A stretch of DNA of 64,000 nucleotides from Fundidesulfovibrio terrae (GTDB taxonomy: Bacteria; Desulfobacterota; Desulfovibrionia; Desulfovibrionales; Desulfovibrionaceae): assembly GCF_022808915.1 (NCBI RefSeq), contig NZ_JAKZFS010000001.1, forward strand, positions 434,001-498,000. Direction: 5' to 3'. The notes under the pieces were generated by a model. The model did no database searches. It was not told where the DNA came from and saw only the letters and a program-made list of their open reading frames with translations. The translations under genes and the position numbers were made by a program. Position 1 is the stretch's first letter. Every line of letters starts with the position of its first letter. Of the stretch, positions 1-64,000 are shown in pieces.

Positions 1-668
1 GCGACACCGGGATCGGAATCTCCGAGGACAAGCACGAGGCCATCTTCGACAAGTTCGTGCAGGGCGACGTGTCCACGGTGAAGGCGTTCAGCGGCACGGG
101 CCTGGGCCTGCCCATATGCAAGAGCCTGGTGGAGATGATGCAGGGGAGCATCTGGGTGGAAAGCGAACCCGGCAGCGGCAGCGTCTTCCAGTTCATCGTG
201 CCCCTTCGCCGCCAGGAAAAGGGCGAGGCCGCTCCGGAGACGGAACGGGACAAGCCCGCGCCGCAGGCCCCGATGGCCCCGCTCAAGATTCTGCTCGCCG
301 AAGACAACGCCATCAACCAGTTGGTGGCCGCGGAGTTCCTGAAGCATCTCGGGCACGTGGTCACGGTGGTGGGAGATGGGGTCGAGGCCCTGCAGACCTT
401 GCAGGAAAATCCCCACGACGTTCTCATCGTGGACGTCTCCATGCCCAGAATGGACGGGTACGAGGTTATCGCCAGAATTCGCGGCGGGACGGAAGGGATC
501 GATCCCGCTATTCCTATCGTGGCCCTCACCGCCTACGCCATGGACGAGGACCGCAAGAGCCTTCTGAAGGCCGGGGCCAGCGCTTTCCTGGCCAAACCCC
601 TGAACTCGGACGACCTAGCCAACGTCCTGGCCATAGTGCGGCCCGAGATAACGCGCGCGGACGGCTGA
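1..668 (+). CDS. Hybrid sensor histidine kinase/response regulator, C-terminal part
   Basis: The reading frame is open from the window edge, so the N-terminal sensor and DHp regions are missing. The visible part starts inside the HATPase domain: DTGIGI (G1 box), then FDKFVQGD and GTGLGL (F and G2 boxes). After a Pro/Ala-rich linker comes a receiver domain beginning LKILLAEDNAINQ, with the phospho-acceptor Asp in IVDVSMPRMDG and the conserved Lys in LAKPL. This is the usual architecture of a hybrid kinase that autophosphorylates and passes the phosphate to its own receiver. The stop precedes a terminator shared with the convergent groEL. The input signal cannot be inferred from the fragment. 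Confidence 0.9.
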   Translation, partial: DTGIGISEDKHEAIFDKFVQGDVSTVKAFSGTGLGLPICKSLVEMMQGSIWVESEPGSGSVFQFIVPLRRQEKGEAAPETERDKPAPQAPMAPLKILLAEDNAINQLVAAEFLKHLGHVVTVVGDGVEALQTLQENPHDVLIVDVSMPRMDGYEVIARIRGGTEGIDPAIPIVALTAYAMDEDRKSLLKAGASAFLAKPLNSDDLANVLAIVRPEITRADG

Positions 669-697
669 CCTCACGTCCCTGCCGGTCGGGCTTCCAA

Positions 698-735
698 GCA
701 AAAAGGCCCCGGAGCGTGCGCTCCGGGGCCTCTTC
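698..735. terminator. Bidirectional rho-independent terminator
   Basis: A 10-bp GC stem (705-714 with 721-730, GGCCCCGGAG/CTCCGGGGCC) sits between the convergent kinase and groEL genes. It has an A-run on its left and a T-rich stretch on its right, so it can terminate both transcripts. Confidence 0.8.
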
Positions 736-770
736 ATATCAAGCGATCGGGCTCGTACTTGGCTTAGGGC

Positions 771-2408
<1,638 letters not shown>

Positions 2409-2453
2409 ATCTTGCTCTCCTTAAAGAGGATGGATGATTTGTAAGAGAGGGGA

Positions 2454-2744
2454 TTAGCCTTCGATGACGGCCAGGATGTCATCCTCGCGCATCATCAGGT
2501 GCTCCACGCCGTCGACCTTGATCTCGGTGCCGGCGTACTTGTTGAAGAGCACGGTGTCGCCCTTCTCCACGGTCAGCTTGGCGCGCTTGCCGTCATCGCC
2601 CACCTTGCCGGGGCCGACGGCGATCACTTCGCCCTTCATGGGCTTTTCCTTGGCGGAATCGGGGATGATGATGCCGCCGGCGGTCTTGGTTTCCTCTTCG
2701 AGGCGCTTCACCAGGACACGGTCGTTCAAGGGCTTGAGCTTCAT
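2454..2744 (-). CDS. groES: 10 kDa co-chaperonin GroES
   Basis: The 96-residue product begins [14 protein letters not shown] and includes the mobile-loop region and the closing [15 protein letters not shown]. It forms the heptameric lid on GroEL. I chose the internal ATG at 2744 because it has a GGAGG site and matches the family N-terminus; a longer in-frame reading would start upstream of the CIRCE operator. It is the first gene of the groES-groEL operon. Confidence 0.97.
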
Positions 2745-2785
2745 TGCGGATAATCCTCCGTATGGAATGTTGCTTATTGGGAGTG

Positions 2786-2812
2786 TTAGCACTCGTCGTC
2801 GATGAGTGCTAA
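2786..2812 (-). promoter_or_regulatory. CIRCE element (HrcA operator)
   Basis: The sequence TTAGCACTC, nine bases, then GAGTGCTAA is a perfect match to the CIRCE consensus with 9-bp arms and 9-bp spacing. It lies 42 bases upstream of the groES start, in the probable 5' untranslated region. CIRCE binds the repressor HrcA, which releases on heat stress; hrcA itself is not in the window. Confidence 0.97.
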
Positions 2813-2823
2813 CGGCAGGCAGC

Positions 2824-2852
2824 GTATTAGGGAACATACCCGAAAATTCCAA
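2824..2852 (-). promoter_or_regulatory. Putative housekeeping promoter of groESL
   Basis: On the minus strand TTGGAA (2847-2852) and TAATAC (2824-2829) are separated by exactly 17 bases. That would start transcription a few bases before the CIRCE element, the normal arrangement for HrcA control. The hexamers match the consensus only partly. Confidence 0.45.
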
Positions 2853-3171
2853 CAGGGAAAGGGAAAAGATGATCCGGGCCTGGCCTGATTAGAGGAGGTA
2901 ATCTAATTATTTCGAAAAAAATCTTAAATTTTCGTCAAAATACTCGCTTTATCGCCTTCCAGGCATGGAAGAGGGCCGTCTCGGGCCGGGCAAGAGCACA
3001 CTTGACTTCGAGGCCCATTCCGGTGATTTTCCCCGCTGCCGCTGTGTTTCTGGCGGCTTTTTTCGATACAGGCCCGAAGAGCCCGGTCCGCAGGTCTGCG
3101 CGCCGGATTCATCGAAAATAGAGCGTCTACGTTTACGGCAAGAGTTTAGGCTCGCCTGGAGGGGCGGGATT
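2853..3171. other. Intergenic region between groES and motA
   Basis: This stretch separates divergent groESL and motA. It starts with an AT-rich block (about 2890-2950) that could hold the motA promoter, but I could not pick a convincing pair of hexamers or a flagellar sigma-28 site. I see no gene in it. Confidence 0.4.
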
Positions 3172-4026
3172 ATGAACGCCATACTGGGCATCGTAATCGT
3201 CCTGGGCTGCGTCATCGGCGGCTACATCATCGAGGGCGGCATCCTCGGCGTGCTCTTCCAGCCCGTGGAAGTGCTCATCATCTGCGGCGCGGCCCTAGGC
3301 GCGTTCCTGATATCGGCCCCTCTGTCGGTTTCCAAGGACGTCTTCAAGCACATCCCGGCCATCTTCACCGCCAAGGAGGACTCCAAGGCCTTCTACCTGG
3401 AGCTTCTCTCGCTCATGTACGAGCTCTTCCAGCTGGCCCGCCGCTCCGGCGCCGTGGCCCTGGACGCCCACGTCAACCGCCCGGCCGACTCCGACATCTT
3501 CCGCCGCTACGCCTCGGTGGCCAAGAGTAAGACCGTGCTCAACTTCATCTGCGACAACTTGAAAATCGTCATCGCGGGCAACATCGAGCAGCATCACTAC
3601 GAAGCCATCATGGACACCGACATAGCCACCCGCAAGCACCACGACCTGATCCCGTCGCAGTCGGTGAACAAGGTGGCGGACTCCCTGCCGGGCCTGGGCA
3701 TCGTGGCCGCGGTGCTGGGCATCGTGCTGGTTATGGGCCACCTGGACCAGGACGTGAAGGAACTGGGCAACCATATCGGCGCGGCGCTTCTGGGCACGTT
3801 CATGGGCGTGCTGCTGTGCTACGGCTTCGTGGGTCCCATGGGGTCGCTTCTCGAGCACATGGGCATGGCCAAGCAGGCCCGGCTCAAGGTGGTGAAGAGC
3901 GCGCTCATGGGCTACTCCATCGGCCTGGCTCCCATCCTGGCCGTGGAATACGCCCGGCGCGCGGTGCCCACCAACGTGCAGCCCTCCATGGAGGAGCTGG
4001 AAGAAGGGATGAAGAAGGGCGGCTAG
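3172..4026 (+). CDS. motA: Flagellar motor stator protein MotA
   Basis: The 284-residue product has the four-helix MotA plan: two N-terminal membrane segments (about 2-20 and 33-50), a long cytoplasmic loop, and a second pair near GLGIVAAVLGIVLVMGHL and LLGTFMGVLLCYGFVGP. MotA forms the proton channel of the stator together with MotB. I chose ATG 3172 because GGAGGGG lies just upstream and MNAILGIVIV is the family start. No motB follows; a terminator comes 76 bases after the stop, so this is an orphan motA whose partner must be encoded elsewhere. Confidence 0.93.
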   Translation: MNAILGIVIVLGCVIGGYIIEGGILGVLFQPVEVLIICGAALGAFLISAPLSVSKDVFKHIPAIFTAKEDSKAFYLELLSLMYELFQLARRSGAVALDAHVNRPADSDIFRRYASVAKSKTVLNFICDNLKIVIAGNIEQHHYEAIMDTDIATRKHHDLIPSQSVNKVADSLPGLGIVAAVLGIVLVMGHLDQDVKELGNHIGAALLGTFMGVLLCYGFVGPMGSLLEHMGMAKQARLKVVKSALMGYSIGLAPILAVEYARRAVPTNVQPSMEELEEGMKKGG

Positions 4027-4102
4027 CTCCGGCCCAGGTGCTCCCGGAGGCTCGGATGAGTCAGCCGGCCGTCCGGCCGATCGCCTGTCCCCAAAAAAAC
4101 GA

Positions 4103-4130
4103 CGCCCCGCTTCGCGGGGCGTTTTGTTTT
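4103..4130 (+). terminator. Rho-independent terminator after motA
   Basis: An 8-bp stem (CGCCCCGC 4103-4110 with GCGGGGCG 4114-4121) with a 3-base loop is followed by TTTTGTTTT. The position fits termination of motA as a single-gene unit. Confidence 0.85.
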
Positions 4131-4165
4131 GTCTGAAGAAGGCCGAGGCCGGGATGCCCTCCGGT

Positions 4166-4756
4166 TCAGCGCGCTCCCGCCGCCTTGGCCGGGGCGCGTT
4201 CGCGCAGGACCACGTCCAGCTCGCGCAGGAGCCTTTCCAGCCTGAGGCCCTGGGGGGGAAGGTTCTCGATGCCGCAGACCTTGCGGTTCATGTCATCGCA
4301 CCATTTGGTCAGGTCGGAGATGCCGTATTTGGAGGCGTCGGCGAAGTAGAGGGCCTTGTCGTTCTGGTCGGGCACGCCGTCCCATTTGAGCTTAAGACCC
4401 AGGAAGGTGCGCTCGTTGTGGTGCTGGGCGTGCTTGACCTCGAATCCGGCCATGAAGCTCAAGGGCTCGCCCATGGTGTCGGTGGGGTCCACCAGCTTGA
4501 AATAGAGAAGCATGGCCACCCCGGTGAATTTCTCCACCCCCACCAGTTGCGACGACTTGAACGACAGGCACAGTCCCGTGGAGGAGATGTCCTCGATGCG
4601 GGGGTAGGGCGGCTTGCCCTGGATCATCTTGGGCTCTCCCAGCTGCCTGAGGTGGACGTGGCCCAGCTCGCTTATGCGCCTGAGCCACACGGCGAGTTCG
4701 AGCACGGTGTTCTCGTCCACCTCGATGCGGAAGGTCGTCCTGTAGTCGTCGTCCAT
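4166..4756 (-). CDS. PilZ domain protein (putative c-di-GMP receptor)
   Basis: The 196-residue soluble protein carries both halves of the PilZ signature: an RxxxR motif near the N-terminus (RTTFR, residues 6-10) and DISSTG, which fits [D/N]xSxxG. PilZ domains bind c-di-GMP, so this is probably an effector that changes partner activity when the second messenger rises. A GGAGG site precedes the ATG, and the start lies 8 bases after the stop of the HlyD-like gene, so the two are almost certainly co-transcribed. Which process they control is not visible from sequence. Confidence 0.8.
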   Translation of the reverse strand: MDDDYRTTFRIEVDENTVLELAVWLRRISELGHVHLRQLGEPKMIQGKPPYPRIEDISSTGLCLSFKSSQLVGVEKFTGVAMLLYFKLVDPTDTMGEPLSFMAGFEVKHAQHHNERTFLGLKLKWDGVPDQNDKALYFADASKYGISDLTKWCDDMNRKVCGIENLPPQGLRLERLLRELDVVLRERAPAKAAGAR

Positions 4757-4764
4757 CTCGCCTC

Positions 4765-5760
4765 CTAACGGGGGCCGTCGGGCACCTGCACGGAAACCTG
4801 GCCGCGCATCCCTTCCTTCAGGGTCAGCCCGGGGTTGGGCAGGGACAGCTCCACCTCGAAATGCGAGGGGAGCTGGACGTCGGTCTGGTTGGCGGTCATG
4901 GGGATGCGTATGATGGTGGCCTCGTATGTCTTGCCGGGCATGGTGTCGAAGGCGATGGTGGCCTTGTCGCCCACCCGCAGCTTGGCCAGCTGGATCTCGT
5001 GCACCAGGGCGCGCACCAGGATGGGATCCATGGAGCCCACCACGAAGAGCTTGGTCTTCTTGGTGAGGATCATCCCGGGCTTCACCTCCGGGTTCACCCA
5101 CAGCACGTAGCCCGCCACCGGGGAAGTTATCCACGACTGGCCCGGGAGGTTGTGCGCGCTGGCCTTGGGACCGAACTTGGCCTTGGCGAGCTCCAGCTCC
5201 CCCTTGGCCATCTCGCGCTCCATGCGCAGGTTGTCGTCCAGGATGCGCTCCTTGAGGCGGGCCAGCTCCATGTCCTTGATGATGTCGCTCATCTCCTGCT
5301 GCGAGGCGGCGCCCTTGGCGTAGCGCATGCGCGCCTCCTCGAGCTTTTTGCGCTTGGTCGCGATGTCCGAGCGCAGGCTCTCGAGGTTGGCCTCCATGCC
5401 CCGCAGGTCGGCCTGGGAGAGCTTGCGCTCCTCGGAGAGCAGGTCCTCGGGCGGGAAGGCGTATTCGAGCAGGCGCTGGTCGGAGTCCACGTGCTGGCCG
5501 ATGTCGGCCAGCATCTTGGAGACCTTCATCCGGCCGGTGAAGGGCTTGACCGGAGGCTCGGCGTCCTCGCCGCGCTTGTCTTTGACCTCCTTGGCCATGG
5601 CGTCGAAGATTTTGAGTTCCTCGGGAGTAGCGTGGGGGCTCATGACCTCCATGTGGTCCGGGCTGTATGTCTTGCCGATGAAGGAGATGACCTCGGCGAA
5701 GGCAGGCTTTCCGATGAAAAGGGCCATGGCCATGGCGGCCAGGCAAAGGGTGCGTCGCAT
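4765..5760 (-). CDS. Secreted HlyD-family periplasmic adaptor-like protein
   Basis: The 331-residue product starts with a signal peptide (MRRTLCLAAMAMALFIGKPAFA). A central helical region at about 110-200, rich in Glu, Lys, Leu and Arg, looks like a coiled-coil hairpin. It is followed by a lipoyl/beta-barrel part (ITSPVAGYVLWVNPEVKPGM and VGDKATIAFDTMPGKTYEA). This is the plan of membrane-fusion proteins that bridge inner-membrane transporters to the outer membrane. No transporter or TolC-like gene lies beside it; the only partner is the PilZ gene downstream. ATG 5760 was chosen for the signal peptide, since the upstream in-frame extension is unlike protein. Confidence 0.75.
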   Translation of the reverse strand: MRRTLCLAAMAMALFIGKPAFAEVISFIGKTYSPDHMEVMSPHATPEELKIFDAMAKEVKDKRGEDAEPPVKPFTGRMKVSKMLADIGQHVDSDQRLLEYAFPPEDLLSEERKLSQADLRGMEANLESLRSDIATKRKKLEEARMRYAKGAASQQEMSDIIKDMELARLKERILDDNLRMEREMAKGELELAKAKFGPKASAHNLPGQSWITSPVAGYVLWVNPEVKPGMILTKKTKLFVVGSMDPILVRALVHEIQLAKLRVGDKATIAFDTMPGKTYEATIIRIPMTANQTDVQLPSHFEVELSLPNPGLTLKEGMRGQVSVQVPDGPR

Positions 5761-6202
5761 CCGACCTCCAGGCGGGCCGGGGCCCGCGTCGATGGCCGGG
5801 ATGTAAACTAAAATTTGCCGGCAGGCAAAGCCGCTGATGTCCCGGGCCCGTGCGGAAGCGCGGATTTTCGGGGCGGACCCTCGGCTGCTCGGAAAAAGCC
5901 GCCGTTCACCGAAAAATATCGACCGTTCACCAAGGCAATAAAGCCGCTCATGCGAGGCCACCGGAGCCGGAAGCCTCCAAAGGCGTGAAAAAGCCCGTTC
6001 CGGCGGCCCTTCCCGGTTCGCTTGACCAAGGAATTTCAATTCCTTAAGAGATCGCTCAAAGCTCTTAGTCCAGGTCCTTACCTGTCAACCGCCGGCCGGG
6101 GGGTCGGAGAATCTTCAACGCGCAACGGAGGTGCTTCCAGTCTCAGATATCAGTGCATCGAGGCGAGGCAATTGACTCGACACAACCTAACGTGAGGTGA
6201 AT
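5761..6202. other. Divergent control region between the HlyD-like gene and echA
   Basis: This 440-base region separates the minus-strand HlyD/PilZ unit from the plus-strand ech operon and should hold promoters for both. The clearest structure is the palindrome at 6028-6045. I found no sigma-54 type site and no gene. Confidence 0.5.
6028..6045. promoter_or_regulatory. Perfect palindrome upstream of the ech operon
   Basis: AAGGAATT-TC-AATTCCTT is an 8-bp inverted repeat with a 2-bp spacer, 158 bases before echA. A TTGACC box (6022-6027) abuts its left side and could be a -35 hexamer, which would place the palindrome in the promoter spacer as a repressor site would be. No clear -10 follows, so this is only a candidate operator. 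Confidence 0.4.
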
Positions 6203-8146
6203 ATGGACATCTTGGTTTTCGCGACCGTGGTGCTCCCGTTCCTGGCGGCAATCGCCCTGTTGCTGCTTCGGGACAAGGGCTCCAGAAGCCTGATCGTGGT
6301 CGGAACCGCGGTGGTCCTGGCCGCGGCTTCCCTGGCCTTGGTCGGGCAAGGTTCCTTCGAGTACTCCCCTAAAAGCCTGCTGGGATTCGGTCTTGACGGG
6401 CTGGTCATGCTGCTCGATTTCGCCCTGCTGTTCGTCATCCTGGCCATGGCTCTGACGAAGCTCAAAAGCCCCCTGGTCGCCGCCCTGACGGCCGCCCAGA
6501 TCGTCGGGCTCATCTACCTCGAATTCTTCATGGGACACGGCGCCGAAGTGGCAGCCCCGGCCATGTTCGCGGACAAACTCTCCCTGATCATGGTCCTGGT
6601 GATCTCCATCGTGGGCTCGCTCATCTGCGTGTACGCCCTGGGCTACATGCCGGAACACGAGGCGCACGTGCACGTTCCCAAGACCAAGCAGCCCCGGTTC
6701 TTCTTCTTCCTGGTGGCCTTCCTTGGCGCCATGAACGGCCTGGTGATGGCCAACAGCCTGCTGTGGCTGTACTTCTTCTGGGAAATCACCACGTTCTGTT
6801 CGTTCATGCTCATCGCCCATGACGGCGACGAGACCTCGGTGAAGAACGCCACCCGCGCCCTGTGGATGAACATGACCGGCGGCGTGGCCTTCGTGTTCGC
6901 CCTCATCTTCATGCAGAAGGCCGGCATGGGCCTGTACGTGACCGAACTCCTGAAGCCCGGCTTCTCCGCCGCCGGCGCCGTGGCCCTGATCCCGCTGTTC
7001 ATGCTGTGCTACGCGGGCATCACCAAGAGCGCCCAGGTGCCCTTCCAGAGCTGGCTGACCGGCGCCATGGTGGCTCCCACCCCGGTCTCCGCGCTGCTGC
7101 ACTCCTCCACCATGGTCAAGGCCGGCGTCTATCTGGTGCTGCGCCTGTCTCCCGCCTACGCGGGCACCATGCTCTCGGGCATGCTGGCCATGTTCGGCGC
7201 GTTCACCTTCCTGACCACCTCGGCCCTGGCCGTGGGACAGTCCAACGCCAAGAAGGTGCTGGCCTACTCCACCATCGCCAACCTGGGCCTGATCATCGCC
7301 TGCGCGGGCATCAACACCCCGGCCGCCATCACCGCGGCCATCGTCATCATCATCTTCCACGCCGTGAGCAAGGCCCTCATGTTCCTGTGCGTGGGCACCA
7401 TCGAGCAGAAGATCCACTCCCGCGACCTGGAAGACATGCGCGGCCTGTACATGACCATGCCCAAGACCACCATCGTGGCCCTGATCGGCGTGTGCACCAT
7501 GCTGCTGCCCCCCTTCGGCGTGCTGCTGGGCAAGTGGATGGCCATCGAGAGCGCCGCGGCCGTGAAGTACATGCCCGTGACCATCATGCTGGCCCTGGGC
7601 TCCGGCCTCACCGTGATGTTCTGGGCCAGATGGGCCGGCATCCTGCTCTCCACCCCGTACCCCAAGGGCGTCACCCCCGAGGTGCAGCCCGCCACCGTGC
7701 GCGGCCCGCTGGTGCTTCTGGCCTACGGCGCGCTCATCCTGTCGCTCTTCGTGCCTTTCCTGTACGGCGGCCTCATCGAGCCCGCGGTGCGCAGCTCCCA
7801 CAAGGCGGCCGGATACGTCATGGACGCCTTCAACTTCGTCAGCGCCCAGGGCGTGTTCTACATCTACCCGCTGTTCCTGGTGCTGGGCGTGGGCTTCTAC
7901 CTGGCCTTCAAGGCCGCCCGCAAGGTTGACCCCGCCAGCTGCGTGGGCCCCTACCTCTGCGGCGCCCAGGCGGCCGATGACGACAAGGCCTTCGTGTCCA
8001 CCGGACGCGCCAACGTCGGCTACCAGGCCGGCAACTTCTACCTGTCCTGGATCTTCGGCGAGGAGCGCCTGACCGGTTCCATCAACGTGGTGGCCGGCGT
8101 GTTGCTCGCGGTGATGCTCGGACTGTTGCTTGGAGGGGTTATCTAA
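6203..8146 (+). CDS. echA: Ech hydrogenase subunit EchA (NuoL/M-like proton pump)
   Basis: The 647-residue polytopic membrane protein belongs to the NuoL/NuoM/Mrp antiporter-like family. The proton_antipo_M core is visible in GITKSAQVPFQSWLTGAM and the following PTPVSALLHSSTMV, a hallmark of this family. It is the ion-translocating subunit of the membrane-bound Ech [NiFe] hydrogenase, which couples ferredoxin/H2 chemistry to ion movement. I chose ATG 6203 over an in-frame GTG two codons earlier because GAGGTGA then acts as the ribosome binding site. It is the first gene of the operon, and its stop overlaps the echB start by one base. Confidence 0.95.
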   Translation: MDILVFATVVLPFLAAIALLLLRDKGSRSLIVVGTAVVLAAASLALVGQGSFEYSPKSLLGFGLDGLVMLLDFALLFVILAMALTKLKSPLVAALTAAQIVGLIYLEFFMGHGAEVAAPAMFADKLSLIMVLVISIVGSLICVYALGYMPEHEAHVHVPKTKQPRFFFFLVAFLGAMNGLVMANSLLWLYFFWEITTFCSFMLIAHDGDETSVKNATRALWMNMTGGVAFVFALIFMQKAGMGLYVTELLKPGFSAAGAVALIPLFMLCYAGITKSAQVPFQSWLTGAMVAPTPVSALLHSSTMVKAGVYLVLRLSPAYAGTMLSGMLAMFGAFTFLTTSALAVGQSNAKKVLAYSTIANLGLIIACAGINTPAAITAAIVIIIFHAVSKALMFLCVGTIEQKIHSRDLEDMRGLYMTMPKTTIVALIGVCTMLLPPFGVLLGKWMAIESAAAVKYMPVTIMLALGSGLTVMFWARWAGILLSTPYPKGVTPEVQPATVRGPLVLLAYGALILSLFVPFLYGGLIEPAVRSSHKAAGYVMDAFNFVSAQGVFYIYPLFLVLGVGFYLAFKAARKVDPASCVGPYLCGAQAADDDKAFVSTGRANVGYQAGNFYLSWIFGEERLTGSINVVAGVLLAVMLGLLLGGVI

Positions 8147-8994
8147 TGGGTAAGCTCCTGCTCGCCACCATCGCCGTGATCCTGGCCCCGGTCGTGGGCG
8201 GCCTCATCGCCGGACTCGACCGCAAGCTCACCGCCTGGCTCCAGTCGCGTGTCGGCCCTCCGATCTTGCAGCCCTTCTACGACGTGTTCAAGCTGCTGGG
8301 CAAATCGCCCATGCTCATCAACCCCTGGCAGATCCTCACCGTGTGGGTCTACCTGGTGAGCTCCATGCTGACGGTGTTCCTGTTCTTCATGGGCTCCGAC
8401 CTGCTGCTGATGTTCTTCGTGCTGACCATCGGCGCGGTGTTCTTCGTCATGGGCGCGCTGTCCACCCAGTCTCCGTACGCCCAGGTGGGCGCCCAGCGCG
8501 AACTGGTGACCATGCTCACCTATGAGCCGCTGATCATCCTGGTGTTCGTGTCCATCGCCATGGTCACGGGCAGCTTCAAGGTGTCGGAGGTGTTCACCTA
8601 CGGCAAGCCGCTCCTGTACCAGCTGCCGCTGATGTTCGTGGTGCTGGGCTACGCGCTGACCATCAAGCTGCGCAAGTCGCCCTTCGACATCTCCGCCTGC
8701 CACCACGCCCACCAGGAAGTGGTGCGCGGCGTGCTCACGGAGTACTCCGGACCGCAGCTGGCCATGATCGAGATCGCCCACTGGTACGACGTGGTGTTCG
8801 TCCTGGGCCTGGTGGGCCTGTTCTGGGCCTCCAGCTTCTGGGGTTGCGCCGTCCTGCTCGCGGTGACCTACTTCGCGGAGCTGGTCATCGACAACGTCAC
8901 CGCCCGCATGACCTACAAGTGGATGCTCAAGACCGTTTGGGGTTGGGGCCTGGCTCTGTCGGTGCTGAACCTGCTCTGGCTGTACGCCGGCTAA
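8146..8994 (+). CDS. echB: Ech hydrogenase subunit EchB (NuoH-like)
   Basis: The 282-residue membrane protein is homologous to complex I NuoH. It has the early motif LQSRVGPPILQPFYDVFKLL and the later segment KLRKSPFDIS. It anchors the hydrophilic hydrogenase module to the pump and lies at the coupling interface. The start codon overlaps the echA stop (TAATG), which indicates translational coupling. Confidence 0.95.
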   Translation: MGKLLLATIAVILAPVVGGLIAGLDRKLTAWLQSRVGPPILQPFYDVFKLLGKSPMLINPWQILTVWVYLVSSMLTVFLFFMGSDLLLMFFVLTIGAVFFVMGALSTQSPYAQVGAQRELVTMLTYEPLIILVFVSIAMVTGSFKVSEVFTYGKPLLYQLPLMFVVLGYALTIKLRKSPFDISACHHAHQEVVRGVLTEYSGPQLAMIEIAHWYDVVFVLGLVGLFWASSFWGCAVLLAVTYFAELVIDNVTARMTYKWMLKTVWGWGLALSVLNLLWLYAG

Positions 8995-9018
8995 TCCTTC
9001 TTATCGGGAGATCAACCC

Positions 9019-9468
9019 ATGAGCATGCTCAAAGACTGGATCAACAAGGGCCGGCTGAAGTCCCCCTGGATCGTCCACTTCGACTGCGGCTCCTGCAACG
9101 GCTGCGACATCGAAGTGCTGGCCTGCCTGACTCCTCTGTACGACGTTGAACGCTTCGGCATCATCAACATCGGCGACCCCAAGCACGCGGACGTGCTGCT
9201 GGTCACGGGCACCGTGAACCACCGCAACAAGCACGTTCTCAAGAACATCTACGACCAGATGCCCTCGCCCAAGGCCGTCATCGCCATGGGCGCCTGCGGC
9301 CTGACCGGCGGCGTGTTCCGCGAGGCCTACAACGTGGTGGGCGGCGTGGACAAGGTCATCCCCGTGGACGTGTATGTCCGGGGCTGTCCTCCCAAACCCG
9401 AGGCCATCATCGACGGCGTGGTCCATGCCCTCGGCAAGGTCAAGGCCGCTCTCGAAGCCGCCGGTTAA
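9019..9468 (+). CDS. echC: Ech hydrogenase small subunit EchC (NuoB-like)
   Basis: The 149-residue soluble protein corresponds to the [NiFe] hydrogenase small subunit reduced to the proximal-cluster domain, like NuoB. Likely [4Fe-4S] ligands are C26 and C29 (SCNGCDIE), C93 (GACGLTGG) and C123 (RGCPPKP). It passes electrons from EchF to the active site in EchE. It begins 24 bases after echB, with GGGAG upstream. Confidence 0.95.
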   Translation: MSMLKDWINKGRLKSPWIVHFDCGSCNGCDIEVLACLTPLYDVERFGIINIGDPKHADVLLVTGTVNHRNKHVLKNIYDQMPSPKAVIAMGACGLTGGVFREAYNVVGGVDKVIPVDVYVRGCPPKPEAIIDGVVHALGKVKAALEAAG

Positions 9469-9494
9469 CGTTAAGCGCGAGCGAGGTATCCCAC

Positions 9495-9881
9495 ATGTTT
9501 GCCAATGAACAGGCCGTCACGGTGGACACCCTGATCCCCGAGTGCCAGAAGCGCTTCGACGAAGGGCTTCGCCTCGTGGGCGTCACCGCCGTGGAGATCA
9601 AGGCCGACAGCACCTTCGATGTGCTCTACCACTTCGACCAGGACCTGCAGGTGTCCCACCTGCGCGTGAACGTGCCCAAGGAAGCCCCCGTGCCGTCCAT
9701 CTCCGGCGTGTACTTCCCGGCGCTCCTGTACGAAAACGAGATCAAGGACCAGTTCGGCGTGAACTTCCAGAACATCCTCATCGACTTCGGCTGCACCCTG
9801 TACCTGGAGCCCGAGGTGGTGAAGAGCCCGTTCTGCACCTTCACCTTTGCCCGCAAAGAAAAGGGCAAAGAGGAGGCCTAG
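9495..9881 (+). CDS. echD: Ech hydrogenase subunit EchD (NuoC-like)
   Basis: The 128-residue protein occupies the position of echD between the small and large subunits. It shows NuoC-type features, including YENEIKDQFGVNF, which matches the conserved region of the 30 kDa complex I subunit. It is probably structural, with no cofactor ligands. It starts 26 bases after echC and ends 4 bases before echE. Confidence 0.92.
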   Translation: MFANEQAVTVDTLIPECQKRFDEGLRLVGVTAVEIKADSTFDVLYHFDQDLQVSHLRVNVPKEAPVPSISGVYFPALLYENEIKDQFGVNFQNILIDFGCTLYLEPEVVKSPFCTFTFARKEKGKEEA

Positions 9882-9885
9882 ACAT

Positions 9886-10959
9886 ATGCGTACCATACTG
9901 CCTTTCGGCCCCCAGCACCCGGTGCTGCCCGAGCCCATCCACCTGAAGCTGGTGGTCGAGGACGAAACGGTCGTCGAGGCCCTGCCCAACCTTGGGTATG
10001 TGCACCGCGGGCTGGAAAAGCTCACCGACATCCGCGACTACAACCAGATGGTCAACATCGTGGAGCGCGTGTGCGGCATCTGCTCGTGCATCCACTCCCT
10101 GAACTACTGCGAGGCCGTGGAGAAGCTCATGGGCCTGGAAGTGCCCCAGCGGGCCAACTTCCTGCGCGTGATGTGGGGCGAGATCCACCGCATCCACTCC
10201 CACCTGCTGTGGCTTGGCCTCTTCGCCGACGGCTTCGGCTTCGAGTCCCTGTTCATGCAGTTCTGGCGCATCCGCGAGCGCGCCATGGACCTCATGGAAG
10301 CCACGGCCGGCAACCGCGTGGTCATCTCCACCAACATCGTGGGCGGCGTCCGCAAGGACATCACCCCCGAGCAGAAGGCCTGGATCCTGGCCGAGACCGA
10401 CAAGATCGAAAACGAGGTCCGGGCCCTGGAGAAGACCATCCTGGACGACTACACCGTCAAGAAGCGCTGCTGCGGCAAGGGCGTGCTCACCAAGGAGCAG
10501 GCCCACCAGCTTGGCGCGGTCGGCCCCATGCTGCGCGGCTCGGGCTGGGCCCAGGACGTGCGCCAGACCGGCTACGCCGCCTACGGCCAGCTCGATTTCG
10601 AGCCGGTGGTGGAATACGACGGCGACTCCTACGCCCGCTGCAAGGTGCGCTTCCGCGAGGTTTACGCCGCGGCCGACCTGGTCCGCCAGTGCCTGGCCAA
10701 GCTGCCCGAGGGCGAGCTTGCCGTGAAGGTGAAGGGCAAGCCCGAGGGAGAAGTCTGGCATCGCGTGGAGCAGCCCCGGGGCGAGCTCTACTACTACATC
10801 AAGGGTAACGGTTCGAAAAACTTGGAGCGCGTGCGCATCCGCACTCCAACATTCGCCAACATCCCGCCGCTCCTGGCCGTGCTGCCCGGATGCGAGCTGG
10901 CGGACGTGCCCGTGATCGTGCTGTCCATCGACCCGTGCATCTCCTGCACGGAGCGTTAA
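9886..10959 (+). CDS. echE: Ech hydrogenase large (catalytic) subunit EchE
   Basis: The 357-residue [NiFe] catalytic subunit has both cysteine pairs that bind the active site: C63/C66 (RVCGICSCIH) and C351/C354 (DPCISC). The protein stops at DPCISCTER, so there is no C-terminal extension of the sort most [NiFe] large subunits have cleaved during maturation. I chose ATG 9886, preceded by AGGAGG; a longer in-frame form would overlap echD with a basic peptide not found in the family. It evolves or oxidises H2 at the cytoplasmic face. Confidence 0.96.
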   Translation: MRTILPFGPQHPVLPEPIHLKLVVEDETVVEALPNLGYVHRGLEKLTDIRDYNQMVNIVERVCGICSCIHSLNYCEAVEKLMGLEVPQRANFLRVMWGEIHRIHSHLLWLGLFADGFGFESLFMQFWRIRERAMDLMEATAGNRVVISTNIVGGVRKDITPEQKAWILAETDKIENEVRALEKTILDDYTVKKRCCGKGVLTKEQAHQLGAVGPMLRGSGWAQDVRQTGYAAYGQLDFEPVVEYDGDSYARCKVRFREVYAAADLVRQCLAKLPEGELAVKVKGKPEGEVWHRVEQPRGELYYYIKGNGSKNLERVRIRTPTFANIPPLLAVLPGCELADVPVIVLSIDPCISCTER

Positions 10960-10972
10960 GAGGAGCCGCCTC

Positions 10973-11338
10973 ATGTTCGAGATGACCAAAAACGTCCTGC
11001 AGAACCTGATGGGGAAATCCTCCACCAGGCTCTACCCCTTCACCAAGCGCGAACCGTATGAGCGTTTCAGGGGCACCCTGGATATCAACGTGGACGAGTG
11101 CATCTTCTGCGGCACCTGCGCCAAGAAGTGCCCCAGCCAGTGCATCGAGGTGGACATCAAGGGCCGCACCTGGACCTGCGATTCCTTCGCCTGCGTGTAC
11201 TGCTCCAACTGCGTGGAGGCCTGTCCCACCCAGTGCATGACCATGGACCCGGTCACCAAGCCGCCCGCATACGAGAAGGACGTGATCTTCTACAAGGGCA
11301 AGCCCAAGGAGCCCAAGAAGGCCAAGGCCAAGGAATAG
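10973..11338 (+). CDS. echF: Ech hydrogenase ferredoxin subunit EchF
   Basis: The 121-residue polyferredoxin-like subunit has two CxxCxxCxxxC(P) motifs: C43/C46/C49/C53 and C74/C77/C80/C84, predicted to hold two [4Fe-4S] clusters. It is the NuoI counterpart that exchanges electrons with soluble ferredoxin. The C-terminus is Lys/Glu/Pro-rich. It is the last gene of the operon and is followed 40 bases later by a strong terminator. No hydrogenase maturation (hyp) genes are nearby. Confidence 0.95.
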   Translation: MFEMTKNVLQNLMGKSSTRLYPFTKREPYERFRGTLDINVDECIFCGTCAKKCPSQCIEVDIKGRTWTCDSFACVYCSNCVEACPTQCMTMDPVTKPPAYEKDVIFYKGKPKEPKKAKAKE

Positions 11339-11377
11339 CCCTTTTCCTAGCGGCTGTTTCCGGCACCCCTAAAAGCG

Positions 11378-11413
11378 CGCCGGCCCGGTTCACCCGGGCC
11401 GGCGTTTTTTTTT
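11378..11413 (+). terminator. Strong terminator of the ech operon
   Basis: A perfect 11-bp stem (CGCCGGCCCGG 11378-11388 with CCGGGCCGGCG 11394-11404), a 5-base loop, then nine consecutive T. Confidence 0.93.
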
Positions 11414-11457
11414 GCTTTCAAGGCGGCTTCCGGCTTGGCTCACGGAGAAGCCCCGTT

Positions 11458-11518
11458 TCGAACGGCGCGAAGCAAGGCAGGATTCCAAAGGAGCGACGCT
11501 CCTGTGGCCGCCGGAGGC
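11458..11518 (-). repeat. 3'-UTR structured repeat, copy 1
   Basis: On the minus strand this reads GCCTCCGGCGGCC, a 10-bp hairpin (11485-11494 with 11498-11507, one mismatch), GGAATCC, then GCTTCGCG. It lies 112 bases beyond the stop of the TPR gene, in the same orientation as that gene. It has the same conserved flanks as five other copies in the window, while the stem sequence differs. Confidence 0.8.
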
Positions 11519-11629
11519 TGTACCCCCCCATCCTCCGCCGATGCACTGGGGAGCGCTTCTTCGCGCGAAATCGTCCGGGAGTTCAGGGAATACGATCACA
11601 CTTGGGGGTCTTTCCCCTGCAAAGCCTGC

Positions 11630-12490
11630 TCAGCGCGGCAGCGCCCGCAGCCTCTCGAGGGCGGTCTGGTTCAGCGGATCGTAGCCGAGCATGGTGCGCC
11701 ACAGCCGCACGGCCTCCACCGTGTTCCCCCGCGACATGGCCCGTTCGGCCTGCCGGGAGAGCGTGGTCAGCAGGGCGAAGCGCGCCCGGGCGTCGAGCGG
11801 GTCGAGGGCCAGGGCCTGCCTCCAGGCGTCCTGGGCCAGACCCTCCTGCCCGATGCGCCGGTACACCTCCCCGACAGCCACCAGGGCGCGCGTGCCCCTG
11901 GGGTTCAGCTCCAGGGAACGTTCCAGCTCCATGCGGGCGTTGGCGGTCAGGCCCAGGCGCGAAAAGGTGTCTCCCAGGGCCAGATGCAGGTCGGCGTCGT
12001 CTCCGGCCGATGCCTGGGCGCGAGCCAGGTACGCGGCCGCTTCCCGGCGGCGGTCGCGGGCCAGGAACGTGGCGGCGGTGCCCAGGCAGGCCCAGCCGTT
12101 GGCCGGATCGAGCGAAAGCACGCGGGCGTAGTCCCCTTGGGCCGCGGCGGGGTCGCCTTGCCAAAGCTGCAGGTGCCCCCGCCATGTGAGGGCCAGCAGG
12201 TTCCCGGAGTCGGACGCGAGCACCTGGGAGAGTCCGTCCAGGGCGGCCCGGACATTGCCGGAAGCGGCGTCGATCTGGGCCAGGCGGATGCGGGCGAAAG
12301 CGTCCGAGGGGTCGAGTTTCAGGGCGTCCTGCACGGCGCGGCGGGCGGCCTCCAGGTTGTTCTTGGCCTGCCACTCCTGGGACAGGAACAGCTGGTCCAT
12401 GACCATTTGGGCGTCCTCCTGGGCGCACGGCGCGGCCACGGGCCTCAGGATGGCCCAGGCAAGGGCCAGTATGCACAGGGAGCGGGTCAT
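11630..12490 (-). CDS. Secreted tetratricopeptide repeat protein
   Basis: The 286-residue protein has an N-terminal signal-like segment (MTRSLCILALAWAILRPVAA) and then about six TPR units. Typical A/G/Y/A/P repeats include ALKLDPSDAFARIRLAQID, VLSLDPANGWACLGTAATF, SLELNPRGTRALVAVGEVY and ALALDPLDARARFALL. TPR arrays mediate protein-protein contacts, and this one probably acts in the periplasm. Its start overlaps the stop of the upstream DUF482-type gene by ATGA, indicating coupling. No partner is evident. Confidence 0.8.
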   Translation of the reverse strand: MTRSLCILALAWAILRPVAAPCAQEDAQMVMDQLFLSQEWQAKNNLEAARRAVQDALKLDPSDAFARIRLAQIDAASGNVRAALDGLSQVLASDSGNLLALTWRGHLQLWQGDPAAAQGDYARVLSLDPANGWACLGTAATFLARDRRREAAAYLARAQASAGDDADLHLALGDTFSRLGLTANARMELERSLELNPRGTRALVAVGEVYRRIGQEGLAQDAWRQALALDPLDARARFALLTTLSRQAERAMSRGNTVEAVRLWRTMLGYDPLNQTALERLRALPR

Positions 12491-13662
12491 GTGCCGGAGG
12501 GCCTCTTGAAGGCCGAGAAGGCTTCGAGACTGTCGATGTATTCCCGGGTCATGGCGTTAATCTTGGGTATGTTGAGGGCGAAGACCGAGGAGAGCCTGGG
12601 ATCGCGGAAGCGGTGCAGGCTGCGGGTGGTGCGGGACGCGAACCCGCGACGGGGCTTGTGCTCGCCGCCCATGCCGGGGTCGAAGCGGGTAAGGCCCCGG
12701 GCGATGGCCCATTCGATGGGCGCGTAATAGCACAGCTCGAAGTGCAGGAAGGCGATTTCCTCGGCCGCGCCCCAGTAGCGGCCAAAGAGCGCGCCGCCGC
12801 CGTGGGCCAGAAGCGCCAGGCCTACTGGTTCCTCCTGTCCCCGCAGGAAGGCCGCCGAAAACGCCAGGCGGTCCCGGAAGCAGTCAGCCAGGCCCTCGAA
12901 AAAGGCGCGTGGCAGGTACTTGCACCCCCATTCCCCGAACTTGTCGTTGGTGTCCTCGTAGTAGTCGTACATGAGGGAAAACCACGAATCCGGAGCATCG
13001 GTGCCGGGCACCACGGCCACCTCCACGCCGGAGTCGCGCAGGCGCTGGCGTTCCCGGCGGATGTTCTTGCGCTGCCCGGCCCTGAACCGGTCCAGAAAGT
13101 CGTCGAAGTCGCGGTAACCCGGGTTTTGCCAGAGGAATCCCTGGTGCTCCCAGGCTATGAAATCGAAGTCTTCCAGCTCGTCGGCGAAGTCGTCCCCGGC
13201 GAAGAGCACGTGCAGTCCGGAGAGGTCATGGGCCTCGGCCAGGCGGCTCATGGCTTCGAGCATGGCCCCGGACAGCGCCGGGCGCGAGATGCCGGGCAGG
13301 GCCAGGAAACGGTATCCGGCCACGGGGGTGAAGGGCGTGGCGGCCACGAGCTTGGGGTAGTAGGGCAGGTCCATGCGGGAAGCCGCGTCGGCCCAAATCT
13401 GGTCGTAGACGAACTCGGCCTGGCCGTGCCCCTTGAGATAGAGGGGGGCGGCCCCGGCCAGCACGTTTCCGGCGCGCACCCCGCAGTGGGCGGGCAGCCA
13501 GCCGGTTTCGGGGCGCACCGCGCCGGAGGTCTCCAGCAGGTCGAGCCATTCCCAGCGCATGAAGGGGGTGTCGTCCCGGGTCATGGCGTTCCATTCTTCG
13601 CGGTTGAAGGAACGCATGGACGGCGCGAAAAAGATGGCGAGGGATGGAGATGGGCTGGTCAT
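12487..13662 (-). CDS. GNAT-fold protein of the DUF482 / COG3146 family
   Basis: The 391-residue protein resembles the FemAB/GNAT-like COG3146 family, predicted N-acyltransferases whose substrate is unproven. Visible family features include the N-terminal EWNAMTRDDTPFMRWEWL, the middle RRERQRLRDSGVEV, and the C-terminal LCYYAPIEWAIARGL and FDPGMGGEHKPRRGF. No clear ribosome binding site precedes the ATG at 13662; an alternative start at MRSFNREEW (about 13617) would fit the family equally well. It is coupled to the downstream TPR gene by an ATGA overlap. Confidence 0.8.
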   Translation of the reverse strand: MTSPSPSLAIFFAPSMRSFNREEWNAMTRDDTPFMRWEWLDLLETSGAVRPETGWLPAHCGVRAGNVLAGAAPLYLKGHGQAEFVYDQIWADAASRMDLPYYPKLVAATPFTPVAGYRFLALPGISRPALSGAMLEAMSRLAEAHDLSGLHVLFAGDDFADELEDFDFIAWEHQGFLWQNPGYRDFDDFLDRFRAGQRKNIRRERQRLRDSGVEVAVVPGTDAPDSWFSLMYDYYEDTNDKFGEWGCKYLPRAFFEGLADCFRDRLAFSAAFLRGQEEPVGLALLAHGGGALFGRYWGAAEEIAFLHFELCYYAPIEWAIARGLTRFDPGMGGEHKPRRGFASRTTRSLHRFRDPRLSSVFALNIPKINAMTREYIDSLEAFSAFKRPSGT

Positions 13663-13669
13663 GGGGGAA

Positions 13670-13698
13670 ACGGCCGGAACGAGGGACGTCCCGGCCGT
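13670..13698 (-). terminator. Hairpin after the small secreted protein gene
   Basis: ACGGCCGG (13670-13677) pairs with CCGGCCGT (13691-13698) around a 13-base middle containing GGACGTCC. On the minus strand TTTCCCCC follows. It could terminate or attenuate transcription into the DUF482-type gene, which starts only 8 bases later. Confidence 0.45.
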
Positions 13699-13708
13699 GC
13701 GTACGGCA

Positions 13709-14059
13709 TTACTTGATGTTGGCCCAGGCTTCCCCGTTCTTGAGGAACAAGTTGATCTCCACGGCCTTGCAGATGTCCACGTCCTTGATGGTGTAGGCCA
13801 TCTTCTCGCGGACAACGTATTTGAGGTCCCACATGCAGTCGCCCTCGTCGTGGGGCACGGCGATGTTCACCCTCTTGCCCTCCTTGAGCTTCCACTTGTC
13901 CAGCAGGTTGGGCCCCCACTTGCCGCTCCCGGCCGGAGCCAGGCGGATCTGCTTGATCTGCTGGTCCACCGAGTTGATGAAAACGATGCGCTTTTCGGCG
14001 GCCAGGGCTTGTGAGGCCAGGGCCAGGGTCAGTGCCAGTACGACGAGAATTCTCGGCAT
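13709..14059 (-). CDS. Small secreted protein of unknown function
   Basis: The 116-residue product has a clear signal peptide (MPRILVVLALTLALASQALA) and a mature domain of about 96 residues with two cysteines (GDCMWDLKYV and KDVDICKAVE) that could form a disulfide. I do not recognise the family. GGAGG precedes ATG 14059, which is preferred over an in-frame ATG farther upstream. It lies 19 bases after the EAL/HDOD gene and is probably co-transcribed with it. Confidence 0.7.
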   Translation of the reverse strand: MPRILVVLALTLALASQALAAEKRIVFINSVDQQIKQIRLAPAGSGKWGPNLLDKWKLKEGKRVNIAVPHDEGDCMWDLKYVVREKMAYTIKDVDICKAVEINLFLKNGEAWANIK

Positions 14060-14078
14060 TGTTGTCCTCCGCGTGGGT

Positions 14079-15341
14079 TCAGGCATTGCCAGCAGGTTGC
14101 TCGTACAAGGATTTGGCCCAAACAAGCGCCTCGCAATAGGAACTGGCCACGGTGATGGGGTCCAGCCCCAGGGTGCGGGTCAGTTCGTCAAGGTTGCTCC
14201 AGTCGCCCGACTCGAAACACCGGGCGACGCTCAGCCAGTCGGCGTAGCGGTTCTTCTCGCCGCACAGGGCTGCCTTGACCTCGTCGTCCAGGGGCAGCGA
14301 TCCGACCAGCTCGCGCATGGGGGTGTCCAGCATGGGCTCAAGCAGGGAGAAGAGCCCCATGAGGAAAAGGGTGTCCGGGGAGACGCTCTGCACATGGTGG
14401 TTGTGCGCGGCGCGTTCCAGGAACTTGGCCCGGATGGACGACAGGTAGGGCAGCTCCGAGGTCTTGTCCGCGGGCATGACGTCGGAGAGCACCACCAGCC
14501 ACAGCCAGCTCTTGATCTGCTGCCAGCCGAGCATCATGATGGCGTGGCGGATGGAGTCCACCTTGTAGCGCAGCCCGAAAGCCAGGGAATTGATGAAGGT
14601 GAGCAGCCTGAAGCTTATGGACACGTCGGACTCGATGTTGCGGGTGAGTTCCTCCAGGTCCATGTCGTCTTTTTCCAGGGTGCGGTAGATGTTCAGCCGG
14701 GTGATCTTGTTGGAGGGCAGCTTGCGCCCGGGCACGATGATGGGCTTTTCGAAGAAGAAGCCCTGGAACAGGTTGAAGCCGAGCTGTTTCGCCAGCTGGA
14801 ACTGGGCGTCGTCCTCCACGCGCTTGGCCGCCAGCAGGCACTGGCAGGTCCCAAGCTCCGCCAGGGTGGCCTTGAGCCCGGCTTCGTCCTTGCCCGGCAT
14901 GTCGATGAAGACGATGTCGGCCAGCTCCAGGAGCTTCGGCGTGCACTCCCCCGGGATGAAGTGGTTGAGGGCCAGGCTGTAGCCTTTGCCCTTCACCGCG
15001 CGCAGGGCCGCTTCGTATTCGGCGGGAAGTTCCGCCACGGGCTCCACCTCGATCACCGTGGTCTGGGGCGCCAGGGCCGCGGGCACGTCGGAGAGGATGG
15101 ACATGCGCGAAAAGTGTATGAATATCTTCTTGCCCGCCTGGTTGGGCTCCGGCGGGGAGAGCAGGGCGGTGGAGATCACCGAGAGGGTGGCCACGTCCTT
15201 GTCGGAGAAATTGGCGGATTTCTCCAGGGGGCTCTTGCGGTAGAGCAGCTCATAGCCGAAGACGTGCTTGTCGGCGTCGAAAACCGGCTGCCTGGCGAAG
15301 AACGTGTCGACGTAAATCTGGGTTCCCGTGTCCGTGGACAT
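14079..15341 (-). CDS. EAL-like/HDOD signalling protein
   Basis: The 420-residue protein has the YuxH-type architecture. The N-terminal EAL-like half starts FFARQPVFDADKHVFGYELL and contains DIVFIDMPGK, but I do not see the full set of phosphodiesterase metal ligands. The C-terminal half is an HDOD domain (NIYRTLEKDDMDLEELTR, LTFINSLAFGL, MMLGWQQIKSWLWLV). Such proteins usually act as c-di-GMP-linked or scaffold signalling proteins rather than active enzymes. The ATG at 15341 has an AGAAGGA site. The gene is divergent from the PilB/GspE ATPase gene, so the two could share a control region. Confidence 0.85.
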   Translation of the reverse strand: MSTDTGTQIYVDTFFARQPVFDADKHVFGYELLYRKSPLEKSANFSDKDVATLSVISTALLSPPEPNQAGKKIFIHFSRMSILSDVPAALAPQTTVIEVEPVAELPAEYEAALRAVKGKGYSLALNHFIPGECTPKLLELADIVFIDMPGKDEAGLKATLAELGTCQCLLAAKRVEDDAQFQLAKQLGFNLFQGFFFEKPIIVPGRKLPSNKITRLNIYRTLEKDDMDLEELTRNIESDVSISFRLLTFINSLAFGLRYKVDSIRHAIMMLGWQQIKSWLWLVVLSDVMPADKTSELPYLSSIRAKFLERAAHNHHVQSVSPDTLFLMGLFSLLEPMLDTPMRELVGSLPLDDEVKAALCGEKNRYADWLSVARCFESGDWSNLDELTRTLGLDPITVASSYCEALVWAKSLYEQPAGNA

Positions 15342-15498
15342 CTGCGATTTTCCTTCTGATGCGTTCCGGGCTTTTGATTGTCTACCCCAGCTTGGGGCGC
15401 GTGTCCATTTTCGGTTCACGGCTACAGGACTCATGGACAGGACGGCTCAAGCGGGTTAGAAGACGTTCATATCCATATATTTCGGGGTTTTTATCGGT

Positions 15499-17187
15499 AT
15501 GAAGGCACTCCACGAAAAACTTGTCGATTCCGGGCTGGTCACCAAATCAGAGGTGGATCAGGTCCGGCAGATCCAGCGCAAGTCGGGCTGGAAGATCGTG
15601 GAGTACCTCATGCACCAGGGGCGGCTCAACGAGAACGAGCTCATCGACTTCATCAGCCGGGAACTCAAGATCGATAAGTATACCGCCGAGAAGTACCCGC
15701 TGGACAAGACCCTCAAGGAAGTCCTGCCCGAGGATCTGGCCCGCAAGTTGGACCTGGTGCCGGTAAAGCTCGACCGGAACGTCCTCTACGTGGTCACGGC
15801 CGATCCGGAGTCCATCAACCGCCTGGACCAGGTGGAGCGCGTGGCCCTGCTGGAGGTGGAGCCCGTGTTCTGCACCAAGGCCGAGCTGGAAGAGCTCATG
15901 GCCGGGCAGTACGGGGTGCAGTCCCACCTGGGGGACATGCTGGGCATCATCGACGAGCTCACGGTGCAGTCCGGCGACGAGGCCGACGAGGGGATGGACC
16001 TGGCCGGGGCGCTGCAGTCCGCGGTGCAGGAAGCCCCGGTGGTGCGCCTGGTGAACCAGATACTGGCCCAGGCCGTGCGCGAGCGCGCCTCGGATATCCA
16101 CCTCTCCCCCATGGCCGCCACCATCCAGATGCGCTTTCGCATCGACGGCGAGCTGCGCGAGTTTCCAACGCCCCCAAAGTCGGTGTTCCTGACGGTGCTG
16201 TCGCGCCTGAAGCTCCTGGCCAACATGGACATCACCATCACCCGCATCCCTCAGGACGGGCGCTTCTCCTTCGTGCTGGACGGCAAGGAGGTCAACGTGC
16301 GCGCCTCCACGCTGCCCACCATCCACGGGGAGAACCTGGTGCTGCGCCTGCTCACGCGCTCCTCGCGCGGCGGCTCCATGGACGAGCTCGGGGTCAGCGA
16401 GGAGGATCGGCGCAAGCTCCAGAAGGGCATGGACCGCCCCTTCGGAATGATCCTGGCCACTGGCCCCACCGGCTCGGGCAAGACCACGCTTCTCTATGCG
16501 GCATTGCGCCAGATGGACCAGCCCGGGGTGAACATCATCACCCTGGAAGACCCGGTGGAATACCGCATCGAGACCATCCGGCAGGTGCAGCTGAACGTGC
16601 GCGCGGGCATGACCTTCGCCTCGGGCCTGCGGGCCATCCTGCGCCAGGACCCGGACGTGATCATGGTGGGCGAAATCCGGGACGGAGAAACGGCGCAGAT
16701 CGCCGTGCAGTCGGCCCTGACCGGCCACCAGGTGCTCTCCACGGTGCACACCAACTCGGCCTGCCAGGCCCTGACGCGCCTTTCCGAGATGGGCATCGAG
16801 CCGTTCCTCATCGCGTCCACCCTGGCGGTGGTGGTGGGGCAGCGGCTGGTGCGGCGCATCTGCCCCAAGTGCAAGGAGCCCTACCAGCCCCCCAAGGAGC
16901 TCCTGGACGTGTTCGAGATGCGCCATCTGAAGGATGTGGTGTTCATGCGCGGCAAGGGCTGCCCGGACTGCAACGGCCTGGGCTACGCCGGGCGCGTGGG
17001 CGTGTACGAGGTGCTCTACGTGGACGACCTGGTGCAGGACCTCATCCTGCGCAAGGCCTCGGCCCGCGAGATCGAGCAGGCCGCGGTGGAGGCCGGAGCC
17101 TTCTCCACCCTCAAGATGGACGCGCTTTCCAAGGTGGTGGCCGGTTTCACAACCATCGAGGAAGCGGCGACAATTGCCTTCATGTAG
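15499..17187 (+). CDS. Type IV pilus/type II secretion assembly ATPase (PilB/GspE/MshE type)
   Basis: The 562-residue protein has the N-terminal GspE/MshE domain (residues 5-140) and the secretion ATPase core: Walker A GPTGSGKTT (322-330), the Asp box ITLEDPVEY (347-355), Walker B DVIMVGEIRD (386-395) and a His box VHT. Four zinc cysteines, C455, C458, C488 and C491, mark the extension-type ATPases rather than PilT. It powers polymerisation of pilin at the inner membrane. It is the first gene of the pilus island but is separated from the main assembly operon by about 7 kb. Confidence 0.92.
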   Translation: MKALHEKLVDSGLVTKSEVDQVRQIQRKSGWKIVEYLMHQGRLNENELIDFISRELKIDKYTAEKYPLDKTLKEVLPEDLARKLDLVPVKLDRNVLYVVTADPESINRLDQVERVALLEVEPVFCTKAELEELMAGQYGVQSHLGDMLGIIDELTVQSGDEADEGMDLAGALQSAVQEAPVVRLVNQILAQAVRERASDIHLSPMAATIQMRFRIDGELREFPTPPKSVFLTVLSRLKLLANMDITITRIPQDGRFSFVLDGKEVNVRASTLPTIHGENLVLRLLTRSSRGGSMDELGVSEEDRRKLQKGMDRPFGMILATGPTGSGKTTLLYAALRQMDQPGVNIITLEDPVEYRIETIRQVQLNVRAGMTFASGLRAILRQDPDVIMVGEIRDGETAQIAVQSALTGHQVLSTVHTNSACQALTRLSEMGIEPFLIASTLAVVVGQRLVRRICPKCKEPYQPPKELLDVFEMRHLKDVVFMRGKGCPDCNGLGYAGRVGVYEVLYVDDLVQDLILRKASAREIEQAAVEAGAFSTLKMDALSKVVAGFTTIEEAATIAFM

Positions 17188-17234
17188 CAGCGCACGGGGG
17201 CTTACCCACCTCAACGACAGGCAGGGAACCTCAC

Positions 17235-19136
17235 ATGACTGCCGCCCTCAGGATTTCACTCTTTCTTCTGCTGATGGCCGTCGGCCTGGCCGGCTGCGCC
17301 GGCGTGGCCATAAAGCCCACCGACATCTCCCAGCGCTACGCCGCCCTGGACCGTAGCGCCCTGGACTCGGACCGCCCAAGCGAGATGACTCTGGGCTTCC
17401 TCAAGCAGCGCGACCTGTTTGAAGAGTGGCGTGCAAATCCTGAGGGGTTGATCGCCCGCCTGGACGCCAAGTACCGCGAGGACCCCGGGCCGGGCACGCT
17501 GCTGGCCCTGATGGAACTGACCCATCTCCAGGCTCGCAGGCTCGCTTCCCAGCGAGGGAAGGCCGCCGCCTACGATCTGTCCTGCGCCCTCTACGCCTAC
17601 CTGTTCTTGTTCGACCCCAAGGCGACCCCCGAGAAGGGGCTTCTGGCGACCAACACTCGGCTGGCCAGCGAGTTCCACAACCGGTCCCTGTCGCGCTACC
17701 TTTTGTTCGCCCGGCGCGAGAACATCCGCTTCGTGCAGGGCAGGCGCCTGCCCCTGGCCGTAGGGAGCCTGGAACTCAAGGAAAGGAAAAGCGGGCTGCC
17801 CTTCGCCCCCGAGGATTTCTCCTCCTTCCACCTGGCCTTCGAGTATTCGGTCTCGGGCCTGGACGTGAGCTACTCCGCGCCCGGGCTGGGAGCGCCCCTC
17901 ATCCTTGTGCGGGAAGCCCGGGACGGGGAGGAAATCCGCCCGGAGGAGCGCTTCCTCAGCCGTATCCGCCAAGTGTTGGCCGCCACGTTCTTTCTCCGCA
18001 TCGAGACGGAGCCCGCCCCAGGCGAGTCCGGCGCGCAGGTGTACGGAGCGCGCATTGAGCTGTACGACCCCATGCGCGAAAGCACCGTGCGGGTGGGCGA
18101 CGCGGTGGTGCCGCTGGAGACGGACACCACCACGCCCCTGGCCTGGATGGCCGCCCACGCTCCCTCGCCCCAGGGCATCAAGGGCCTCATGGACCCGGAC
18201 GCCCTCAAGGACGTTCAGGGCCTGTATATGCTGCAGCCCTACCAGAAGGACAAGATACCCGTGGTATTCGTCCATGGGCTCATCAGCTCACCCATGACCT
18301 GGCTGCCCATGATCAACGGCCTCATGGGCGACCCCAAGCTCCGGGAACGCTACCAGTTCTGGTACTTCTCCTACCCCACCGGCAACCCGGTGTTCTATTC
18401 CGCCCTGACGCTTCGCCAGTCCCTGGAAAAGGCGCGCCAGACCTTTGATCCGGACGGGACAAACCCGTTCTTCAACGACATGATCATTGTGGGCCACAGC
18501 ATGGGCGGGCTGTTGACCAAGGCCATGGTCCAGGACAGCGGCGAGGCCCTGTGGAACAGCGTGTCCAAGGTGCCGGCAGGTGAGCTGGATGTTCCGCCCG
18601 AGACCCGGGAACTGGTGAGCAGAGTCTTCTTCTTCAAACCCCTGCCCTATGTGACCGAGGCCGTGTTCATCGCCACGCCCCACCGCGGCTCGGAAATGGC
18701 CCTGGGCACCATCGGGCAGATCGGCAGGGCTTTGGTCACTCTGCCCGTGAAGCTGGCGGCCATGGGCGGCACCCTGTTGAAGGCCTTGGCCGCGCACGGC
18801 AAACTGCCGCTCGAGAGCGCGCTCACCGGCATCGACGCCCTTTCGCCCAAGAACCCCATGCTGGTCACCTCAGCCGGCCTGCCCGTGGCGGTGCCCTACC
18901 ACTCCATCATCGGCAACGAGGAGGCCGCAGGGGTGAAGGGTGGTTCGGACGGGGTGGTGCCTTACTGGAGCTCCTCCATGCCGGGAGCAGTTTCAGAGCT
19001 GGTGGTCAAGTCCGGGCACGGGGCGCACGAGCATCCCCTGGTCATACAGGAAGTGCGCCGGATCATGCTGGAGCACGCGGACAGGAGCCCGGCTTTTTCG
19101 GGAGCGCCTAGACTTGCGTCCCGACAGGGCGGCTAG
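17235..19136 (+). CDS. Lipoprotein alpha/beta-hydrolase
   Basis: The 633-residue protein starts with a lipoprotein signal peptide ending LAG-C21. About 290 residues of unrecognised N-terminal domain follow, then an alpha/beta-hydrolase fold: PVVFVHGLISSPMTWLP (oxyanion region) and VGHSMGG with nucleophile S422. A candidate His lies near the C-terminus in KSGHGAHEHP. This suggests a membrane-tethered periplasmic lipase or esterase. It starts 47 bases after the pilus ATPase, probably in one transcript, but a role in piliation is only inferred. The substrate is unknown. Confidence 0.8.
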   Translation: MTAALRISLFLLLMAVGLAGCAGVAIKPTDISQRYAALDRSALDSDRPSEMTLGFLKQRDLFEEWRANPEGLIARLDAKYREDPGPGTLLALMELTHLQARRLASQRGKAAAYDLSCALYAYLFLFDPKATPEKGLLATNTRLASEFHNRSLSRYLLFARRENIRFVQGRRLPLAVGSLELKERKSGLPFAPEDFSSFHLAFEYSVSGLDVSYSAPGLGAPLILVREARDGEEIRPEERFLSRIRQVLAATFFLRIETEPAPGESGAQVYGARIELYDPMRESTVRVGDAVVPLETDTTTPLAWMAAHAPSPQGIKGLMDPDALKDVQGLYMLQPYQKDKIPVVFVHGLISSPMTWLPMINGLMGDPKLRERYQFWYFSYPTGNPVFYSALTLRQSLEKARQTFDPDGTNPFFNDMIIVGHSMGGLLTKAMVQDSGEALWNSVSKVPAGELDVPPETRELVSRVFFFKPLPYVTEAVFIATPHRGSEMALGTIGQIGRALVTLPVKLAAMGGTLLKALAAHGKLPLESALTGIDALSPKNPMLVTSAGLPVAVPYHSIIGNEEAAGVKGGSDGVVPYWSSSMPGAVSELVVKSGHGAHEHPLVIQEVRRIMLEHADRSPAFSGAPRLASRQGG

Positions 19137-19152
19137 AGCGGCCCGGGCGGAG

Positions 19153-20703
19153 TTACTTGACCACCCGGCGCATGAACTCCGACAGCGACAGCCTGCGGCT
19201 GGACGGCCCGGCGCGCACGTAGAACTCCTCGTCCTTGCCGCCCTTCAAGATTACCGGCTCTTTGGACTTGCGGCACTCCACCAGGAGGATTTTGCGGCCA
19301 TCCACCTCGCGCAGGGCGAAGGTGGCGTAGGGCAAAAATTCCACCCCGATGTGCTGGGCGAAGAGCGAGCTGAAATGGCGCAGGGCGTGGTCGTCGTTCT
19401 CGAAGCCGTCGGCCTCCAGGCCCACGGTCCGGCCCTGGTCGTCCACGCCCACGGCCAGCACCCCTCCGTCCGTGTTCATGAACGCGGTCAGGGTCTTGAG
19501 AGAGGCCAGCTCGATCTCCTTGCCGGGCTTGCCCGCGGCCAGGTTGAAGCGCAGGGTGGACTTGAATTCCAGGCGCTCGCCCTCCCCCTTGTCCAGCAGC
19601 TCGCGTATCTCGCGCTCGGTCTCGAAGAAGGGAGCGCCGGAGGACTTGGCGCGACGCCGCGACTGGAGCGCCAGCACCAGCAGCAGGGCCAGGGCCAGCG
19701 CCAGGCCCGATCCGATGATCAGGGGGGCCCTGCGGCCCTCGAACATGAGCCCCAGAAGCGACTCCTGGGACAGCGCCAGCCCGACGGACGTCTTGTCCTC
19801 GCCCTCGGCCAGGGGCGTGAGCGAGGCCCACCACGTCTTGGCGTCCGCCTGGAAGGAAAACGCCTCCGAGGCGGGGCGCCCGTCCCGCAGCCAGGCGGCC
19901 ATGGCCCCGGAGAGCACCGCGTCGCCGCTTTGGGCGTAGGGGAGGAACAGCGGGGCGGAACGGCCGGCGGTCTGGGCCTGCTCCTCTCTGCCGCCGGCAT
20001 CCAGGACATGCCCGTCGTGGGTGAAGACGAGCACGCGCGCGCCTTCGGGCACGTCCTGGGACAGGGCGCTCCGGAGAGAGGCCACGCCGAAGCTGAAGGC
20101 CAGCAGCCTGGAATCGTCCCCGCCGGGACCGGCCGGAACCACGGCCGAAAGCGACGGGTCCGGCTGGCCCGGGACGGCGTGGCTTTCCGTCCAGGCGGGC
20201 CAGTTTCCGGAGCGGTTCTTCACGACCTGTGCGAGCATGAGTCCGTGCTCTTCGATTTGGGCCCGGGTGATGGCCGGGGAGGCTGCCGGTTGCATGTCCG
20301 GCCCGAGCGATTCGAGCTTGCCTCCCCCGGACTGGCCGGGGCGGATGTACAGGATGAGCCCGTTCCCGGTCCGCGAGGCCATGGCGAAGACCCCCTTGCC
20401 GTCCAGGATGGCCGCCGAGCTGATGGTCTGCTCGTCCGCCAGGGCCGAAAGCAGCAGCATTTCGGCGCTGTCCGGAGCGGGGCCGTCAGGCCCGGCCTGG
20501 GAGAGGAGCTTGGCGGTGAGGCTCTGGGCGGAAAGCGGGGCGGACAGGAGGATGCTCAGGCGGTCGCGGACGCCGCGCCCCTCGGACAGGGCTACCTGGG
20601 AGTAGAATCCCGTGGTGAGCCTGCCGTATTCCAGGGCCGCCAGCCCGCCCGCCAGGGCGACCAACACGATGACCGAAACGAGGATGGTGCGGGGCGGATG
20701 CAC
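19153..20703 (-). CDS. Membrane sensor protein with C-terminal AlbA_2/Schlafen-like domain
   Basis: In the 516-residue protein a TM helix at about 7-26 and a second at 327-346 enclose a periplasmic domain of 300 residues that looks like a Cache-type sensor. After the second helix the cytoplasmic part (about 362-510) is an AlbA_2 (divergent AAA-4/Schlafen) domain: GEGERLEFKSTLRFN, ELASLKTLTAFMNTDGGVLA, VGVDDQGRTVGLE. AlbA_2 domains are usually in soluble nucleic-acid-binding or regulatory proteins, so a sensory-membrane fusion is unusual. It is the last gene of the pilT unit on the minus strand. Function is unknown. Confidence 0.75.
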   Translation of the reverse strand: MHPPRTILVSVIVLVALAGGLAALEYGRLTTGFYSQVALSEGRGVRDRLSILLSAPLSAQSLTAKLLSQAGPDGPAPDSAEMLLLSALADEQTISSAAILDGKGVFAMASRTGNGLILYIRPGQSGGGKLESLGPDMQPAASPAITRAQIEEHGLMLAQVVKNRSGNWPAWTESHAVPGQPDPSLSAVVPAGPGGDDSRLLAFSFGVASLRSALSQDVPEGARVLVFTHDGHVLDAGGREEQAQTAGRSAPLFLPYAQSGDAVLSGAMAAWLRDGRPASEAFSFQADAKTWWASLTPLAEGEDKTSVGLALSQESLLGLMFEGRRAPLIIGSGLALALALLLVLALQSRRRAKSSGAPFFETEREIRELLDKGEGERLEFKSTLRFNLAAGKPGKEIELASLKTLTAFMNTDGGVLAVGVDDQGRTVGLEADGFENDDHALRHFSSLFAQHIGVEFLPYATFALREVDGRKILLVECRKSKEPVILKGGKDEEFYVRAGPSSRRLSLSEFMRRVVK

Positions 20704-20843
20704 GGTACCTTCCGGATGAGGAATGGAACAGCTGTGGAATTTCTACCCGTCACGGACGCACTGCGCAAGCCGGCGGGATTCCCCAGGGCGCTAGGTGAGG
20801 TCCTTGAGCTGCGTCCGTTCGAGGGCTGCCCGGCGACGACTCG

Positions 20844-21281
20844 TTACTCCTGGGCCAGCCTCCACGGCTCGCGGCTTGCCTCCTGGCGCTTGAGGGCCTC
20901 GGACAGAAACTCGGCGGCGCGGGCTGCGTCGGCCGTGTTCAGCACCCAGTCGGCCCCGCTGGCGAAGGCCGCCCACGAGTCCAGGCTGGGCTGGGCGCCC
21001 ACCACGAAGAGCGCCGTGTCCCGGCGTTTGAGCCCCGGGCGCGAGTGCACCTCCTCCAGCGCCTCGGATTTCTCTTCCCCCACCACGGCCACGTCCAGGG
21101 CGTTGAGCCTGAGTTTGGCCGCGGCCCGCGCCGGGTCGGGTTCGTCCATCAGGTAATATCCCTGGGCCGTGAAATAGGCTTTCGCGCCTTCGTGCCAGGG
21201 ACCGTCGTCCAGGCACAGGAGCACCGCCTTCATGCCGTAGGGGATCAGTTCAGGCTCGATGGCCGGTTGCTGGCCGTTCAT
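20844..21281 (-). CDS. Receiver-like protein lacking the phospho-acceptor site
   Basis: The 145-residue protein has an alpha/beta pattern reminiscent of response-regulator receivers (KAVLLCLDDGPWHE, then ALDVAVVGEEKS, then TALFVVGAQPS). The position normally holding the phosphorylated Asp after the third strand is VVGEEK, and the usual Lys is not evident. It may be a pseudo-receiver. GGAGG precedes the ATG. It sits between the pilU-like gene and the sensor/AlbA_2 gene, so it may regulate one of them. Confidence 0.55.
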   Translation of the reverse strand: MNGQQPAIEPELIPYGMKAVLLCLDDGPWHEGAKAYFTAQGYYLMDEPDPARAAAKLRLNALDVAVVGEEKSEALEEVHSRPGLKRRDTALFVVGAQPSLDSWAAFASGADWVLNTADAARAAEFLSEALKRQEASREPWRLAQE

Positions 21282-21363
21282 GCGTCTTCCCTCCGGGCGG
21301 GTGCGCCGCCCCGCGACCCCAGTTCAGGGTCGAAATGTCCGCCGGGCACGGGGCGCTGAGCGT

Positions 21364-22542
21364 TCATTGCCCGTCCTCCCCGCCGTTTCCGCTGTTGTAG
21401 TCCAGGTCCAGCTTGAGTTCGCCCAGGTCCGAGACCTTTTCGCCCCGGGCCAGGCGGACCTGGTCGATGGCCAGGGTCAGCTTGGCCCGGTCCGTGGCGT
21501 TGGCCAGGGCGGTGTCCCGGTCGATGAGGTTCTTCTCGTAGAGCGAAAGCAGGTACTGGTCGAAGGTGAACATGCCGAAAGTGGAGCCGGACTCCACCGC
21601 GCCGTAGTATGTTTTGTCCCCGGATTCGCCGGTTAAGATGAGCTCGCGCACCTGGAGGTTGTTGCGCAGGATTTCGAAGGCCGCCACGCGCCCGCCGCCC
21701 ACCTTGGGCATGAGCCGCTGGGACACCACGAACTTGAGGCTGGCACCCAGGCGCTGGCGGATGAGCTGCTCTTCGCTGGAATCGAACATGCCGATGATGC
21801 GGTTGATGGTCTGGCCGGTGTCCGAGGTATGCAGGGTGCCAAGCACCAGGTGGCCGGTCTCGGCGGCCTGGAGGGCGGTCTCCACGGTCTCGCGGTCGCG
21901 CATTTCGCCCACCAGGATCACCTTGGGGGCCTGGCGCAAGGCGGCCCGCAGGCCCGAGGCGAAGCTGTCGAAGTCCTGGCCCAGTTCGCGCTGGTTCACG
22001 GTGCCGCGCTTGTGGGGGTGCACGAACTCGACGGGGTCCTCCAGGGTGACGATGTGCACGGCCTTTTTCTCGTTGATCTCGTCGATCAGCGCGGCCAGCG
22101 ACGTGGACTTGCCCGTGCCGGTGGCGCCGGTGACGAGAATGAGGCCGAACTTTTCCTTGGCCATGTCCGAGAACAGGGCCGGGAGGTTCAACTGGGCCAT
22201 GGTGGGGGCCTGGGAGGAGAGCTGCCTGAGCACCAGGGCGATGGACCCGCGCTGCCAGAAGATGTTCACGCGGAAGCGGATGCGCGAGGGGTGCTCGTAG
22301 GAGAGGTCGCAGGAACCCTTGACCACCAGGTCGCGGTAGAGCCTGACGCTGCGTCCCATGAGCACCTGGGCCATGGCTTCGGTCTGGCGGGCCACCAGGG
22401 GGCCGATGGGCAGGTCCATGTCCCTCAGTTCACCGTGCTGCTCCGCCTGGACACGCTTGCCCACGGTGAAGAGGATGTCCGAGAGCGAGGGGGCCTGGGC
22501 CAGGGCCAGGCCGATCAGGTGGTCGAAGTGCGATCTGAGCAT
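21364..22542 (-). CDS. Retraction ATPase paralogue (PilU/PilT type)
   Basis: The 392-residue PilT-family ATPase has Walker A GATGTGKST, VTLEDPVEF, Walker B KVILVGEMRDRET and the His-box TLHTSD. The PilT retraction signature is altered to VRELILTGESGDK, and the C-terminus is extended and acidic. Together with its place 10 bases after a canonical pilT, this points to a PilU-like accessory retraction motor. Extension ATPase cysteines are absent. Confidence 0.88.
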   Translation of the reverse strand: MLRSHFDHLIGLALAQAPSLSDILFTVGKRVQAEQHGELRDMDLPIGPLVARQTEAMAQVLMGRSVRLYRDLVVKGSCDLSYEHPSRIRFRVNIFWQRGSIALVLRQLSSQAPTMAQLNLPALFSDMAKEKFGLILVTGATGTGKSTSLAALIDEINEKKAVHIVTLEDPVEFVHPHKRGTVNQRELGQDFDSFASGLRAALRQAPKVILVGEMRDRETVETALQAAETGHLVLGTLHTSDTGQTINRIIGMFDSSEEQLIRQRLGASLKFVVSQRLMPKVGGGRVAAFEILRNNLQVRELILTGESGDKTYYGAVESGSTFGMFTFDQYLLSLYEKNLIDRDTALANATDRAKLTLAIDQVRLARGEKVSDLGELKLDLDYNSGNGGEDGQ

Positions 22543-22552
22543 GGGCTTTGGC

Positions 22553-23632
22553 CTATTCGTCCAGGCCGCTGGGCGGCTGGGGCAGGAGTTCCTTGAAGCG
22601 CGACTTCTGGACGGCCTTGTTGTAGGCGTCCTCGGCGGAGATTTTGCGGGCGGTGTGGAGTTCCATGATGGCTTCGTCCAGGGTCTGCATGCCCTGGTTC
22701 TTGCCGGTCTCGATGACGGAGTTGATCTGGAAGGTGCGTTTCTCGCGGATGAGGTTGCGCACTGAGGGCAGGGCTACCAGTATCTCCAGGGCGGCGGCCC
22801 GGCCGGGCTTGTCCACGCGCTTGAAGAGCGTCTGGGCCACCACGCCGCGCAGCGACTCCGACAGTGCCGAGCGGATCTGCTCCTGCTGGTCGCCGGGGAA
22901 GACCTCGATGATGCGGTCCACGGTCTTTGAGGCGCTGATGGTGTGCAGGGTGGAGAACACCAGGTGGCCGGTCTCGGCGGCTTCCAGGGCCAGGCGGATG
23001 GTTTCCAGGTCGCGCATTTCGCCCACCAGGATGACGTCGGGGTCCTCGCGCAGGGCCCCGCGCAGGGCGGACGTGAAGCTCTTGGTGTCGCGCCCCACCT
23101 CGCGCTGGTTGATGAGGCAGTTCTTGGGCTGATGCAGGAATTCGATGGGGTCCTCGATGGTGAGGATGTGCTCCTGGCGCTGGGTGTTGATGAAGTCGAT
23201 CATGGCCGCAAGGGTGGTGGACTTGCCCGAGCCGGTCGGGCCCGTGACCAGAACCAGGCCCTTGGGCAGTTTGCAGAACTCCTTGAGGATGGGGGGCATG
23301 CCCAGCTCCTCCAGGGAGAGCACCCGTTCGGGGATGGTGCGGAAGGCCGCCGCGATGCCCCGGCTCTGCAGGAAGAAGTTCACGCGGTAGCGCGAGAGTC
23401 CTGGCACGGCGTAGGCGAAGTCCACGTCGCCGGTCTCCTCGAATTCCTTGATCTTGGGCTCAGGAGTGATCTCGTAGAGGAGCTTTTTCAAGTCCTCATG
23501 GTCGAGCAGCTTGAACTTCACCCGCTGGAGCACGCCGTGCAGCCTGATGATGGGCTGGGAGCCGCTGGACAGGTGCAGGTCCGAGGCACCCAGTTCGTTC
23601 ATCATGGAAAAAAAGGCGTCGATCTGGGCCAT
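22553..23632 (-). CDS. pilT: Twitching motility retraction ATPase PilT
   Basis: The 359-residue protein has an N-terminal PAS-like domain, Walker A GPTGSGKST (131-139), ILTIEDPIEF, Walker B DVILVGEMRD and the AIRNLIRE-type motif VRNLIREKRTFQ (291-302) that marks PilT. It drives pilus retraction. ATG 23632 is chosen because MAQIDAFFSMM matches the family start and a G-rich site precedes it. It is divergent from the PilM-PilN gene, with a 510-base shared control region. Confidence 0.93.
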   Translation of the reverse strand: MAQIDAFFSMMNELGASDLHLSSGSQPIIRLHGVLQRVKFKLLDHEDLKKLLYEITPEPKIKEFEETGDVDFAYAVPGLSRYRVNFFLQSRGIAAAFRTIPERVLSLEELGMPPILKEFCKLPKGLVLVTGPTGSGKSTTLAAMIDFINTQRQEHILTIEDPIEFLHQPKNCLINQREVGRDTKSFTSALRGALREDPDVILVGEMRDLETIRLALEAAETGHLVFSTLHTISASKTVDRIIEVFPGDQQEQIRSALSESLRGVVAQTLFKRVDKPGRAAALEILVALPSVRNLIREKRTFQINSVIETGKNQGMQTLDEAIMELHTARKISAEDAYNKAVQKSRFKELLPQPPSGLDE

Positions 23633-24142
23633 GGGCTCCCCCCCGTGTGATTCTTGTCCGGGACTATACACCATTGAGGCCGCCAGTCCAATGGGAGTTC
23701 GCGCGGCCCGGGCCGCGCGTGATCGTCGCTTTCTGCGGTTCATTTCCAATCTGTAATCAAGCCGGGGGTCTCTTGCGTCGAAGGTGCGCCGGAACAATTG
23801 CAGTGACGATACGGCGCTGCGGGTGATGGCCATGCGGGGATGTCTTCAAAAAATGGAGGCCGGGAAGCGAAATGCCCGTCAACGGCCGCTTCATCGAGCA
23901 TCATCGCATGGAGCAGCATGGACTTTCCCCCAGACGGCATGAATTTGTGCTTTGCATGAACGGGACGGACACACGAGCTGCCACATGGTTCCGAGGCCTG
24001 TCCGGTGCGTGCGGAAGGGGTTCCAATACGGTGCCCAGGCATTGGAATTTACATTGCGGAGACACATGAACACTTGACTTTTTCCTGCAAATCGCCATCG
24101 ATAAAACCAAACGACAGGCAAAATGGATCGGAGCGTTCGGCA
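23633..24142. other. Divergent control region between pilT and the PilM-PilN gene
   Basis: No gene is apparent. The region is less GC-rich than its neighbours at 23870-24130 and carries the candidate sigma-54 promoter at 24042-24057 facing the assembly operon. I found no matching site facing pilT. Confidence 0.5.
24042..24057 (+). promoter_or_regulatory. Candidate sigma-54 promoter of the pilus assembly operon
   Basis: TTGGAATTTACATTGC has GG (24044-24045) and GC (24056-24057) separated by the required 10 bases. The -12 part TTGC is consensus; the -24 part TTGGAAT is weaker than TTGGCAC. Transcription would start near 24069, about 74 bases before the predicted GTG start. Confidence 0.5.
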
Positions 24143-26179
24143 GTGGATACATCTCCCAAAGCATCGTCCACCGAAAAGCTCCTGGAGTTGATCCGGGGCA
24201 CGGGAAAGAAGGGTGGCGGGGGGGACTCTCCCGCGCCGCAGCCGTTGGCGCCGAAATCGCGCTGGGGCTTTACCGTGCCGTGGAAAAAGGGCGGTGTGGC
24301 GCAGGCAAGCTCCAAGAACGTGCGCATCGGGGTGGAAGTGACCGACAGCCAGGTGCGCATGGTCAAGCTCACCCTGGCGTCGGGGCGCGCCCGCTCCCTG
24401 GAATTCAAGACGGTCTCCATCCCCGAACAGGGGCCAGACGCCCCGGAACTTTCCCTGGTGCTGCGCCTGGCCCTCAAGGAGTTCCTGGGCAAGGCCGACG
24501 CCGACGTCTGGGCCATGGTGTCCGGTGAGAGCGCGGACCTGCGCTTCCTGCAGGTGCCCAAGACCGGCAAGAAACAGCTCACCAACGCCATCTACTGGAC
24601 CGCCAGGAAGGAAGCCGCCTTCGACGACGCCGAGGTGGTTTTCGACTACGAGCTCCAAGGCGAGATCATGGAAAAGGGGGCGCCCAAGCTCTCCGTGCTG
24701 GCCTACACGGTGAAGCGCGAGGAGTTCGAGAAGCTGCGCAACCTGTTCCTCCAGGCGGGTTACCCCTTGGCGGGACTGACCCTGCCCTCCATCGCCATGC
24801 GCGACCTGCTGCGCGGCGGCTGGGTGGAAAACGGCGGCCAGACCAGGGCCTGCCTGCACCTGGGCGGCGATTACTCCCGCCTGGAAATTTTCGGAGGCGG
24901 CGCACTCCAGTTCGTACGCGTGCTCAAGGGCGGGCTTTCGGCCATGGCCCAGGCCCTGTCGGACGAATCCAAGGAATACACCCCGAGCGCACCAAAGGCG
25001 GAACCCGAGCCGCAGCCCGGCGAGGCCGTGGCAGTGGTGCCGGAGGAGCCGGTCTTCTCGCCCGCCATCACCATCGAGCTCGAATCCATGGACGGCGGGG
25101 CCCCGGCCGAAACGGTCCGGCCCAAGGGACTTTCCGTGGACGAGGCCCGGCTGCTGCTCGAGAACCTGGCCGGCGGCCGCGAAGGGCTTCCCCCGGGGCA
25201 TCCGGGGCGCGATTTCTCCAGCGGGGACATCCTGGAGATGCTCAAGCCCGCCTGGGAACGCCTGCTGCGCCAGGTGCAGATGACCTTCTCCCACCATGCC
25301 GTCACCCTGGGCAACGAGCAGGTGGGCAGCCTAATCCTGAGCGGCCCCCTGGGGGCCGAGCCGGGACTTCTGGATCACCTTTCCGAAAAGCTCGGCGTGC
25401 CCTGCTCGCACCTGGACCCCCTGTCCCCGGACAACCTGGGCAGGCTCCAGATCGCCGCCCCTTCGCTGACCCTGGCCGAACGCCTGCCCTACAGCCTGGT
25501 GCTGGGCCTGACCTGGGCCGTCCGCTCCGCCTGCAACCTCCTCTACACATACAAGCAGAAGGAGGAGGAGGACCGCGTCGCCGGACTCAACAAGATAGTG
25601 GCCCTGTGCTGGCTGGGCGCGGCCGTATCCATGCTTGGGGTGCTCGTCTGGCAGCAGACCCAGGCGTACTGGAAGCGCGAGGAACTGAGCGCCCTGGAAC
25701 GCCGGCTCGGGGAGTACCAGCCTCTCGTGGACATGCCGCTTCTTCTGGGCACCGGCAGCAAGGTGCGCCAGTCCGTGGACAACATGCGCCGCTTCGCCGC
25801 CCGCAACCTGGCCTCCGCCGTGCTGCGGGACGTGACCGATCTCACCCCGGAGAACGTCCGGCTCTTCAACGTGACCCTGGACCTGGGCACCCCTGACGAA
25901 CAGCCCCAGCTCGGGGCCGCCCAGGACGCCCAGGCCAAGCCGGGCCAGCCCAAGCCCGGCCTCAAGCCGAACACCCGCGAGAATCTGGACACCCTGACCC
26001 TGGAAGGATACGTCAAGGGCGACAGCCAGATACTCGAATCGCTTCTGTCGGCGTATCTGGTGCGCCTGCGCACCTCGCCCCTCCTGGGCGAGCCGTCCGT
26101 GAGCAAGCGTTCCCTGGAACTGACCGCGGCCGGGGAGGACGTTCTGAGATTCACTCTGACCTGCCAGGTGAGGCGCTGA
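24143..26179 (+). CDS. PilM-PilN fusion protein of the pilus alignment complex
   Basis: The product is 678 residues from the GTG at 24143 (GGAG nine bases upstream); no ATG gives a sensible start. The N-terminal half resembles the actin-like PilM (RIGVEVTDSQVRMVKLTLA, IYWTARKEAAFDDAEVVFDY, CLHLGGDYSRLEIF). A low-complexity acidic insert sits in the middle. Near residue 525 a single TM helix (ALCWLGAAVSMLGVLVW) begins a PilN-like part with a coiled stretch and a periplasmic ferredoxin-like domain (LTLEGYVKGDSQILESLLSA). Normally PilM and PilN are separate, bound through the PilN N-terminus; here they are fused. One base of overlap with pilO. Confidence 0.8.
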   Translation: MDTSPKASSTEKLLELIRGTGKKGGGGDSPAPQPLAPKSRWGFTVPWKKGGVAQASSKNVRIGVEVTDSQVRMVKLTLASGRARSLEFKTVSIPEQGPDAPELSLVLRLALKEFLGKADADVWAMVSGESADLRFLQVPKTGKKQLTNAIYWTARKEAAFDDAEVVFDYELQGEIMEKGAPKLSVLAYTVKREEFEKLRNLFLQAGYPLAGLTLPSIAMRDLLRGGWVENGGQTRACLHLGGDYSRLEIFGGGALQFVRVLKGGLSAMAQALSDESKEYTPSAPKAEPEPQPGEAVAVVPEEPVFSPAITIELESMDGGAPAETVRPKGLSVDEARLLLENLAGGREGLPPGHPGRDFSSGDILEMLKPAWERLLRQVQMTFSHHAVTLGNEQVGSLILSGPLGAEPGLLDHLSEKLGVPCSHLDPLSPDNLGRLQIAAPSLTLAERLPYSLVLGLTWAVRSACNLLYTYKQKEEEDRVAGLNKIVALCWLGAAVSMLGVLVWQQTQAYWKREELSALERRLGEYQPLVDMPLLLGTGSKVRQSVDNMRRFAARNLASAVLRDVTDLTPENVRLFNVTLDLGTPDEQPQLGAAQDAQAKPGQPKPGLKPNTRENLDTLTLEGYVKGDSQILESLLSAYLVRLRTSPLLGEPSVSKRSLELTAAGEDVLRFTLTCQVRR

Positions 26180-26718
26180 TGGCTCCCCGTTCCGGCTTCG
26201 GCAGCCTGCCGCCCAAGACCGCCCTGTACCTGCTGATCGGCTCGGGAGTGCTCGTGCTGTTCGTGCTGCTGGGCATCCTGCCCATGCAGAAAAGCCTGCA
26301 GGACCTTGACCGGCAGATGGAGCAGACCCGCTTCCGCATTGAGGAGCAGGGGGCGCTTCATCCCATCTATTTGAAAATGCTGGCCATCGCCAAAGCCGGA
26401 GGGGCCGCCGCCCCGAAGCTTCCCGAGAGGCAGAGCCTGGGACAGAAGGACGTCTCGGAACTCACCGACTCCCTGGCCCAATTCATCGTGAAGACCGGGC
26501 TGGAGGTCCAGTCCGTGACCCCGGACCCGGGTTCCCTGGGCAAGGGCTCCAAGTTCCTGGCGGTGAACATCCACGTGCGGGGCACCCTGGAGCAGATACG
26601 GACTTTCCTGGGCGAGCTGGCCATGATGCCCAGCTACGAGAACATCGAATCATTCAATCTGCAGCCCGGAAGCGGACCCCGGGACGTGACCGTCAAGGTC
26701 TGGCTGGCGGCGGAGTAG
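26179..26718 (+). CDS. PilO-like inner-membrane alignment protein
   Basis: The 179-residue protein has one TM helix (about 14-36), a short coiled coil (SLQDLDRQMEQTRFRIEE) and a periplasmic alpha/beta domain (LTDSLAQFIVKTGLEVQSV, AVNIHVRGTLEQIRTFLGEL). This is the PilO plan. It pairs with the PilN part of the preceding fusion protein, with which it overlaps by one base. Confidence 0.8.
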   Translation: MAPRSGFGSLPPKTALYLLIGSGVLVLFVLLGILPMQKSLQDLDRQMEQTRFRIEEQGALHPIYLKMLAIAKAGGAAAPKLPERQSLGQKDVSELTDSLAQFIVKTGLEVQSVTPDPGSLGKGSKFLAVNIHVRGTLEQIRTFLGELAMMPSYENIESFNLQPGSGPRDVTVKVWLAAE

Positions 26719-26721
26719 GGC

Positions 26722-27213
26722 ATGGACGTCTCGAAGCGCGAAAAAATTCTCCTGGGGGGCATGGGCGCGGCCATTCTGGTGGCGGCCGTGTACCTGCTCT
26801 GGCCGTCGTCCGCGCCCCGGTCGCCGGAGATGACGCCCCAGCAACTGGCCGACTCCAAGAAGGCGGCCGAATCCCAGCTGCAGTCGCTGGAGCGCATCCA
26901 GCTCTCCCCGCGCGAGATACAGGCCGTGAACAACGCCCAGAAGCCCTGGCCCCGCGACCCCCTGTCGCCCAAACCGCCCGATCCCGAGGCCCAGGTGGAC
27001 CGCGACAAGTTCCATTTCACCGGTTTCGTACGCGTGGGCGAGCGCAGCCTGGCTGTGATCAACGGCCGGGAATACCAGGTGGGCGAGCAGCTGGAGAGCG
27101 GCGGATTCGAGGTGTCCGAGATTTCGCCCGAGGCCGTAGTGCTTCAGGGCCTCGTCCGCAAGAACAAGGTACGCATCCCCTATCAGGACCCCAGCTTCTT
27201 CGCGGGCCATTAG
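26722..27213 (+). CDS. PilP/GspC-like pilus protein
   Basis: The 163-residue bitopic protein has a TM helix at about 9-27, a Pro-rich periplasmic linker and a C-terminal small beta domain (FHFTGFVRVGERSLAVINGR, GEQLESGGFEVSEISPEAVV). That is the HR-type domain of PilP/GspC that touches the secretin. It begins 3 bases after pilO and precedes the secretin gene, as PilP does in pilus operons. It is anchored by a TM helix instead of the lipid common in PilP. Confidence 0.75.
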   Translation: MDVSKREKILLGGMGAAILVAAVYLLWPSSAPRSPEMTPQQLADSKKAAESQLQSLERIQLSPREIQAVNNAQKPWPRDPLSPKPPDPEAQVDRDKFHFTGFVRVGERSLAVINGREYQVGEQLESGGFEVSEISPEAVVLQGLVRKNKVRIPYQDPSFFAGH

Positions 27214-27248
27214 GGAAGGCGCGGCGAGAAGCGCCAAGGAAACAGAGA

Positions 27249-29060
27249 ATGAACCACATGATGCGTCCGAGGGTTCCGGTTCTGCATATCGTGCTGGCGG
27301 CCGTTCTGATCGCCGGTCTGGCCGCCTGCGCCAAGAAACCGGAGAAGGAGCCCTTCATCGAGAAATGGCAGAACCTGGCCGAAGAGACCAAGGACAAGAC
27401 CTACACTCCCGAACCGCGCAAGGTGGATTTCTCCCAGCTGCAGGTGAAGGGCGACGGCAAGGCCGCCGACGTCCCTAAGCGCAACCTGCCCGTCATGCGC
27501 GTGTCGCTCAACTTCTACAATACCGATCTCCAGGCCGTGCTGCGCTCCATGGCGCGCATCGCCAACCAGAACATCATCCTGTCGGCCTCGCTGCAGGCCC
27601 CCGAGAGCCAGGGCAAATACAAGGTGAACCTGAACGTCAGCGAGACGCCCTGGGATCAGGCGTTCAACTCCATCCTCAACGCCAACGGCCTCTCCTACGA
27701 CTGGGACGGCGAGATCATCCGGGTCATGACCCTCGAGGACATGAAGGGCCAGAACGAGATGAAGAAGGCCGTGGCCGAGAAGATGACCCAGAACGAAAAG
27801 CTCAAGACCGTGGAGCCGGTGGTCACGGCCAAGGTACAGGTGAACTACGCCGACGTGACGGAGCTGGAAAAGACCCTCAAGGGGTATCTGGCCTCGTCCA
27901 CGGCTCCGGCCGGCGCACCTGGAGCGGCGCCGGGGGCCGCGCCGGGCGGCGCGCCGGGCGGCTCGGACGAGCTGGCCGGCAAGATCAAGGGATTGGTGGT
28001 CGCCGACAAGCACTCCAACTCCATCATCATCCAGGCCACCCGCGAGCACGCCGAGATGCTGGTGAAGCTCGTTGAGAAGCTGGACGAACCGCGCCTGCAG
28101 GTGCACCTCAAGGCGTTCATCGTGGAGGCCTCGCGCGAATCGCTCTTCGACCTGGGCTTCCAGTGGGGCGGCTTCTTCAAGACCCAGCCGGACGCCAACG
28201 GCAACCGCGGCTACGTGCTTTCCGGCAACAACGTCTCCGTGGCTACCGACGGCACCCGGACCCTGACCCCCATCTACGGCCTGGGACCCTCCAGCTACGG
28301 CTACGCCTTCAACTATCCGGCCTCCATCAACGGGTCGGGCACGGGCCTGGGCGCCCAGGGCACGGCGCTCAACTTCATGTGGGGCTTGCTGAACGGCAAC
28401 ATCCTGCAGATGCAGCTGACCGCTCTGGCCAAGGAGGGCAAGCTCAACATCGTCTCCGAGCCGTCCCTCACCACCCTGGACAACGACATGGCCTTCACCG
28501 AGAACGGCGAACGCGTTCCCTACGTCACCGTGTCCCAGAACGGCACCAACGTGCAGTTCATCGACGCCGTGCTGCGCCTGGAGATGACTCCCCACGTCAT
28601 CGACGAGAAGAACGTGCGCATGAAGCTCATCATCAAGAACGACGAGGTGGTCACCGACCAGAGCCAATGGGTGCAGGGCAACCCCCCCATCCGCAAGAAG
28701 GAGACCAACACCACCCTCATCGTTGAGGACGGGGCGACAATCATCATTTCCGGCCTGGCCAAGCACTCCAAGACCAAGAGCGAGCAGGGATTCCCCGGCC
28801 TCAAGGACATCCCCGGGGCGGGCTACCTATTCAAGAACACCAACAATGACAGCACCAAGCAGGACATCCTGGTGTTCATCACCCCCACGGTGCTCAAGAG
28901 CCCTTCCCAGCAGCCCTCCGCCCCGCCGCCGCCCGGACTGGCCCCTTCCGCGCCGGGCGCACCCACCGGGCAATCCGGTCCGTCCAGGTCGCCTGATAGA
29001 CAGCCCATCCCCATGGGGCCGCCCGCGTCCGCGCCGCAGACAGGGAGGGTCGGCGGCTGA
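27249..29060 (+). CDS. Type IV pilus secretin (PilQ/MshL type lipoprotein)
   Basis: The 603-residue outer-membrane secretin has a lipobox (LAAC, Cys27), an N-terminal STN-type domain (VSLNFYNTDLQAVLRSMA), a secretin N domain with an Ala/Pro/Gly linker (about 217-240), and the C-terminal channel (LNIVSEPSLTTLDNDMAF, IDAVLRLEMTPHVID, TTLIVEDGATIIISGL). The tail is Pro-rich. It lets the pilus cross the outer membrane. There is no AMIN domain in the secretin; the AMIN domain is instead in the next gene. AAGGA precedes the ATG. Confidence 0.92.
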   Translation: MNHMMRPRVPVLHIVLAAVLIAGLAACAKKPEKEPFIEKWQNLAEETKDKTYTPEPRKVDFSQLQVKGDGKAADVPKRNLPVMRVSLNFYNTDLQAVLRSMARIANQNIILSASLQAPESQGKYKVNLNVSETPWDQAFNSILNANGLSYDWDGEIIRVMTLEDMKGQNEMKKAVAEKMTQNEKLKTVEPVVTAKVQVNYADVTELEKTLKGYLASSTAPAGAPGAAPGAAPGGAPGGSDELAGKIKGLVVADKHSNSIIIQATREHAEMLVKLVEKLDEPRLQVHLKAFIVEASRESLFDLGFQWGGFFKTQPDANGNRGYVLSGNNVSVATDGTRTLTPIYGLGPSSYGYAFNYPASINGSGTGLGAQGTALNFMWGLLNGNILQMQLTALAKEGKLNIVSEPSLTTLDNDMAFTENGERVPYVTVSQNGTNVQFIDAVLRLEMTPHVIDEKNVRMKLIIKNDEVVTDQSQWVQGNPPIRKKETNTTLIVEDGATIIISGLAKHSKTKSEQGFPGLKDIPGAGYLFKNTNNDSTKQDILVFITPTVLKSPSQQPSAPPPPGLAPSAPGAPTGQSGPSRSPDRQPIPMGPPASAPQTGRVGG

Positions 29061-29061
29061 C

Positions 29062-30738
29062 ATGCGTTATTTCGAACTCTTGAATCTGCGCCGCGAGCCC
29101 TTTTCCAACTCGCCGGACCCGGACCTGTTCTACCGCACCAAGCAGCACCGGGAATGCCTCCAGGCCCTGGAGATCGCCCTGCGTTTGAAGCGCGGCCTGT
29201 GCGTGGTCACCGGGCACGTGGGAACGGGCAAGACCACCCTGTGCCGCCAGCTCATCCGCCTTCTGGGGGAGCGCCAGGGGGTGGTGACCCATCTGGTGCT
29301 GGACCCGTCCTTTTCGGACGCGCGAGAGTTTCTGGTCTATCTTTGCGGCTGCTTCGGGATGGATGGAGGGGAGGCCCGGGCCGCCAGCGACTGGCAGCTG
29401 CGCGAGCACATCAAGAACACCCTCTGGGGCCTTGCCGTGGAAGAGGACCAGTTGGTGGCCCTCATCGTGGACGAAGGCCAGAAGATGTCGCTCGAATGCC
29501 TGGAGATCCTGCGCGAGCTGCTCAATTTCGAGACCAACGAGCACAAGCTCCTGCAGATCGTGATCTTCGGGCAGCTGGAGTTCGAGCCCATCCTGGAGGC
29601 CAAGGCCAACCTGGCCGACCGGGTGAACCTGCGCTTCCGCATCGGCCCCCTGGATTTCCAGGACACCCGCGAGCTCATCCAGGCCCGCCTGGCCATGTGC
29701 TCCAAGGACATCTCCCCCGAGGGGCTCTTCAGCTTCTGGGCGCTTTTGGCGGTGTACCTGGCCACGGACGGCTTTCCGCGCCAGATCGTGCAGTTGTGCC
29801 ATCAGGCGCTTCTGGCGGTGATCATCAAGGAGCGCCCCCGCGTCACCTGGGGCGTGGTGCGCAGCTGCATGCGCTGGCGCACCCTGGGCCTGCCCAGGCG
29901 CAGGCGCTGGCCCAGGACGGCGGCCGCCGTGTTGGCGCTTCTCGTGTTGGCTGCCGGAGCCGGAATGTACTTCGGAGGCGACAGCCTGGACCTACGCCGC
30001 CTCAAGGGCGCCGTGGCCGGAATATCCCTGCCGGATGTGGCTTCCTGGTTCCGCCCGGACCGGGACAAGGGCGCAGCCCAGGGTGGTGCCGGGGCAACCA
30101 CAGCGGACAGTTCCGCAGGGGGGGGCGCGGTGTCCGGCCCGGGAACCCCGCCGAAACCAGCGCCGCAAGCCCAGGACGCGTCGCAGCAGGACGCCCTGGC
30201 CGGGGACTCCCGGGGCGTTTCCGGCCCGGTGACGCCGAGCGCGAGCGGCCAGCAGGACCAACAGGGGCAGCCGGGGAACGCGGCCCAGACGGGCGCGCCT
30301 GCGCAGGAATCCGCGGCCGCCCTGTCCAGCCAGTTGGGCCAGCCTGGCGGTCCGGCCTCCGAGGCCGCCATGCAGCCCTCAGGCGAGCCTTCCGGGGCGA
30401 AATCCCCGCGCGAGCAGGGGCCGCCCCGCTTCACCGGGGTGCGGCTCTCGGCCGTGGACGGCGTGGAGACGTTGGAAATACTTACCGATTATCCCGTTGA
30501 CCGTTTCGAGTCCGGATTCAAGCCCAACCCCGCGCGAATCCTGGTGGATCTCCCCGGCAACTGGGAGCGCCGCGCGGACCGGGAGCTGCCCGTGGGCTCG
30601 GAACGTATTGACAAAGTGCGCAGCGCCGTTCATCCGGATAAGCTGAGGGTGGCGGTCTATCTCAAGGACGCCTCGGTCGGGCCTGTCCGGCCGCAGGTGG
30701 AAAAGACTCCCTCGGGACTCAGAGTCATCCTCAAATAA
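29062..30738 (+). CDS. ExeA/MshM-type AAA ATPase with periplasmic AMIN domain
   Basis: In the 558-residue protein the cytoplasmic N-terminal half is an ExeA/GspA-type ATPase (RYFELLNLRREPFSNSPDP; Walker A GHVGTGKTT 51-59; Walker B VALIVDEGQ 132-140). A TM helix at about 286-304 leads to a 150-residue linker rich in Pro, Gln, Ala and Gly, then a C-terminal AMIN domain (about 452-558: VETLEILTDYPVDRF, PARILVDLPGNW). GspA relatives normally end in a different peptidoglycan-binding domain. It probably helps place the secretin in the cell wall. It starts one base after the secretin stop. Confidence 0.85.
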   Translation: MRYFELLNLRREPFSNSPDPDLFYRTKQHRECLQALEIALRLKRGLCVVTGHVGTGKTTLCRQLIRLLGERQGVVTHLVLDPSFSDAREFLVYLCGCFGMDGGEARAASDWQLREHIKNTLWGLAVEEDQLVALIVDEGQKMSLECLEILRELLNFETNEHKLLQIVIFGQLEFEPILEAKANLADRVNLRFRIGPLDFQDTRELIQARLAMCSKDISPEGLFSFWALLAVYLATDGFPRQIVQLCHQALLAVIIKERPRVTWGVVRSCMRWRTLGLPRRRRWPRTAAAVLALLVLAAGAGMYFGGDSLDLRRLKGAVAGISLPDVASWFRPDRDKGAAQGGAGATTADSSAGGGAVSGPGTPPKPAPQAQDASQQDALAGDSRGVSGPVTPSASGQQDQQGQPGNAAQTGAPAQESAAALSSQLGQPGGPASEAAMQPSGEPSGAKSPREQGPPRFTGVRLSAVDGVETLEILTDYPVDRFESGFKPNPARILVDLPGNWERRADRELPVGSERIDKVRSAVHPDKLRVAVYLKDASVGPVRPQVEKTPSGLRVILK

Positions 30739-30742
30739 CGCG

Positions 30743-31966
30743 ATGCCCTCCTTTTCCTACCAGGCTCTGAGCGAAACCGGCCGTACGGTCACGGGAACGC
30801 TGGAAGCGGACTCGGCCGAAAGCGCCCAACGCAAGCTTTTGTCCATGGGCTACATTCCCGTGTCCATCACCCAGGGGGCTCGGCCGGCGGGGCTTTCCGC
30901 GTGGTGGGCGGAAAAGCAGGTTGACCTGACCAAGGTCAAGGTCAAGGAAATCATCCTGTTCACGAAGCAGTTCAGGACGATGATGCAGGCGGGCATCTCC
31001 ATCCTGGACATACTCAGGATTCTCGAAGAGCAGTCCGAGAACCTGAAGCTCAAGCGGATATGCGGCGAGATGAACGCCGACATCAAGCAGGGAAAGACGC
31101 TCTTCGAGGCCTTCTCGGCCCACCCGAAGGTGTTCTCCAACCTGTACCGCAACATGGTGAAGGCGGGCGAGGAGTCCGGAGCGCTGCCGGAGGTGCTGCA
31201 CCGGCTCATTTACCTCATCGAGCACGAGCACAAGGTCAAGGCGGACATCAACTCCGCGTTGCAATACCCCATCACCGTGGTGATCGTCCTGGCGCTGGCG
31301 TTTTACGTGCTCCTGACCTTCGTGATCCCCAAGTTCGTGGGCATCTTCGCCAACGCGAAGATCGAGCTTCCCTGGCCCACGGTCATCGCCATCAACATGT
31401 ACAACTTTTTCGCGGACTACGGGTATTTCGTGCTGGTGGGGGTCATCGCCTTCATCTGGGGGTTCATCAGGGTGCTCAAGACCGAGCGCGGCAGGCTCGT
31501 CTGGGACCGCTTCTGGCTGCGGGTGCCCGTGTTCGGACCGCTGTTCACCAAGGCCGCCATGGCCCGGTTCGCGGCCATCTTCGCCATTCTCCAGGCCAGC
31601 GGCGTGTCCGTGCTCGCCATCCTGGACATTCTGGGCGGCACTATCGGCAACGCGGCCATCGCCCTCGAATTCGCCCAGATCAAGGAGCAGCTCAAGGAAG
31701 GCCGTGGCCTGGCCCCGCCCTTCCGCCACACCAAGCATTTCACTCCCATGGTCATCAACATGGTCTCCGTGGGCGAGGAGTCCGGCAACCTGGAGGAGAT
31801 GCTCCAGGCCGTGGCCAACCATTACGACGACGAGGTGGCCTACGCCGTGGCCAGCCTGTCAGCCGCCATCAACCCCATTCTGGTCCTCGGCCTGGCCGGA
31901 GTGGTGGGTTTCTTCGCCCTGGCCATCTACATGCCCATGTGGGACATGACCAAGATGGTGAAATGA
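30743..31966 (+). CDS. Pilus inner-membrane platform protein (PilC/GspF/MshG type)
   Basis: The 407-residue protein starts MPSFSYQALSETGRTVTGTLE, the normal opening of the family, and has two T2SSF domains with three TM segments. GEESGALPEVL and GEESGNLEEML are the repeated signatures. It forms the platform on which the ATPase acts. It lies 4 bases after the ATPase-AMIN gene, and its stop is directly followed by the start of the sigma-54 activator. Confidence 0.93.
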   Translation: MPSFSYQALSETGRTVTGTLEADSAESAQRKLLSMGYIPVSITQGARPAGLSAWWAEKQVDLTKVKVKEIILFTKQFRTMMQAGISILDILRILEEQSENLKLKRICGEMNADIKQGKTLFEAFSAHPKVFSNLYRNMVKAGEESGALPEVLHRLIYLIEHEHKVKADINSALQYPITVVIVLALAFYVLLTFVIPKFVGIFANAKIELPWPTVIAINMYNFFADYGYFVLVGVIAFIWGFIRVLKTERGRLVWDRFWLRVPVFGPLFTKAAMARFAAIFAILQASGVSVLAILDILGGTIGNAAIALEFAQIKEQLKEGRGLAPPFRHTKHFTPMVINMVSVGEESGNLEEMLQAVANHYDDEVAYAVASLSAAINPILVLGLAGVVGFFALAIYMPMWDMTKMVK

Positions 31967-33301
31967 ATGTTCCAGCGAATGCGCGTGGACATCTCCCTGG
32001 GGGTGCTCATCCCCTTCATCCTGGGCGGGCTTGCTGCGCTGTTCGTCCTGGGGCTGACGGCCGTCCGGGAGCTCGGCTACCTGGCGGGGCTCACCAGGGT
32101 TCAGTTCGGCTACGCCTCTGCTGCCGGGACCGGGCTTACGGTGTTCGGGGTGGCCATGCTGCTGGGCAGGCTGGTGCTCAGGCCCGTGAAGCAGTTCCTG
32201 GGCCGGGCCAAGAACCTGCCCATGCTCAAGGAGCCCGCCGAAAAGATGGAGAGGGCCCGGGGTGCCGAGATCGACGCCCTGGACAAGATGTTCGAGCACG
32301 TCACCCACGTGCTGGAGAGCCTGGACGCCAAGGCGCTCTTCCCTGAAATCATCGGCGAGAGCCGGGCCCTGCGTGGGGTGCTGGCCCAGGTGGCCAAGGT
32401 GGCCCCCTCCGACGCCACGGTGCTGCTCACCGGCGAATCCGGCACCGGCAAGGACCTGTTCGCCAACACCGTCCACGCCCACTCCAAGCGCAAGGACAAG
32501 CCCTTCGTGGCCGTGAACTGCGCGGCCATCCCCCCCGGACTCATGGAGAGCGAGCTCTTCGGGCACGAGAAGGGGGCCTTCACCGGGGCCATCGCGGCCA
32601 AGAAGGGCAAGTTCGAGCAGGCCAGCGGGGGCACGCTCTTCCTGGACGAGATCGGGGACATGCCCATCGAAACCCAGGCCAAGATCCTTCGCGCCCTGGA
32701 GAACGGCGAGGCCGAGCGGGTGGGCGGGGACAAACCCGTGCGCTTCAACGTCCGGCTGGTGGCGGCCACCAACAAGAACCTCCAGGAGATGATCGGCAAA
32801 AACGAGTTCCGCGAGGACCTCTACCACCGGCTCAACGTCTTCCCCTTGCTGCTGCCGCCCCTCCGGGTGCGCCCGGAGGACATCCCGCTGCTGGCCACGC
32901 ATTTCCTGGAGCGCTTCGGGCCAGGGCTCACCATCGCCACCGAGGCGTTGCAGCTGCTCATGGCCTACGCCTGGCCCGGCAACGTGCGTGAGCTGCGCAA
33001 CACCCTCGAGCGCGCCGCAGTGCTGGCCGGGGAGCACGAGGTCGTCCTGGCCGAGCATCTTCCGTCCCAGGTGCGCCTGGTGTCGGCCTCGGAGCCGCAG
33101 TTGCCGATCATGCCCGAAAGCCGCGCCAAGGACCTGGACGAACGCCTCGAGGAGATCGAGAAGGGGCTCATCATCGCCGCCCTGGTCAGGTGCAACGGGG
33201 TGCAGGTGCGCGCTGCCGAGATACTCGGCATCAAGGAGCGCAGCCTCTGGCATCGGGTGAAGAAGTACGGTGTGGACCCTGCCTCGTACAAGCGTAACTG
33301 A
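31967..33301 (+). CDS. Membrane-anchored sigma-54-dependent transcriptional activator
   Basis: The 444-residue protein has two TM helices (about 10-30 and 49-68) joined by a short loop and followed by a HAMP-like linker. The sigma-54 AAA+ domain has Walker A GESGTGKD (156-163), GAFTGA (203-208) and Walker B GGTLFLDE (221-228), and ends in a Fis-type helix-turn-helix (AAEILGIKERSLWHRVKKYG, 416-435). There is no receiver and almost no periplasmic sensor. The ATG follows the GspF stop with no gap, so it is made with the pilus machine. The likely target is the sigma-54 promoter 570 bases downstream. Confidence 0.92.
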   Translation: MFQRMRVDISLGVLIPFILGGLAALFVLGLTAVRELGYLAGLTRVQFGYASAAGTGLTVFGVAMLLGRLVLRPVKQFLGRAKNLPMLKEPAEKMERARGAEIDALDKMFEHVTHVLESLDAKALFPEIIGESRALRGVLAQVAKVAPSDATVLLTGESGTGKDLFANTVHAHSKRKDKPFVAVNCAAIPPGLMESELFGHEKGAFTGAIAAKKGKFEQASGGTLFLDEIGDMPIETQAKILRALENGEAERVGGDKPVRFNVRLVAATNKNLQEMIGKNEFREDLYHRLNVFPLLLPPLRVRPEDIPLLATHFLERFGPGLTIATEALQLLMAYAWPGNVRELRNTLERAAVLAGEHEVVLAEHLPSQVRLVSASEPQLPIMPESRAKDLDERLEEIEKGLIIAALVRCNGVQVRAAEILGIKERSLWHRVKKYGVDPASYKRN

Positions 33302-33796
33302 CCTTCTCTGAAAGGGCTGCCTCCTAAAACGGCCAGGATTCGGCGGCGGGCGTGAAGCCTGGCTCCGAATCGCCTTCGCCTGTCTGGTCCCCGAGCCCTC
33401 CGTCCCGCCTTCCCACACCCGGTAACCGGCCCTGGCCCGGAAGCTCCGGGCGGTCACGAGGCGATAAAACAGTTAAATTTTCACCCTCCGCTGACAGTCT
33501 ATTGTTGTTTATTTCTTGTGTTTCCGCAGGGCTGGCTCGGCATCCTCTCGGAAAACCCTGCTCTCGTTGCGCGTGGACGTCTTTGCCCGCCCCCAATTCC
33601 CGAAAATTTGAGGCTCCAAGAATGCGAAGTCCTGCGAAATTTTCGCCTGTAACGCCGAACAGGCCTGAAGCCGGCCCTGCATCGGTAACCCCCGGCATGG
33701 CTTCATTTTCGTGCGCAAGCGTGGTGCAAGGGGGATTGTCGAAGCACCGAGGCATGTTGCCCGGCCTCCGCGAATTGGAGGAAACAGAGGGTATAT

Positions 33797-33818
33797 ATCG
33801 CGCAACTAGCTGCGCGAT
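33797..33818. promoter_or_regulatory. Dyad upstream of the pilin promoter (candidate activator site)
   Basis: ATCGCGCA (33797-33804) and TGCGCGAT (33811-33818) form a perfect 8-bp inverted repeat with a 6-base spacer. Its centre is about 88 bases upstream of the predicted start site, where sigma-54 activators bind. Confidence 0.55.
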
Positions 33819-33867
33819 CGAGCATCAAATTGTTTTACTTCAATATGTTAGCTGTGTCGCTGCGAAG

Positions 33868-33884
33868 TTGGCACGGCGAATGCT
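33868..33884 (+). promoter_or_regulatory. Sigma-54 promoter of the major pilin gene
   Basis: TTGGCACGGCGAATGCT has a consensus -24 element (TTGGCACG), the invariant GG (33870-33871) and GC (33882-33883) with 10 bases between, and ATGC in place of TTGC. The predicted start is near 33895, 129 bases before the pilin ATG. A membrane-anchored sigma-54 activator is encoded immediately upstream. Confidence 0.85.
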
Positions 33885-34023
33885 TTATGGCTAGCATCGG
33901 CGCACGGCAAACCGGCGACGATGCCCAAGCGGACAAACGCCTTCCAGGGGCGAAAGGGCAAGGAGAGGGACGCCTCGGGGGAGGCGGACACAAATTTCAC
34001 AACACTCTTTTGGAGGAACAGTC

Positions 34024-34449
34024 ATGAACACCACCACCCGCACCATCAACACCGGCAAGGCTCAAAGCGGCTTCACCCTGATCGAAGTTATCGCCGTCCT
34101 GGTTATCGTCGGCATGTTGGCCGCCGTGGCCATCCCCAAGTACCTCGACATGCAGACCTCTGCTGCGAAGAACGCCATTCAGGGCGCCATCGCCGCCGGC
34201 GCCTCCAACGTGACCATGGAGTACTCCCAGGAACTGCTGAAGGGCACCTTCTCTGACATGGCCACCCTGGCCACCAACCTGTCGGTGCCCGGCTACACCA
34301 CCGTGGGCGACTTCACCGTGACCTACACTGCCGCCGCCAGCGGCATCACCGTGACCCTGGCCACCGCTCCCGACCCGATTAACGGGCAGGTGGCCAAGGT
34401 GAAGGCCCTGGTGCCCGATCCGACGGTCAAGACCATCACCCTTCAGTAA
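34024..34449 (+). CDS. Major type IV pilin (MSHA-like)
   Basis: The 141-residue prepilin has a 16-residue leader ending QSG and cleavage before F17 (FTLIEVIAVLVIVGMLAAVA), with the required Glu at mature position 5. The remaining 125 residues form a small globular domain with no cysteines. It is the first gene after the sigma-54 promoter, has TTTTGGAGG upstream, and is followed by a stable hairpin. These points suggest it is the abundant subunit. It would be processed by the prepilin peptidase at 38307-39104. Confidence 0.9.
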   Translation: MNTTTRTINTGKAQSGFTLIEVIAVLVIVGMLAAVAIPKYLDMQTSAAKNAIQGAIAAGASNVTMEYSQELLKGTFSDMATLATNLSVPGYTTVGDFTVTYTAAASGITVTLATAPDPINGQVAKVKALVPDPTVKTITLQ

Positions 34450-34482
34450 CAGCCCAGCCTGACGGCACAGACTGAAAGCTTC

Positions 34483-34514
34483 AGCCGGGCGGGACCAGAT
34501 GGTTCCGCCCGGCT
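34483..34514 (+). terminator. Stable hairpin between the major pilin and minor pilins
   Basis: A 14-bp stem (34483-34496 with 34501-34514, one G-U pair) and a 4-base loop lie 34 bases after the pilin stop. No T-run follows, so it is more likely a partial terminator or an mRNA-stabilising end than a full terminator. Confidence 0.6.
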
Positions 34515-34655
34515 TGAGTGCGCTGAGGGACCTTGGCGGATTCGAGCAGGGAGAGTATCGTGAGAGCGTAAGCGGCTTGTAAACAGGCAGAGGGCCGGTC
34601 CGGATGGCCGGATGCGGGACGAGCAGGGTGTAAGCGAGCCCCAAAGGCGAAAACC

Positions 34656-35078
34656 ATGACCCCTCGCAAGGACAGCAGAAATTTCGACGGCCAGAAGGGT
34701 GTGACCCTCAAAGAGCTGACCATCGTCCTGATCCTCATCGGGGTTCTTGCGGCGGTGGCCCTGCCGCGCTTCTCCAACCTGAACGCCGACGCCATCTCCG
34801 ACGCCGAGACCCTCAAGTCCACCTTGCGCTACGTCCGCACCCGGGCCCTGTCGGACATATACACCTGGCAGCTCCAGGTGGCCGGCTCCACCCTCACCGT
34901 GCAGCGCAACACAGCGACCCCGACAAGTTACACCATCGCCTTCACCACCGCCGGAGTCGCGGCGGGCACCACCACCTTCGACAACCGGGGCCAGCCTACG
35001 GGGACATTGTCCTACGCGGTGACCGGCTACCCCTCCAGCCCCGTGACGATCACGACGGGCACAGGGTTCGTTCCGTGA
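34656..35078 (+). CDS. Minor type IV pilin/pseudopilin
   Basis: The 140-residue prepilin has leader MTPRKDSRNFDGQKG and then VTLKELTIVLILIGVLAAVAL. Glu5 is kept but residue +1 is Val rather than Phe and +4 is Lys. The C-terminal part is Thr/Gly-rich (SYTIAFTTAGVAAGTTTFDN). It is probably a priming or minor subunit. It is the first of three consecutive minor-pilin genes that overlap or nearly touch. Confidence 0.82.
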   Translation: MTPRKDSRNFDGQKGVTLKELTIVLILIGVLAAVALPRFSNLNADAISDAETLKSTLRYVRTRALSDIYTWQLQVAGSTLTVQRNTATPTSYTIAFTTAGVAAGTTTFDNRGQPTGTLSYAVTGYPSSPVTITTGTGFVP

Positions 35079-35089
35079 AAGGGGGGCGC

Positions 35090-35476
35090 ATGAAAACGAG
35101 CGGATTCACCCTGATCGAGCTGATCATCACCCTCATTTTGATCTCGGTGATGGCGGCCATGGTGGTTCCCTTCTTCAAGCCGAGCGTGACGCGCGGCACC
35201 GATCCCTTCGGCTTCATGAACACGCCGCTCAGCGTGCAGACCATCATGGCCAGCATCGTGGCCGACTACAACAGCAACGGCACGTACCTGCACGACCTGT
35301 CGCAGCTCAACACCAGGATAGCCAGCGGCAATTACGGGCTCAGCTCGAGCCAGACCATCACCAAGGACAACACCTTCAAGTTCGATCCGACGGATCTGGA
35401 CACCGCCCTCAAGGTGACCATCAAGGACAACGCCTCCGGGCAGAGCGTGACGTACGTCTTCACGAAGCAGTTATGA
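35090..35476 (+). CDS. Minor type IV pilin
   Basis: The 128-residue prepilin has a very short leader (MKTSG) and N-terminus FTLIELIITLILISVMAAMV with Glu5. I chose ATG 35090, which follows a GGGGGG-rich site; an in-frame GTG at 35075 would overlap the preceding stop. The soluble part is small with no cysteines. It overlaps the next gene by 4 bases. Confidence 0.85.
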   Translation: MKTSGFTLIELIITLILISVMAAMVVPFFKPSVTRGTDPFGFMNTPLSVQTIMASIVADYNSNGTYLHDLSQLNTRIASGNYGLSSSQTITKDNTFKFDPTDLDTALKVTIKDNASGQSVTYVFTKQL

Positions 35477-35967
35477 AAAAAGAGAGAATATCCGAGCGGG
35501 GGGCGACCCTTCTGGAGGTGATCATCACGCTGGTGATCCTGAGCATGGTCGCGGCCGGGAGCCTGGCTATTCTCTTCAACATCGTCGAGGGGATGATACA
35601 GGAGCGCAACGTGTCCGCTGCCGAGGAGAACATCCAGGGAGCGCTCACGCGAATCACGCACGAGATAGCCAACATGGACACCAAGCGGGCCTATACGTTC
35701 GCGGCCTCCAGCATAACGTACTACTACCGCACGGACGCGACGCAATCCACCATCCAGCTGTCGGGAACGAACCTGCAGCTCAACGGGAATACGCTCCTGA
35801 ACAACGTCGTCTCCGGGACGGGGTTCGCGGTCACGGCCCCCAACTATACGACCAGCCCCGCCGTTCCCGTGGGTATCTCGCTCTCGGTGCAGGTGAAGGG
35901 GGCCAGGATCACGGTGACGAAGACGTACACGGCGAAGATCGAGCTGAATACGCAGCGCTTCCAATAG
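35473..35967 (+). CDS. Minor type IV pilin
   Basis: The 164-residue prepilin has leader MKKERISERG and then ATLLEVIITLVILSMVAAG with Glu5. The first mature residue is Ala. The C-terminal domain is Thr/Ser/Asn-rich with a predicted beta pattern (STIQLSGTNLQLNGNTLLNN). Its start overlaps the preceding stop (ATGA), so it is translationally coupled. Confidence 0.83.
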   Translation: MKKERISERGATLLEVIITLVILSMVAAGSLAILFNIVEGMIQERNVSAAEENIQGALTRITHEIANMDTKRAYTFAASSITYYYRTDATQSTIQLSGTNLQLNGNTLLNNVVSGTGFAVTAPNYTTSPAVPVGISLSVQVKGARITVTKTYTAKIELNTQRFQ

Positions 35968-35982
35968 ATCGAGGCCAGAGCC

Positions 35983-37425
35983 ATGAACAGGCATGAATCC
36001 AGCGGCGTCGGAAACCAGGGGGGCTTTTCACTGATCTGGGTGATTGCCGCCATCACCATCATCGCGGCCTTGTCCGGGGCCGTCCTGAACATCTTCTCCA
36101 CGGCCCGCAAAAACGAGATGATGCTCACCTTCGACACCCAGGCCCGCCTGCTGGCCGAATCCGGCATGAACTACGCCAGCAACTACGCCTCGGACATCCT
36201 GAGCGGCGCCACCAACAACGCGCTCACCACCCTCGACGGACGGGTCATCACCACGGGGCTTCCGACCAACCAGAAGATAACCCTTTCCGTGTCGGTCAGC
36301 GCGTCCAACGCCTACGACTACGTGGTCACTTCCGTGGGCACCGTGAACGCGGGCACGAAATTCGAGGCCAACTACTCCGTCACCAACGTCATCAACGCCC
36401 CCAACAGCGGCACGGGCATCTACATCGTCCAGTCCAAGCCCGGCACGGCCGTGGCCACGCCCACGGGCGTGTCCGTCAACGCCAGCTCGCTCAACGACTA
36501 CACAGCCGGCATCAGCTTCGACCCGAGGTTCGCGGGGAGCGGCAACTCCATCGCCAGCGCCAACTTCACCAACGGCATAGGCAGCCTGCTCAACGGCTTC
36601 CGGGTGTATTTCACCTACAGCATCTCTTCGGGCTCCGCCGCCGACGGATTCGTGTTCTCCATCAAGAACGGCACCTGGAACACCCCGCGCGACGCGGGAG
36701 GGCCGCCAGCAGGCGTGTCCCACGGATCGTTCCTGGGCTACGCCGGACCGGGCTACCCCTACTGGGGCAACGGCCTGGGCATACGTCCGCCCAAGATGGG
36801 GGTGGAATTCGACATCTACACCAACAGCGGGCACTCCGGCTCCCCCACGGTGAGCAGCGACGGGCGCAACGATCCGGACAACCACCACATCGCCAACATC
36901 TTCTGGGGAAGCACCTGGACCATCACCACCGCAGCCGCGGCGCCCACCAACTCCTACGCCACGTCGTCCTACTACGGCTTCGACGACAACGTGCATAACC
37001 TGGGCTACGCCAACGACAAGACCGACTACAGGCCCTTCAACCCCGACGGGACCGACAACGATCCCGGAGGCTCGGGGCGCCCGGGCCTGTTGTCCATAAC
37101 CAGGACCAACATGGTGGGCACGGCCAGCCCCGTCCCTGTGCGCATCGAGGTGATCCGGCCAAGCTCGGTGGTGTCGTCGGTCTCCACCGATGCGCACTAC
37201 AACATGTACGCCTATGTCATTAAGACGTGGCACAACTGCACCGGGGTTGGATGCAACGACATCTCCACGGATTACGCGGGTGCGACGCCAACCATTCAGT
37301 ACACAGTCTACATGACGGCAGCCGAACACACCATGTTCCAGTTCTTCGTGTTCGGATTCCAGGTGTCCACGGGCGCGTCCACGGGCCAGTACAACTTCTC
37401 CATCCCCAAGATCGGCATGCGCTGA
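35983..37425 (+). CDS. Large minor pilin with L-type-lectin-like domain (putative tip adhesin)
   Basis: The 480-residue protein has a prepilin leader ending QGG and then FSLIWVIAAITIIAAL; position +5 is Trp, not Glu, as in GspK/PilX-like tip subunits. The stretch at about 45-140 resembles minor-pilin stalk sequence. Residues about 175-475 look like a concanavalin/legume-lectin fold: ADGFVFSIKNGTW, LGYAG, GVEFDIYTN (274-281), DNHHIANI (299-306) and the closing FQFFVFGFQVSTGASTGQY. The Asp/Asn positions expected for Ca2+ are present. This suggests a carbohydrate-binding adhesin at the tip of the pilus. It follows the third minor pilin by 15 bases. Confidence 0.78.
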   Translation: MNRHESSGVGNQGGFSLIWVIAAITIIAALSGAVLNIFSTARKNEMMLTFDTQARLLAESGMNYASNYASDILSGATNNALTTLDGRVITTGLPTNQKITLSVSVSASNAYDYVVTSVGTVNAGTKFEANYSVTNVINAPNSGTGIYIVQSKPGTAVATPTGVSVNASSLNDYTAGISFDPRFAGSGNSIASANFTNGIGSLLNGFRVYFTYSISSGSAADGFVFSIKNGTWNTPRDAGGPPAGVSHGSFLGYAGPGYPYWGNGLGIRPPKMGVEFDIYTNSGHSGSPTVSSDGRNDPDNHHIANIFWGSTWTITTAAAAPTNSYATSSYYGFDDNVHNLGYANDKTDYRPFNPDGTDNDPGGSGRPGLLSITRTNMVGTASPVPVRIEVIRPSSVVSSVSTDAHYNMYAYVIKTWHNCTGVGCNDISTDYAGATPTIQYTVYMTAAEHTMFQFFVFGFQVSTGASTGQYNFSIPKIGMR

Positions 37426-37628
37426 ACTCTGCCGCCTTGTTCCGTGGTGCACCTTCGGACCGCAGTAGGGTGGCTGTTCCAACGCATTCGTAAAGACCCA
37501 GGCGCCAGCATGGGCGAGCGTCACGATTGCGACGCAGCCGGAGCATGGTGCTTCCTCTCGTGCCCGCGATGCACAGCTAATGCTTGACTGGCAAGTGTTT
37601 TGCTTCCATATCCGCGGAGGGGAGCCCC

Positions 37629-38195
37629 ATGTCGAAAATCATTCCGGCGGCCTTGGCCGCGGCACTGGTTCTTCTGGCCATCCCGGCTGTTCCGGAGGCG
37701 CAGACCATATACCACTACCAGGACTCGTCCGGCGTGGTGCATCTTTCCGACATCAAGTCCAACGCGGACTACAGACCGTTTTTTTATTTCCGCATTCCAG
37801 CGGGCGCGGACCGGGGGCAGATCGCGGCCATCATCGCCCGTGAGGCCAGGCGCTACGGCGTGGACGCCTCGCTGGTCACGGCCATGGTGGAAGTGGAGTC
37901 TGGGTTCCAGGTGCGGGCGGTGTCGCCCAAGGGGGCGCAGGGCCTCATGCAGATCATGCCGGGGACCGCGCAGGATTTGAAGCTCAAGGACAGCTTCGAC
38001 GCTTCCAAGAACATCGAGGCCGGGACGCGCTACATGCGCCAGCTGCTGGACAGGTTCGGCGGCAACGTGAAGCTGGCCCTGGCCGCCTACAACGCCGGGC
38101 CGGGCGCGGTGAGCCGGTGCGGGGGCGTGCCGCCCATCTCCGAGACGAAATCCTACATCGAGAAGGTCAGGGCGCGCTACGGCAAGGCCATCTGA
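37629..38195 (+). CDS. Periplasmic lytic transglycosylase (SLT family) with DUF4124-like N-terminus
   Basis: The 188-residue protein has a signal peptide ending VPEA, a DUF4124-like segment (IYHYQDSSGVVHLSD), then the SLT domain with likely catalytic Glu in VEVESGF (E90), KGAQGLMQIMPGTA and AAYNAGPGAV. It would cleave peptidoglycan to make room for the pilus machine. I chose ATG 37629, which has a GGAGGGGAG site. It lies in the pilus island between the adhesin gene and the prepilin peptidase gene. Confidence 0.88.
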   Translation: MSKIIPAALAAALVLLAIPAVPEAQTIYHYQDSSGVVHLSDIKSNADYRPFFYFRIPAGADRGQIAAIIAREARRYGVDASLVTAMVEVESGFQVRAVSPKGAQGLMQIMPGTAQDLKLKDSFDASKNIEAGTRYMRQLLDRFGGNVKLALAAYNAGPGAVSRCGGVPPISETKSYIEKVRARYGKAI

Positions 38196-38217
38196 CCCGC
38201 CCGCGTCCGCCCGGACA

Positions 38218-38277
38218 TCGAACAGCGCGAAGCGATAGGGGATTCCAAAGGGCGGAGCCCTTTGGCCGCCGGAGGCT
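38218..38277 (-). repeat. 3'-UTR structured repeat, copy 2
   Basis: On the minus strand: GCCTCCGGCGGCC, a 9-bp stem (38245-38253 with 38257-38265, CCAAAGGGC/GCCCTTTGG), GGAATCCCC, GCTTCGCG. It lies 30 bases after the prepilin peptidase stop, in the same orientation as that gene. Confidence 0.85.
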
Positions 38278-38306
38278 TCTTCTCCTCCCCTTCCGGGCCT
38301 TTTCCT

Positions 38307-39104
38307 TTACATCTTCCCCGCCATCAGCCGCATGAATCCCTCGCCCCAGAGGAGGGCCGCCATGCACCCCAGGCACAGGAACGGCCCGAAGGGAATGCGC
38401 ATCGGTCCTTGTTCCCCCTGGGCCTCCCTCCTGGCCGCGAGCCTGAACACGGGCGCCAGCGCGAGCGCCCCGACCGCCGCGAAGAGCACGGCCGCAGGGA
38501 GCCCCATCCAGCCCGTGAGCCCTCCGATCATGGCCATGAGTTTCACATCGCCCAGTCCGAGCCCTTCCACGCCCCTGATGTGCATGTGCACGAAGCGCAG
38601 CAGCCAGAAGAGCCCGAAGCCGAATCCGGCCCCAAGCAGGCTCTGATCCCAGGTGAGTCCCAAGCCGAATATGCCCGTGGCAACGCCCAGGACGGCTCCG
38701 GGATAGGTGAGGAAATCCGGTAGGATGAAGAGCACCAAGTCGATGAACGAGGCCACCAGGAACACCCCGCCCACGGCCATGAGGGCCAGCCAGGTGAGCC
38801 CGGGGCCGAACTTCACGGCGACGGCCACGGCCCAGGCGCAGCTGAGAGCCTCCATGAGGGGATAGCGCCAGGAGATCGGGGTTTTGCAGTGCGAACAGCG
38901 CCCGCCCAGCAGGATGTACGACAGCAGGGGGATGTTTTCCCACCAACGCAGCTTGGCTTTGCAGTGCGGGCAGTGGGAGGCGGGGAACACGATGGACTGC
39001 TCCGTGAGGTAGCGGTGCACGCACACCGTGTAGAAGCTCCCGAGAATGAGCCCCAAAAAGCCCGCCATCCAGGGGAAAAGAGGCAGCAATTCTTTCGGAA
39101 ACAT
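38307..39104 (-). CDS. pilD: Prepilin peptidase/N-methyltransferase
   Basis: The 265-residue polytopic membrane protein has two zinc-type cysteine pairs (C45/C48 in CPHCKAKL, C70/C73 in CSHCKTPI) and the two catalytic aspartates of the aspartic prepilin peptidases (D122 in ASFIDLVLF and D186 in GLGLGDVKLM). It cleaves the leaders and methylates the first residue of the pilins encoded next door. ATG 39104 follows AAGGAAGG and is preferred over an upstream in-frame start with an atypical extension. Confidence 0.95.
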   Translation of the reverse strand: MFPKELLPLFPWMAGFLGLILGSFYTVCVHRYLTEQSIVFPASHCPHCKAKLRWWENIPLLSYILLGGRCSHCKTPISWRYPLMEALSCAWAVAVAVKFGPGLTWLALMAVGGVFLVASFIDLVLFILPDFLTYPGAVLGVATGIFGLGLTWDQSLLGAGFGFGLFWLLRFVHMHIRGVEGLGLGDVKLMAMIGGLTGWMGLPAAVLFAAVGALALAPVFRLAARREAQGEQGPMRIPFGPFLCLGCMAALLWGEGFMRLMAGKM

Positions 39105-39204
39105 CGGGCCTTCCTTTTTTTGCCTGTATAAGCAAAAGCTCTCGCTCAAACAACAACGGACTTTCCCGCACGGATGGACGCCCCGCGCCACGACCCTGCT
39201 TCAA

Positions 39205-39244
39205 GGAAAAACGCCCGCTCGGGCGCGCAGGGCCCGGCGGGCGT
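39205..39244 (-). terminator. Terminator of the chemoreceptor gene
   Basis: A 13-bp stem with a single bulge (39211-39224 with 39232-39244) is followed on the minus strand by TTTTCCTT, 32 bases after the chemoreceptor stop. Confidence 0.75.
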
Positions 39245-39275
39245 CCGTTGAGGGCGCGATTTCGCCTGGGGCGGG

Positions 39276-41654
39276 CTAGCTGCGCATGCCCCGGATGAGC
39301 TCCTCCAGGCTGGTGGCCTGGTGGTTGACGTCCTCCAGGGCCTCGGAGGCTTCCTCCATGCCCTGCGCGGTGCGCGAGGAGACGCTTTCGATCTCGGCCA
39401 CGGCCTGGTTGGCCTGGCCGCTGGCCCTGGCCTGGTCCCCGGCGGCTTCGGCTATGGCCTTGGCCTGGTCCGAGGAGCCCTGCACGATGGACACGATGCG
39501 CCCCAGGTATTCGCCCGAGGACTGGGCCAGACGGGTGGATTCCACGATCTCCGTGGCCGCCTTCTCCGTGGCCGACAGGGTGGAGGCCGCGCCCGAGCGG
39601 ATGGCGTCCAGGGTGGAGCCCACCTCGTGGGTGGCCTGCATGGTCTTTTCGGCCAGCTTGCGCACCTCGTCGGCCACCACGGCGAAGCCGCGCCCGGCGT
39701 CTCCGGCCCGGGCGGCCTCAATGGCGGCGTTCAGGGCCAGCAGGTTGGTCTGGTCCGCGATGTCGCCGATCACCTGGAGCACCTTGCCCACGTTGTCGGC
39801 CTGGGAGCCCAGCTCGCGCATCTTTTCCTGAAGCGTAAGCATCTGGGCCTGGGCCGAAGAGATGGCCTTCACCGCCGTGCGGACCATGTTCTCGCCCTCC
39901 AGGGCGGTGCCCTTGGCCTCGTCGGCGGAGAGGGCGGCCTCGCCCGCCAGGTCGGCCACCTGCTGGGCCGAGGCGTTCATGGCGGACATGGCGTTCACGG
40001 TGTCCGTGGCGCGCTCGTTCTGGAGAGTGGCCCCTTCGGCGGCCTGGGCGATGCACTCGGCCAAGCGTCGCATGGCCTGCCCGAGCCCCTCGGCGATCTC
40101 CTGGGAGGTGGCCACGGCCTGGGCCAGGGAATTGTTGCGCTTTTCCAGCTCCGACTCGTGGCGCTTGATGTCGGTGATGTCGGAGAGCACGCCCACCACG
40201 CCCATGACGTTGCCGTCCAGGTCGTGGAGGAGCTCGGAATCCACCAGGGCGTGGCGGATGTTGCCTTTGCGGGTGGTGAAGGCGATTTCGGCCTTGTACA
40301 TGCACGAGTTGTTCTTGAGGCAGTTGGTCATGACCGTTTCCTTGGTGGCGTCGTTGCGCACCAGTTCGGCCACGGTGAGTCCGTACCAGGCTTCGGGATC
40401 GCCCCCGATCTCGATGAAGTCGAGCAGCTCCTGGTTGGTGAAGGTCACCTTGGAGTCGCTGTCCGCCACCAGCAGGGGCACTTTGAAAGCCTTCTGCAGC
40501 CCGATGGTGTAGCCGAGCTTGCTCCTGAGCTCCTTGACCATGGTCTGGAGGTCGGCGGACAGTTCGGCCAGTTCCGCCTGGCATCCGGCGTAGGGCTGCG
40601 CCGCGAGGTCGCCGCCCGCCACCTTCTTGGCGTAGGCCCGCAGCCCGTTGAGCTGGGCCACGATGCTCCTGGCGATGAGGAGCACGCCAAGGCCGGCCAC
40701 GGTGATGGCCGCCAGGGAGAGGCCCAGGGCCCACATCTTGTTGACCTGGTAGGAGGCGATGCGCTTCTCCAGGAGTACGTCCAGTTCCTTGGACGAGGTC
40801 TCCCACAGGGCGAAGCTGGCGGCCAGGGCCTCGTCGCCGAGCTTCTTAAGCTCCTGGGGCCTGAGCTTGGCGCCGCGCGACATGCGTTCGAGCGCCGAAA
40901 CGAATGCTCCCGCCGCCTTGGAGTAGGCTTCCAGCTTGGCCGGGACGTTGGCCTGGAGCGATTCGGACACGCCGTAGAAGTTCTCGTCCTCCTTGAGCGC
41001 GGTGGTGACGCTGGCCACGATGCGGTCCAGGTCGGACTCGCGCAGCATGGCCGCGTAGACCGAGAGCGTGCTGCGCTCCTGGAGGGATAGGTCGCTTCCG
41101 CCGGTCATGGGAAGGGCTTCGCGCAGGGCCTTGGCCATGCGTTCCTGGGTCTGGGGCAGGCCCAGGAGCACCACGTCCATGAGGTAGTAGCTGTCGAGAT
41201 CAGGGTCCAGAATCAGGTTGGAGGTGTCGCCAGCGTGGGCGATCATGCCGCGCACCCCCGCCACCACGGCGTCCAGGGACTCGGGGGTGGGGTTGGCCTG
41301 CGCCGCGCGCCAGGCTTTTTCCACCACATCGGGCGCGAACTGCTCCCGCCCGCGCTTGGCCAGCTCCGCCGGGGTGAAGCGGAGGTCTTCGCCGTACTGG
41401 GCCTGGACCTTGGAGAGGGCCGCGAAGTCCTGGTCGATGGCCGAGCGGGTTTCCTGGGCCTTGGGCAGGTGCTCCAGGAGCTTCACCAGCGGGCGCAGGT
41501 AGGCGTCTCCGGTGATCTCCATGCGGGCGAAAGTGATGTCCTTGTCCAGGCCGTTTATGGTGAAGTAGGTCAACAACGCGATGGGCAGGGCGAAGATCAG
41601 GCTGCTGATGGCCAGCCTGACGGGGATGCGGATGCTGCAAAAAAACGACGGCAC
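39276..41654 (-). CDS. Methyl-accepting chemotaxis protein with PAS domain
   Basis: The 792-residue receptor has TM helices at about 10-32 and 305-327 flanking a periplasmic helical sensor of some 270 residues. A HAMP-like region follows, then a PAS domain ([22 protein letters not shown] to [15 protein letters not shown]) and the signalling domain with the hairpin [20 protein letters not shown]. There is no CheR-binding pentapeptide. GTG 41654 is the best start: GGAGG sits 6 bases before it, giving a basic signal-anchor start. Ligand unknown; its position beside the pilus island may be chance. Confidence 0.92.
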
Positions 41655-41764
41655 GGTAAGCCTCCAACAAAATAGCTGCAATTGACAAATTCGTCATGTG
41701 GCGTGACTTCTTCATACGACATACCCTTTTTGACAGCAAGCGAAGCCTGGACCATACTCAAACC

Positions 41765-42544
41765 GTGACGCCGACCTCGACCCTTCTTCCCCCCTACGAA
41801 TTGCGCTCCTCGGGCCGCTCCCGGCGGGTGCGGCTGGTCATCACGCCCCGCAACGGGCTCACCGTGGTCACGCCCGAGGGGTTCGACCCGGAGCTCGTGC
41901 CGGACATCGTGCGCGACCGGCTGGACTGGGTGACGCACCATCTGGAGAGGGCCCAGTCCATGCGCCGGGAGGCCGAGCTGCCCCCAGCCAGCGTGGAGCT
42001 TCGGGCCGTGGGGCGGGAGCTCTCGGTCCGCTACCGCCTGGCGGGGCGCTTCGGGGCGGCCCGGCGGGACGTGTCGCCACAGGCGGGACACGTCCCGGAC
42101 GCAAGGGAGCCTGCAGGCGGCGTACGGGTGCGTGCCTCGGGGGAGCGCAGCCTGGACGTGTCCGGCAACATCGCAGCCCGGGAGTCCGTGGGGCTGGCCC
42201 TGCGCGCCTGGCTCAAGCGCGAGGCCGCGCGCGAGCTGCCGATTCTGCTGGAGGCAGAATCGCGCCGCACGGGGCTCACGTATTCGACGGTGAGCGTGAG
42301 GCTGCAACGCACCCGCTGGGGCAGTTGCTCGGCAAAGGGCGGCATCTCGCTCAACGCCCGCCTGCTTTTTCTTCCCCCCGAGATCGCCCGCTACGTGCTG
42401 GCCCACGAGCTGGCCCACACCGTCCACCTGAACCACTCGGAGAAGTACTGGCGTTTCCTGGAGTCCATCCACCCCGGCGCGCTCGCGCTGGACCGCCAGC
42501 TCAGGACCGCCCGCCGCTACGTGCCCTTCTGGGCGCAGGGCTGA
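41765..42544 (+). CDS. YgjP-like (DUF45/SprT-type) metallopeptidase
   Basis: The 259-residue protein has a zinc-binding HELAH motif (H214, E215, H218 in [18 protein letters not shown]), with a third His probably in LNH or nearby. The N-terminal [19 protein letters not shown] and VPEG-like TPEGFDPE segments are typical of DUF45. I chose GTG 41765 because it fits the family's length; an upstream ATG at 41696 would add 23 residues, and neither has a good ribosome site. Substrate unknown. It is divergent from the chemoreceptor. Confidence 0.78.
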
Positions 42545-42663
42545 AGCCCCCGCACGCCGGACCCTCCCCGTCGCTTCGCCGAAAGAACCGCCGCGCCCCT
42601 TTCCCTCGCCGGGCAATTGGCCTATTGTCGGTTCTGATATTTTCACCGCATCCAGGAGCCCCC

Positions 42664-44577
42664 ATGGCCGCAAGCGTCATCCACGGTGTGAGCCTCTTCA
42701 CCGACCACGATATCTACCTGTTCAAGGAAGGCACACACTTCCGCCTCTACGAGAAGCTGGGCTCCCACCCCATGACCGTGGACGGCCGGGAAGGCACCCT
42801 CTTCGCCGTGTGGGCCCCCAACGCCCGCAAGGTCTCGGTCATCGGCGACTTCAACGGCTGGGACCGCAAGGCCCACCCCATGACCGTGCGCTTGGACGGC
42901 TCGGGAATATGGGAAGGATTCGTGCCCGGCGTGGGCTCCGGAACGGTCTACAAGTACCACATCACCTCCCGCGTGCACGGCAGGCATCTGGAAAAGGCCG
43001 ATCCCTTCGCCATGGCCTGGGAGATCCCGCCGCGCTCCGCCTCGGTGGTCTGGGGCCTGGATTTCTCCTGGAACGACGCGGACTGGATGGCCAAACGCAC
43101 CGAACGCCAGGCCTTGGACGCGCCCGTGTCCGTCTACGAGATGCACCTGGGCTCCTGGAAGCGCCACCACCACAACTGGGACTCGCTCTCCTACCGGGAA
43201 ATGGCCGACCAGCTGCCCGGCTACCTGGCCGAGATGGGCTTCACCCACGTGGAGTTCCTGCCGGTCATGGAGCACCCGTTCTACGGCTCCTGGGGCTACC
43301 AGACGCTCGGCTACTTCGCCCCGTCCAGCCGCTTCGGCACGCCGCAGGACTTCATGCACTTGATCGACAGCCTGCACCGCGCGGGCATCGGGGTCATCCT
43401 CGACTGGGTGCCCTCGCACTTCCCCACCGACGGGCACGGCCTGGGGCTCTTCGACGGCACCCACCTCTACGAGCATGAGGACCCACGCCAGGGCTACCAC
43501 CCCGACTGGAAGAGCTACATCTTCAACTACAGCCGCCACGAGGTGCGCGCCTTCGTCATTTCCTCGGCCCTCTTCTGGCTGGACCACTACCACGCCGACG
43601 GCCTGCGCGTGGACGCCGTGGCCTCCATGCTCTACCTGGACTACTCCCGCAAGGACGGCGAATGGGTGCCCAACTGCTTCGGCGGAAAGGAGAACCTGGA
43701 CGCCATCGAGCTTCTGCGGCGCCTGAACGAGGCCGCCTACACCAACTTCCCCGGCATCCAGACCATCGCCGAGGAGTCCACCGACTGGGGCATGGTCTCG
43801 CGCCCGCCCTACCTCGGCGGCCTGGGCTTCGGCATGAAGTGGAACATGGGCTGGATGCACGACACCCTGAATTACTTCTCCAAGGACCCGGTATTTCGCA
43901 AATACCACCACGGCCAGCTCTCGTTCTCCATCTGGTACGCCTTCAACGAGAACTTCGTGCTGCCGCTGTCCCACGACGAGGTGGTGCACGGCAAAGGCTC
44001 GCTCATGGGCAAGATGCCCGGCGACGACTGGCAGAAGTTCGCGGGACTGCGCCTGCTCTACGGCTACATGTGGACCCACCCCGGCAAGAAGCTCCTCTTC
44101 CAGGGCGGCGAGGTGGCCCAGCGCGCCGAATGGAACCACGACGCCGAAGTGGAGTGGGGCCTCTTGCAGTTCCCGGGGCACGAGGGCGTGCGCCGCTGGG
44201 TCAAGGACCTGAACGCCCTCTACAAGGCCGAGCCCGCCCTGCACCAGACCGACTTCGACCACAAGGGCTTCGAATGGGTGGACTTCCACGACGCCGAGGC
44301 CAGCGTTTTGTCGTTCCTGCGCTTCGGAAAGAACCGTGGAGACATGGTCCTGGCCTGCTTCAACTTCACCCCCGTGGTGCGCGAGAACTACCGCGTGGGC
44401 GTGCCCCAGGGCGGACTCTGGCGCGAAATGCTCAACTCGGATTCGGATTGGTACCACGGCTCGGGCGTGGGCAACGCCGGGCGGGTGATGGCCGAGGCCA
44501 CCGAAAGCCACCATAGGAGCCATACCCTCACGTTGACCCTGCCGCCCATGGGGATGGTGATTCTGAAGCCGGAGTAG
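42664..44577 (+). CDS. glgB: 1,4-alpha-glucan branching enzyme GlgB
   Basis: The 637-residue protein has a CBM48 domain at the N-terminus ([20 protein letters not shown]) and a GH13 barrel: [12 protein letters not shown]317 nucleophile ([10 protein letters not shown]), E370 acid/base (TIAEEST), D438 ([13 protein letters not shown]). It introduces alpha-1,6 branches into glycogen. AGGAG precedes the ATG. It is full length for glgB and lies with other alpha-glucan genes (GH57-type and malQ) within 7 kb. Confidence 0.96.
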
Positions 44578-44596
44578 AAGAGGGAAGAGTGAAGAT

Positions 44597-44662
44597 GCCT
44601 CCGGCGGCCAGAGAGGGCGCTGCCCTCTCTGGACTCTCCCGCCAGGGAACTTCGTTCCCTGG
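44597..44662 (+). repeat. 3'-UTR structured repeat, copy 3 (variant with two hairpins)
   Basis: GCCTCCGGCGGCC is followed by an 11-bp stem (44608-44618 with 44622-44632), then a second 9-bp hairpin (44642-44650 with 44654-44662, CCAGGGAAC/GTTCCCTGG) in place of the GCTTCGCG block. It lies 20 bases after the glgB stop in the same orientation. Confidence 0.8.
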
Positions 44663-44703
44663 ACCTGTTATAGCGTCTCGGGTTCAATGGAGCAGAGGTA
44701 GTC

Positions 44704-45606
44704 ATGCGTGTATACGGCGTGGATTTCACTAGCGCGCCCTGCGCGACGAAACCCCTGGTGGTGGCGGAAGGAGAGCTTGCCGGGAGGGAGTTGAGTATTT
44801 CAGCCCTGCGCGCCGTGGGCGGCGCGCGAGCGGAGGATGTATTCGAAAACCTGCTGTGCCTGCTCCTGGACACCGGTCCTGTTGTGGCCGGGTTCGATTT
44901 TCCCTTCTCGCAGTCCCATAAGATGCTCTCGGCGGCCAATCCCGTTTTCTCGGATCTTGGTTGGCCAGCGTGTTGGGAGGCTTTCGCATCCCGCATCGCC
45001 GCTCTACGGCGGGAGGAGTTCGTCGGCCTGTTCGAAGACTACAAGCGCCACCGCAAGGCCGGGGACAAGCAGCACAAAAGGGCGGCCGACGCCCGGGCCA
45101 AGGCCCAGAGCCCGCAGACCCTGTATTATACCCCAGTGGGCAAGATGTATTTCGAGGGCGTGAAGGTGTTTCTGCGTGGGGATTTCTGCGTGGTGCCAGT
45201 GCGGATGAACGATTCGCCGGTGGTGGCCGTGGAGGCCTATCCCGGCCTTTTCGTGCGGGCCATTGCGAACGGCCCGGGCTACAAGTGTGAGAACCGGAAA
45301 AAGATGGGGCCGCAACTGCGGCGCACCCGCCGGGAGAGGCGGGAGGCCATACTCGGGAGTATGGAAGGCCCGCATCTTCGCGCAAGGTACGGATTCACGG
45401 CGACCATGGCTCCCGAAGTGCGGAAGGCCGCCCTGGACGACGACACGGGCGACTCTCTCGATAGCCTTATCTGCGCGATCCAGGCCGCCTGGGCTTGGTC
45501 CAAACGAAACGAGAACTTCGGTCTGCCCGGCCCCCACTTCATCGACCCTGCCATCCTGGCCTTCGAGGGCTGGATCATGGACCCGCACTGTCGGGTGCAG
45601 GACTGA
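44704..45606 (+). CDS. DUF429 family protein (predicted RNase H-like)
   Basis: The 300-residue protein starts MRVYGVDFTSAP, the characteristic acidic strand of the DUF429 ribonuclease-H-like fold. Another acidic site is in PVVAGFDFPFSQSH, and a C-terminal acidic cluster appears in ALDDDTGDSLDSLICAIQAA. Predicted as a nuclease, but the substrate is unknown. The gene ends 6 bases before the convergent hicB. Both sit between glgB and the GH57-type gene, so they may form a mobile or defence-type insertion. Confidence 0.78.
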   Translation: MRVYGVDFTSAPCATKPLVVAEGELAGRELSISALRAVGGARAEDVFENLLCLLLDTGPVVAGFDFPFSQSHKMLSAANPVFSDLGWPACWEAFASRIAALRREEFVGLFEDYKRHRKAGDKQHKRAADARAKAQSPQTLYYTPVGKMYFEGVKVFLRGDFCVVPVRMNDSPVVAVEAYPGLFVRAIANGPGYKCENRKKMGPQLRRTRRERREAILGSMEGPHLRARYGFTATMAPEVRKAALDDDTGDSLDSLICAIQAAWAWSKRNENFGLPGPHFIDPAILAFEGWIMDPHCRVQD

Positions 45607-45612
45607 ACCCGA

Positions 45613-46029
45613 TCACTCGAACGCCAGCACCAGTTTCTTGCCCAACGCCGCGGCTGCCCGCTCCAACGTTTTGAGCGACGGCCAGTGGGAGGGGTCTTCC
45701 AGGCGCTTTGCGGACGGCCACGACGTGCCCAGCGCCCTGGCAAGGTCCGCCAGCGGGCGGTCGCCTCGGGCGAAGTGAACCAGCAGCGCGGCCTGGGTTT
45801 TCGCGTCCGGCGACACGTAATGCCCATCCGGAACGTTGGGGGAGGGCACGGGGATGGGCTGGCCGTGTTCGAGCTTGGCTTCCAGCATCACCGAGAGCGC
45901 TTCTGTCGCGTTGAACAGAGCCTCCTCCTCGGTTTCGCCGTAGGTGAAGGTGTCATCCATATCCACGAACTGGACATGGTATCCCCCGGTTTCTTCCGGG
46001 TGCAGGACAGCCGGATAACGGATCTCCAT
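45613..46029 (-). CDS. hicB: HicB family antitoxin
   Basis: The 138-residue protein has the N-terminal HicB fold (YPAVLHPEETGGYHVQFVDM, GETEEEALFNATEAL) and a C-terminal helix-turn-helix (LADLARALGTSWPSAKRLED). The first part binds HicA; the second should bind the operator for autoregulation. It lies 9 bases after hicA in one operon. Confidence 0.93.
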   Translation of the reverse strand: MEIRYPAVLHPEETGGYHVQFVDMDDTFTYGETEEEALFNATEALSVMLEAKLEHGQPIPVPSPNVPDGHYVSPDAKTQAALLVHFARGDRPLADLARALGTSWPSAKRLEDPSHWPSLKTLERAAAALGKKLVLAFE

Positions 46030-46038
46030 GGTGTCCTC

Positions 46039-46224
46039 CTATTTGAGCTTCACGCCGGTCTGACGCTGGATGGCGGCCAGCGTTCCGGCTGGTATGTCGC
46101 GTGAGCCGTGAACGGGTACAGGCACAAGACAGCCCTCTTTCATCATGACGTGATGGCTGCCCCGGATGCGGTCGATCGCCCAGCCTTCGGCCTTGAGCCG
46201 CTCGATCACTTCGCGTCCGTTCAT
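46039..46224 (-). CDS. hicA: HicA family mRNA interferase toxin
   Basis: The 61-residue protein fits the length of HicA. It has the double-stranded RNA-binding-like fold with the catalytic His in RIRGSHHVMMK and the closing PVPVHGSRDIPAGTLAAIQRQTG. HicA cleaves mRNA and is neutralised by HicB. The toxin gene comes first, as in most hicAB pairs. Confidence 0.93.
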   Translation of the reverse strand: MNGREVIERLKAEGWAIDRIRGSHHVMMKEGCLVPVPVHGSRDIPAGTLAAIQRQTGVKLK

Positions 46225-46239
46225 AGTCTTCGAATGATA

Positions 46240-46253
46240 TATCTAATTTGATA
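46240..46253. promoter_or_regulatory. Near-palindrome before hicA (candidate HicB operator)
   Basis: TATCTAATTTGATA is palindromic except for two positions and lies 15 bases upstream of the hicA ATG in an AT-rich stretch. The AT content and spacing suit an operator overlapping the promoter. Confidence 0.5.
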
Positions 46254-46271
46254 GAATAGCAAGGGCTCCCG

Positions 46272-46332
46272 TTCGAGACGCGAAGCGATAGGGAATTCCA
46301 AAGGGACGAAGTCCCTTTGGCCGCCGGAGGCT
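46272..46332 (-). repeat. 3'-UTR structured repeat, copy 4
   Basis: On the minus strand: GCCTCCGGCGGCC, a 10-bp stem (46298-46307 with 46311-46320, CCAAAGGGAC/GTCCCTTTGG), GGAATTCCC, GCTTCGCG. It begins 2 bases after the stop of the GH57-type gene in the same orientation. Confidence 0.88.
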
Positions 46333-46333
46333 C

Positions 46334-48787
46334 TTACTCTTTCTTGGTTTCTTTCCCCTTCTCTTCCCCCACGACCTTCTCCACCTTCACCTTCAACACC
46401 CGTCCAAGCCGCTCGAACGCCTGCACCCAATCCCCCTTCGGCTCCTTGGCCTTCATGGCCGGGTAGACCTTCCGGGCGGCATCGAAGCAGGCGTCCTGGG
46501 CTTCGCGCAGGGCCACGGGCAGCGCCAGCGGCACGCACAGCTCCACGGCCGTGAGCAGCGTCTCGAGCCTTGCCGCGACGCGCGGCTTTTCGGCGAAGCG
46601 GCGGGCGAACCGTTCCACCCAGACCGAGGCCAGCATGCCGAGCCGTCCCGTATCGAGTTCGAGCCCCCAGCGCCGCACCTGGGCGGCGACGTCCTTCAGG
46701 CGCGGGGCGTCCAACGCGTCCGAGGCGAAGATGTCCTCCAGGTCCCGCTGGGCGGCGTTGCGTCCGGCGTCCAGGACCTCGCGCGGCAGGGGCGAATGGA
46801 CCCAGGCCAGAAATTTCAGGCTCTCCAGGTTTTCGCGGAAGATGCGCCGATTGGATTCGGCGACGACCTCCAGGGCGGGGGCCATGACCCGCGCCAGGAT
46901 GGAGCGCTGTTCGTCCCTGAAGAGGTTGGCCAGGGAGTATGTGTGCACGACGAAGCGCGAGTGGAGCGTGGAGAGCGCTCCGGCCTTGTCGCCGCGCTCG
47001 AAGGCCCGGGCCAGGCTCGCGCGCAGGCGGTGCAGGTCCTCGGCTCCCTCGAAGCGGTCCACGCCGCAGATCGCGTGGTGACCGCCCATGTGCACGGCGG
47101 CGATGGTGAAATCCTGGCTTTCGCGGGTCAGTTCCGATGATGCCTGGCACTGGCCGCTGACAACGGAGAACTCCGGGGAACGCAGGGCGGCGAGCCCGAT
47201 GGCGCGCACGGTCCAGCGGCCCAGGCCGTAGGTTTCCGGCCGGTCGGAGAAGAGGGCGGCCACCCCGGCGTGGGCGGCCACATGGCGAAGACCGGCCCTG
47301 GCGGGGCGGGCGTATGCTTCGTAGGCCTTGGCCCCGTTTTCCAGCACGTTGGACGGGGCCAGGGCCAGCATGGCCGCGAAGCGCTTCTCGATGCTGCGGC
47401 CGGAGAGATCTTCGGCGAGCTCGGTGCAGCGTGCGGCGTACTGCATGATCTGCACGGTCTCGATGCCGGAGATTTCGTCGAAGAACCAGCCGCAACTGGT
47501 GAAGGTGAGTTGGGCCATGCGCACCATTTCCAGGAGCTTGAGCATGGTCACGGCGTCCTGGGGAGAGGGCGGGGCCAGGGCATGCTCGGAGAGAAACCCG
47601 GCCGTGTTCTCGGGCGAGCGGTCCAGGATGATGCGGATGGAGGCGTCGCGGGCTGTGGCCGGGTCCTTGAAGAGTTTCGCGCCCTCGCTTTCGAAGATCG
47701 AGTCCGCGCGGGCGGCCAGCCAGTCCACGGCCTTTCTGAGCGGCGCGCGCCATGCCTGGGTCCAGCCCGGGCGCGAGCCGGAGTTGCAGCCGCAGTCCGA
47801 GCGCCAGCGCTCCACGCCGTGGATGCAGCTCCAGGAGGAGTTCTCGTGGATCTCCACCTGGAACACGGGCGGGTGTTTGGCCAAGTAGAGCCCGAGGTTG
47901 GTGAGGCTGACGGAGGGGTCGCCCTCCAGGCGTCCCAGGCAGTAGGCCAGGGCCATGTCCCCGCCGGGATGGTGGTGGCCGAAGGTTTCTCCGTCCGCGG
48001 CCACGTGGACCAGCTGCGGCCAGTCGCGCCCCGCGGAGGTGAACGCGCCCAGGAGACGGTCGTAGAAGGCTTGGCCGTCGTGGGCCAGGTTGCTGAAGGC
48101 CAGGTCCGAGGAGATGGGGGCGTCGTGGAAGAAGGCGGCCATGGAGCGCCCCGAGGGCAGCTCTATGCGGTAGCCGGCGGTGGGGTCCAGGTCGCCATGG
48201 TGCTCGATCCAAGGGGCGGGCGTCCTGCCCAGGCGGCGGGAGCGGCGCGCCTGGCGCTGGGCCAGGAGCACGAACTTGATTCCGGCGTCGGCCAGGGCCT
48301 CGAGGCTTGGGGTGTCCACGGCGCATTCGGGCAGCCACATTCCCTCGGGGTCGCGTCCGAAGCGGGCCATGAAGTCCTGGACGCCCCAGAATATCTGCGT
48401 GCGCTTGTCGTCCGGGTTGGCCAGGGGCAGGATCATGTGGTTGTAGACCTGGGCCAGGGCCGAGCCGTGGCCGCCGAAGCGCTTGCGCGAGGCCTTGTCC
48501 GCCTGGACCACGGCCTCGTGGATGCGCGGCTCGTGCCGGGCCATCCACGAGAGCAGGGTGGGGCCGAAATTGAAGCTAATGCGCGAATAGACATCGATCA
48601 GGTTGACGATGCGCCCCTGGGCGTCCAGTATGCGGGCCTTGGCGCAGGGGCCGTAGCATTCGGCGGCGATGCGCTGGTTCCAGTCGTGGTAGGGCGCGGC
48701 GGAGTCCTGCACTTCCACCTCCCCGAGCCAGGGGTTCTCGCGCGGGGGCTGGTAGAAGTGGCAGTGGATGCAGACGTGTCTGATCAT
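46334..48787 (-). CDS. GH57-family glycoside hydrolase with DUF3536 (putative alpha-glucan enzyme)
   Basis: The 817-residue protein starts MIRHVCIHCHFYQPPRENPW, the HxHxYQP motif of GH57 enzymes. The likely nucleophile is Glu in GMWLPECAVD and a conserved Asp lies in HVAADGETFGHHH. The C-terminal half corresponds to DUF3536. GH57 members act on alpha-glucans (amylopullulanase, branching enzyme); here it may be a second glycogen enzyme. The ribosome site is weak and an alternate start lies 6 codons upstream. The C-terminus is Lys/Glu-rich. Confidence 0.85.
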   Translation of the reverse strand: MIRHVCIHCHFYQPPRENPWLGEVEVQDSAAPYHDWNQRIAAECYGPCAKARILDAQGRIVNLIDVYSRISFNFGPTLLSWMARHEPRIHEAVVQADKASRKRFGGHGSALAQVYNHMILPLANPDDKRTQIFWGVQDFMARFGRDPEGMWLPECAVDTPSLEALADAGIKFVLLAQRQARRSRRLGRTPAPWIEHHGDLDPTAGYRIELPSGRSMAAFFHDAPISSDLAFSNLAHDGQAFYDRLLGAFTSAGRDWPQLVHVAADGETFGHHHPGGDMALAYCLGRLEGDPSVSLTNLGLYLAKHPPVFQVEIHENSSWSCIHGVERWRSDCGCNSGSRPGWTQAWRAPLRKAVDWLAARADSIFESEGAKLFKDPATARDASIRIILDRSPENTAGFLSEHALAPPSPQDAVTMLKLLEMVRMAQLTFTSCGWFFDEISGIETVQIMQYAARCTELAEDLSGRSIEKRFAAMLALAPSNVLENGAKAYEAYARPARAGLRHVAAHAGVAALFSDRPETYGLGRWTVRAIGLAALRSPEFSVVSGQCQASSELTRESQDFTIAAVHMGGHHAICGVDRFEGAEDLHRLRASLARAFERGDKAGALSTLHSRFVVHTYSLANLFRDEQRSILARVMAPALEVVAESNRRIFRENLESLKFLAWVHSPLPREVLDAGRNAAQRDLEDIFASDALDAPRLKDVAAQVRRWGLELDTGRLGMLASVWVERFARRFAEKPRVAARLETLLTAVELCVPLALPVALREAQDACFDAARKVYPAMKAKEPKGDWVQAFERLGRVLKVKVEKVVGEEKGKETKKE

Positions 48788-48831
48788 GCCCCGTGCATAG
48801 TCCAATTCTACGAAAGAGGCATTACAGGAAG

Positions 48832-49767
48832 ATGAAAAGCGTTCATTTCGACTGCATTCGCTGCGGCCAGTGCTGCCGGGCCAGCATTCAGCTGGGCTTG
48901 GCCGAGGCCCTGGAGTACGACCAGGAATTCCTGCTGGCCCTGGTGTTCTCCATGGAAACCTGGAACCTGGGCGACTTCAAGAAGAACCACCCGGCAGTGC
49001 CCATCACCCACGAGGAGCTCCTCACCACCCTGGCCTTCCGCAAGGACAAGCTGGCCCTGGACCAGAGCCGGGACACCGTGTTCCAGGTGGGGCGCGTGCG
49101 CGCCACCGGCGAGCGCGTGGTGACGTTTCTTTCCGTGAGCGCCTGCGGCCTGGGCGACTTCGAGGCGGGCGCGGCCAAGTGCCCGGCCCTGGACGCGGCA
49201 GGGTCGTGCTCCATCTACGAGCGCCGGCCCCTGGGCTGCCGCGTCTTCCCCCTGGACGCCCTGTACCCGGAGATGCTCCAGAACGTCCCCCTGGCACCGC
49301 TCGAGAAACGCCTGCCCTGCGATTTCAGCCAGCAGGCCCCGCTCTTCTGGAGCGAGGGCAAGCTCGTGGACCCCGAGGCGCGCGCCCTGCTGGAAGCCAG
49401 GCAGGAGGTAATCCGCAAGGATTCCGTGTTCCTGCCCTATTACGGCATGGCCGCGTCCAACTTCAGTCCCATGCCCAGCCTTTCGGACGTGCTGCTGGCC
49501 ATCAAGGGCAACGGCAAGCTGGACCTGCCCTTCGTGCCCGCACTGGTCTACCTGGTGGCCTCGGGCCAGGTGAGCCCGAAGCGCGCCGAAACGTGTCTTA
49601 CGCGCCAGACGCAGCTCGCCGCCAAGGCCGTGGACGCGGCCCTGGCCCGCAAGGACAAGGCCGAGCGCGCCCGCACCACGGTTCTGCGCAACTGCCTGTC
49701 GCTCATGGAGTCCTTTCGGGGGCGCATCGCTCAGGCGGCCGACGGGTTCTCAGCTTCGGAGGGATGA
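48832..49767 (+). CDS. YkgJ family cysteine-cluster protein
   Basis: The 311-residue protein begins with DCIRCGQCCRAS, the CxxCxxCC motif of YkgJ-type proteins, and has a further Cys pair in SCSIYERRPLGCRVFPLD. These cysteines are predicted to bind iron or zinc. Function is unknown in the family. The C-terminal helices hold no known domain. The ATG at 48832 was chosen for the motif position; the ribosome site is weak. It is divergent from the GH57-type gene. Confidence 0.8.
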   Translation: MKSVHFDCIRCGQCCRASIQLGLAEALEYDQEFLLALVFSMETWNLGDFKKNHPAVPITHEELLTTLAFRKDKLALDQSRDTVFQVGRVRATGERVVTFLSVSACGLGDFEAGAAKCPALDAAGSCSIYERRPLGCRVFPLDALYPEMLQNVPLAPLEKRLPCDFSQQAPLFWSEGKLVDPEARALLEARQEVIRKDSVFLPYYGMAASNFSPMPSLSDVLLAIKGNGKLDLPFVPALVYLVASGQVSPKRAETCLTRQTQLAAKAVDAALARKDKAERARTTVLRNCLSLMESFRGRIAQAADGFSASEG

Positions 49768-49864
49768 AGCGGCGGCGCACCAAACGGATGACAAGACGGC
49801 GGCATCGGTGGCAGGATGCAATCGGCCTGAACCATGCCTGCCAGACTGAGCCAGGAGATGCTCG

Positions 49865-51367
49865 ATGCACAGACGCGGCGCGGGAGTGCTTCTTCACGTC
49901 ACAAGCCTGCCCTCCCCCTACGGGGTGGGCGACATGGGCCCGGGGGCGCGGGCCTTCCTCGATTTTCTGGCCCGGGCCGGGCAGTCCTGCTGGCAGATAC
50001 TGCCGCTGACTCCCACATCGAGCTTCATCGGCGATTCGCCGTACTCGTCTGACTCGGCCTTCGCGGGCAACCACCTGCTCTTAAGCCCCGATCTGCTCGT
50101 CCAGGACGGCTGGATCGAGCCCGTCGAACTGGGCGAGGTGTCCGACCACGATCCCTCACGCGCAGCCTTCCCGGCCGCCGCCGCCTTCAAGGAACGCCTC
50201 ATTGAGGCGGCGTTCGCCCGCAACTCTGGAAAACTTAAAAATAACGGTAGGTTCGAGCGATTTCGCGCGGACAACGTTCACTGGCTCGACGACTACTGCC
50301 TGTTCAAGGCCGTCAAACACTCCCTGGGGGGGATGTCCTGGACGCGCTGGCCCGCCGAACTGCGCGACCGCCACCCGGACGCACTCGAGGAGCGCCGGGA
50401 CGCCCTGGCCACGAAAATCCTCAAGGAAGCCTTCGCCCAGTTCCTGTTCGCGCAGCAATGGACCGCGCTCAAGGCATACGCGTCCTCCCTGGACATCCTC
50501 ATCATCGGCGACGCGCCTATCTACGTCACCCAGGACAGCGCCGACGTTTGGGCCAACCCGAAACTCTTCAAGCTCGGGCTGGACGGCGAACCCGTCAGCG
50601 TGGCGGGAGTCCCGCCGGACTACTTCAGCGAGACCGGCCAGCGCTGGGGCAACCCGGTCTACAACTGGGCCGAACACGAGCGCACCTGTTTCGCCTGGTG
50701 GATCATGCGCCTGGCCCACAACTTCAAGCTCTACGATTTCGTGCGCCTGGACCACTTCCGGGGCTTCGCCGGCTACTGGGAAATCCCGGCCGAGGAAAAG
50801 ACCGCCGTGAATGGTACTTGGATGGACGCGCCGGGCGAGGCGTTCTTCAAGGCATTGCTCAGGCACTTCCCTACCCTGCCCATCCTTGCCGAAGACCTCG
50901 GCGTCATCACGCCGGACGTGCGCGAACTGCGCGACGGGTGCGGATTTCCGGGCATGAAGGTGCTCCAGTTCGCCTTCGGGCCGGGCGTGGGCGAGAATCT
51001 CGACGCGCCGCACCACCACGTGGAGAACAGCGTGGCCTACACCGGCACCCACGACAACAACACCACCCGGGGATGGTTCGAGAACGACGCCGACGAGCCC
51101 TCGCGCATGGCCTTCTTCGACTACGTGGGGCGCTGGATGGACTCCGGCGAGGTGCCCTGGGCCATGCTTAGGCTGGCCTACATGAGCGTGGCGCGTCTGG
51201 CCGTGGCCCCCATGCAGGACCTTTTGGCCCTGGGCCAGGAGGCGCGCATGAACATGCCCTCCAAAGCTAAGGGCAACTGGACTTGGCGCTGCCCCGCCCA
51301 CGCCCTGAGCGACGAGCTGGCCGCGAAGCTCAAGGCCATGACGGGGCTGTACGGGCGTGGCAGGTAA
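49865..51367 (+). CDS. malQ: 4-alpha-glucanotransferase MalQ
   Basis: The 500-residue GH77 amylomaltase is full length. It has RGAGVLLHVTSLPSPYGVGD at the start, the nucleophile region VRLDHFRGFAGYWEIP, the acid/base Glu in LAEDLGVITPDV, and DNNTTRGWF. It transfers maltodextrin segments in glycogen breakdown and synthesis. AGGAG lies 8 bases before the ATG. Together with glgB and the GH57-type gene it forms a local alpha-glucan module. Confidence 0.95.
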   Translation: MHRRGAGVLLHVTSLPSPYGVGDMGPGARAFLDFLARAGQSCWQILPLTPTSSFIGDSPYSSDSAFAGNHLLLSPDLLVQDGWIEPVELGEVSDHDPSRAAFPAAAAFKERLIEAAFARNSGKLKNNGRFERFRADNVHWLDDYCLFKAVKHSLGGMSWTRWPAELRDRHPDALEERRDALATKILKEAFAQFLFAQQWTALKAYASSLDILIIGDAPIYVTQDSADVWANPKLFKLGLDGEPVSVAGVPPDYFSETGQRWGNPVYNWAEHERTCFAWWIMRLAHNFKLYDFVRLDHFRGFAGYWEIPAEEKTAVNGTWMDAPGEAFFKALLRHFPTLPILAEDLGVITPDVRELRDGCGFPGMKVLQFAFGPGVGENLDAPHHHVENSVAYTGTHDNNTTRGWFENDADEPSRMAFFDYVGRWMDSGEVPWAMLRLAYMSVARLAVAPMQDLLALGQEARMNMPSKAKGNWTWRCPAHALSDELAAKLKAMTGLYGRGR

Positions 51368-51374
51368 GGTGGGA

Positions 51375-52001
51375 ATGACGGGCGGCGACGCGGATGAATA
51401 TGCGCCCATGGCGTCCGTGTACGACGCGGCCACGGCCTGGGCGCTTGATCCGCTCAGGCGCGAGGTGGCGGCCCTGGCAGTCGCGAGCGGGGCCGGGCGC
51501 GCCCTGGACGTGTGCTGCGGCACGGGGCGGCAATGCCTGTTTCTTCACCGCGCGGGAGTGCGGGCAACGGGCCTGGACATCTCGCCGGCCATGCTGATCC
51601 GGGCGGCTCGCCAGCCTATGCCTGGAGAGCTGGTGCTGGGTGACGCACGGCGGCTGCCGTTTCCGGACGCGGCCTTCGATTTTTGCTCAGTCGCCCTGGC
51701 CCTGCACGAGAAGCCGCCCCAGGCGCGCCCGGCCATCATGGGCGAGATGCTTCGGGTCACTCGCCCCGGCGGCATGGTGGCGGTGGTGGACTATCTCAAG
51801 CCGGATACGGCCGCGCGCGGGATCCTGGCGCTTGGCGTCAAGGCGGTGGAACGCCTGGCCGGGCGCGAGCACCACGCTTATTACGCCCATTTCATGGCCG
51901 GTGGCGGGCTGGAGGGATTTCTCGCCGGGCTGGGGATTGCCCCGGTCGAAATACGGTGGGGCCTGTTCGGGCTCATAGGAATTGCGGTGTTGCGCGCGTG
52001 A
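51375..52001 (+). CDS. Class I SAM-dependent methyltransferase
   Basis: The 208-residue protein has motif I LDVCCGTGRQCLFL, motif II GLDISPAML, LGDARRLPFPDAAFDFCSVALAL and MLRVTRPGGMVAVVDYL. This is the UbiE/MenG-like fold, but the substrate is not identifiable. It begins 7 bases after the malQ stop (AAGGTGGGA before ATG); an earlier GTG at 51357 overlaps malQ. Confidence 0.85.
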   Translation: MTGGDADEYAPMASVYDAATAWALDPLRREVAALAVASGAGRALDVCCGTGRQCLFLHRAGVRATGLDISPAMLIRAARQPMPGELVLGDARRLPFPDAAFDFCSVALALHEKPPQARPAIMGEMLRVTRPGGMVAVVDYLKPDTAARGILALGVKAVERLAGREHHAYYAHFMAGGGLEGFLAGLGIAPVEIRWGLFGLIGIAVLRA

Positions 52002-52025
52002 GCAGCGGTGAGGAGAGGCGAAGAA

Positions 52026-52083
52026 GCCTCCGGCGGCCAAAGGGACCAGTCCCTTTGGAATCCCGCATCGCTTCGCGCTCAGT
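52026..52083 (+). repeat. 3'-UTR structured repeat, copy 5
   Basis: GCCTCCGGCGGCC, a 10-bp stem (52037-52046 with 52049-52058, CCAAAGGGAC/GTCCCTTTGG), GGAATCCC and GCTTCGCG, 24 bases after the methyltransferase stop and in the same orientation. Confidence 0.87.
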
Positions 52084-52111
52084 GCGTGGGTATTGAGTAT
52101 CAGGAGGGAAC

Positions 52112-52489
52112 ATGATCGTTTGCGAGAGTATGGAGAAGGATTTCCAGGTGCGCTTCACCGACGGCGTGCGCGAGGCCGTGTCGGACACCACGCCGGACCA
52201 TGGCGGCACGGGCGAGGGGTTCAATCCCCATGCCCTGTTGGAGGCCTCGTTGGGCAACTGCATTGCTATCGTCACGCGCATGTCGGCGCGCAAGCACGGC
52301 ATCCCGCTTACGGGCGTCATCGTGAAGGTGAATCTCAACCGGGACGATTCGGCCAAGGCGGTGTTCGAGTATTCCGTCGAGTTCACGGGCGACCTGGACG
52401 ACCAGATGCGCGAGAAGCTTCTGCGCGTGGCCAAGGCCTGTCCGGTGCACAAGACCCTGCAGCGCCAGCTGGAGTTCGTGCAGGTCTAG
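52112..52489 (+). CDS. OsmC/Ohr-family protein
   Basis: The 125-residue protein has the OsmC fold with two conserved cysteines (EASLGNCIAIVTRMSA and KACPVHKTL) that would reduce organic or lipid hydroperoxides. It has GFNPHALLEASLGNC, typical of the YhfA-like branch. AGGAGGG precedes the ATG. It is a single-gene unit with its own terminator downstream. Confidence 0.9.
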   Translation: MIVCESMEKDFQVRFTDGVREAVSDTTPDHGGTGEGFNPHALLEASLGNCIAIVTRMSARKHGIPLTGVIVKVNLNRDDSAKAVFEYSVEFTGDLDDQMREKLLRVAKACPVHKTLQRQLEFVQV

Positions 52490-52595
52490 CTCCGCCCGGG
52501 GGGAGGCCGCCGATGCCACGCCCAAGGCGGCGCTTGCACCGGCGGACCGTCATCGCCGCAAGCGGCGATAATTCTGGATTTTTATTTAACAGAAC

Positions 52596-52634
52596 AGGCA
52601 GGGGGCGCGGCTTTGCGCGCTCCCTGCCTCTTTT
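52596..52634 (+). terminator. Terminator downstream of the osmC-type gene
   Basis: A 14-bp stem with one G-U pair (52596-52609 with 52616-52629), a 6-base loop, then CTTTT. Confidence 0.75.
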
Positions 52635-52649
52635 GATGTACTCGCATCG

Positions 52650-52707
52650 ATCGACGCGAAGCTATAAAGGATTCCAAAGGAACGAAGTTCCTTTGGCCGC
52701 CGGAGGC
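52650..52707 (-). repeat. 3'-UTR structured repeat, copy 6
   Basis: On the minus strand: GCCTCCGGCGGCC, a 10-bp stem (52674-52683 with 52687-52696, CCAAAGGAAC/GTTCCTTTGG), GGAATCC and GCTTCGCG. It begins 18 bases after the HAD gene stop, in the same orientation. Confidence 0.88.
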
Positions 52708-52724
52708 ATCTTCCCTCTCCCCTC

Positions 52725-53390
52725 TTAAATAAATCCCCGCTCTTCCAGCTTCCCGATCAGCATCCCGGCGTCCTCTTCCAAAAAGTCCGGCTCCGACTGA
52801 GCCAGCTCCTCCCAGGTGGTGCCGCCGCTGGCCACGGCTCCCGCCAGTGTCCCGGCGCGGCGGGCGGTGAGCACGTCCTGGGGGTGGTCGCCCACCATGA
52901 GGGCTTCTCTCGGCGCCACGCCCACGGCCTCCAGGGCGGCCAGCAGGTGCGAGGGGTCGGGCTTGACGGCGCCCACGTCCTCGCGGGTGAGCACCACCGG
53001 GAGGTACACCCGCGCGTCGGGGAAGACGGCGTCCACGGAGTTGCGGTTGTTGCGGGTGATGACTGCGCTGGCCACGCCTCGGGCGCGCAGGCGGTCCAGG
53101 GCGGGGCGGGCGAAGGCGAAGAGGCTGGTGCGGGCGGCGGCTTCGCGTTCCATGTCTTCGATGAGGGCGTGGGCCTGGCGCTCGAAGGCCGAGCCTTGCG
53201 GTTCTCCCATGGCTGACGCAAGGGCCTGTATCCACTCCAGGGCGGGCAGGGGGCCGGGCTCGGCGGGGACGCCCGATCGCGCTGCCAGCGCGGCGATACG
53301 CCGTTTCATCAGGGCGAAGTCCAGGGCCGGACGGGCCAGGGTGCCGTCGAAATCGAAGACCACAGCGCGCAGGCGCTTGCCGCTTTGCAT
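52725..53390 (-). CDS. HAD-superfamily hydrolase
   Basis: The 221-residue protein has the nucleophile motif VVFDFDGTL, SAVITRNNRN (motif II), GAVKPDPSHL (motif III Lys) and ALMVGDHPQDVLTA (motif IV). It resembles phosphoglycolate phosphatase-type enzymes, but the substrate is unknown. GGAGG precedes the ATG. It is divergent from the geranylgeranyl-reductase gene, 51 bases away. Confidence 0.87.
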   Translation of the reverse strand: MQSGKRLRAVVFDFDGTLARPALDFALMKRRIAALAARSGVPAEPGPLPALEWIQALASAMGEPQGSAFERQAHALIEDMEREAAARTSLFAFARPALDRLRARGVASAVITRNNRNSVDAVFPDARVYLPVVLTREDVGAVKPDPSHLLAALEAVGVAPREALMVGDHPQDVLTARRAGTLAGAVASGGTTWEELAQSEPDFLEEDAGMLIGKLEERGFI

Positions 53391-53441
53391 CGTTGCCTCC
53401 AGGCGTTCAACCGGGTATCAGGTGGACCCTCTGGGGGCAAG

Positions 53442-54605
53442 ATGACAGGCTATGATGTGATCATTGCGGGCGGCGGCCCGGCAGGTTCGGCGGCCGCGGC
53501 GGTGCTGGCGGCGGCCGGGGCCAGGACGCTGGTGCTGGACAGGGCTGTTTTCCCGCGAGACAAGCTGTGCGCCGGGCTCCTGACCTGGAAGACCGTGCGC
53601 ACCCTGGAGCGGGTGTTCGGCGTGCCCGTGGCCGCGCTGGAGGCGGCCGGGGTGGTCAACCACAAGAGCTCCTACTACCGCATCCGCCACCGGGAGGCGT
53701 CGCTTTCCGAGGGCGCGCTGGTCTATCCGTTCCATTTCGTGAACCGCCGCGTGTTCGACGTCTGGTGCCTGGAGCGCGCCCGCTTGGCCGGGGCCGAGGT
53801 GGTCGAAGGCGAGGGCGTGGCCTGGGCCGATCCGGCTCGGGCCGTGGTGCGCACAACAGGCGGGCGGGAGTTTTCCGGAAAACTGCTCATCGGGGCGGAC
53901 GGGGCGCTCAGCACCGTGCGCTCGCACTGCGGCATCGACCAGGAGCGCTGGCGCAAGGGCCAGGGCATGGGCCTGGAACTGTACCTTCCGCGTGAATGGC
54001 TGGGCGGGGTGAAGGGGCTGCACGAGGACGTGACGGCCGATTTCCCCACCATTTATTCCGGGTTCATCGACGCGGGATACTGCTGGAGCTTCCCCCACCG
54101 CGACAGGGTGATCGTGGGCATCTGCGGCCTGTACCGCAACAAGCCCGCGGGCATGATCCGGCAGTGCCTGGAAGAGTTCCTGGCGTTCCTGGGGATTCCC
54201 AAGGATCATGGCCTGCCCGTGAAGGCCCATCCGCTGCCCTACGGAAACTGGCTCAAAAAGCCCTACGCCGGGCGGACGCTCCTGGCCGGGGACGCGGGCG
54301 GGCTGGTGGAGCCGTTTTTCGGCGAGGGCATTCATTACGCCCTGCGCACCGGGGAGCTGGCCGCGCGGGCCTGCCTGGAGGGCCTGGGCAAAAGCGCCGA
54401 CCCCTGCGGCGTGTACACGGCCGCGCTTGAGAAGGAGATCTTTCCGGAACTCACCTGGGCCAAGCACCTGCGGGACGCGCTGTACTGGTTCGTGCGCACG
54501 GGCCTTATCCTGCCGGTGCGGGCGTTCCTGGGCGGCGGCGGGACCAGGCTGCAGGAGATGGTGCACGGCATGCGCTCGTTCAAGCTCCTGCGCAAGCTGG
54601 TTTGA
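53442..54605 (+). CDS. Geranylgeranyl reductase family FAD-dependent oxidoreductase
   Basis: The 387-residue flavoprotein has an N-terminal dinucleotide fold (IIAGGGPAGSAAAAVLA), LLIGADGALSTVR and LLAGDAGGLVEPFFGEGIHY, the GD motif of the family, along with PRDKLCAGLLTW. These enzymes reduce isoprenoid chains; the substrate here is not known. ATG 53442 has a G-rich site (GGGGGCAAG). A terminator follows. Confidence 0.88.
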   Translation: MTGYDVIIAGGGPAGSAAAAVLAAAGARTLVLDRAVFPRDKLCAGLLTWKTVRTLERVFGVPVAALEAAGVVNHKSSYYRIRHREASLSEGALVYPFHFVNRRVFDVWCLERARLAGAEVVEGEGVAWADPARAVVRTTGGREFSGKLLIGADGALSTVRSHCGIDQERWRKGQGMGLELYLPREWLGGVKGLHEDVTADFPTIYSGFIDAGYCWSFPHRDRVIVGICGLYRNKPAGMIRQCLEEFLAFLGIPKDHGLPVKAHPLPYGNWLKKPYAGRTLLAGDAGGLVEPFFGEGIHYALRTGELAARACLEGLGKSADPCGVYTAALEKEIFPELTWAKHLRDALYWFVRTGLILPVRAFLGGGGTRLQEMVHGMRSFKLLRKLV

Positions 54606-54630
54606 CGTTTCGAAGGGCGATGCTCGCCAG

Positions 54631-54663
54631 AAGAGGCCGCCCCATGGGCGGCCTCTTTTTGTT
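54631..54663 (+). terminator. Terminator after the reductase gene
   Basis: An 11-bp stem (AAGAGGCCGCC 54631-54641 with GGCGGCCTCTT 54647-54657) around CCATG, followed by five T. It lies between convergent genes. Confidence 0.87.
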
Positions 54664-54758
54664 TCGACTGCCAGGACCGCGACCCGTCAGGACGCGGCCG
54701 GCTCTTGACCTGACCACGGCAGCGATTCGTGGGGCGGTCCGGGGTCCGGGCCCGATGG

Positions 54759-55274
54759 CTAGTCCTTGCCGAACGTCTTCCAGACCAGCGACGATCCCAC
54801 CATGTTTCCGGCCATGACCATGGCGTCCAGCAGATCCGATTCCTGGTAGCCGAGCTTGGTGGCCGCCTCGATGTCGGCCTTGCCGATTGACTGAGGGGCG
54901 TCCACCGCCTTCAGCACGAAGTTGAGGAGCGCCTGCTCGTTCTCCTCCAGGGGCTTTTCGGAGCCGGTCTGCGGGATCATGCCAATCTCGTGCTCCTCCA
55001 GGCCCATCTTGCGCAGCAGATTGCCGTTGAAGAGCTCGCAGGCCGCGTGTCCGGCCTTCACGGCCACGGCGTAGCGCAGGGCGGCCATGAAGCTGGCCGA
55101 AAGGCGCGGGTGGTCCCGGAAGTAGCCGATGACGCCGAACTGCTTGTCGAGGAGTCCGGGGCTGGCGCTGTAGAGCCTGAGCGTCCTGGGCACGCCCACC
55201 TCGGGCGGGAAGAAGTCGTAGATTTCCTTGAGGCGGCCAGTGGCCTTGGCGGGATCGGTGGTTTGCAGCAGCAT
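54759..55274 (-). CDS. Carboxymuconolactone decarboxylase/AhpD-family protein
   Basis: The 171-residue protein has an all-helical CMD/AhpD-like fold (RYAVAVKAGHAACELFNGNLLR; LGYQESDLLDAMVMAGNMVG). The usual CxxC peroxidatic pair is reduced to a single Cys in AACELF, so it may not be an AhpD disulfide reductase. AAAGGAG precedes the ATG. It lies immediately after tetR with a TetR-type operator between them, suggesting it is the regulated target. Confidence 0.75.
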   Translation of the reverse strand: MLLQTTDPAKATGRLKEIYDFFPPEVGVPRTLRLYSASPGLLDKQFGVIGYFRDHPRLSASFMAALRYAVAVKAGHAACELFNGNLLRKMGLEEHEIGMIPQTGSEKPLEENEQALLNFVLKAVDAPQSIGKADIEAATKLGYQESDLLDAMVMAGNMVGSSLVWKTFGKD

Positions 55275-55286
55275 TGCGTCTCCTTT

Positions 55287-55308
55287 GTAGTAGACCGGTC
55301 GGCTAGTT
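55287..55308. promoter_or_regulatory. TetR-type operator upstream of the CMD gene
   Basis: TAGACCGGTCGGCTA (55291-55305) contains the palindrome GACCGGTC. A 22-base block (55287-55308) recurs upstream of tetR with 20 identical positions. It lies 12 bases before the CMD gene start, so repression of that gene is expected. Confidence 0.8.
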
Positions 55309-55328
55309 TGTTGGCAAAAAAACGGAGC

Positions 55329-55904
55329 CTAGACGAGAATCTTGTTGAAAACGAAGTGGATGAAGCGGTCCAGGGGGGCCACGCTCTTTTCGGTCTTCAT
55401 GCGAAGAAGCGCGCCCTCCCAGGCGTCCAGGATGAACCCGGCGGTCTGGTCGGGGTCGAAGTCCTGGGGGAGATCGCCCCGGTCGCGGGCCTGGGCGAGC
55501 AGCTGCGCGAACACTTTAGCTATGCTTGCGAGCGCGCCTTGCAGATGCTCTCGCATGCGCGGCGAGAGGTCGCTCATCTCCTGGGCCAGGTTGCCGAGCG
55601 GGCAGCCGCCCTCGCAACCGTTCATCTCGCGCTGGTCGCGCCTGCCCGCGAACACGGCCCGGAGCCGCTCCAGGGGCGGGGCGCCGTCGGCCAGGACATG
55701 GCTGCGCGTGGCCAGCAGGTTTTCGAGATAGTGGTCGATGACCGCCAGCCCGAAGTCCTCCTTGGACTTGAAATAGAAGTAGAACGATCCCTTGGGAACT
55801 CCGGCCGCGTCCAGGATCTCCTTGAGGCCGGTGCGGTGGAACCCCTGGCGGTAGATGAGCGGCGCGGCCGCCTCGATGATGGCTTTTTTGGTGTCCTGCT
55901 TCAC
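55329..55904 (-). CDS. TetR-family transcriptional regulator
   Basis: The 191-residue protein has a TetR DNA-binding domain (AAAPLIYRQGFHRTGLKEILDAAGVPKGSFYFYF) and a C-terminal ligand domain with C97 and C101 in MNGCEGGCPLGNLAQEM, a pattern in electrophile/redox-sensing TetR proteins. The GTG at 55904 is the best start: it lies just after the operator, and translation from any upstream codon would run through it. It is probably autoregulated and controls the adjacent CMD gene. Confidence 0.87.
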   Translation of the reverse strand: MKQDTKKAIIEAAAPLIYRQGFHRTGLKEILDAAGVPKGSFYFYFKSKEDFGLAVIDHYLENLLATRSHVLADGAPPLERLRAVFAGRRDQREMNGCEGGCPLGNLAQEMSDLSPRMREHLQGALASIAKVFAQLLAQARDRGDLPQDFDPDQTAGFILDAWEGALLRMKTEKSVAPLDRFIHFVFNKILV

Positions 55905-55911
55905 GCCGCGT

Positions 55912-55933
55912 GTAATAGACCGGTCGTCTAGTT
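55912..55933. promoter_or_regulatory. TetR-type operator upstream of tetR
   Basis: TAGACCGGTCGTCTA (55916-55930) has TAGAC/GTCTA arms and the core palindrome GACCGGTC. It is the second copy of the operator, 8 bases before the GTG start. Confidence 0.82.
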
Positions 55934-56120
55934 CGGTCAAGAGTAAATTTAGGAAAATGGACGAGGCCGGATTTGGAGACTCTTGCCCTGGCGGTGCCTG
56001 CCGAGGCGAACTCTCGAAATGGCGCAAGGCGGCGCTCCCGGCCCGCTTGAGCCTCGAGCCGGGAGCGCCGCCCGTATCCGTGTTCCCGGGCCGCAGGTGG
56101 TGTCACCTCCGGCTCCTGAT

Positions 56121-57044
56121 TCACACCGCCTGCGTCACCACACGCAGCTGGATGCTTATGATGTCGTGCACCAGATGCATGCCGAGCTTCTCGAAAAGGC
56201 GGCCCGATCCGTAGCTCGCCCCCCAGCAGGTGCGGTCCAGGTCGAAGTGGGCCTCGGCCGCCAGGCGGCCGTCGTCCAGGCGCTCCACAGTGGCAGGAAA
56301 GCGGAGATCGCGCGTGACGCCGCGAAGCGTCAGCTGGCCCTCTACATCGAAGTTGGCCTCGCCGTTGCCCACGCCCACCATGGTGGTCACGTGGGTGGTC
56401 TCGAAGCGGGCGGTGGGGAACACGTCCACCAGGAAGAAGTCGCGGGACTGCAGGTGCGCGATCAGCACCGCCGCCAAGGATGGGTCCGGGATGTTCTCGT
56501 TGGCGAGCCTCGTCAGGTCCAGTTCGAAGAAACCGTATACCAGGCGGCCGTCCTTGAAGCGCAGTTCTCCCTGGGAAATGGGGACGGTTCCGGAGTTGCG
56601 GCCGTTGCGGCTGCGCCCGATCCACTCAATGCGGCTGGCTGCGGGGTCGGCCATGCGCGAGAAGTCGCCCGAGCCCAGGTCCGAGGGTGACAGCGGCTCC
56701 GGCGCGTCTCCTTCCAAGGGGAGCCCGGCCGCCTTCCAGCCGGCCAGCCCGTCCTGGCAGGCGGTGACGTCTTCGTATCCCGCGTCCAGGAGCTTCTCGG
56801 CAGCGTCTTGGGCCCCGTGGCAGTGGTGCGAGGCGCTGTAGACCACGATGGGGCGGGCTTTGTCAGGGAAGGCGGCCTCCATCTCGGACAGGAAGACCAC
56901 CTGGTAGACGCAGTGGTTTACCGCGCCCGGTATGTGCGTAGCGGCGAAATATTCGGGGGGGAGCACATCGACGACGGCCAGGTTCCGCCCCTCGTCCAGC
57001 CACTGCTTGAGGTTGGCGGCGGCAATGCTTTTCACGTGGGCCAT
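56121..57044 (-). CDS. Rhodanese-YceI fusion protein
   Basis: The 307-residue protein has a rhodanese domain (about 5-115: LAVVDVLPPEYFAATHIPGA, DGLAGWKAAGLPL). The first residue of the active loop, usually Cys, is Ser70 (VVYSASHHC), while C75 is present. Residues about 135-305 are a YceI-like domain (SRIEWIGRSRNGRNSGTVPI, ANFDVEGQLTLRGVTRDLRF). It has no signal peptide, so it is cytoplasmic. AGGAGG precedes the ATG. The fusion of the two folds is unusual; it may bind an isoprenoid or act in sulfur transfer. Confidence 0.85.
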   Translation of the reverse strand: MAHVKSIAAANLKQWLDEGRNLAVVDVLPPEYFAATHIPGAVNHCVYQVVFLSEMEAAFPDKARPIVVYSASHHCHGAQDAAEKLLDAGYEDVTACQDGLAGWKAAGLPLEGDAPEPLSPSDLGSGDFSRMADPAASRIEWIGRSRNGRNSGTVPISQGELRFKDGRLVYGFFELDLTRLANENIPDPSLAAVLIAHLQSRDFFLVDVFPTARFETTHVTTMVGVGNGEANFDVEGQLTLRGVTRDLRFPATVERLDDGRLAAEAHFDLDRTCWGASYGSGRLFEKLGMHLVHDIISIQLRVVTQAV

Positions 57045-57168
57045 GGGAAGCCTCCTGAAAGAAGGATGTCCGCCCGGATGCGTCGAACGGATGGTTTGTC
57101 CTTCCTGTAGCGCAAGAGGCTCGGGATGGGGAGAAAAATTGCAGGGCAGGGCGCTCTTTCAGGCACGC

Positions 57169-57216
57169 CCAGGAAAACAACGAAGCCGGGCGCGGACATG
57201 CATCCGCGCCCGGCTT
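57169..57216 (-). terminator. Terminator of the peroxiredoxin gene
   Basis: A perfect 14-bp stem (57183-57196 with 57203-57216) with loop CATGCA; on the minus strand CGTTGTTTTCC follows. Confidence 0.82.
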
Positions 57217-57241
57217 GCAGAGGCGTGAGCGCGAGGGACGG

Positions 57242-57907
57242 CTAGGAGGTCAGGGCCTCGTAGACCTTGCCCACCAGCTTCTCGGAAGGGGTGAGGGTCT
57301 TTTCGCCCGGGGTCCACTTGGCCGGGCAGGCCTCGGCCGGGTGGTCCTTCAGGTAGCTGTTGGCCTCCATCTTGCGCACCAGCTCGTCTGCGTTGCGGCC
57401 CACGTTGTAGAAGTTCACTTCGGCGCAGACCAGCACGCCCTCGGGATTGATGACGAAGGTGCCGCGCAGGGCCAACCCGGACTCGGGATCGTAGACACCA
57501 TAATAGCGCGAGACCTTTCCGGTGGGATCGGCGGCCATCTTGTAGCGTACGTTCTCCAGAAGCTTCTCGCTGGTGCGCCAGGCCATGTGGCTGAACTTGG
57601 TGTCGGTGGACACAGCGATCACCTCGCAGCCGAGCTTTTCAAGCGCAGCGTGCTTCGAGGCCAGATCCGCGAGTTCGGTGGGGCAGACGAAGGTGAAGTC
57701 GGCCGGGTAGAACACCAGCACCGTCCACTTCTTGTCTGCCTTTATCTTCTCCAGGCTCACCTCGCCGAAAAAACCCTCGGCGGGGTCGTAGGTTTCCATG
57801 GTGAAGTTCTCCACGGGCTTGCCGACCTTTGCGGTTTCCTGGCAGCAGCATTCGCCACCGTCATGATGGTGGTGATGGCCGTGGTGATGCTCGTATTCGT
57901 GAGACAT
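57242..57907 (-). CDS. 2-Cys peroxiredoxin with a His-rich N-terminal extension
   Basis: The 221-residue AhpC/Prx-type protein has the peroxidatic Cys C75 (FTFVCPTEL) and the resolving Cys C194 (AEACPAKW). It reduces hydrogen and organic peroxides. The first 22 residues hold nine His (MSHEYEHHHGHHHHHDGG) and C20-C21-C22, so a metal may bind. The remaining part is a normal peroxiredoxin. AGGAGG precedes ATG 57907, preferred over an upstream in-frame start. Confidence 0.94.
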   Translation of the reverse strand: MSHEYEHHHGHHHHHDGGECCCQETAKVGKPVENFTMETYDPAEGFFGEVSLEKIKADKKWTVLVFYPADFTFVCPTELADLASKHAALEKLGCEVIAVSTDTKFSHMAWRTSEKLLENVRYKMAADPTGKVSRYYGVYDPESGLALRGTFVINPEGVLVCAEVNFYNVGRNADELVRKMEANSYLKDHPAEACPAKWTPGEKTLTPSEKLVGKVYEALTS

Positions 57908-58029
57908 GGTTATCCTCCTGAAAAGACGGTTTGTATTATTCTGAATGATTCCTAAGCTCATTTGAGTCTACACACTTTTTGGGAAAATGCATCTCAAAAT
58001 CGTTCATCCGGCGAAAACTTTTCCGGTTG

Positions 58030-58073
58030 GCCAAAACGAAAAGCCCCGCCCATGCGGCGCATGGGCGGGGCTT
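58030..58073 (-). terminator. Terminator of the LysM lipoprotein gene
   Basis: A perfect 15-bp stem (58041-58055 with 58059-58073), loop GGC, followed on the minus strand by TTTTCGTTTT. Confidence 0.88.
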
Positions 58074-58093
58074 GACCGGTTGAGGGAGGCGGT

Positions 58094-58897
58094 TTAGCGC
58101 CAGGCGCGTTTCTGCCCGGAATAGCTGAATATTTCGCGCATGGACTCCTGCTTGACCTCCTCGTTCGTGGCAGCGGTCGCGGCCTGAGGAGTGGGGCCAT
58201 AGGTGCGGTGCACCTCCACCTGATAGGTGATGTGCCCCACATACGGGGTGTCGTCGTACTGCACGCGCTTGACTTCGGTCTGCATGGTGTCCGGGAGGAT
58301 GACGGAGTAGCTGGCCACGTAGCGGCCGTCTTCCATCTTCACTTCCTTGCGGTCCTTGGTGTTCTGGGCCAGGGCGGTGGATTTCTCCAGCCACTTGCGG
58401 GCGTATTCGTGGAAATCCGTCTTGACCTTCTCGTAGGTGGCGTCGTCGTCCACGAACTTGCCGCCCTTCTTCCCTTTGCCCTTGGTGGGCGCGGTGGCGG
58501 CCTCGACTCCGTAAGGATCGCCCTTGGAACCCTTGGCTGCCTTGGGTTCGTTCTCCTGGGCCGGTTCCTTTCCGCTCACCGGCTTGGGGGTGGCAGGCTC
58601 GGCGGTCTTGCCCGGGATGGTCAGCACCATGCCTGCCTTGATGGCCTTGGCGTTGGCCAGCTTGTTGGCGGCCATGAGTTCGCCGGCGGGGACGCCGAAC
58701 TTCTTGGCGATGACCGCCACGCTTTCACCCTTTTTGACCGTGTGGGTCAGGGGCGGCGGCGGGGGCGGCGGCGGGGGGGGAGCCGGTTCCGGGTTGACTT
58801 GTGCCACCGGCGCGGGCTCGGGTTTGTCCCCGCCCAGCAGGCCGCATCCCGTGAGCGTAAGGCTTAACGTCAGGGCTGCTATGATGGGTTTGACCAT
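58094..58897 (-). CDS. LysM-domain lipoprotein
   Basis: The 267-residue protein has a lipoprotein signal peptide (LTLTGC, Cys18), a run of ten Pro residues, then a LysM domain (HTVKKGESVAVIAKKFGVPA) that binds peptidoglycan. A Lys/Gly/Pro-rich linker and a C-terminal domain of about 100 residues follow. That last part is unrecognised. It would be anchored to a membrane and contact the cell wall. Confidence 0.82.
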   Translation of the reverse strand: MVKPIIAALTLSLTLTGCGLLGGDKPEPAPVAQVNPEPAPPPPPPPPPPLTHTVKKGESVAVIAKKFGVPAGELMAANKLANAKAIKAGMVLTIPGKTAEPATPKPVSGKEPAQENEPKAAKGSKGDPYGVEAATAPTKGKGKKGGKFVDDDATYEKVKTDFHEYARKWLEKSTALAQNTKDRKEVKMEDGRYVASYSVILPDTMQTEVKRVQYDDTPYVGHITYQVEVHRTYGPTPQAATAATNEEVKQESMREIFSYSGQKRAWR

Positions 58898-59011
58898 GAA
58901 CGAACCTCCGTTGGGTCTGGAAGACCCTTCCGCCGGTCGCGCCGGAATCCCCGGCGTCTGGCGGAAAGCGAAACCGAAGATAAGCCATGACGCTCTTCAG
59001 GGCAACCGCTC

Positions 59012-59052
59012 GGAGACCAAAAAGAACAGGCGGGGCCTTTCGGCCCCGCCTG
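59012..59052 (-). terminator. Terminator of the VWA-OmpA gene
   Basis: An 11-bp stem (59027-59037 with 59042-59052), loop TTTC, followed on the minus strand by TTCTTTTTGG, 27 bases after the stop. Confidence 0.88.
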
Positions 59053-59079
59053 CATGTTTCGCTGATCGGCGCTAGGGGA

Positions 59080-60120
59080 CTAGTTCGACTTGAACTTGAT
59101 CTCCACGCGACGGTTCATCTTGCGGCCTTCAGCGGTCTTGTTGTCGTAGCGGGGGTTCATCTTGCCGAAGCCCACGGCGGTGATGCGGCCGGCGTCGATG
59201 CCCTTCTTCACGAAGTAGGCCTTCACGCTGTTGGCGCGGCGGATGGACAGGGCCATGTTGTACTTCTCGGAGCCGATGGAGTCGGTGTGGCCCTCGAGGA
59301 TCACGGCCAGGTTGGGCTTGGACTTGATGATGGCGACGCCTTCGTCAAGAACCGGGATGAATTCCTTCTTGATGTTGTACTTGTCGAAGTCGAAGTAGAT
59401 GGAGCGGAAGATCACCACTTCGTCGTCGATGAAGTCGTACAGGGAGCACTTCAGGAAGTCTTCACGAGCGGCCTGGTTGCGCAGGATCTCTTCGCCCAGG
59501 GCGAAGCAGCCGCACTTGGACAGGGCGGCGATTTCCTTGTTGACCATCTCGCCGTGCTTGTTGTCGGCGAAGCTGATCACGCTGAAGCAGATCTTGTCGC
59601 CGTACTTGGCCTGCATCTGCTTGGCCACGCCGACGGGATCCACGCCCAGGTTGGAGTCGCCGTCGGAGAGGATGATGACGGCGGTCTTGCCGGACAGCCC
59701 ACCGATGACCTTGTCGAGGTCCTGCAGGCCAACACCCATGGGGGTCATGCGGCCGTAGGCTTCATAGTCGGTCTTGATGGGGGCGATGGCCTTGTCCATG
59801 GCGGCCTTGTCGTAAGGAGCGACCTTGGCGTACTCCTTGAAGGGAGCGAAGGTAGCCAGGCCGGCCTTGTAGGGCAGGGCGGGGATGAGTTTGTTCAGTT
59901 CCACCAGGGTGGATTTGGCCATCATGATCTTGGACACTCCGCCGAACTGCACATAACGCTGTCCCTTGTAGGAAAACGCCATGGAGCTGGAGTGGTCGAC
60001 GAACAGGATGAAGTTGTCCACCTTCGGAACCATTTTCTTGGCAGCGGCCGGAAGAGCCGTGCCGACCAGGGCCATGATCAGCATGGCCACGATGATGCGC
60101 ATTTTCTTCATGCCCGACAT
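59080..60120 (-). CDS. VWA-OmpA fusion protein
   Basis: The 346-residue protein has a signal peptide (about 1-26), a von Willebrand factor A domain with MIDAS motif DHSSSM and ILSDGDSN, and a C-terminal OmpA domain (IYFDFDKYNIKKEFIPVL, LEGHTDSIGSEKYNMALSIR) that binds peptidoglycan. It is probably a periplasmic or outer-membrane-associated protein. AAGGAGG precedes the ATG at 60120. Cysteines in SKCGCFAL and LKCSLYD may form disulfides. Confidence 0.9.
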   Translation of the reverse strand: MSGMKKMRIIVAMLIMALVGTALPAAAKKMVPKVDNFILFVDHSSSMAFSYKGQRYVQFGGVSKIMMAKSTLVELNKLIPALPYKAGLATFAPFKEYAKVAPYDKAAMDKAIAPIKTDYEAYGRMTPMGVGLQDLDKVIGGLSGKTAVIILSDGDSNLGVDPVGVAKQMQAKYGDKICFSVISFADNKHGEMVNKEIAALSKCGCFALGEEILRNQAAREDFLKCSLYDFIDDEVVIFRSIYFDFDKYNIKKEFIPVLDEGVAIIKSKPNLAVILEGHTDSIGSEKYNMALSIRRANSVKAYFVKKGIDAGRITAVGFGKMNPRYDNKTAEGRKMNRRVEIKFKSN

Positions 60121-60556
60121 AAGTCCTCCTTCCGGATCAAAGTGATGTCGCGTAAAAAATTGAGCCACCCTCAGAGCCAAATAACGCGGATCAACCGGGA
60201 CCGGTTCCCGGCGAGGATCACGCGTCTCCTCCCGTATTCGATACCTGAAAAATCGCCTTCTGGGCAAGCGATTTTCCCGGAACGGATTCCTCTTTAGTTC
60301 ATTTCAAAAGTTTAAGCAAGGATTTGGCCGCATCACTCTCAAGCAACCACGGCATATTCCTGCAAATCCTTGCCTGCAGCCGCTTCCCGTCACGCTTGGC
60401 GAGGGGGTGCAGTCCCTCAATTGTGAACAAACTTTAATCTTTCTTGCCCCAACCTCGTCAAGATGGCAAGCCAAAATCACAACTCGGCTTTCGGCAGGCT
60501 TGGCTTGTGCGCGCCCCCTGCGTTAGGAGAGGGCAACATCACGAAAGGGAGAGACA
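60121..60556. other. Divergent control region between VWA-OmpA and M16 peptidase genes
   Basis: No gene is apparent in this 436-base region. It has a 10-bp inverted repeat (GCAAGGATTT 60316-60325 with AAATCCTTGC 60364-60373) spaced by 38 bases, and an AT-rich block (about 60415-60445) that could hold a promoter. Confidence 0.45.
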
Positions 60557-63469
60557 ATGTCCGCCATAGACGCCTTCGAACTCGTGCACGACGGCCGCAT
60601 CGACGAATATTCCATCCAGGCCCGGCTCTACCGCCACAAGCGCACCGGGGCCGAACTGCTCTCCCTGAGCTGTCCGGACGAAAACAAGGTTTTCGGGGTG
60701 AGCTTCCGCACCCCCCCGGCGGACTCCACCGGCCTGCCCCACATCCTCGAGCACTCCGTGCTTTGCGGGTCGCGCAAGTATCCGGTGAAGGAGCCCTTCG
60801 TGGAGCTGCTCAAGAGCTCCCTCCAGACCTTCCTCAACGCCTTCACCTATCCCGACAAGACCTGCTATCCCGTGGCCAGCGCCAACCTGGCCGACTTCCA
60901 CAACCTCGTGGACGTCTACCTGGACGCGGTCTTCCACCCGCGCATCCCGGAAGAAATCTTCGGGCAGGAGGGCTGGCACTACCATCCCAAGGACGGCGGA
61001 CTCGTCTTCAAGGGGGTGGTCTATAACGAGATGAAGGGCGCCTATTCCTCGCCCGAAAGCCTGCTCTCGGACCAGTCCCAGCGCCAGGTGTTCCCCGACG
61101 TGACCTACGGCGTCGATTCCGGCGGCGATCCGGCCCATATCCCGAGCCTCACCTACGAGCAGTTCAAGGATTTCCATCGCCGCTACTATCATCCCTCCAA
61201 CGCCAAGTTCTTCTTCTATGGCGACGACGACCCGGCCTCCCGGCTGGAGATCCTGGAGGAATACCTCAAGGATTACGACGCGCTGGGCATCGACTCCGAG
61301 GTGGGCCTTCAGCCCAGGTTCACCGAGCCCCGCCGGATCGAGGCTCCTTACGCCTGCGCCAAGCCCCAGGAGGGCGGCCCTGCCCCCAAAGCCTACTTCA
61401 CCCTCAACTGGCTGCTGCCCGAAGTGCGCGACATGGAGGAGGTCCTGGCCCTCTCGGTGCTCGAGCACGCCCTCATCGGCCTGCCGGGCTCGCCCCTGCG
61501 CCGGGCCCTCATCGGCTCGGGCCTGGGCGAGGACCTGGCCGGCGGCGGTCTCGAGACCGAACTGCGCCAGATGTACTTCTCCATAGGCCTGAAGGGCGTG
61601 GACCCCGAAAACCTCCCCAAGGCCGAAGCCCTGGTGCTGGACACCCTCAAGGCCGTCCATGCGGCGGGCATCGACCGCGACGCCGTGGAGGCCGCCCTCA
61701 ACACCATCGAGTTCCGCCTGCGAGAGAACAACACCGGCTCCTTCCCTCGCGGCCTTTCGCTCATGCTCCGCGCCCTGACCACCTGGCTGCACGGCGGAGA
61801 CCCCCTGGCCCCCATCCGCTTCCAGGCCCCCCTGGACGCCCTCAAGGCCAAGCTCGTCAACGGCTCAGAGCCGCTCACGGCCCTTCTGCGCGAGCATTTC
61901 CTGGACAACTCCCACCGGGTGTGCGTGAACCTGCTGCCCGATCCGGAGATGTCCGAACGACTGGTGGCCGAGGAAAAGGCCCGGCTGGATTCGGCCCAGG
62001 CCGCGCTCACTGAATCCGGGCGCAAGAAGGCCATCGATCTTGCCGCGCGCATCGAGACCTTCCAGGAGACCCCGGACGCACCCGAGGCCCTGGCCGCGAT
62101 CCCCAAGCTGCACCTGAAGGACCTGCCCACGCAAAACAAGGCCATCCCCGGCCAGTGGCGCGACGGCGCGGTCTTCTTCCACGATCTGCCCACCAACGGG
62201 GTCATCTATCTGGAGCTTGGATTCGACCTGGCCGGCGTGAGTCCGGAGCTTCTGCCCCTGGTGCCGCTCTTCGGCCGCGCTCTCTTCGAGATGGGCACGG
62301 ACCGCGAGGACTTCGCCGCCTTCTTGAACCGTGCCGCCCGCAAGACCGGCGGCGTCGGGCGCGAGGTGTCGCTGTCGGCCGTGAAGGACGCTGGGCCGGG
62401 CCGCGCCTCCTCCAGGCTCATCCTCTCGGGCAAGGCCACCCCGGACCGCACCGGCGAGTTCCTGGAAATCCTGTGCGACTCCATGACCCGGGCGAACCTT
62501 GCCGACGAGACCCGCTTCAAGGAGATGCTCTTCGAGGCCAAGGCCCGCGCCGAGCGCCGCATCGCCCCGTCCGGGCACGTCTATGCGTCGCGCAGGCTCA
62601 AGGCCCGTTTCCACCGCGCCGCCCTGGCCGAGGAGCGCCTTTCCGGCCTCACCGGCGTCGAGTCGCTGCGCGCCTGGGCCGCGGATTTCGACCGTTCCTG
62701 GCCCTGGCTCAGGGACGGGCTCCAGGAACTGCGCAATCAGGTGCTCCGGCGCGACAACCTCCAGGTGAACGTCACCCTGGACGCCAAGAACTACGAAGCC
62801 TTCGAGCCCAGGCTCGGCGGCATGCTCTCCTCGCTGGCCGCCGGGGGCTATTCCCCGCAGGATTGGCCGAGCCTCGCGCTTCCCGAGCGCGAAGGCCTGT
62901 CCGCGCCGGTGCAGGTGAACTTCGTGGCCCAGGGCCGCGACCTGAACGAACTCGGCTACACCCCTCATGGCTCCATGCTGGTGGCCTGCCGCTACCTGCG
63001 CAACGCCTACCTCTGGGAGCGCGTGCGCGTGCGCGGCGGTGCCTACGGGTCCTTCTGCTCCTTCGACCGCTGGTCGGGGGTGCTGGCCATGCTCTCCTAC
63101 CGCGACCCCAACATCGTGAAGACATTGGACGCCTTCGCCGAGGCCGGGGAGTTCCTGTCCAGGCTGGACATTCCCGCCGAGGAACTGGAACGCGCCATCA
63201 TCGGCACCGTGGGCGACATCGATTCCTACCTGCTGCCCGACGCCCAGGGACACGCCTCCATGGCCCGGCACTGGGCCGGGGACTCCGACGAGGCCCGCCA
63301 GGAGGTACGCCGCCAGGTCATGAACACCACCCTGGACGACCTGCGCCGCGCGGGTGAGGTGATGACCAAGGCCATGCACGGCGCGCCCGTGGTGGTGCTG
63401 GGCTCCGAGGAGGGGCTGAAGGACGCGGGCAAGACGCTGAAGGGCCTGGAGATAAACAGGGCCATGTAA
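60557..63469 (+). CDS. M16C peptidase (presequence protease/PreP-like)
   Basis: The 970-residue zinc peptidase of the pitrilysin family is full length. It has the inverted HxxEH motif (HILEH, 62-66) and a conserved Glu in VVYNEMKG (E158). Two halves linked by a helical hinge correspond to M16C. It degrades peptides in an enclosed chamber. GGGAGAG precedes the ATG. It could recycle peptides; it is not closely linked to neighbours. Confidence 0.93.
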   Translation: MSAIDAFELVHDGRIDEYSIQARLYRHKRTGAELLSLSCPDENKVFGVSFRTPPADSTGLPHILEHSVLCGSRKYPVKEPFVELLKSSLQTFLNAFTYPDKTCYPVASANLADFHNLVDVYLDAVFHPRIPEEIFGQEGWHYHPKDGGLVFKGVVYNEMKGAYSSPESLLSDQSQRQVFPDVTYGVDSGGDPAHIPSLTYEQFKDFHRRYYHPSNAKFFFYGDDDPASRLEILEEYLKDYDALGIDSEVGLQPRFTEPRRIEAPYACAKPQEGGPAPKAYFTLNWLLPEVRDMEEVLALSVLEHALIGLPGSPLRRALIGSGLGEDLAGGGLETELRQMYFSIGLKGVDPENLPKAEALVLDTLKAVHAAGIDRDAVEAALNTIEFRLRENNTGSFPRGLSLMLRALTTWLHGGDPLAPIRFQAPLDALKAKLVNGSEPLTALLREHFLDNSHRVCVNLLPDPEMSERLVAEEKARLDSAQAALTESGRKKAIDLAARIETFQETPDAPEALAAIPKLHLKDLPTQNKAIPGQWRDGAVFFHDLPTNGVIYLELGFDLAGVSPELLPLVPLFGRALFEMGTDREDFAAFLNRAARKTGGVGREVSLSAVKDAGPGRASSRLILSGKATPDRTGEFLEILCDSMTRANLADETRFKEMLFEAKARAERRIAPSGHVYASRRLKARFHRAALAEERLSGLTGVESLRAWAADFDRSWPWLRDGLQELRNQVLRRDNLQVNVTLDAKNYEAFEPRLGGMLSSLAAGGYSPQDWPSLALPEREGLSAPVQVNFVAQGRDLNELGYTPHGSMLVACRYLRNAYLWERVRVRGGAYGSFCSFDRWSGVLAMLSYRDPNIVKTLDAFAEAGEFLSRLDIPAEELERAIIGTVGDIDSYLLPDAQGHASMARHWAGDSDEARQEVRRQVMNTTLDDLRRAGEVMTKAMHGAPVVVLGSEEGLKDAGKTLKGLEINRAM

Positions 63470-63511
63470 GCCTGGCGTCGATATTCCGTATATGTTCGAG
63501 ATGTGATTGAT

Positions 63512-63541
63512 GGGCGGGCCGGGCTTATGCCCGCCCCGCCC
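63512..63541. terminator. GC-rich hairpin between convergent genes
   Basis: A 13-bp stem with one mismatch (63512-63524 with 63529-63541) and loop TTAT lies between the M16 peptidase and the minus-strand gene. It has no T-run on either side. Confidence 0.45.
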
Positions 63542-63548
63542 GTCGCGT

Positions 63549-64000
63549 TCAGTTCTCGGGCATGCTCAGTTCAATGTAGCGCAACAGGTCTCCCTCCCTT
63601 GCCTTGCCGGCCTTGCAGCGGGCCTTGAGCGCGGCGAGTTCGGCGGCGCGCGTTGCCCCGGGCAGGCGGTCATCCATGATCCCGGCGTTCTCCAACACCG
63701 GAGCGCTCATGCGCCCGGCCACGGCCCGGCGAATTCTGGCGCGCGGGTCCTCTGCCCCGGCCTGCGCGGAGCGAGACGCCATGGCCCCGGATCTGGCCGG
63801 AGAGTTGCCCCATATGGCGGCTTCCAGGTAATCCCGGATGTGCTTGTAGAGTTCCAGGAATAAGCCTGGGTGCGAGTTGGTCCCGTGCATCACGTGTTGT
63901 CCAAGCCCTCTGGGGAGGTGGCGGATGTAGTCGGCCACCATGGGATATACCGTGGGGAAAAGCGGGTCGGCCGCCGCCAGCGTCTGGAGCAGTGTGTTGT
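63549..64000 (-). CDS. Hypothetical protein, N-terminus outside the window
   Basis: The frame is open from the window edge to the stop at 63549, giving 150 residues; it has no start codon I can choose, although an internal ATG lies at 63941. The sequence is largely helical, with DPLFPTVYPMVADYIRHLPR and ELYKHIRDYLEAAIWGN near the beginning, then a basic/Ala-rich stretch and a C-terminal RYIELSMPEN. I do not recognise the family. Codon bias fits the neighbours, and an uninterrupted frame supports it as real. Confidence 0.6.
   Translation of the reverse strand, partial: NTLLQTLAAADPLFPTVYPMVADYIRHLPRGLGQHVMHGTNSHPGLFLELYKHIRDYLEAAIWGNSPARSGAMASRSAQAGAEDPRARIRRAVAGRMSAPVLENAGIMDDRLPGATRAAELAALKARCKAGKAREGDLLRYIELSMPEN

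Follow-up and report, generated by a model that had tools for sequence, protein, structure and literature searches.

A C-terminal AMIN domain on the ExeA/GspA-like ATPase of a predicted MSHA-like pilus operon in Fundidesulfovibrio, in place of a predicted LysM-SPOR module

The genes of MSHA-type pili are arranged in the order I-J-K-L-M-(N)-E-G, and mshM is found after the secretin gene and before the genes for the extension ATPase and the GspF protein. Related membrane ATPases are known from type II secretion. Aeromonas ExeA is a peptidoglycan-binding protein required together with ExeB for assembly of the secretin (PMC4098917, PMC9239104), and GspA contains a PF01471 domain and a cysteine-peptidase-like domain (PMC9239104). 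The tails of GspA proteins vary, some having no periplasmic region and others being GspAB fusions (PMC9239104). In P. aeruginosa, deleting either the AMIN of PilQ or the LysM motif of FimV delocalises the pilus machine (PMC5285504), and in M. xanthus the AMIN of PilQ recruits the secretin to the septum and the pole (PMC10653833). The presence of AMIN on the secretin has been associated with polar pili and its absence with peritrichous pili, three species being exceptions (PMC10653833). Gains of LysM or AMIN have also been reported for FliO (PMC12403147). Varying wall-binding modules on envelope machines are already known in kind from FliO with LysM or AMIN and from the GspA variants (PMC12403147, PMC9239104).

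We analysed a window of 64,000 nucleotides from Fundidesulfovibrio terrae (assembly GCF_022808915.1, contig NZ_JAKZFS010000001.1, positions 434,001 to 498,000); coordinates given below for this genome are those of the window and refer to the + strand unless marked −. The gene at 29062-30738, here called exeA, encodes an ExeA/GspA-like membrane ATPase of 558 aa with a C-terminal AMIN domain, and its ATG lies one base past the stop codon of a secretin gene. The protein follows the ExeA/GspA plan, in which an AAA domain at the N-terminus is followed by one membrane helix and a further C-terminal region. The AAA ATPase part (residues 1-270, 29062-29871) was recognised by Pfam (AAA_22, residues 43-178, 9.1e-22), and residues G51, G54, G56, K57, D137, and E138 are invariant in the columns of 51 aligned sequences. 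A single transmembrane helix at about residues 287-305 (29920-29976) was placed at the hydropathy maximum and is preceded by an Arg-rich stretch, suggesting that the ATPase is on the cytoplasmic side and the tail in the periplasm. Next comes a poorly conserved and putatively periplasmic linker (residues 309-455, 29986-30426), and then the AMIN domain (residues 456-558, 30427-30735). The linker is 147 residues long with Ala, Gly, Pro, Ser, and Gln as its commonest residues, in agreement with the long Pro/Gln/Gly-rich linker described in the initial annotation of this DNA. The Pfam search, which covered 25 families at E<=1, gave no peptidoglycan-binding domain PF01471; we therefore term the protein GspA-like and do not file it as GspA. 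It scored under the cut-off of the XrtA/PEP-CTERM ATPase model TIGR03015 (147.6 vs 324.5), and a PDB search with P0001 gave no close relative, the best match being an origin recognition subunit (E 8e-4).

The C-terminal tail is a real AMIN domain. Pfam AMIN (PF11741; residues 486-555, 5.6e-5) scored 23.6 bits, just 3 bits above its cut-off of 20.5. When the AMIN sequence profile was used to search the PDB, the best match was PilQ of M. xanthus (4.4e-22) and AmiC was also found (4.1e-10). An AlphaFold2 model of residues 445-558, built from 52 alignment rows, consists entirely of strands and is confident (pLDDT 90.3, pTM 0.82). The first five Foldseek matches of this model in the PDB were AmiC 4bin, PilQ 4av2, 9hmf, PilQ 3jc8, and PilQ 4aqz. 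The four AmiC and PilQ rows had a probability of 1.00, TMq of 0.60-0.66, and E of 0.012-0.07; no match in this search reached E<=0.001, and none of the first five was below 0.01. The remaining structure, 9hmf, is from the flagellar motor of C. jejuni, of which it is a periplasmic scaffold. Thus, the reading of the ATPase C-terminus as AMIN in the initial annotation, which had proposed a domain search of this part, is borne out by Pfam, the PDB profile search, the confident model, and the AmiC and PilQ folds. The ExeA-AMIN protein is present in five of the seven Fundidesulfovibrio genomes examined, F. terrae included. Three of the other four have full-length matches of 69, 72, and 75% identity, and the match in G050 falls into two pieces (74% over residues 1-376, 59% over 444-558). 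In G075 and the 66%-complete G118, both of this genus, the ATPase part alone has a counterpart, a distant paralogue.

The secretin gene adjoining exeA (27249-29060) encodes a protein with a lipobox-like Cys27, read by eye as a lipoprotein, and with the Pfam domains Secretin, Secretin_N, and STN. The protein scored above the cut-off of the PilQ model TIGR02515 (291.6 vs 284.35 bits) and far below that of the MshL model TIGR02519 (90.3 vs 250.2 bits). Pfam found no AMIN in it at E<=1, as had been observed initially. Across the 21 loci of this operon (21 genomes), which include genera whose ATPase bears another tail, none of the secretins has an AMIN at E<=1, and this rules out a hidden AMIN in the secretin. 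In the genome of F. terrae, neither secretin is located at any of the four AMIN hits; PF11741 scans undercount, and these four hits were obtained when the genome was scanned alone and three in larger runs. The 0 of 21 result means that nothing points to a secretin that ever had an AMIN, and the secretin is not an evident source of the one on the ATPase.

Upstream of the secretin gene are genes predicted to encode a PilM-like protein whose length would allow a PilM/PilN fusion (24119-26179, start approximate; TIGR01175 1.5e-16, under cut-off), a PilO/GspM-like protein (26179-26718; Pfam PilO 1.3e-5), and a small PilP/GspC/GspB-like protein (26722-27213). The last of these matches Pfam T2SSB (1.8e-4, 21.5 vs 28.4 bits) and T2SSC (1.1e-3), both under cut-off, and a PilP/GspC/GspB-like match occurs at this position in 20 of 20 loci. 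These matches weakly suggest that it is a GspB-like partner of the ATPase. Downstream of exeA are a GspF/PilC platform protein (30743-31966; Pfam T2SSF; GspF 362 bits, under cut-off), a sigma-54-dependent regulator (31967-33301; Pfam Sigma54_activat 1.5e-72), and a run of five ORFs (34024-37425), four of which have a prepilin N-methylation motif in Pfam, one of these under cut-off; the fifth (35983-37425) has no Pfam match at E<=0.01. An SLT lytic transglycosylase (37584-38195; Pfam SLT 4e-29) is encoded after the prepilin genes. It has a DUF4124 start, adjoins the prepilin-like ORFs, and is a candidate for local wall opening. An ORF at 38307-39191 (−) was read by eye as a prepilin peptidase. 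The extension ATPase, of the GspE/MshE type with MshEN and T2SSE domains, is encoded upstream at 15499-17187, apart from the core operon and away from exeA. Two further T2SSE-family ATPases, PilT/PilU-like by eye, are encoded at 21364-22542 (−; Pfam T2SSE 2.4e-44) and 22553-23833 (−; 1.2e-47).

This arrangement is largely shared by related loci. In all 20 of them exeA lies between the secretin gene and gspE or gspF, and in 14 gspE follows exeA, before gspF; it does not in four Fundidesulfovibrio loci and two from g10 (L043, L048). The order PilM, PilO, PilP/C, secretin, ExeA, GspE, GspF is found in 14 of the 20 loci apart from gaps at PilO, for which a match is absent from two of the 20. The position of exeA in the family, after the secretin gene and before those for the extension ATPase or GspF, together with the MshEN-type ATPase, resembles that of MshM in MSHA pili, a likeness of gene order.

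We examined the tails of the relatives. Of the 57 tails read in the family, 41 are LysM-SPOR modules, five are AMIN, and 11 are neither; 51 strong ExeA matches contributed 36, 5, and 10 of these, and six sequences added later contributed 5, 0, and 1. The 51 rows include two each from G014 and G031 and two pieces from G005 in L081, and the six read later are from G061, with one in-frame TAG in the match, and from five g38 genomes with split matches; the g38 genomes G124, G135, and G144 and weaker paralogue-like matches were left out of the 57. The five AMIN tails are those of the five Fundidesulfovibrio genomes. A wider set, the best 80 of 466 relatives (one genome per species; record titles mostly of Desulfobacterota-type bacteria with some Nitrospirota), contained 77 LysM-SPOR tails, one AMIN tail, and two with neither, and two of its members, L132 and L172, seem to duplicate G009 and G082 of the family set. 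The single AMIN tail belongs to Fundidesulfovibrio agrisoli SG106; one of the two remaining sequences is cut by a contig end and the other has a YARHG domain. When 395 genomes of the phylum were searched with the five AMIN-tailed queries, 316 had a match and, among the matches listed, only that of F. terrae itself reached the AMIN end. The genomes listed include no other Fundidesulfovibrio, and this negative is only suggestive because the AMIN end can form a separate weak row, as in G050.

In 102 of 113 LysM-SPOR modules taken into an alignment (A4), Pfam matched Phage_tail_X in 46 rows, SPOR in 23, and LysM in 15. The profile of this module found LysM structures in the PDB and, weakly, the SPOR domain of DamX (0.037). 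Pentatricopeptide matches in the same search were set aside as sums of repeats that score ~5 bits each (in the two shown residue by residue). A model of a LysM-SPOR tail (pLDDT 93.6) had the DamX SPOR domain as its best fold match (probability 0.99, E 0.007, TMq 0.38), with no Foldseek match in the PDB at E<=0.001 and no LysM structure among the 50 matches shown. The idea that AMIN and LysM-SPOR are diverged copies of one domain gained no support when the two profiles were compared, as they failed to match (hhalign probability 2.9%). The window protein is like the LysM-SPOR-tailed ExeA proteins of Desulfobacterota and Nitrospirota in its gene, operon place, ATPase, helix, and linker plan, and unlike them in having AMIN as its tail. 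On the sequence evidence, AMIN stands in place of the ATPase's own predicted cell-wall module, a LysM plus a SPOR-like domain. The initial comparison had been with the end domain of GspA; the module displaced is LysM-SPOR and not the PF01471 of Vibrio and Aeromonas GspA.

Seven g29 sequences (L052, L063, L067, L070, L073, L031, L255), six of the first 51 and one of those added later, have no recognisable tail domain, and wall binding by ExeA thus seems dispensable in some lineages. In these seven orthologues a hydrophobic stretch is still present and the tail is of low complexity. Other variants were seen in single relatives or small groups. An ExeA orthologue at L064:2095-3855 (G097, g25) has a TPR tail (TPR_6 1e-14, YfiO 3.7e-9), which is either a true fusion or a local deletion, the other g25 members read having LysM-SPOR. 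A further tail type is the C-terminal YARHG (5.2e-18) of an ExeA relative at L187:4001-5566 (a Desulfurivibrionaceae MAG). The g38 sequences L250-L254 have roughly 50-80 extra residues in the ATPase part after about residue 95-128 and a LysM-SPOR tail. At L081:2620-5174 (G005) there are two adjoining exeA-like ORFs, possibly damaged; the first is 277 aa long, and the tail of the second matches neither AMIN nor LysM-SPOR.

The explanation that we consider probable is that this gene encodes the ExeA/GspA-like assembly ATPase of an MSHA-like pilus, in which LysM-SPOR was exchanged for AMIN on the Fundidesulfovibrio stem and which provides wall anchoring for secretin assembly. It builds on the architecture, the common LysM-SPOR tail, the AMIN clade, the tree, and the signs of selection that we report; from these we infer peptidoglycan binding, placement, and a role in secretin assembly. 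The periplasmic end of the ancestral ATPase would have been a LysM plus SPOR-like module, which was presumably swapped on the Fundidesulfovibrio stem for one AMIN behind the same ATPase, membrane helix, and a linker, the most likely source of the copied AMIN being a membrane-anchored protein with this domain in the same lineage. The ATPase would sit in the inner membrane beside the partners of the secretin, and the long flexible linker would allow the AMIN domain to reach peptidoglycan, probably septal or polar. Multimerisation of the ATPase at the wall could then open or organise it, and the secretin, in which no wall-binding domain is recognisable, would assemble and stay at that place. In this manner the AMIN tail would hold the ATPase, and via the ATPase the assembling secretin, at wall sites recognised by AMIN.

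Such a protein would be like ExeA and GspA of the Aeromonas and Vibrio type II secretion systems in having a cytoplasmic AAA domain, one helix, a periplasmic wall-binding end, and a tie to secretin assembly, here predicted. It differs from GspA, with its PF01471 and cysteine-peptidase-like domains, in having AMIN and in belonging to a pilus-type operon. With the AMIN-bearing PilQ of M. xanthus and P. aeruginosa it shares the AMIN fold and probably a wall-based placement of the pilus machine, whereas the AMIN of PilQ is on the outer-membrane pore and that of the window protein is on an inner-membrane ATPase. By analogy with these systems, the tail likely serves in peptidoglycan anchoring and placement during secretin assembly for an MSHA-like type IV pilus. 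The initial annotation had proposed a swap that keeps cell-wall targeting; the swap stands, and the targeting is probable by analogy with ExeA, PilQ, and FimV.

The main rival to wall anchoring is that the AMIN tail mainly binds a protein, be it the periplasmic ring of the secretin, the PilP-like protein, or a different AMIN protein, and gives stability to the machine. We regard this as unlikely, even though the AMIN of C. jejuni FliO is reported to be needed for FlhB stability (PMC12403147) and one of the top fold matches of our model is the flagellar motor scaffold of that species. The displaced LysM and SPOR are both reported to bind peptidoglycan (PMC9239104), and the same is reported for the AMIN domains of AmiC and PilQ (PMC5285504, PMC10653833). 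Since the module displaced is made of peptidoglycan-binding types, the wall is the natural common denominator, and anchoring to it is the role that we prefer.

We used trees to examine how the machine was inherited and where the AMIN came from. In a tree built from the secretin and the ATPase together (85 of 99 loci, the other 14 having no more than 300 aa of secretin; quick search, no bootstrap), the family is one clade (SH-aLRT 99) and Fundidesulfovibrio groups (100) with a row from g25 and another from g41, each of which has a LysM-SPOR tail. A tree of the ATPase only (49 of the 51 family sequences and 42 of the best 80 relatives) left Fundidesulfovibrio unplaced within the family, and only concatenation with the secretin places the genus. 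From the concatenated tree, the machine appears to be vertically inherited, with the exchange of its tail falling on the Fundidesulfovibrio stem. All five AMIN tails group in a single clade (100/100). In the best AMIN tree, the ExeA-AMIN domains are inside a 25-row set with 20 stand-alone AMIN proteins of the family (98/83). F. terrae itself has three stand-alone AMIN proteins, each with a membrane helix by eye. Donor tests did not reject the L004-type proteins (p-AU 0.252) or the second AMIN of PilQ (0.156; six rows, five from PilQ and one from a partial protein), and the L001-type was borderline (0.059); the L004-type proteins are from the genus Fundidesulfovibrio. Alignment A3 was made without the amidase-type AMIN proteins L102, L126, L127, L128, L131, and L110 (L110 repeats L127), and the AMIN tree without L002, L087, L103, L104, L106, L110, and AMIN hits with E >1e-6. 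These results favour the stand-alone AMIN proteins of the family as the donor. Two AMIN fusions were also seen in the family, AMIN ending an outer-membrane efflux (OEP) protein at L103:1366-3171 and a TPR protein at L112:129-2273.

The AMIN could instead have come from a PilQ-type secretin, fused to the ATPase, with the secretin losing its own copy. PilQ of M. xanthus is the best PDB match of the AMIN profile, BLAST with the window ExeA matched the AMIN of two PilQ-like proteins of the phylum (L237, 1.8e-6; L239, 8.8e-7), and the grouping with the six second-AMIN rows survived the donor tests. We nevertheless find this origin improbable: AMIN is absent from every secretin of the operon, the secretins of F. 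terrae are at none of its AMIN hits, and the best tree groups ExeA-AMIN with the stand-alone proteins. Moreover, a clade of ExeA with all nine PilQ AMIN rows was rejected (p 1.7e-6), those nine themselves not forming one clade. The initial proposal that AMIN moved from the secretin to the ATPase is therefore unsupported, with AMIN on 0 of 21 operon secretins and the exchange lying inside the ATPase gene; its domain swap is retained.

We consider it very unlikely that the exchange took place in an unsampled lineage from which the whole AMIN-tailed system was then gained. The stem under the five AMIN-tailed sequences is long, and the ATPase-only tree, in which the nearest row by path from outside the genus is a Syntrophaceae sequence, gives no placement. 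Against this are the position of Fundidesulfovibrio beside g25 and g41 inside the family clade of the concatenated tree and an operon order that matches the family apart from gspE. Exchange on the stem within a vertically inherited machine is the history that we favour.

Across the 10 pairs of five Fundidesulfovibrio species, the AMIN part had 0 gaps over 103 residues and a pN/pS of 0.17-0.50, and the linker had 22-62 gapped positions and a pN/pS of 0.45-0.91, ratios that are rough because dS is high in some pairs. The absence of gaps and the low pN/pS compared with the linker suggest that the domain is kept by selection. The idea that the tail has lost its importance and that AMIN replaced it neutrally, for which the g29 relatives that keep the gene with no tail domain could be cited, scarcely fits with a domain so much more constrained than its adjoining linker, and we give it almost no credence.

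Among the matches listed from the open-licence PMC literature, we found no AMIN on an ATPase of the ExeA/GspA/MshM type; the 2008 survey of AMIN is outside this scope and may mention it. An AMIN on the ATPase beside a secretin with none would be missed by a survey of secretins. A parallel is FliO with LysM or AMIN, where an inner-membrane protein that helps to assemble an envelope machine likewise has a lineage-specific wall module. The FliO case concerns flagellar export and a domain added to a usually bare core, whereas here one module replaces another. Our results suggest that the module in ExeA that places the machine in the cell wall is exchangeable and, in parallel with FliO (PMC12403147), that inner-membrane assembly factors may generally tend to exchange their wall-binding modules.

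Relatives have this ATPase in the same operon with LysM-SPOR as its tail, and the two forms therefore make up a natural module-exchange experiment, in which it can be tested whether the wall-binding domain alone sets the building site of the machine. We raise, tentatively and with some doubt, the possibility that ExeA-type ATPases have at their periplasmic end an "address slot" with exchangeable contents, by which the wall site for building a pilus or secretion machine is chosen. The slot would mostly contain LysM-SPOR; in Fundidesulfovibrio it would contain AMIN, in single relatives TPR or YARHG, and in g29 no recognisable domain. If this is true, the placement signal borne by PilQ in model pili would sit here on an inner-membrane ATPase, and secretins with no AMIN would still be placed at the septum or pole.
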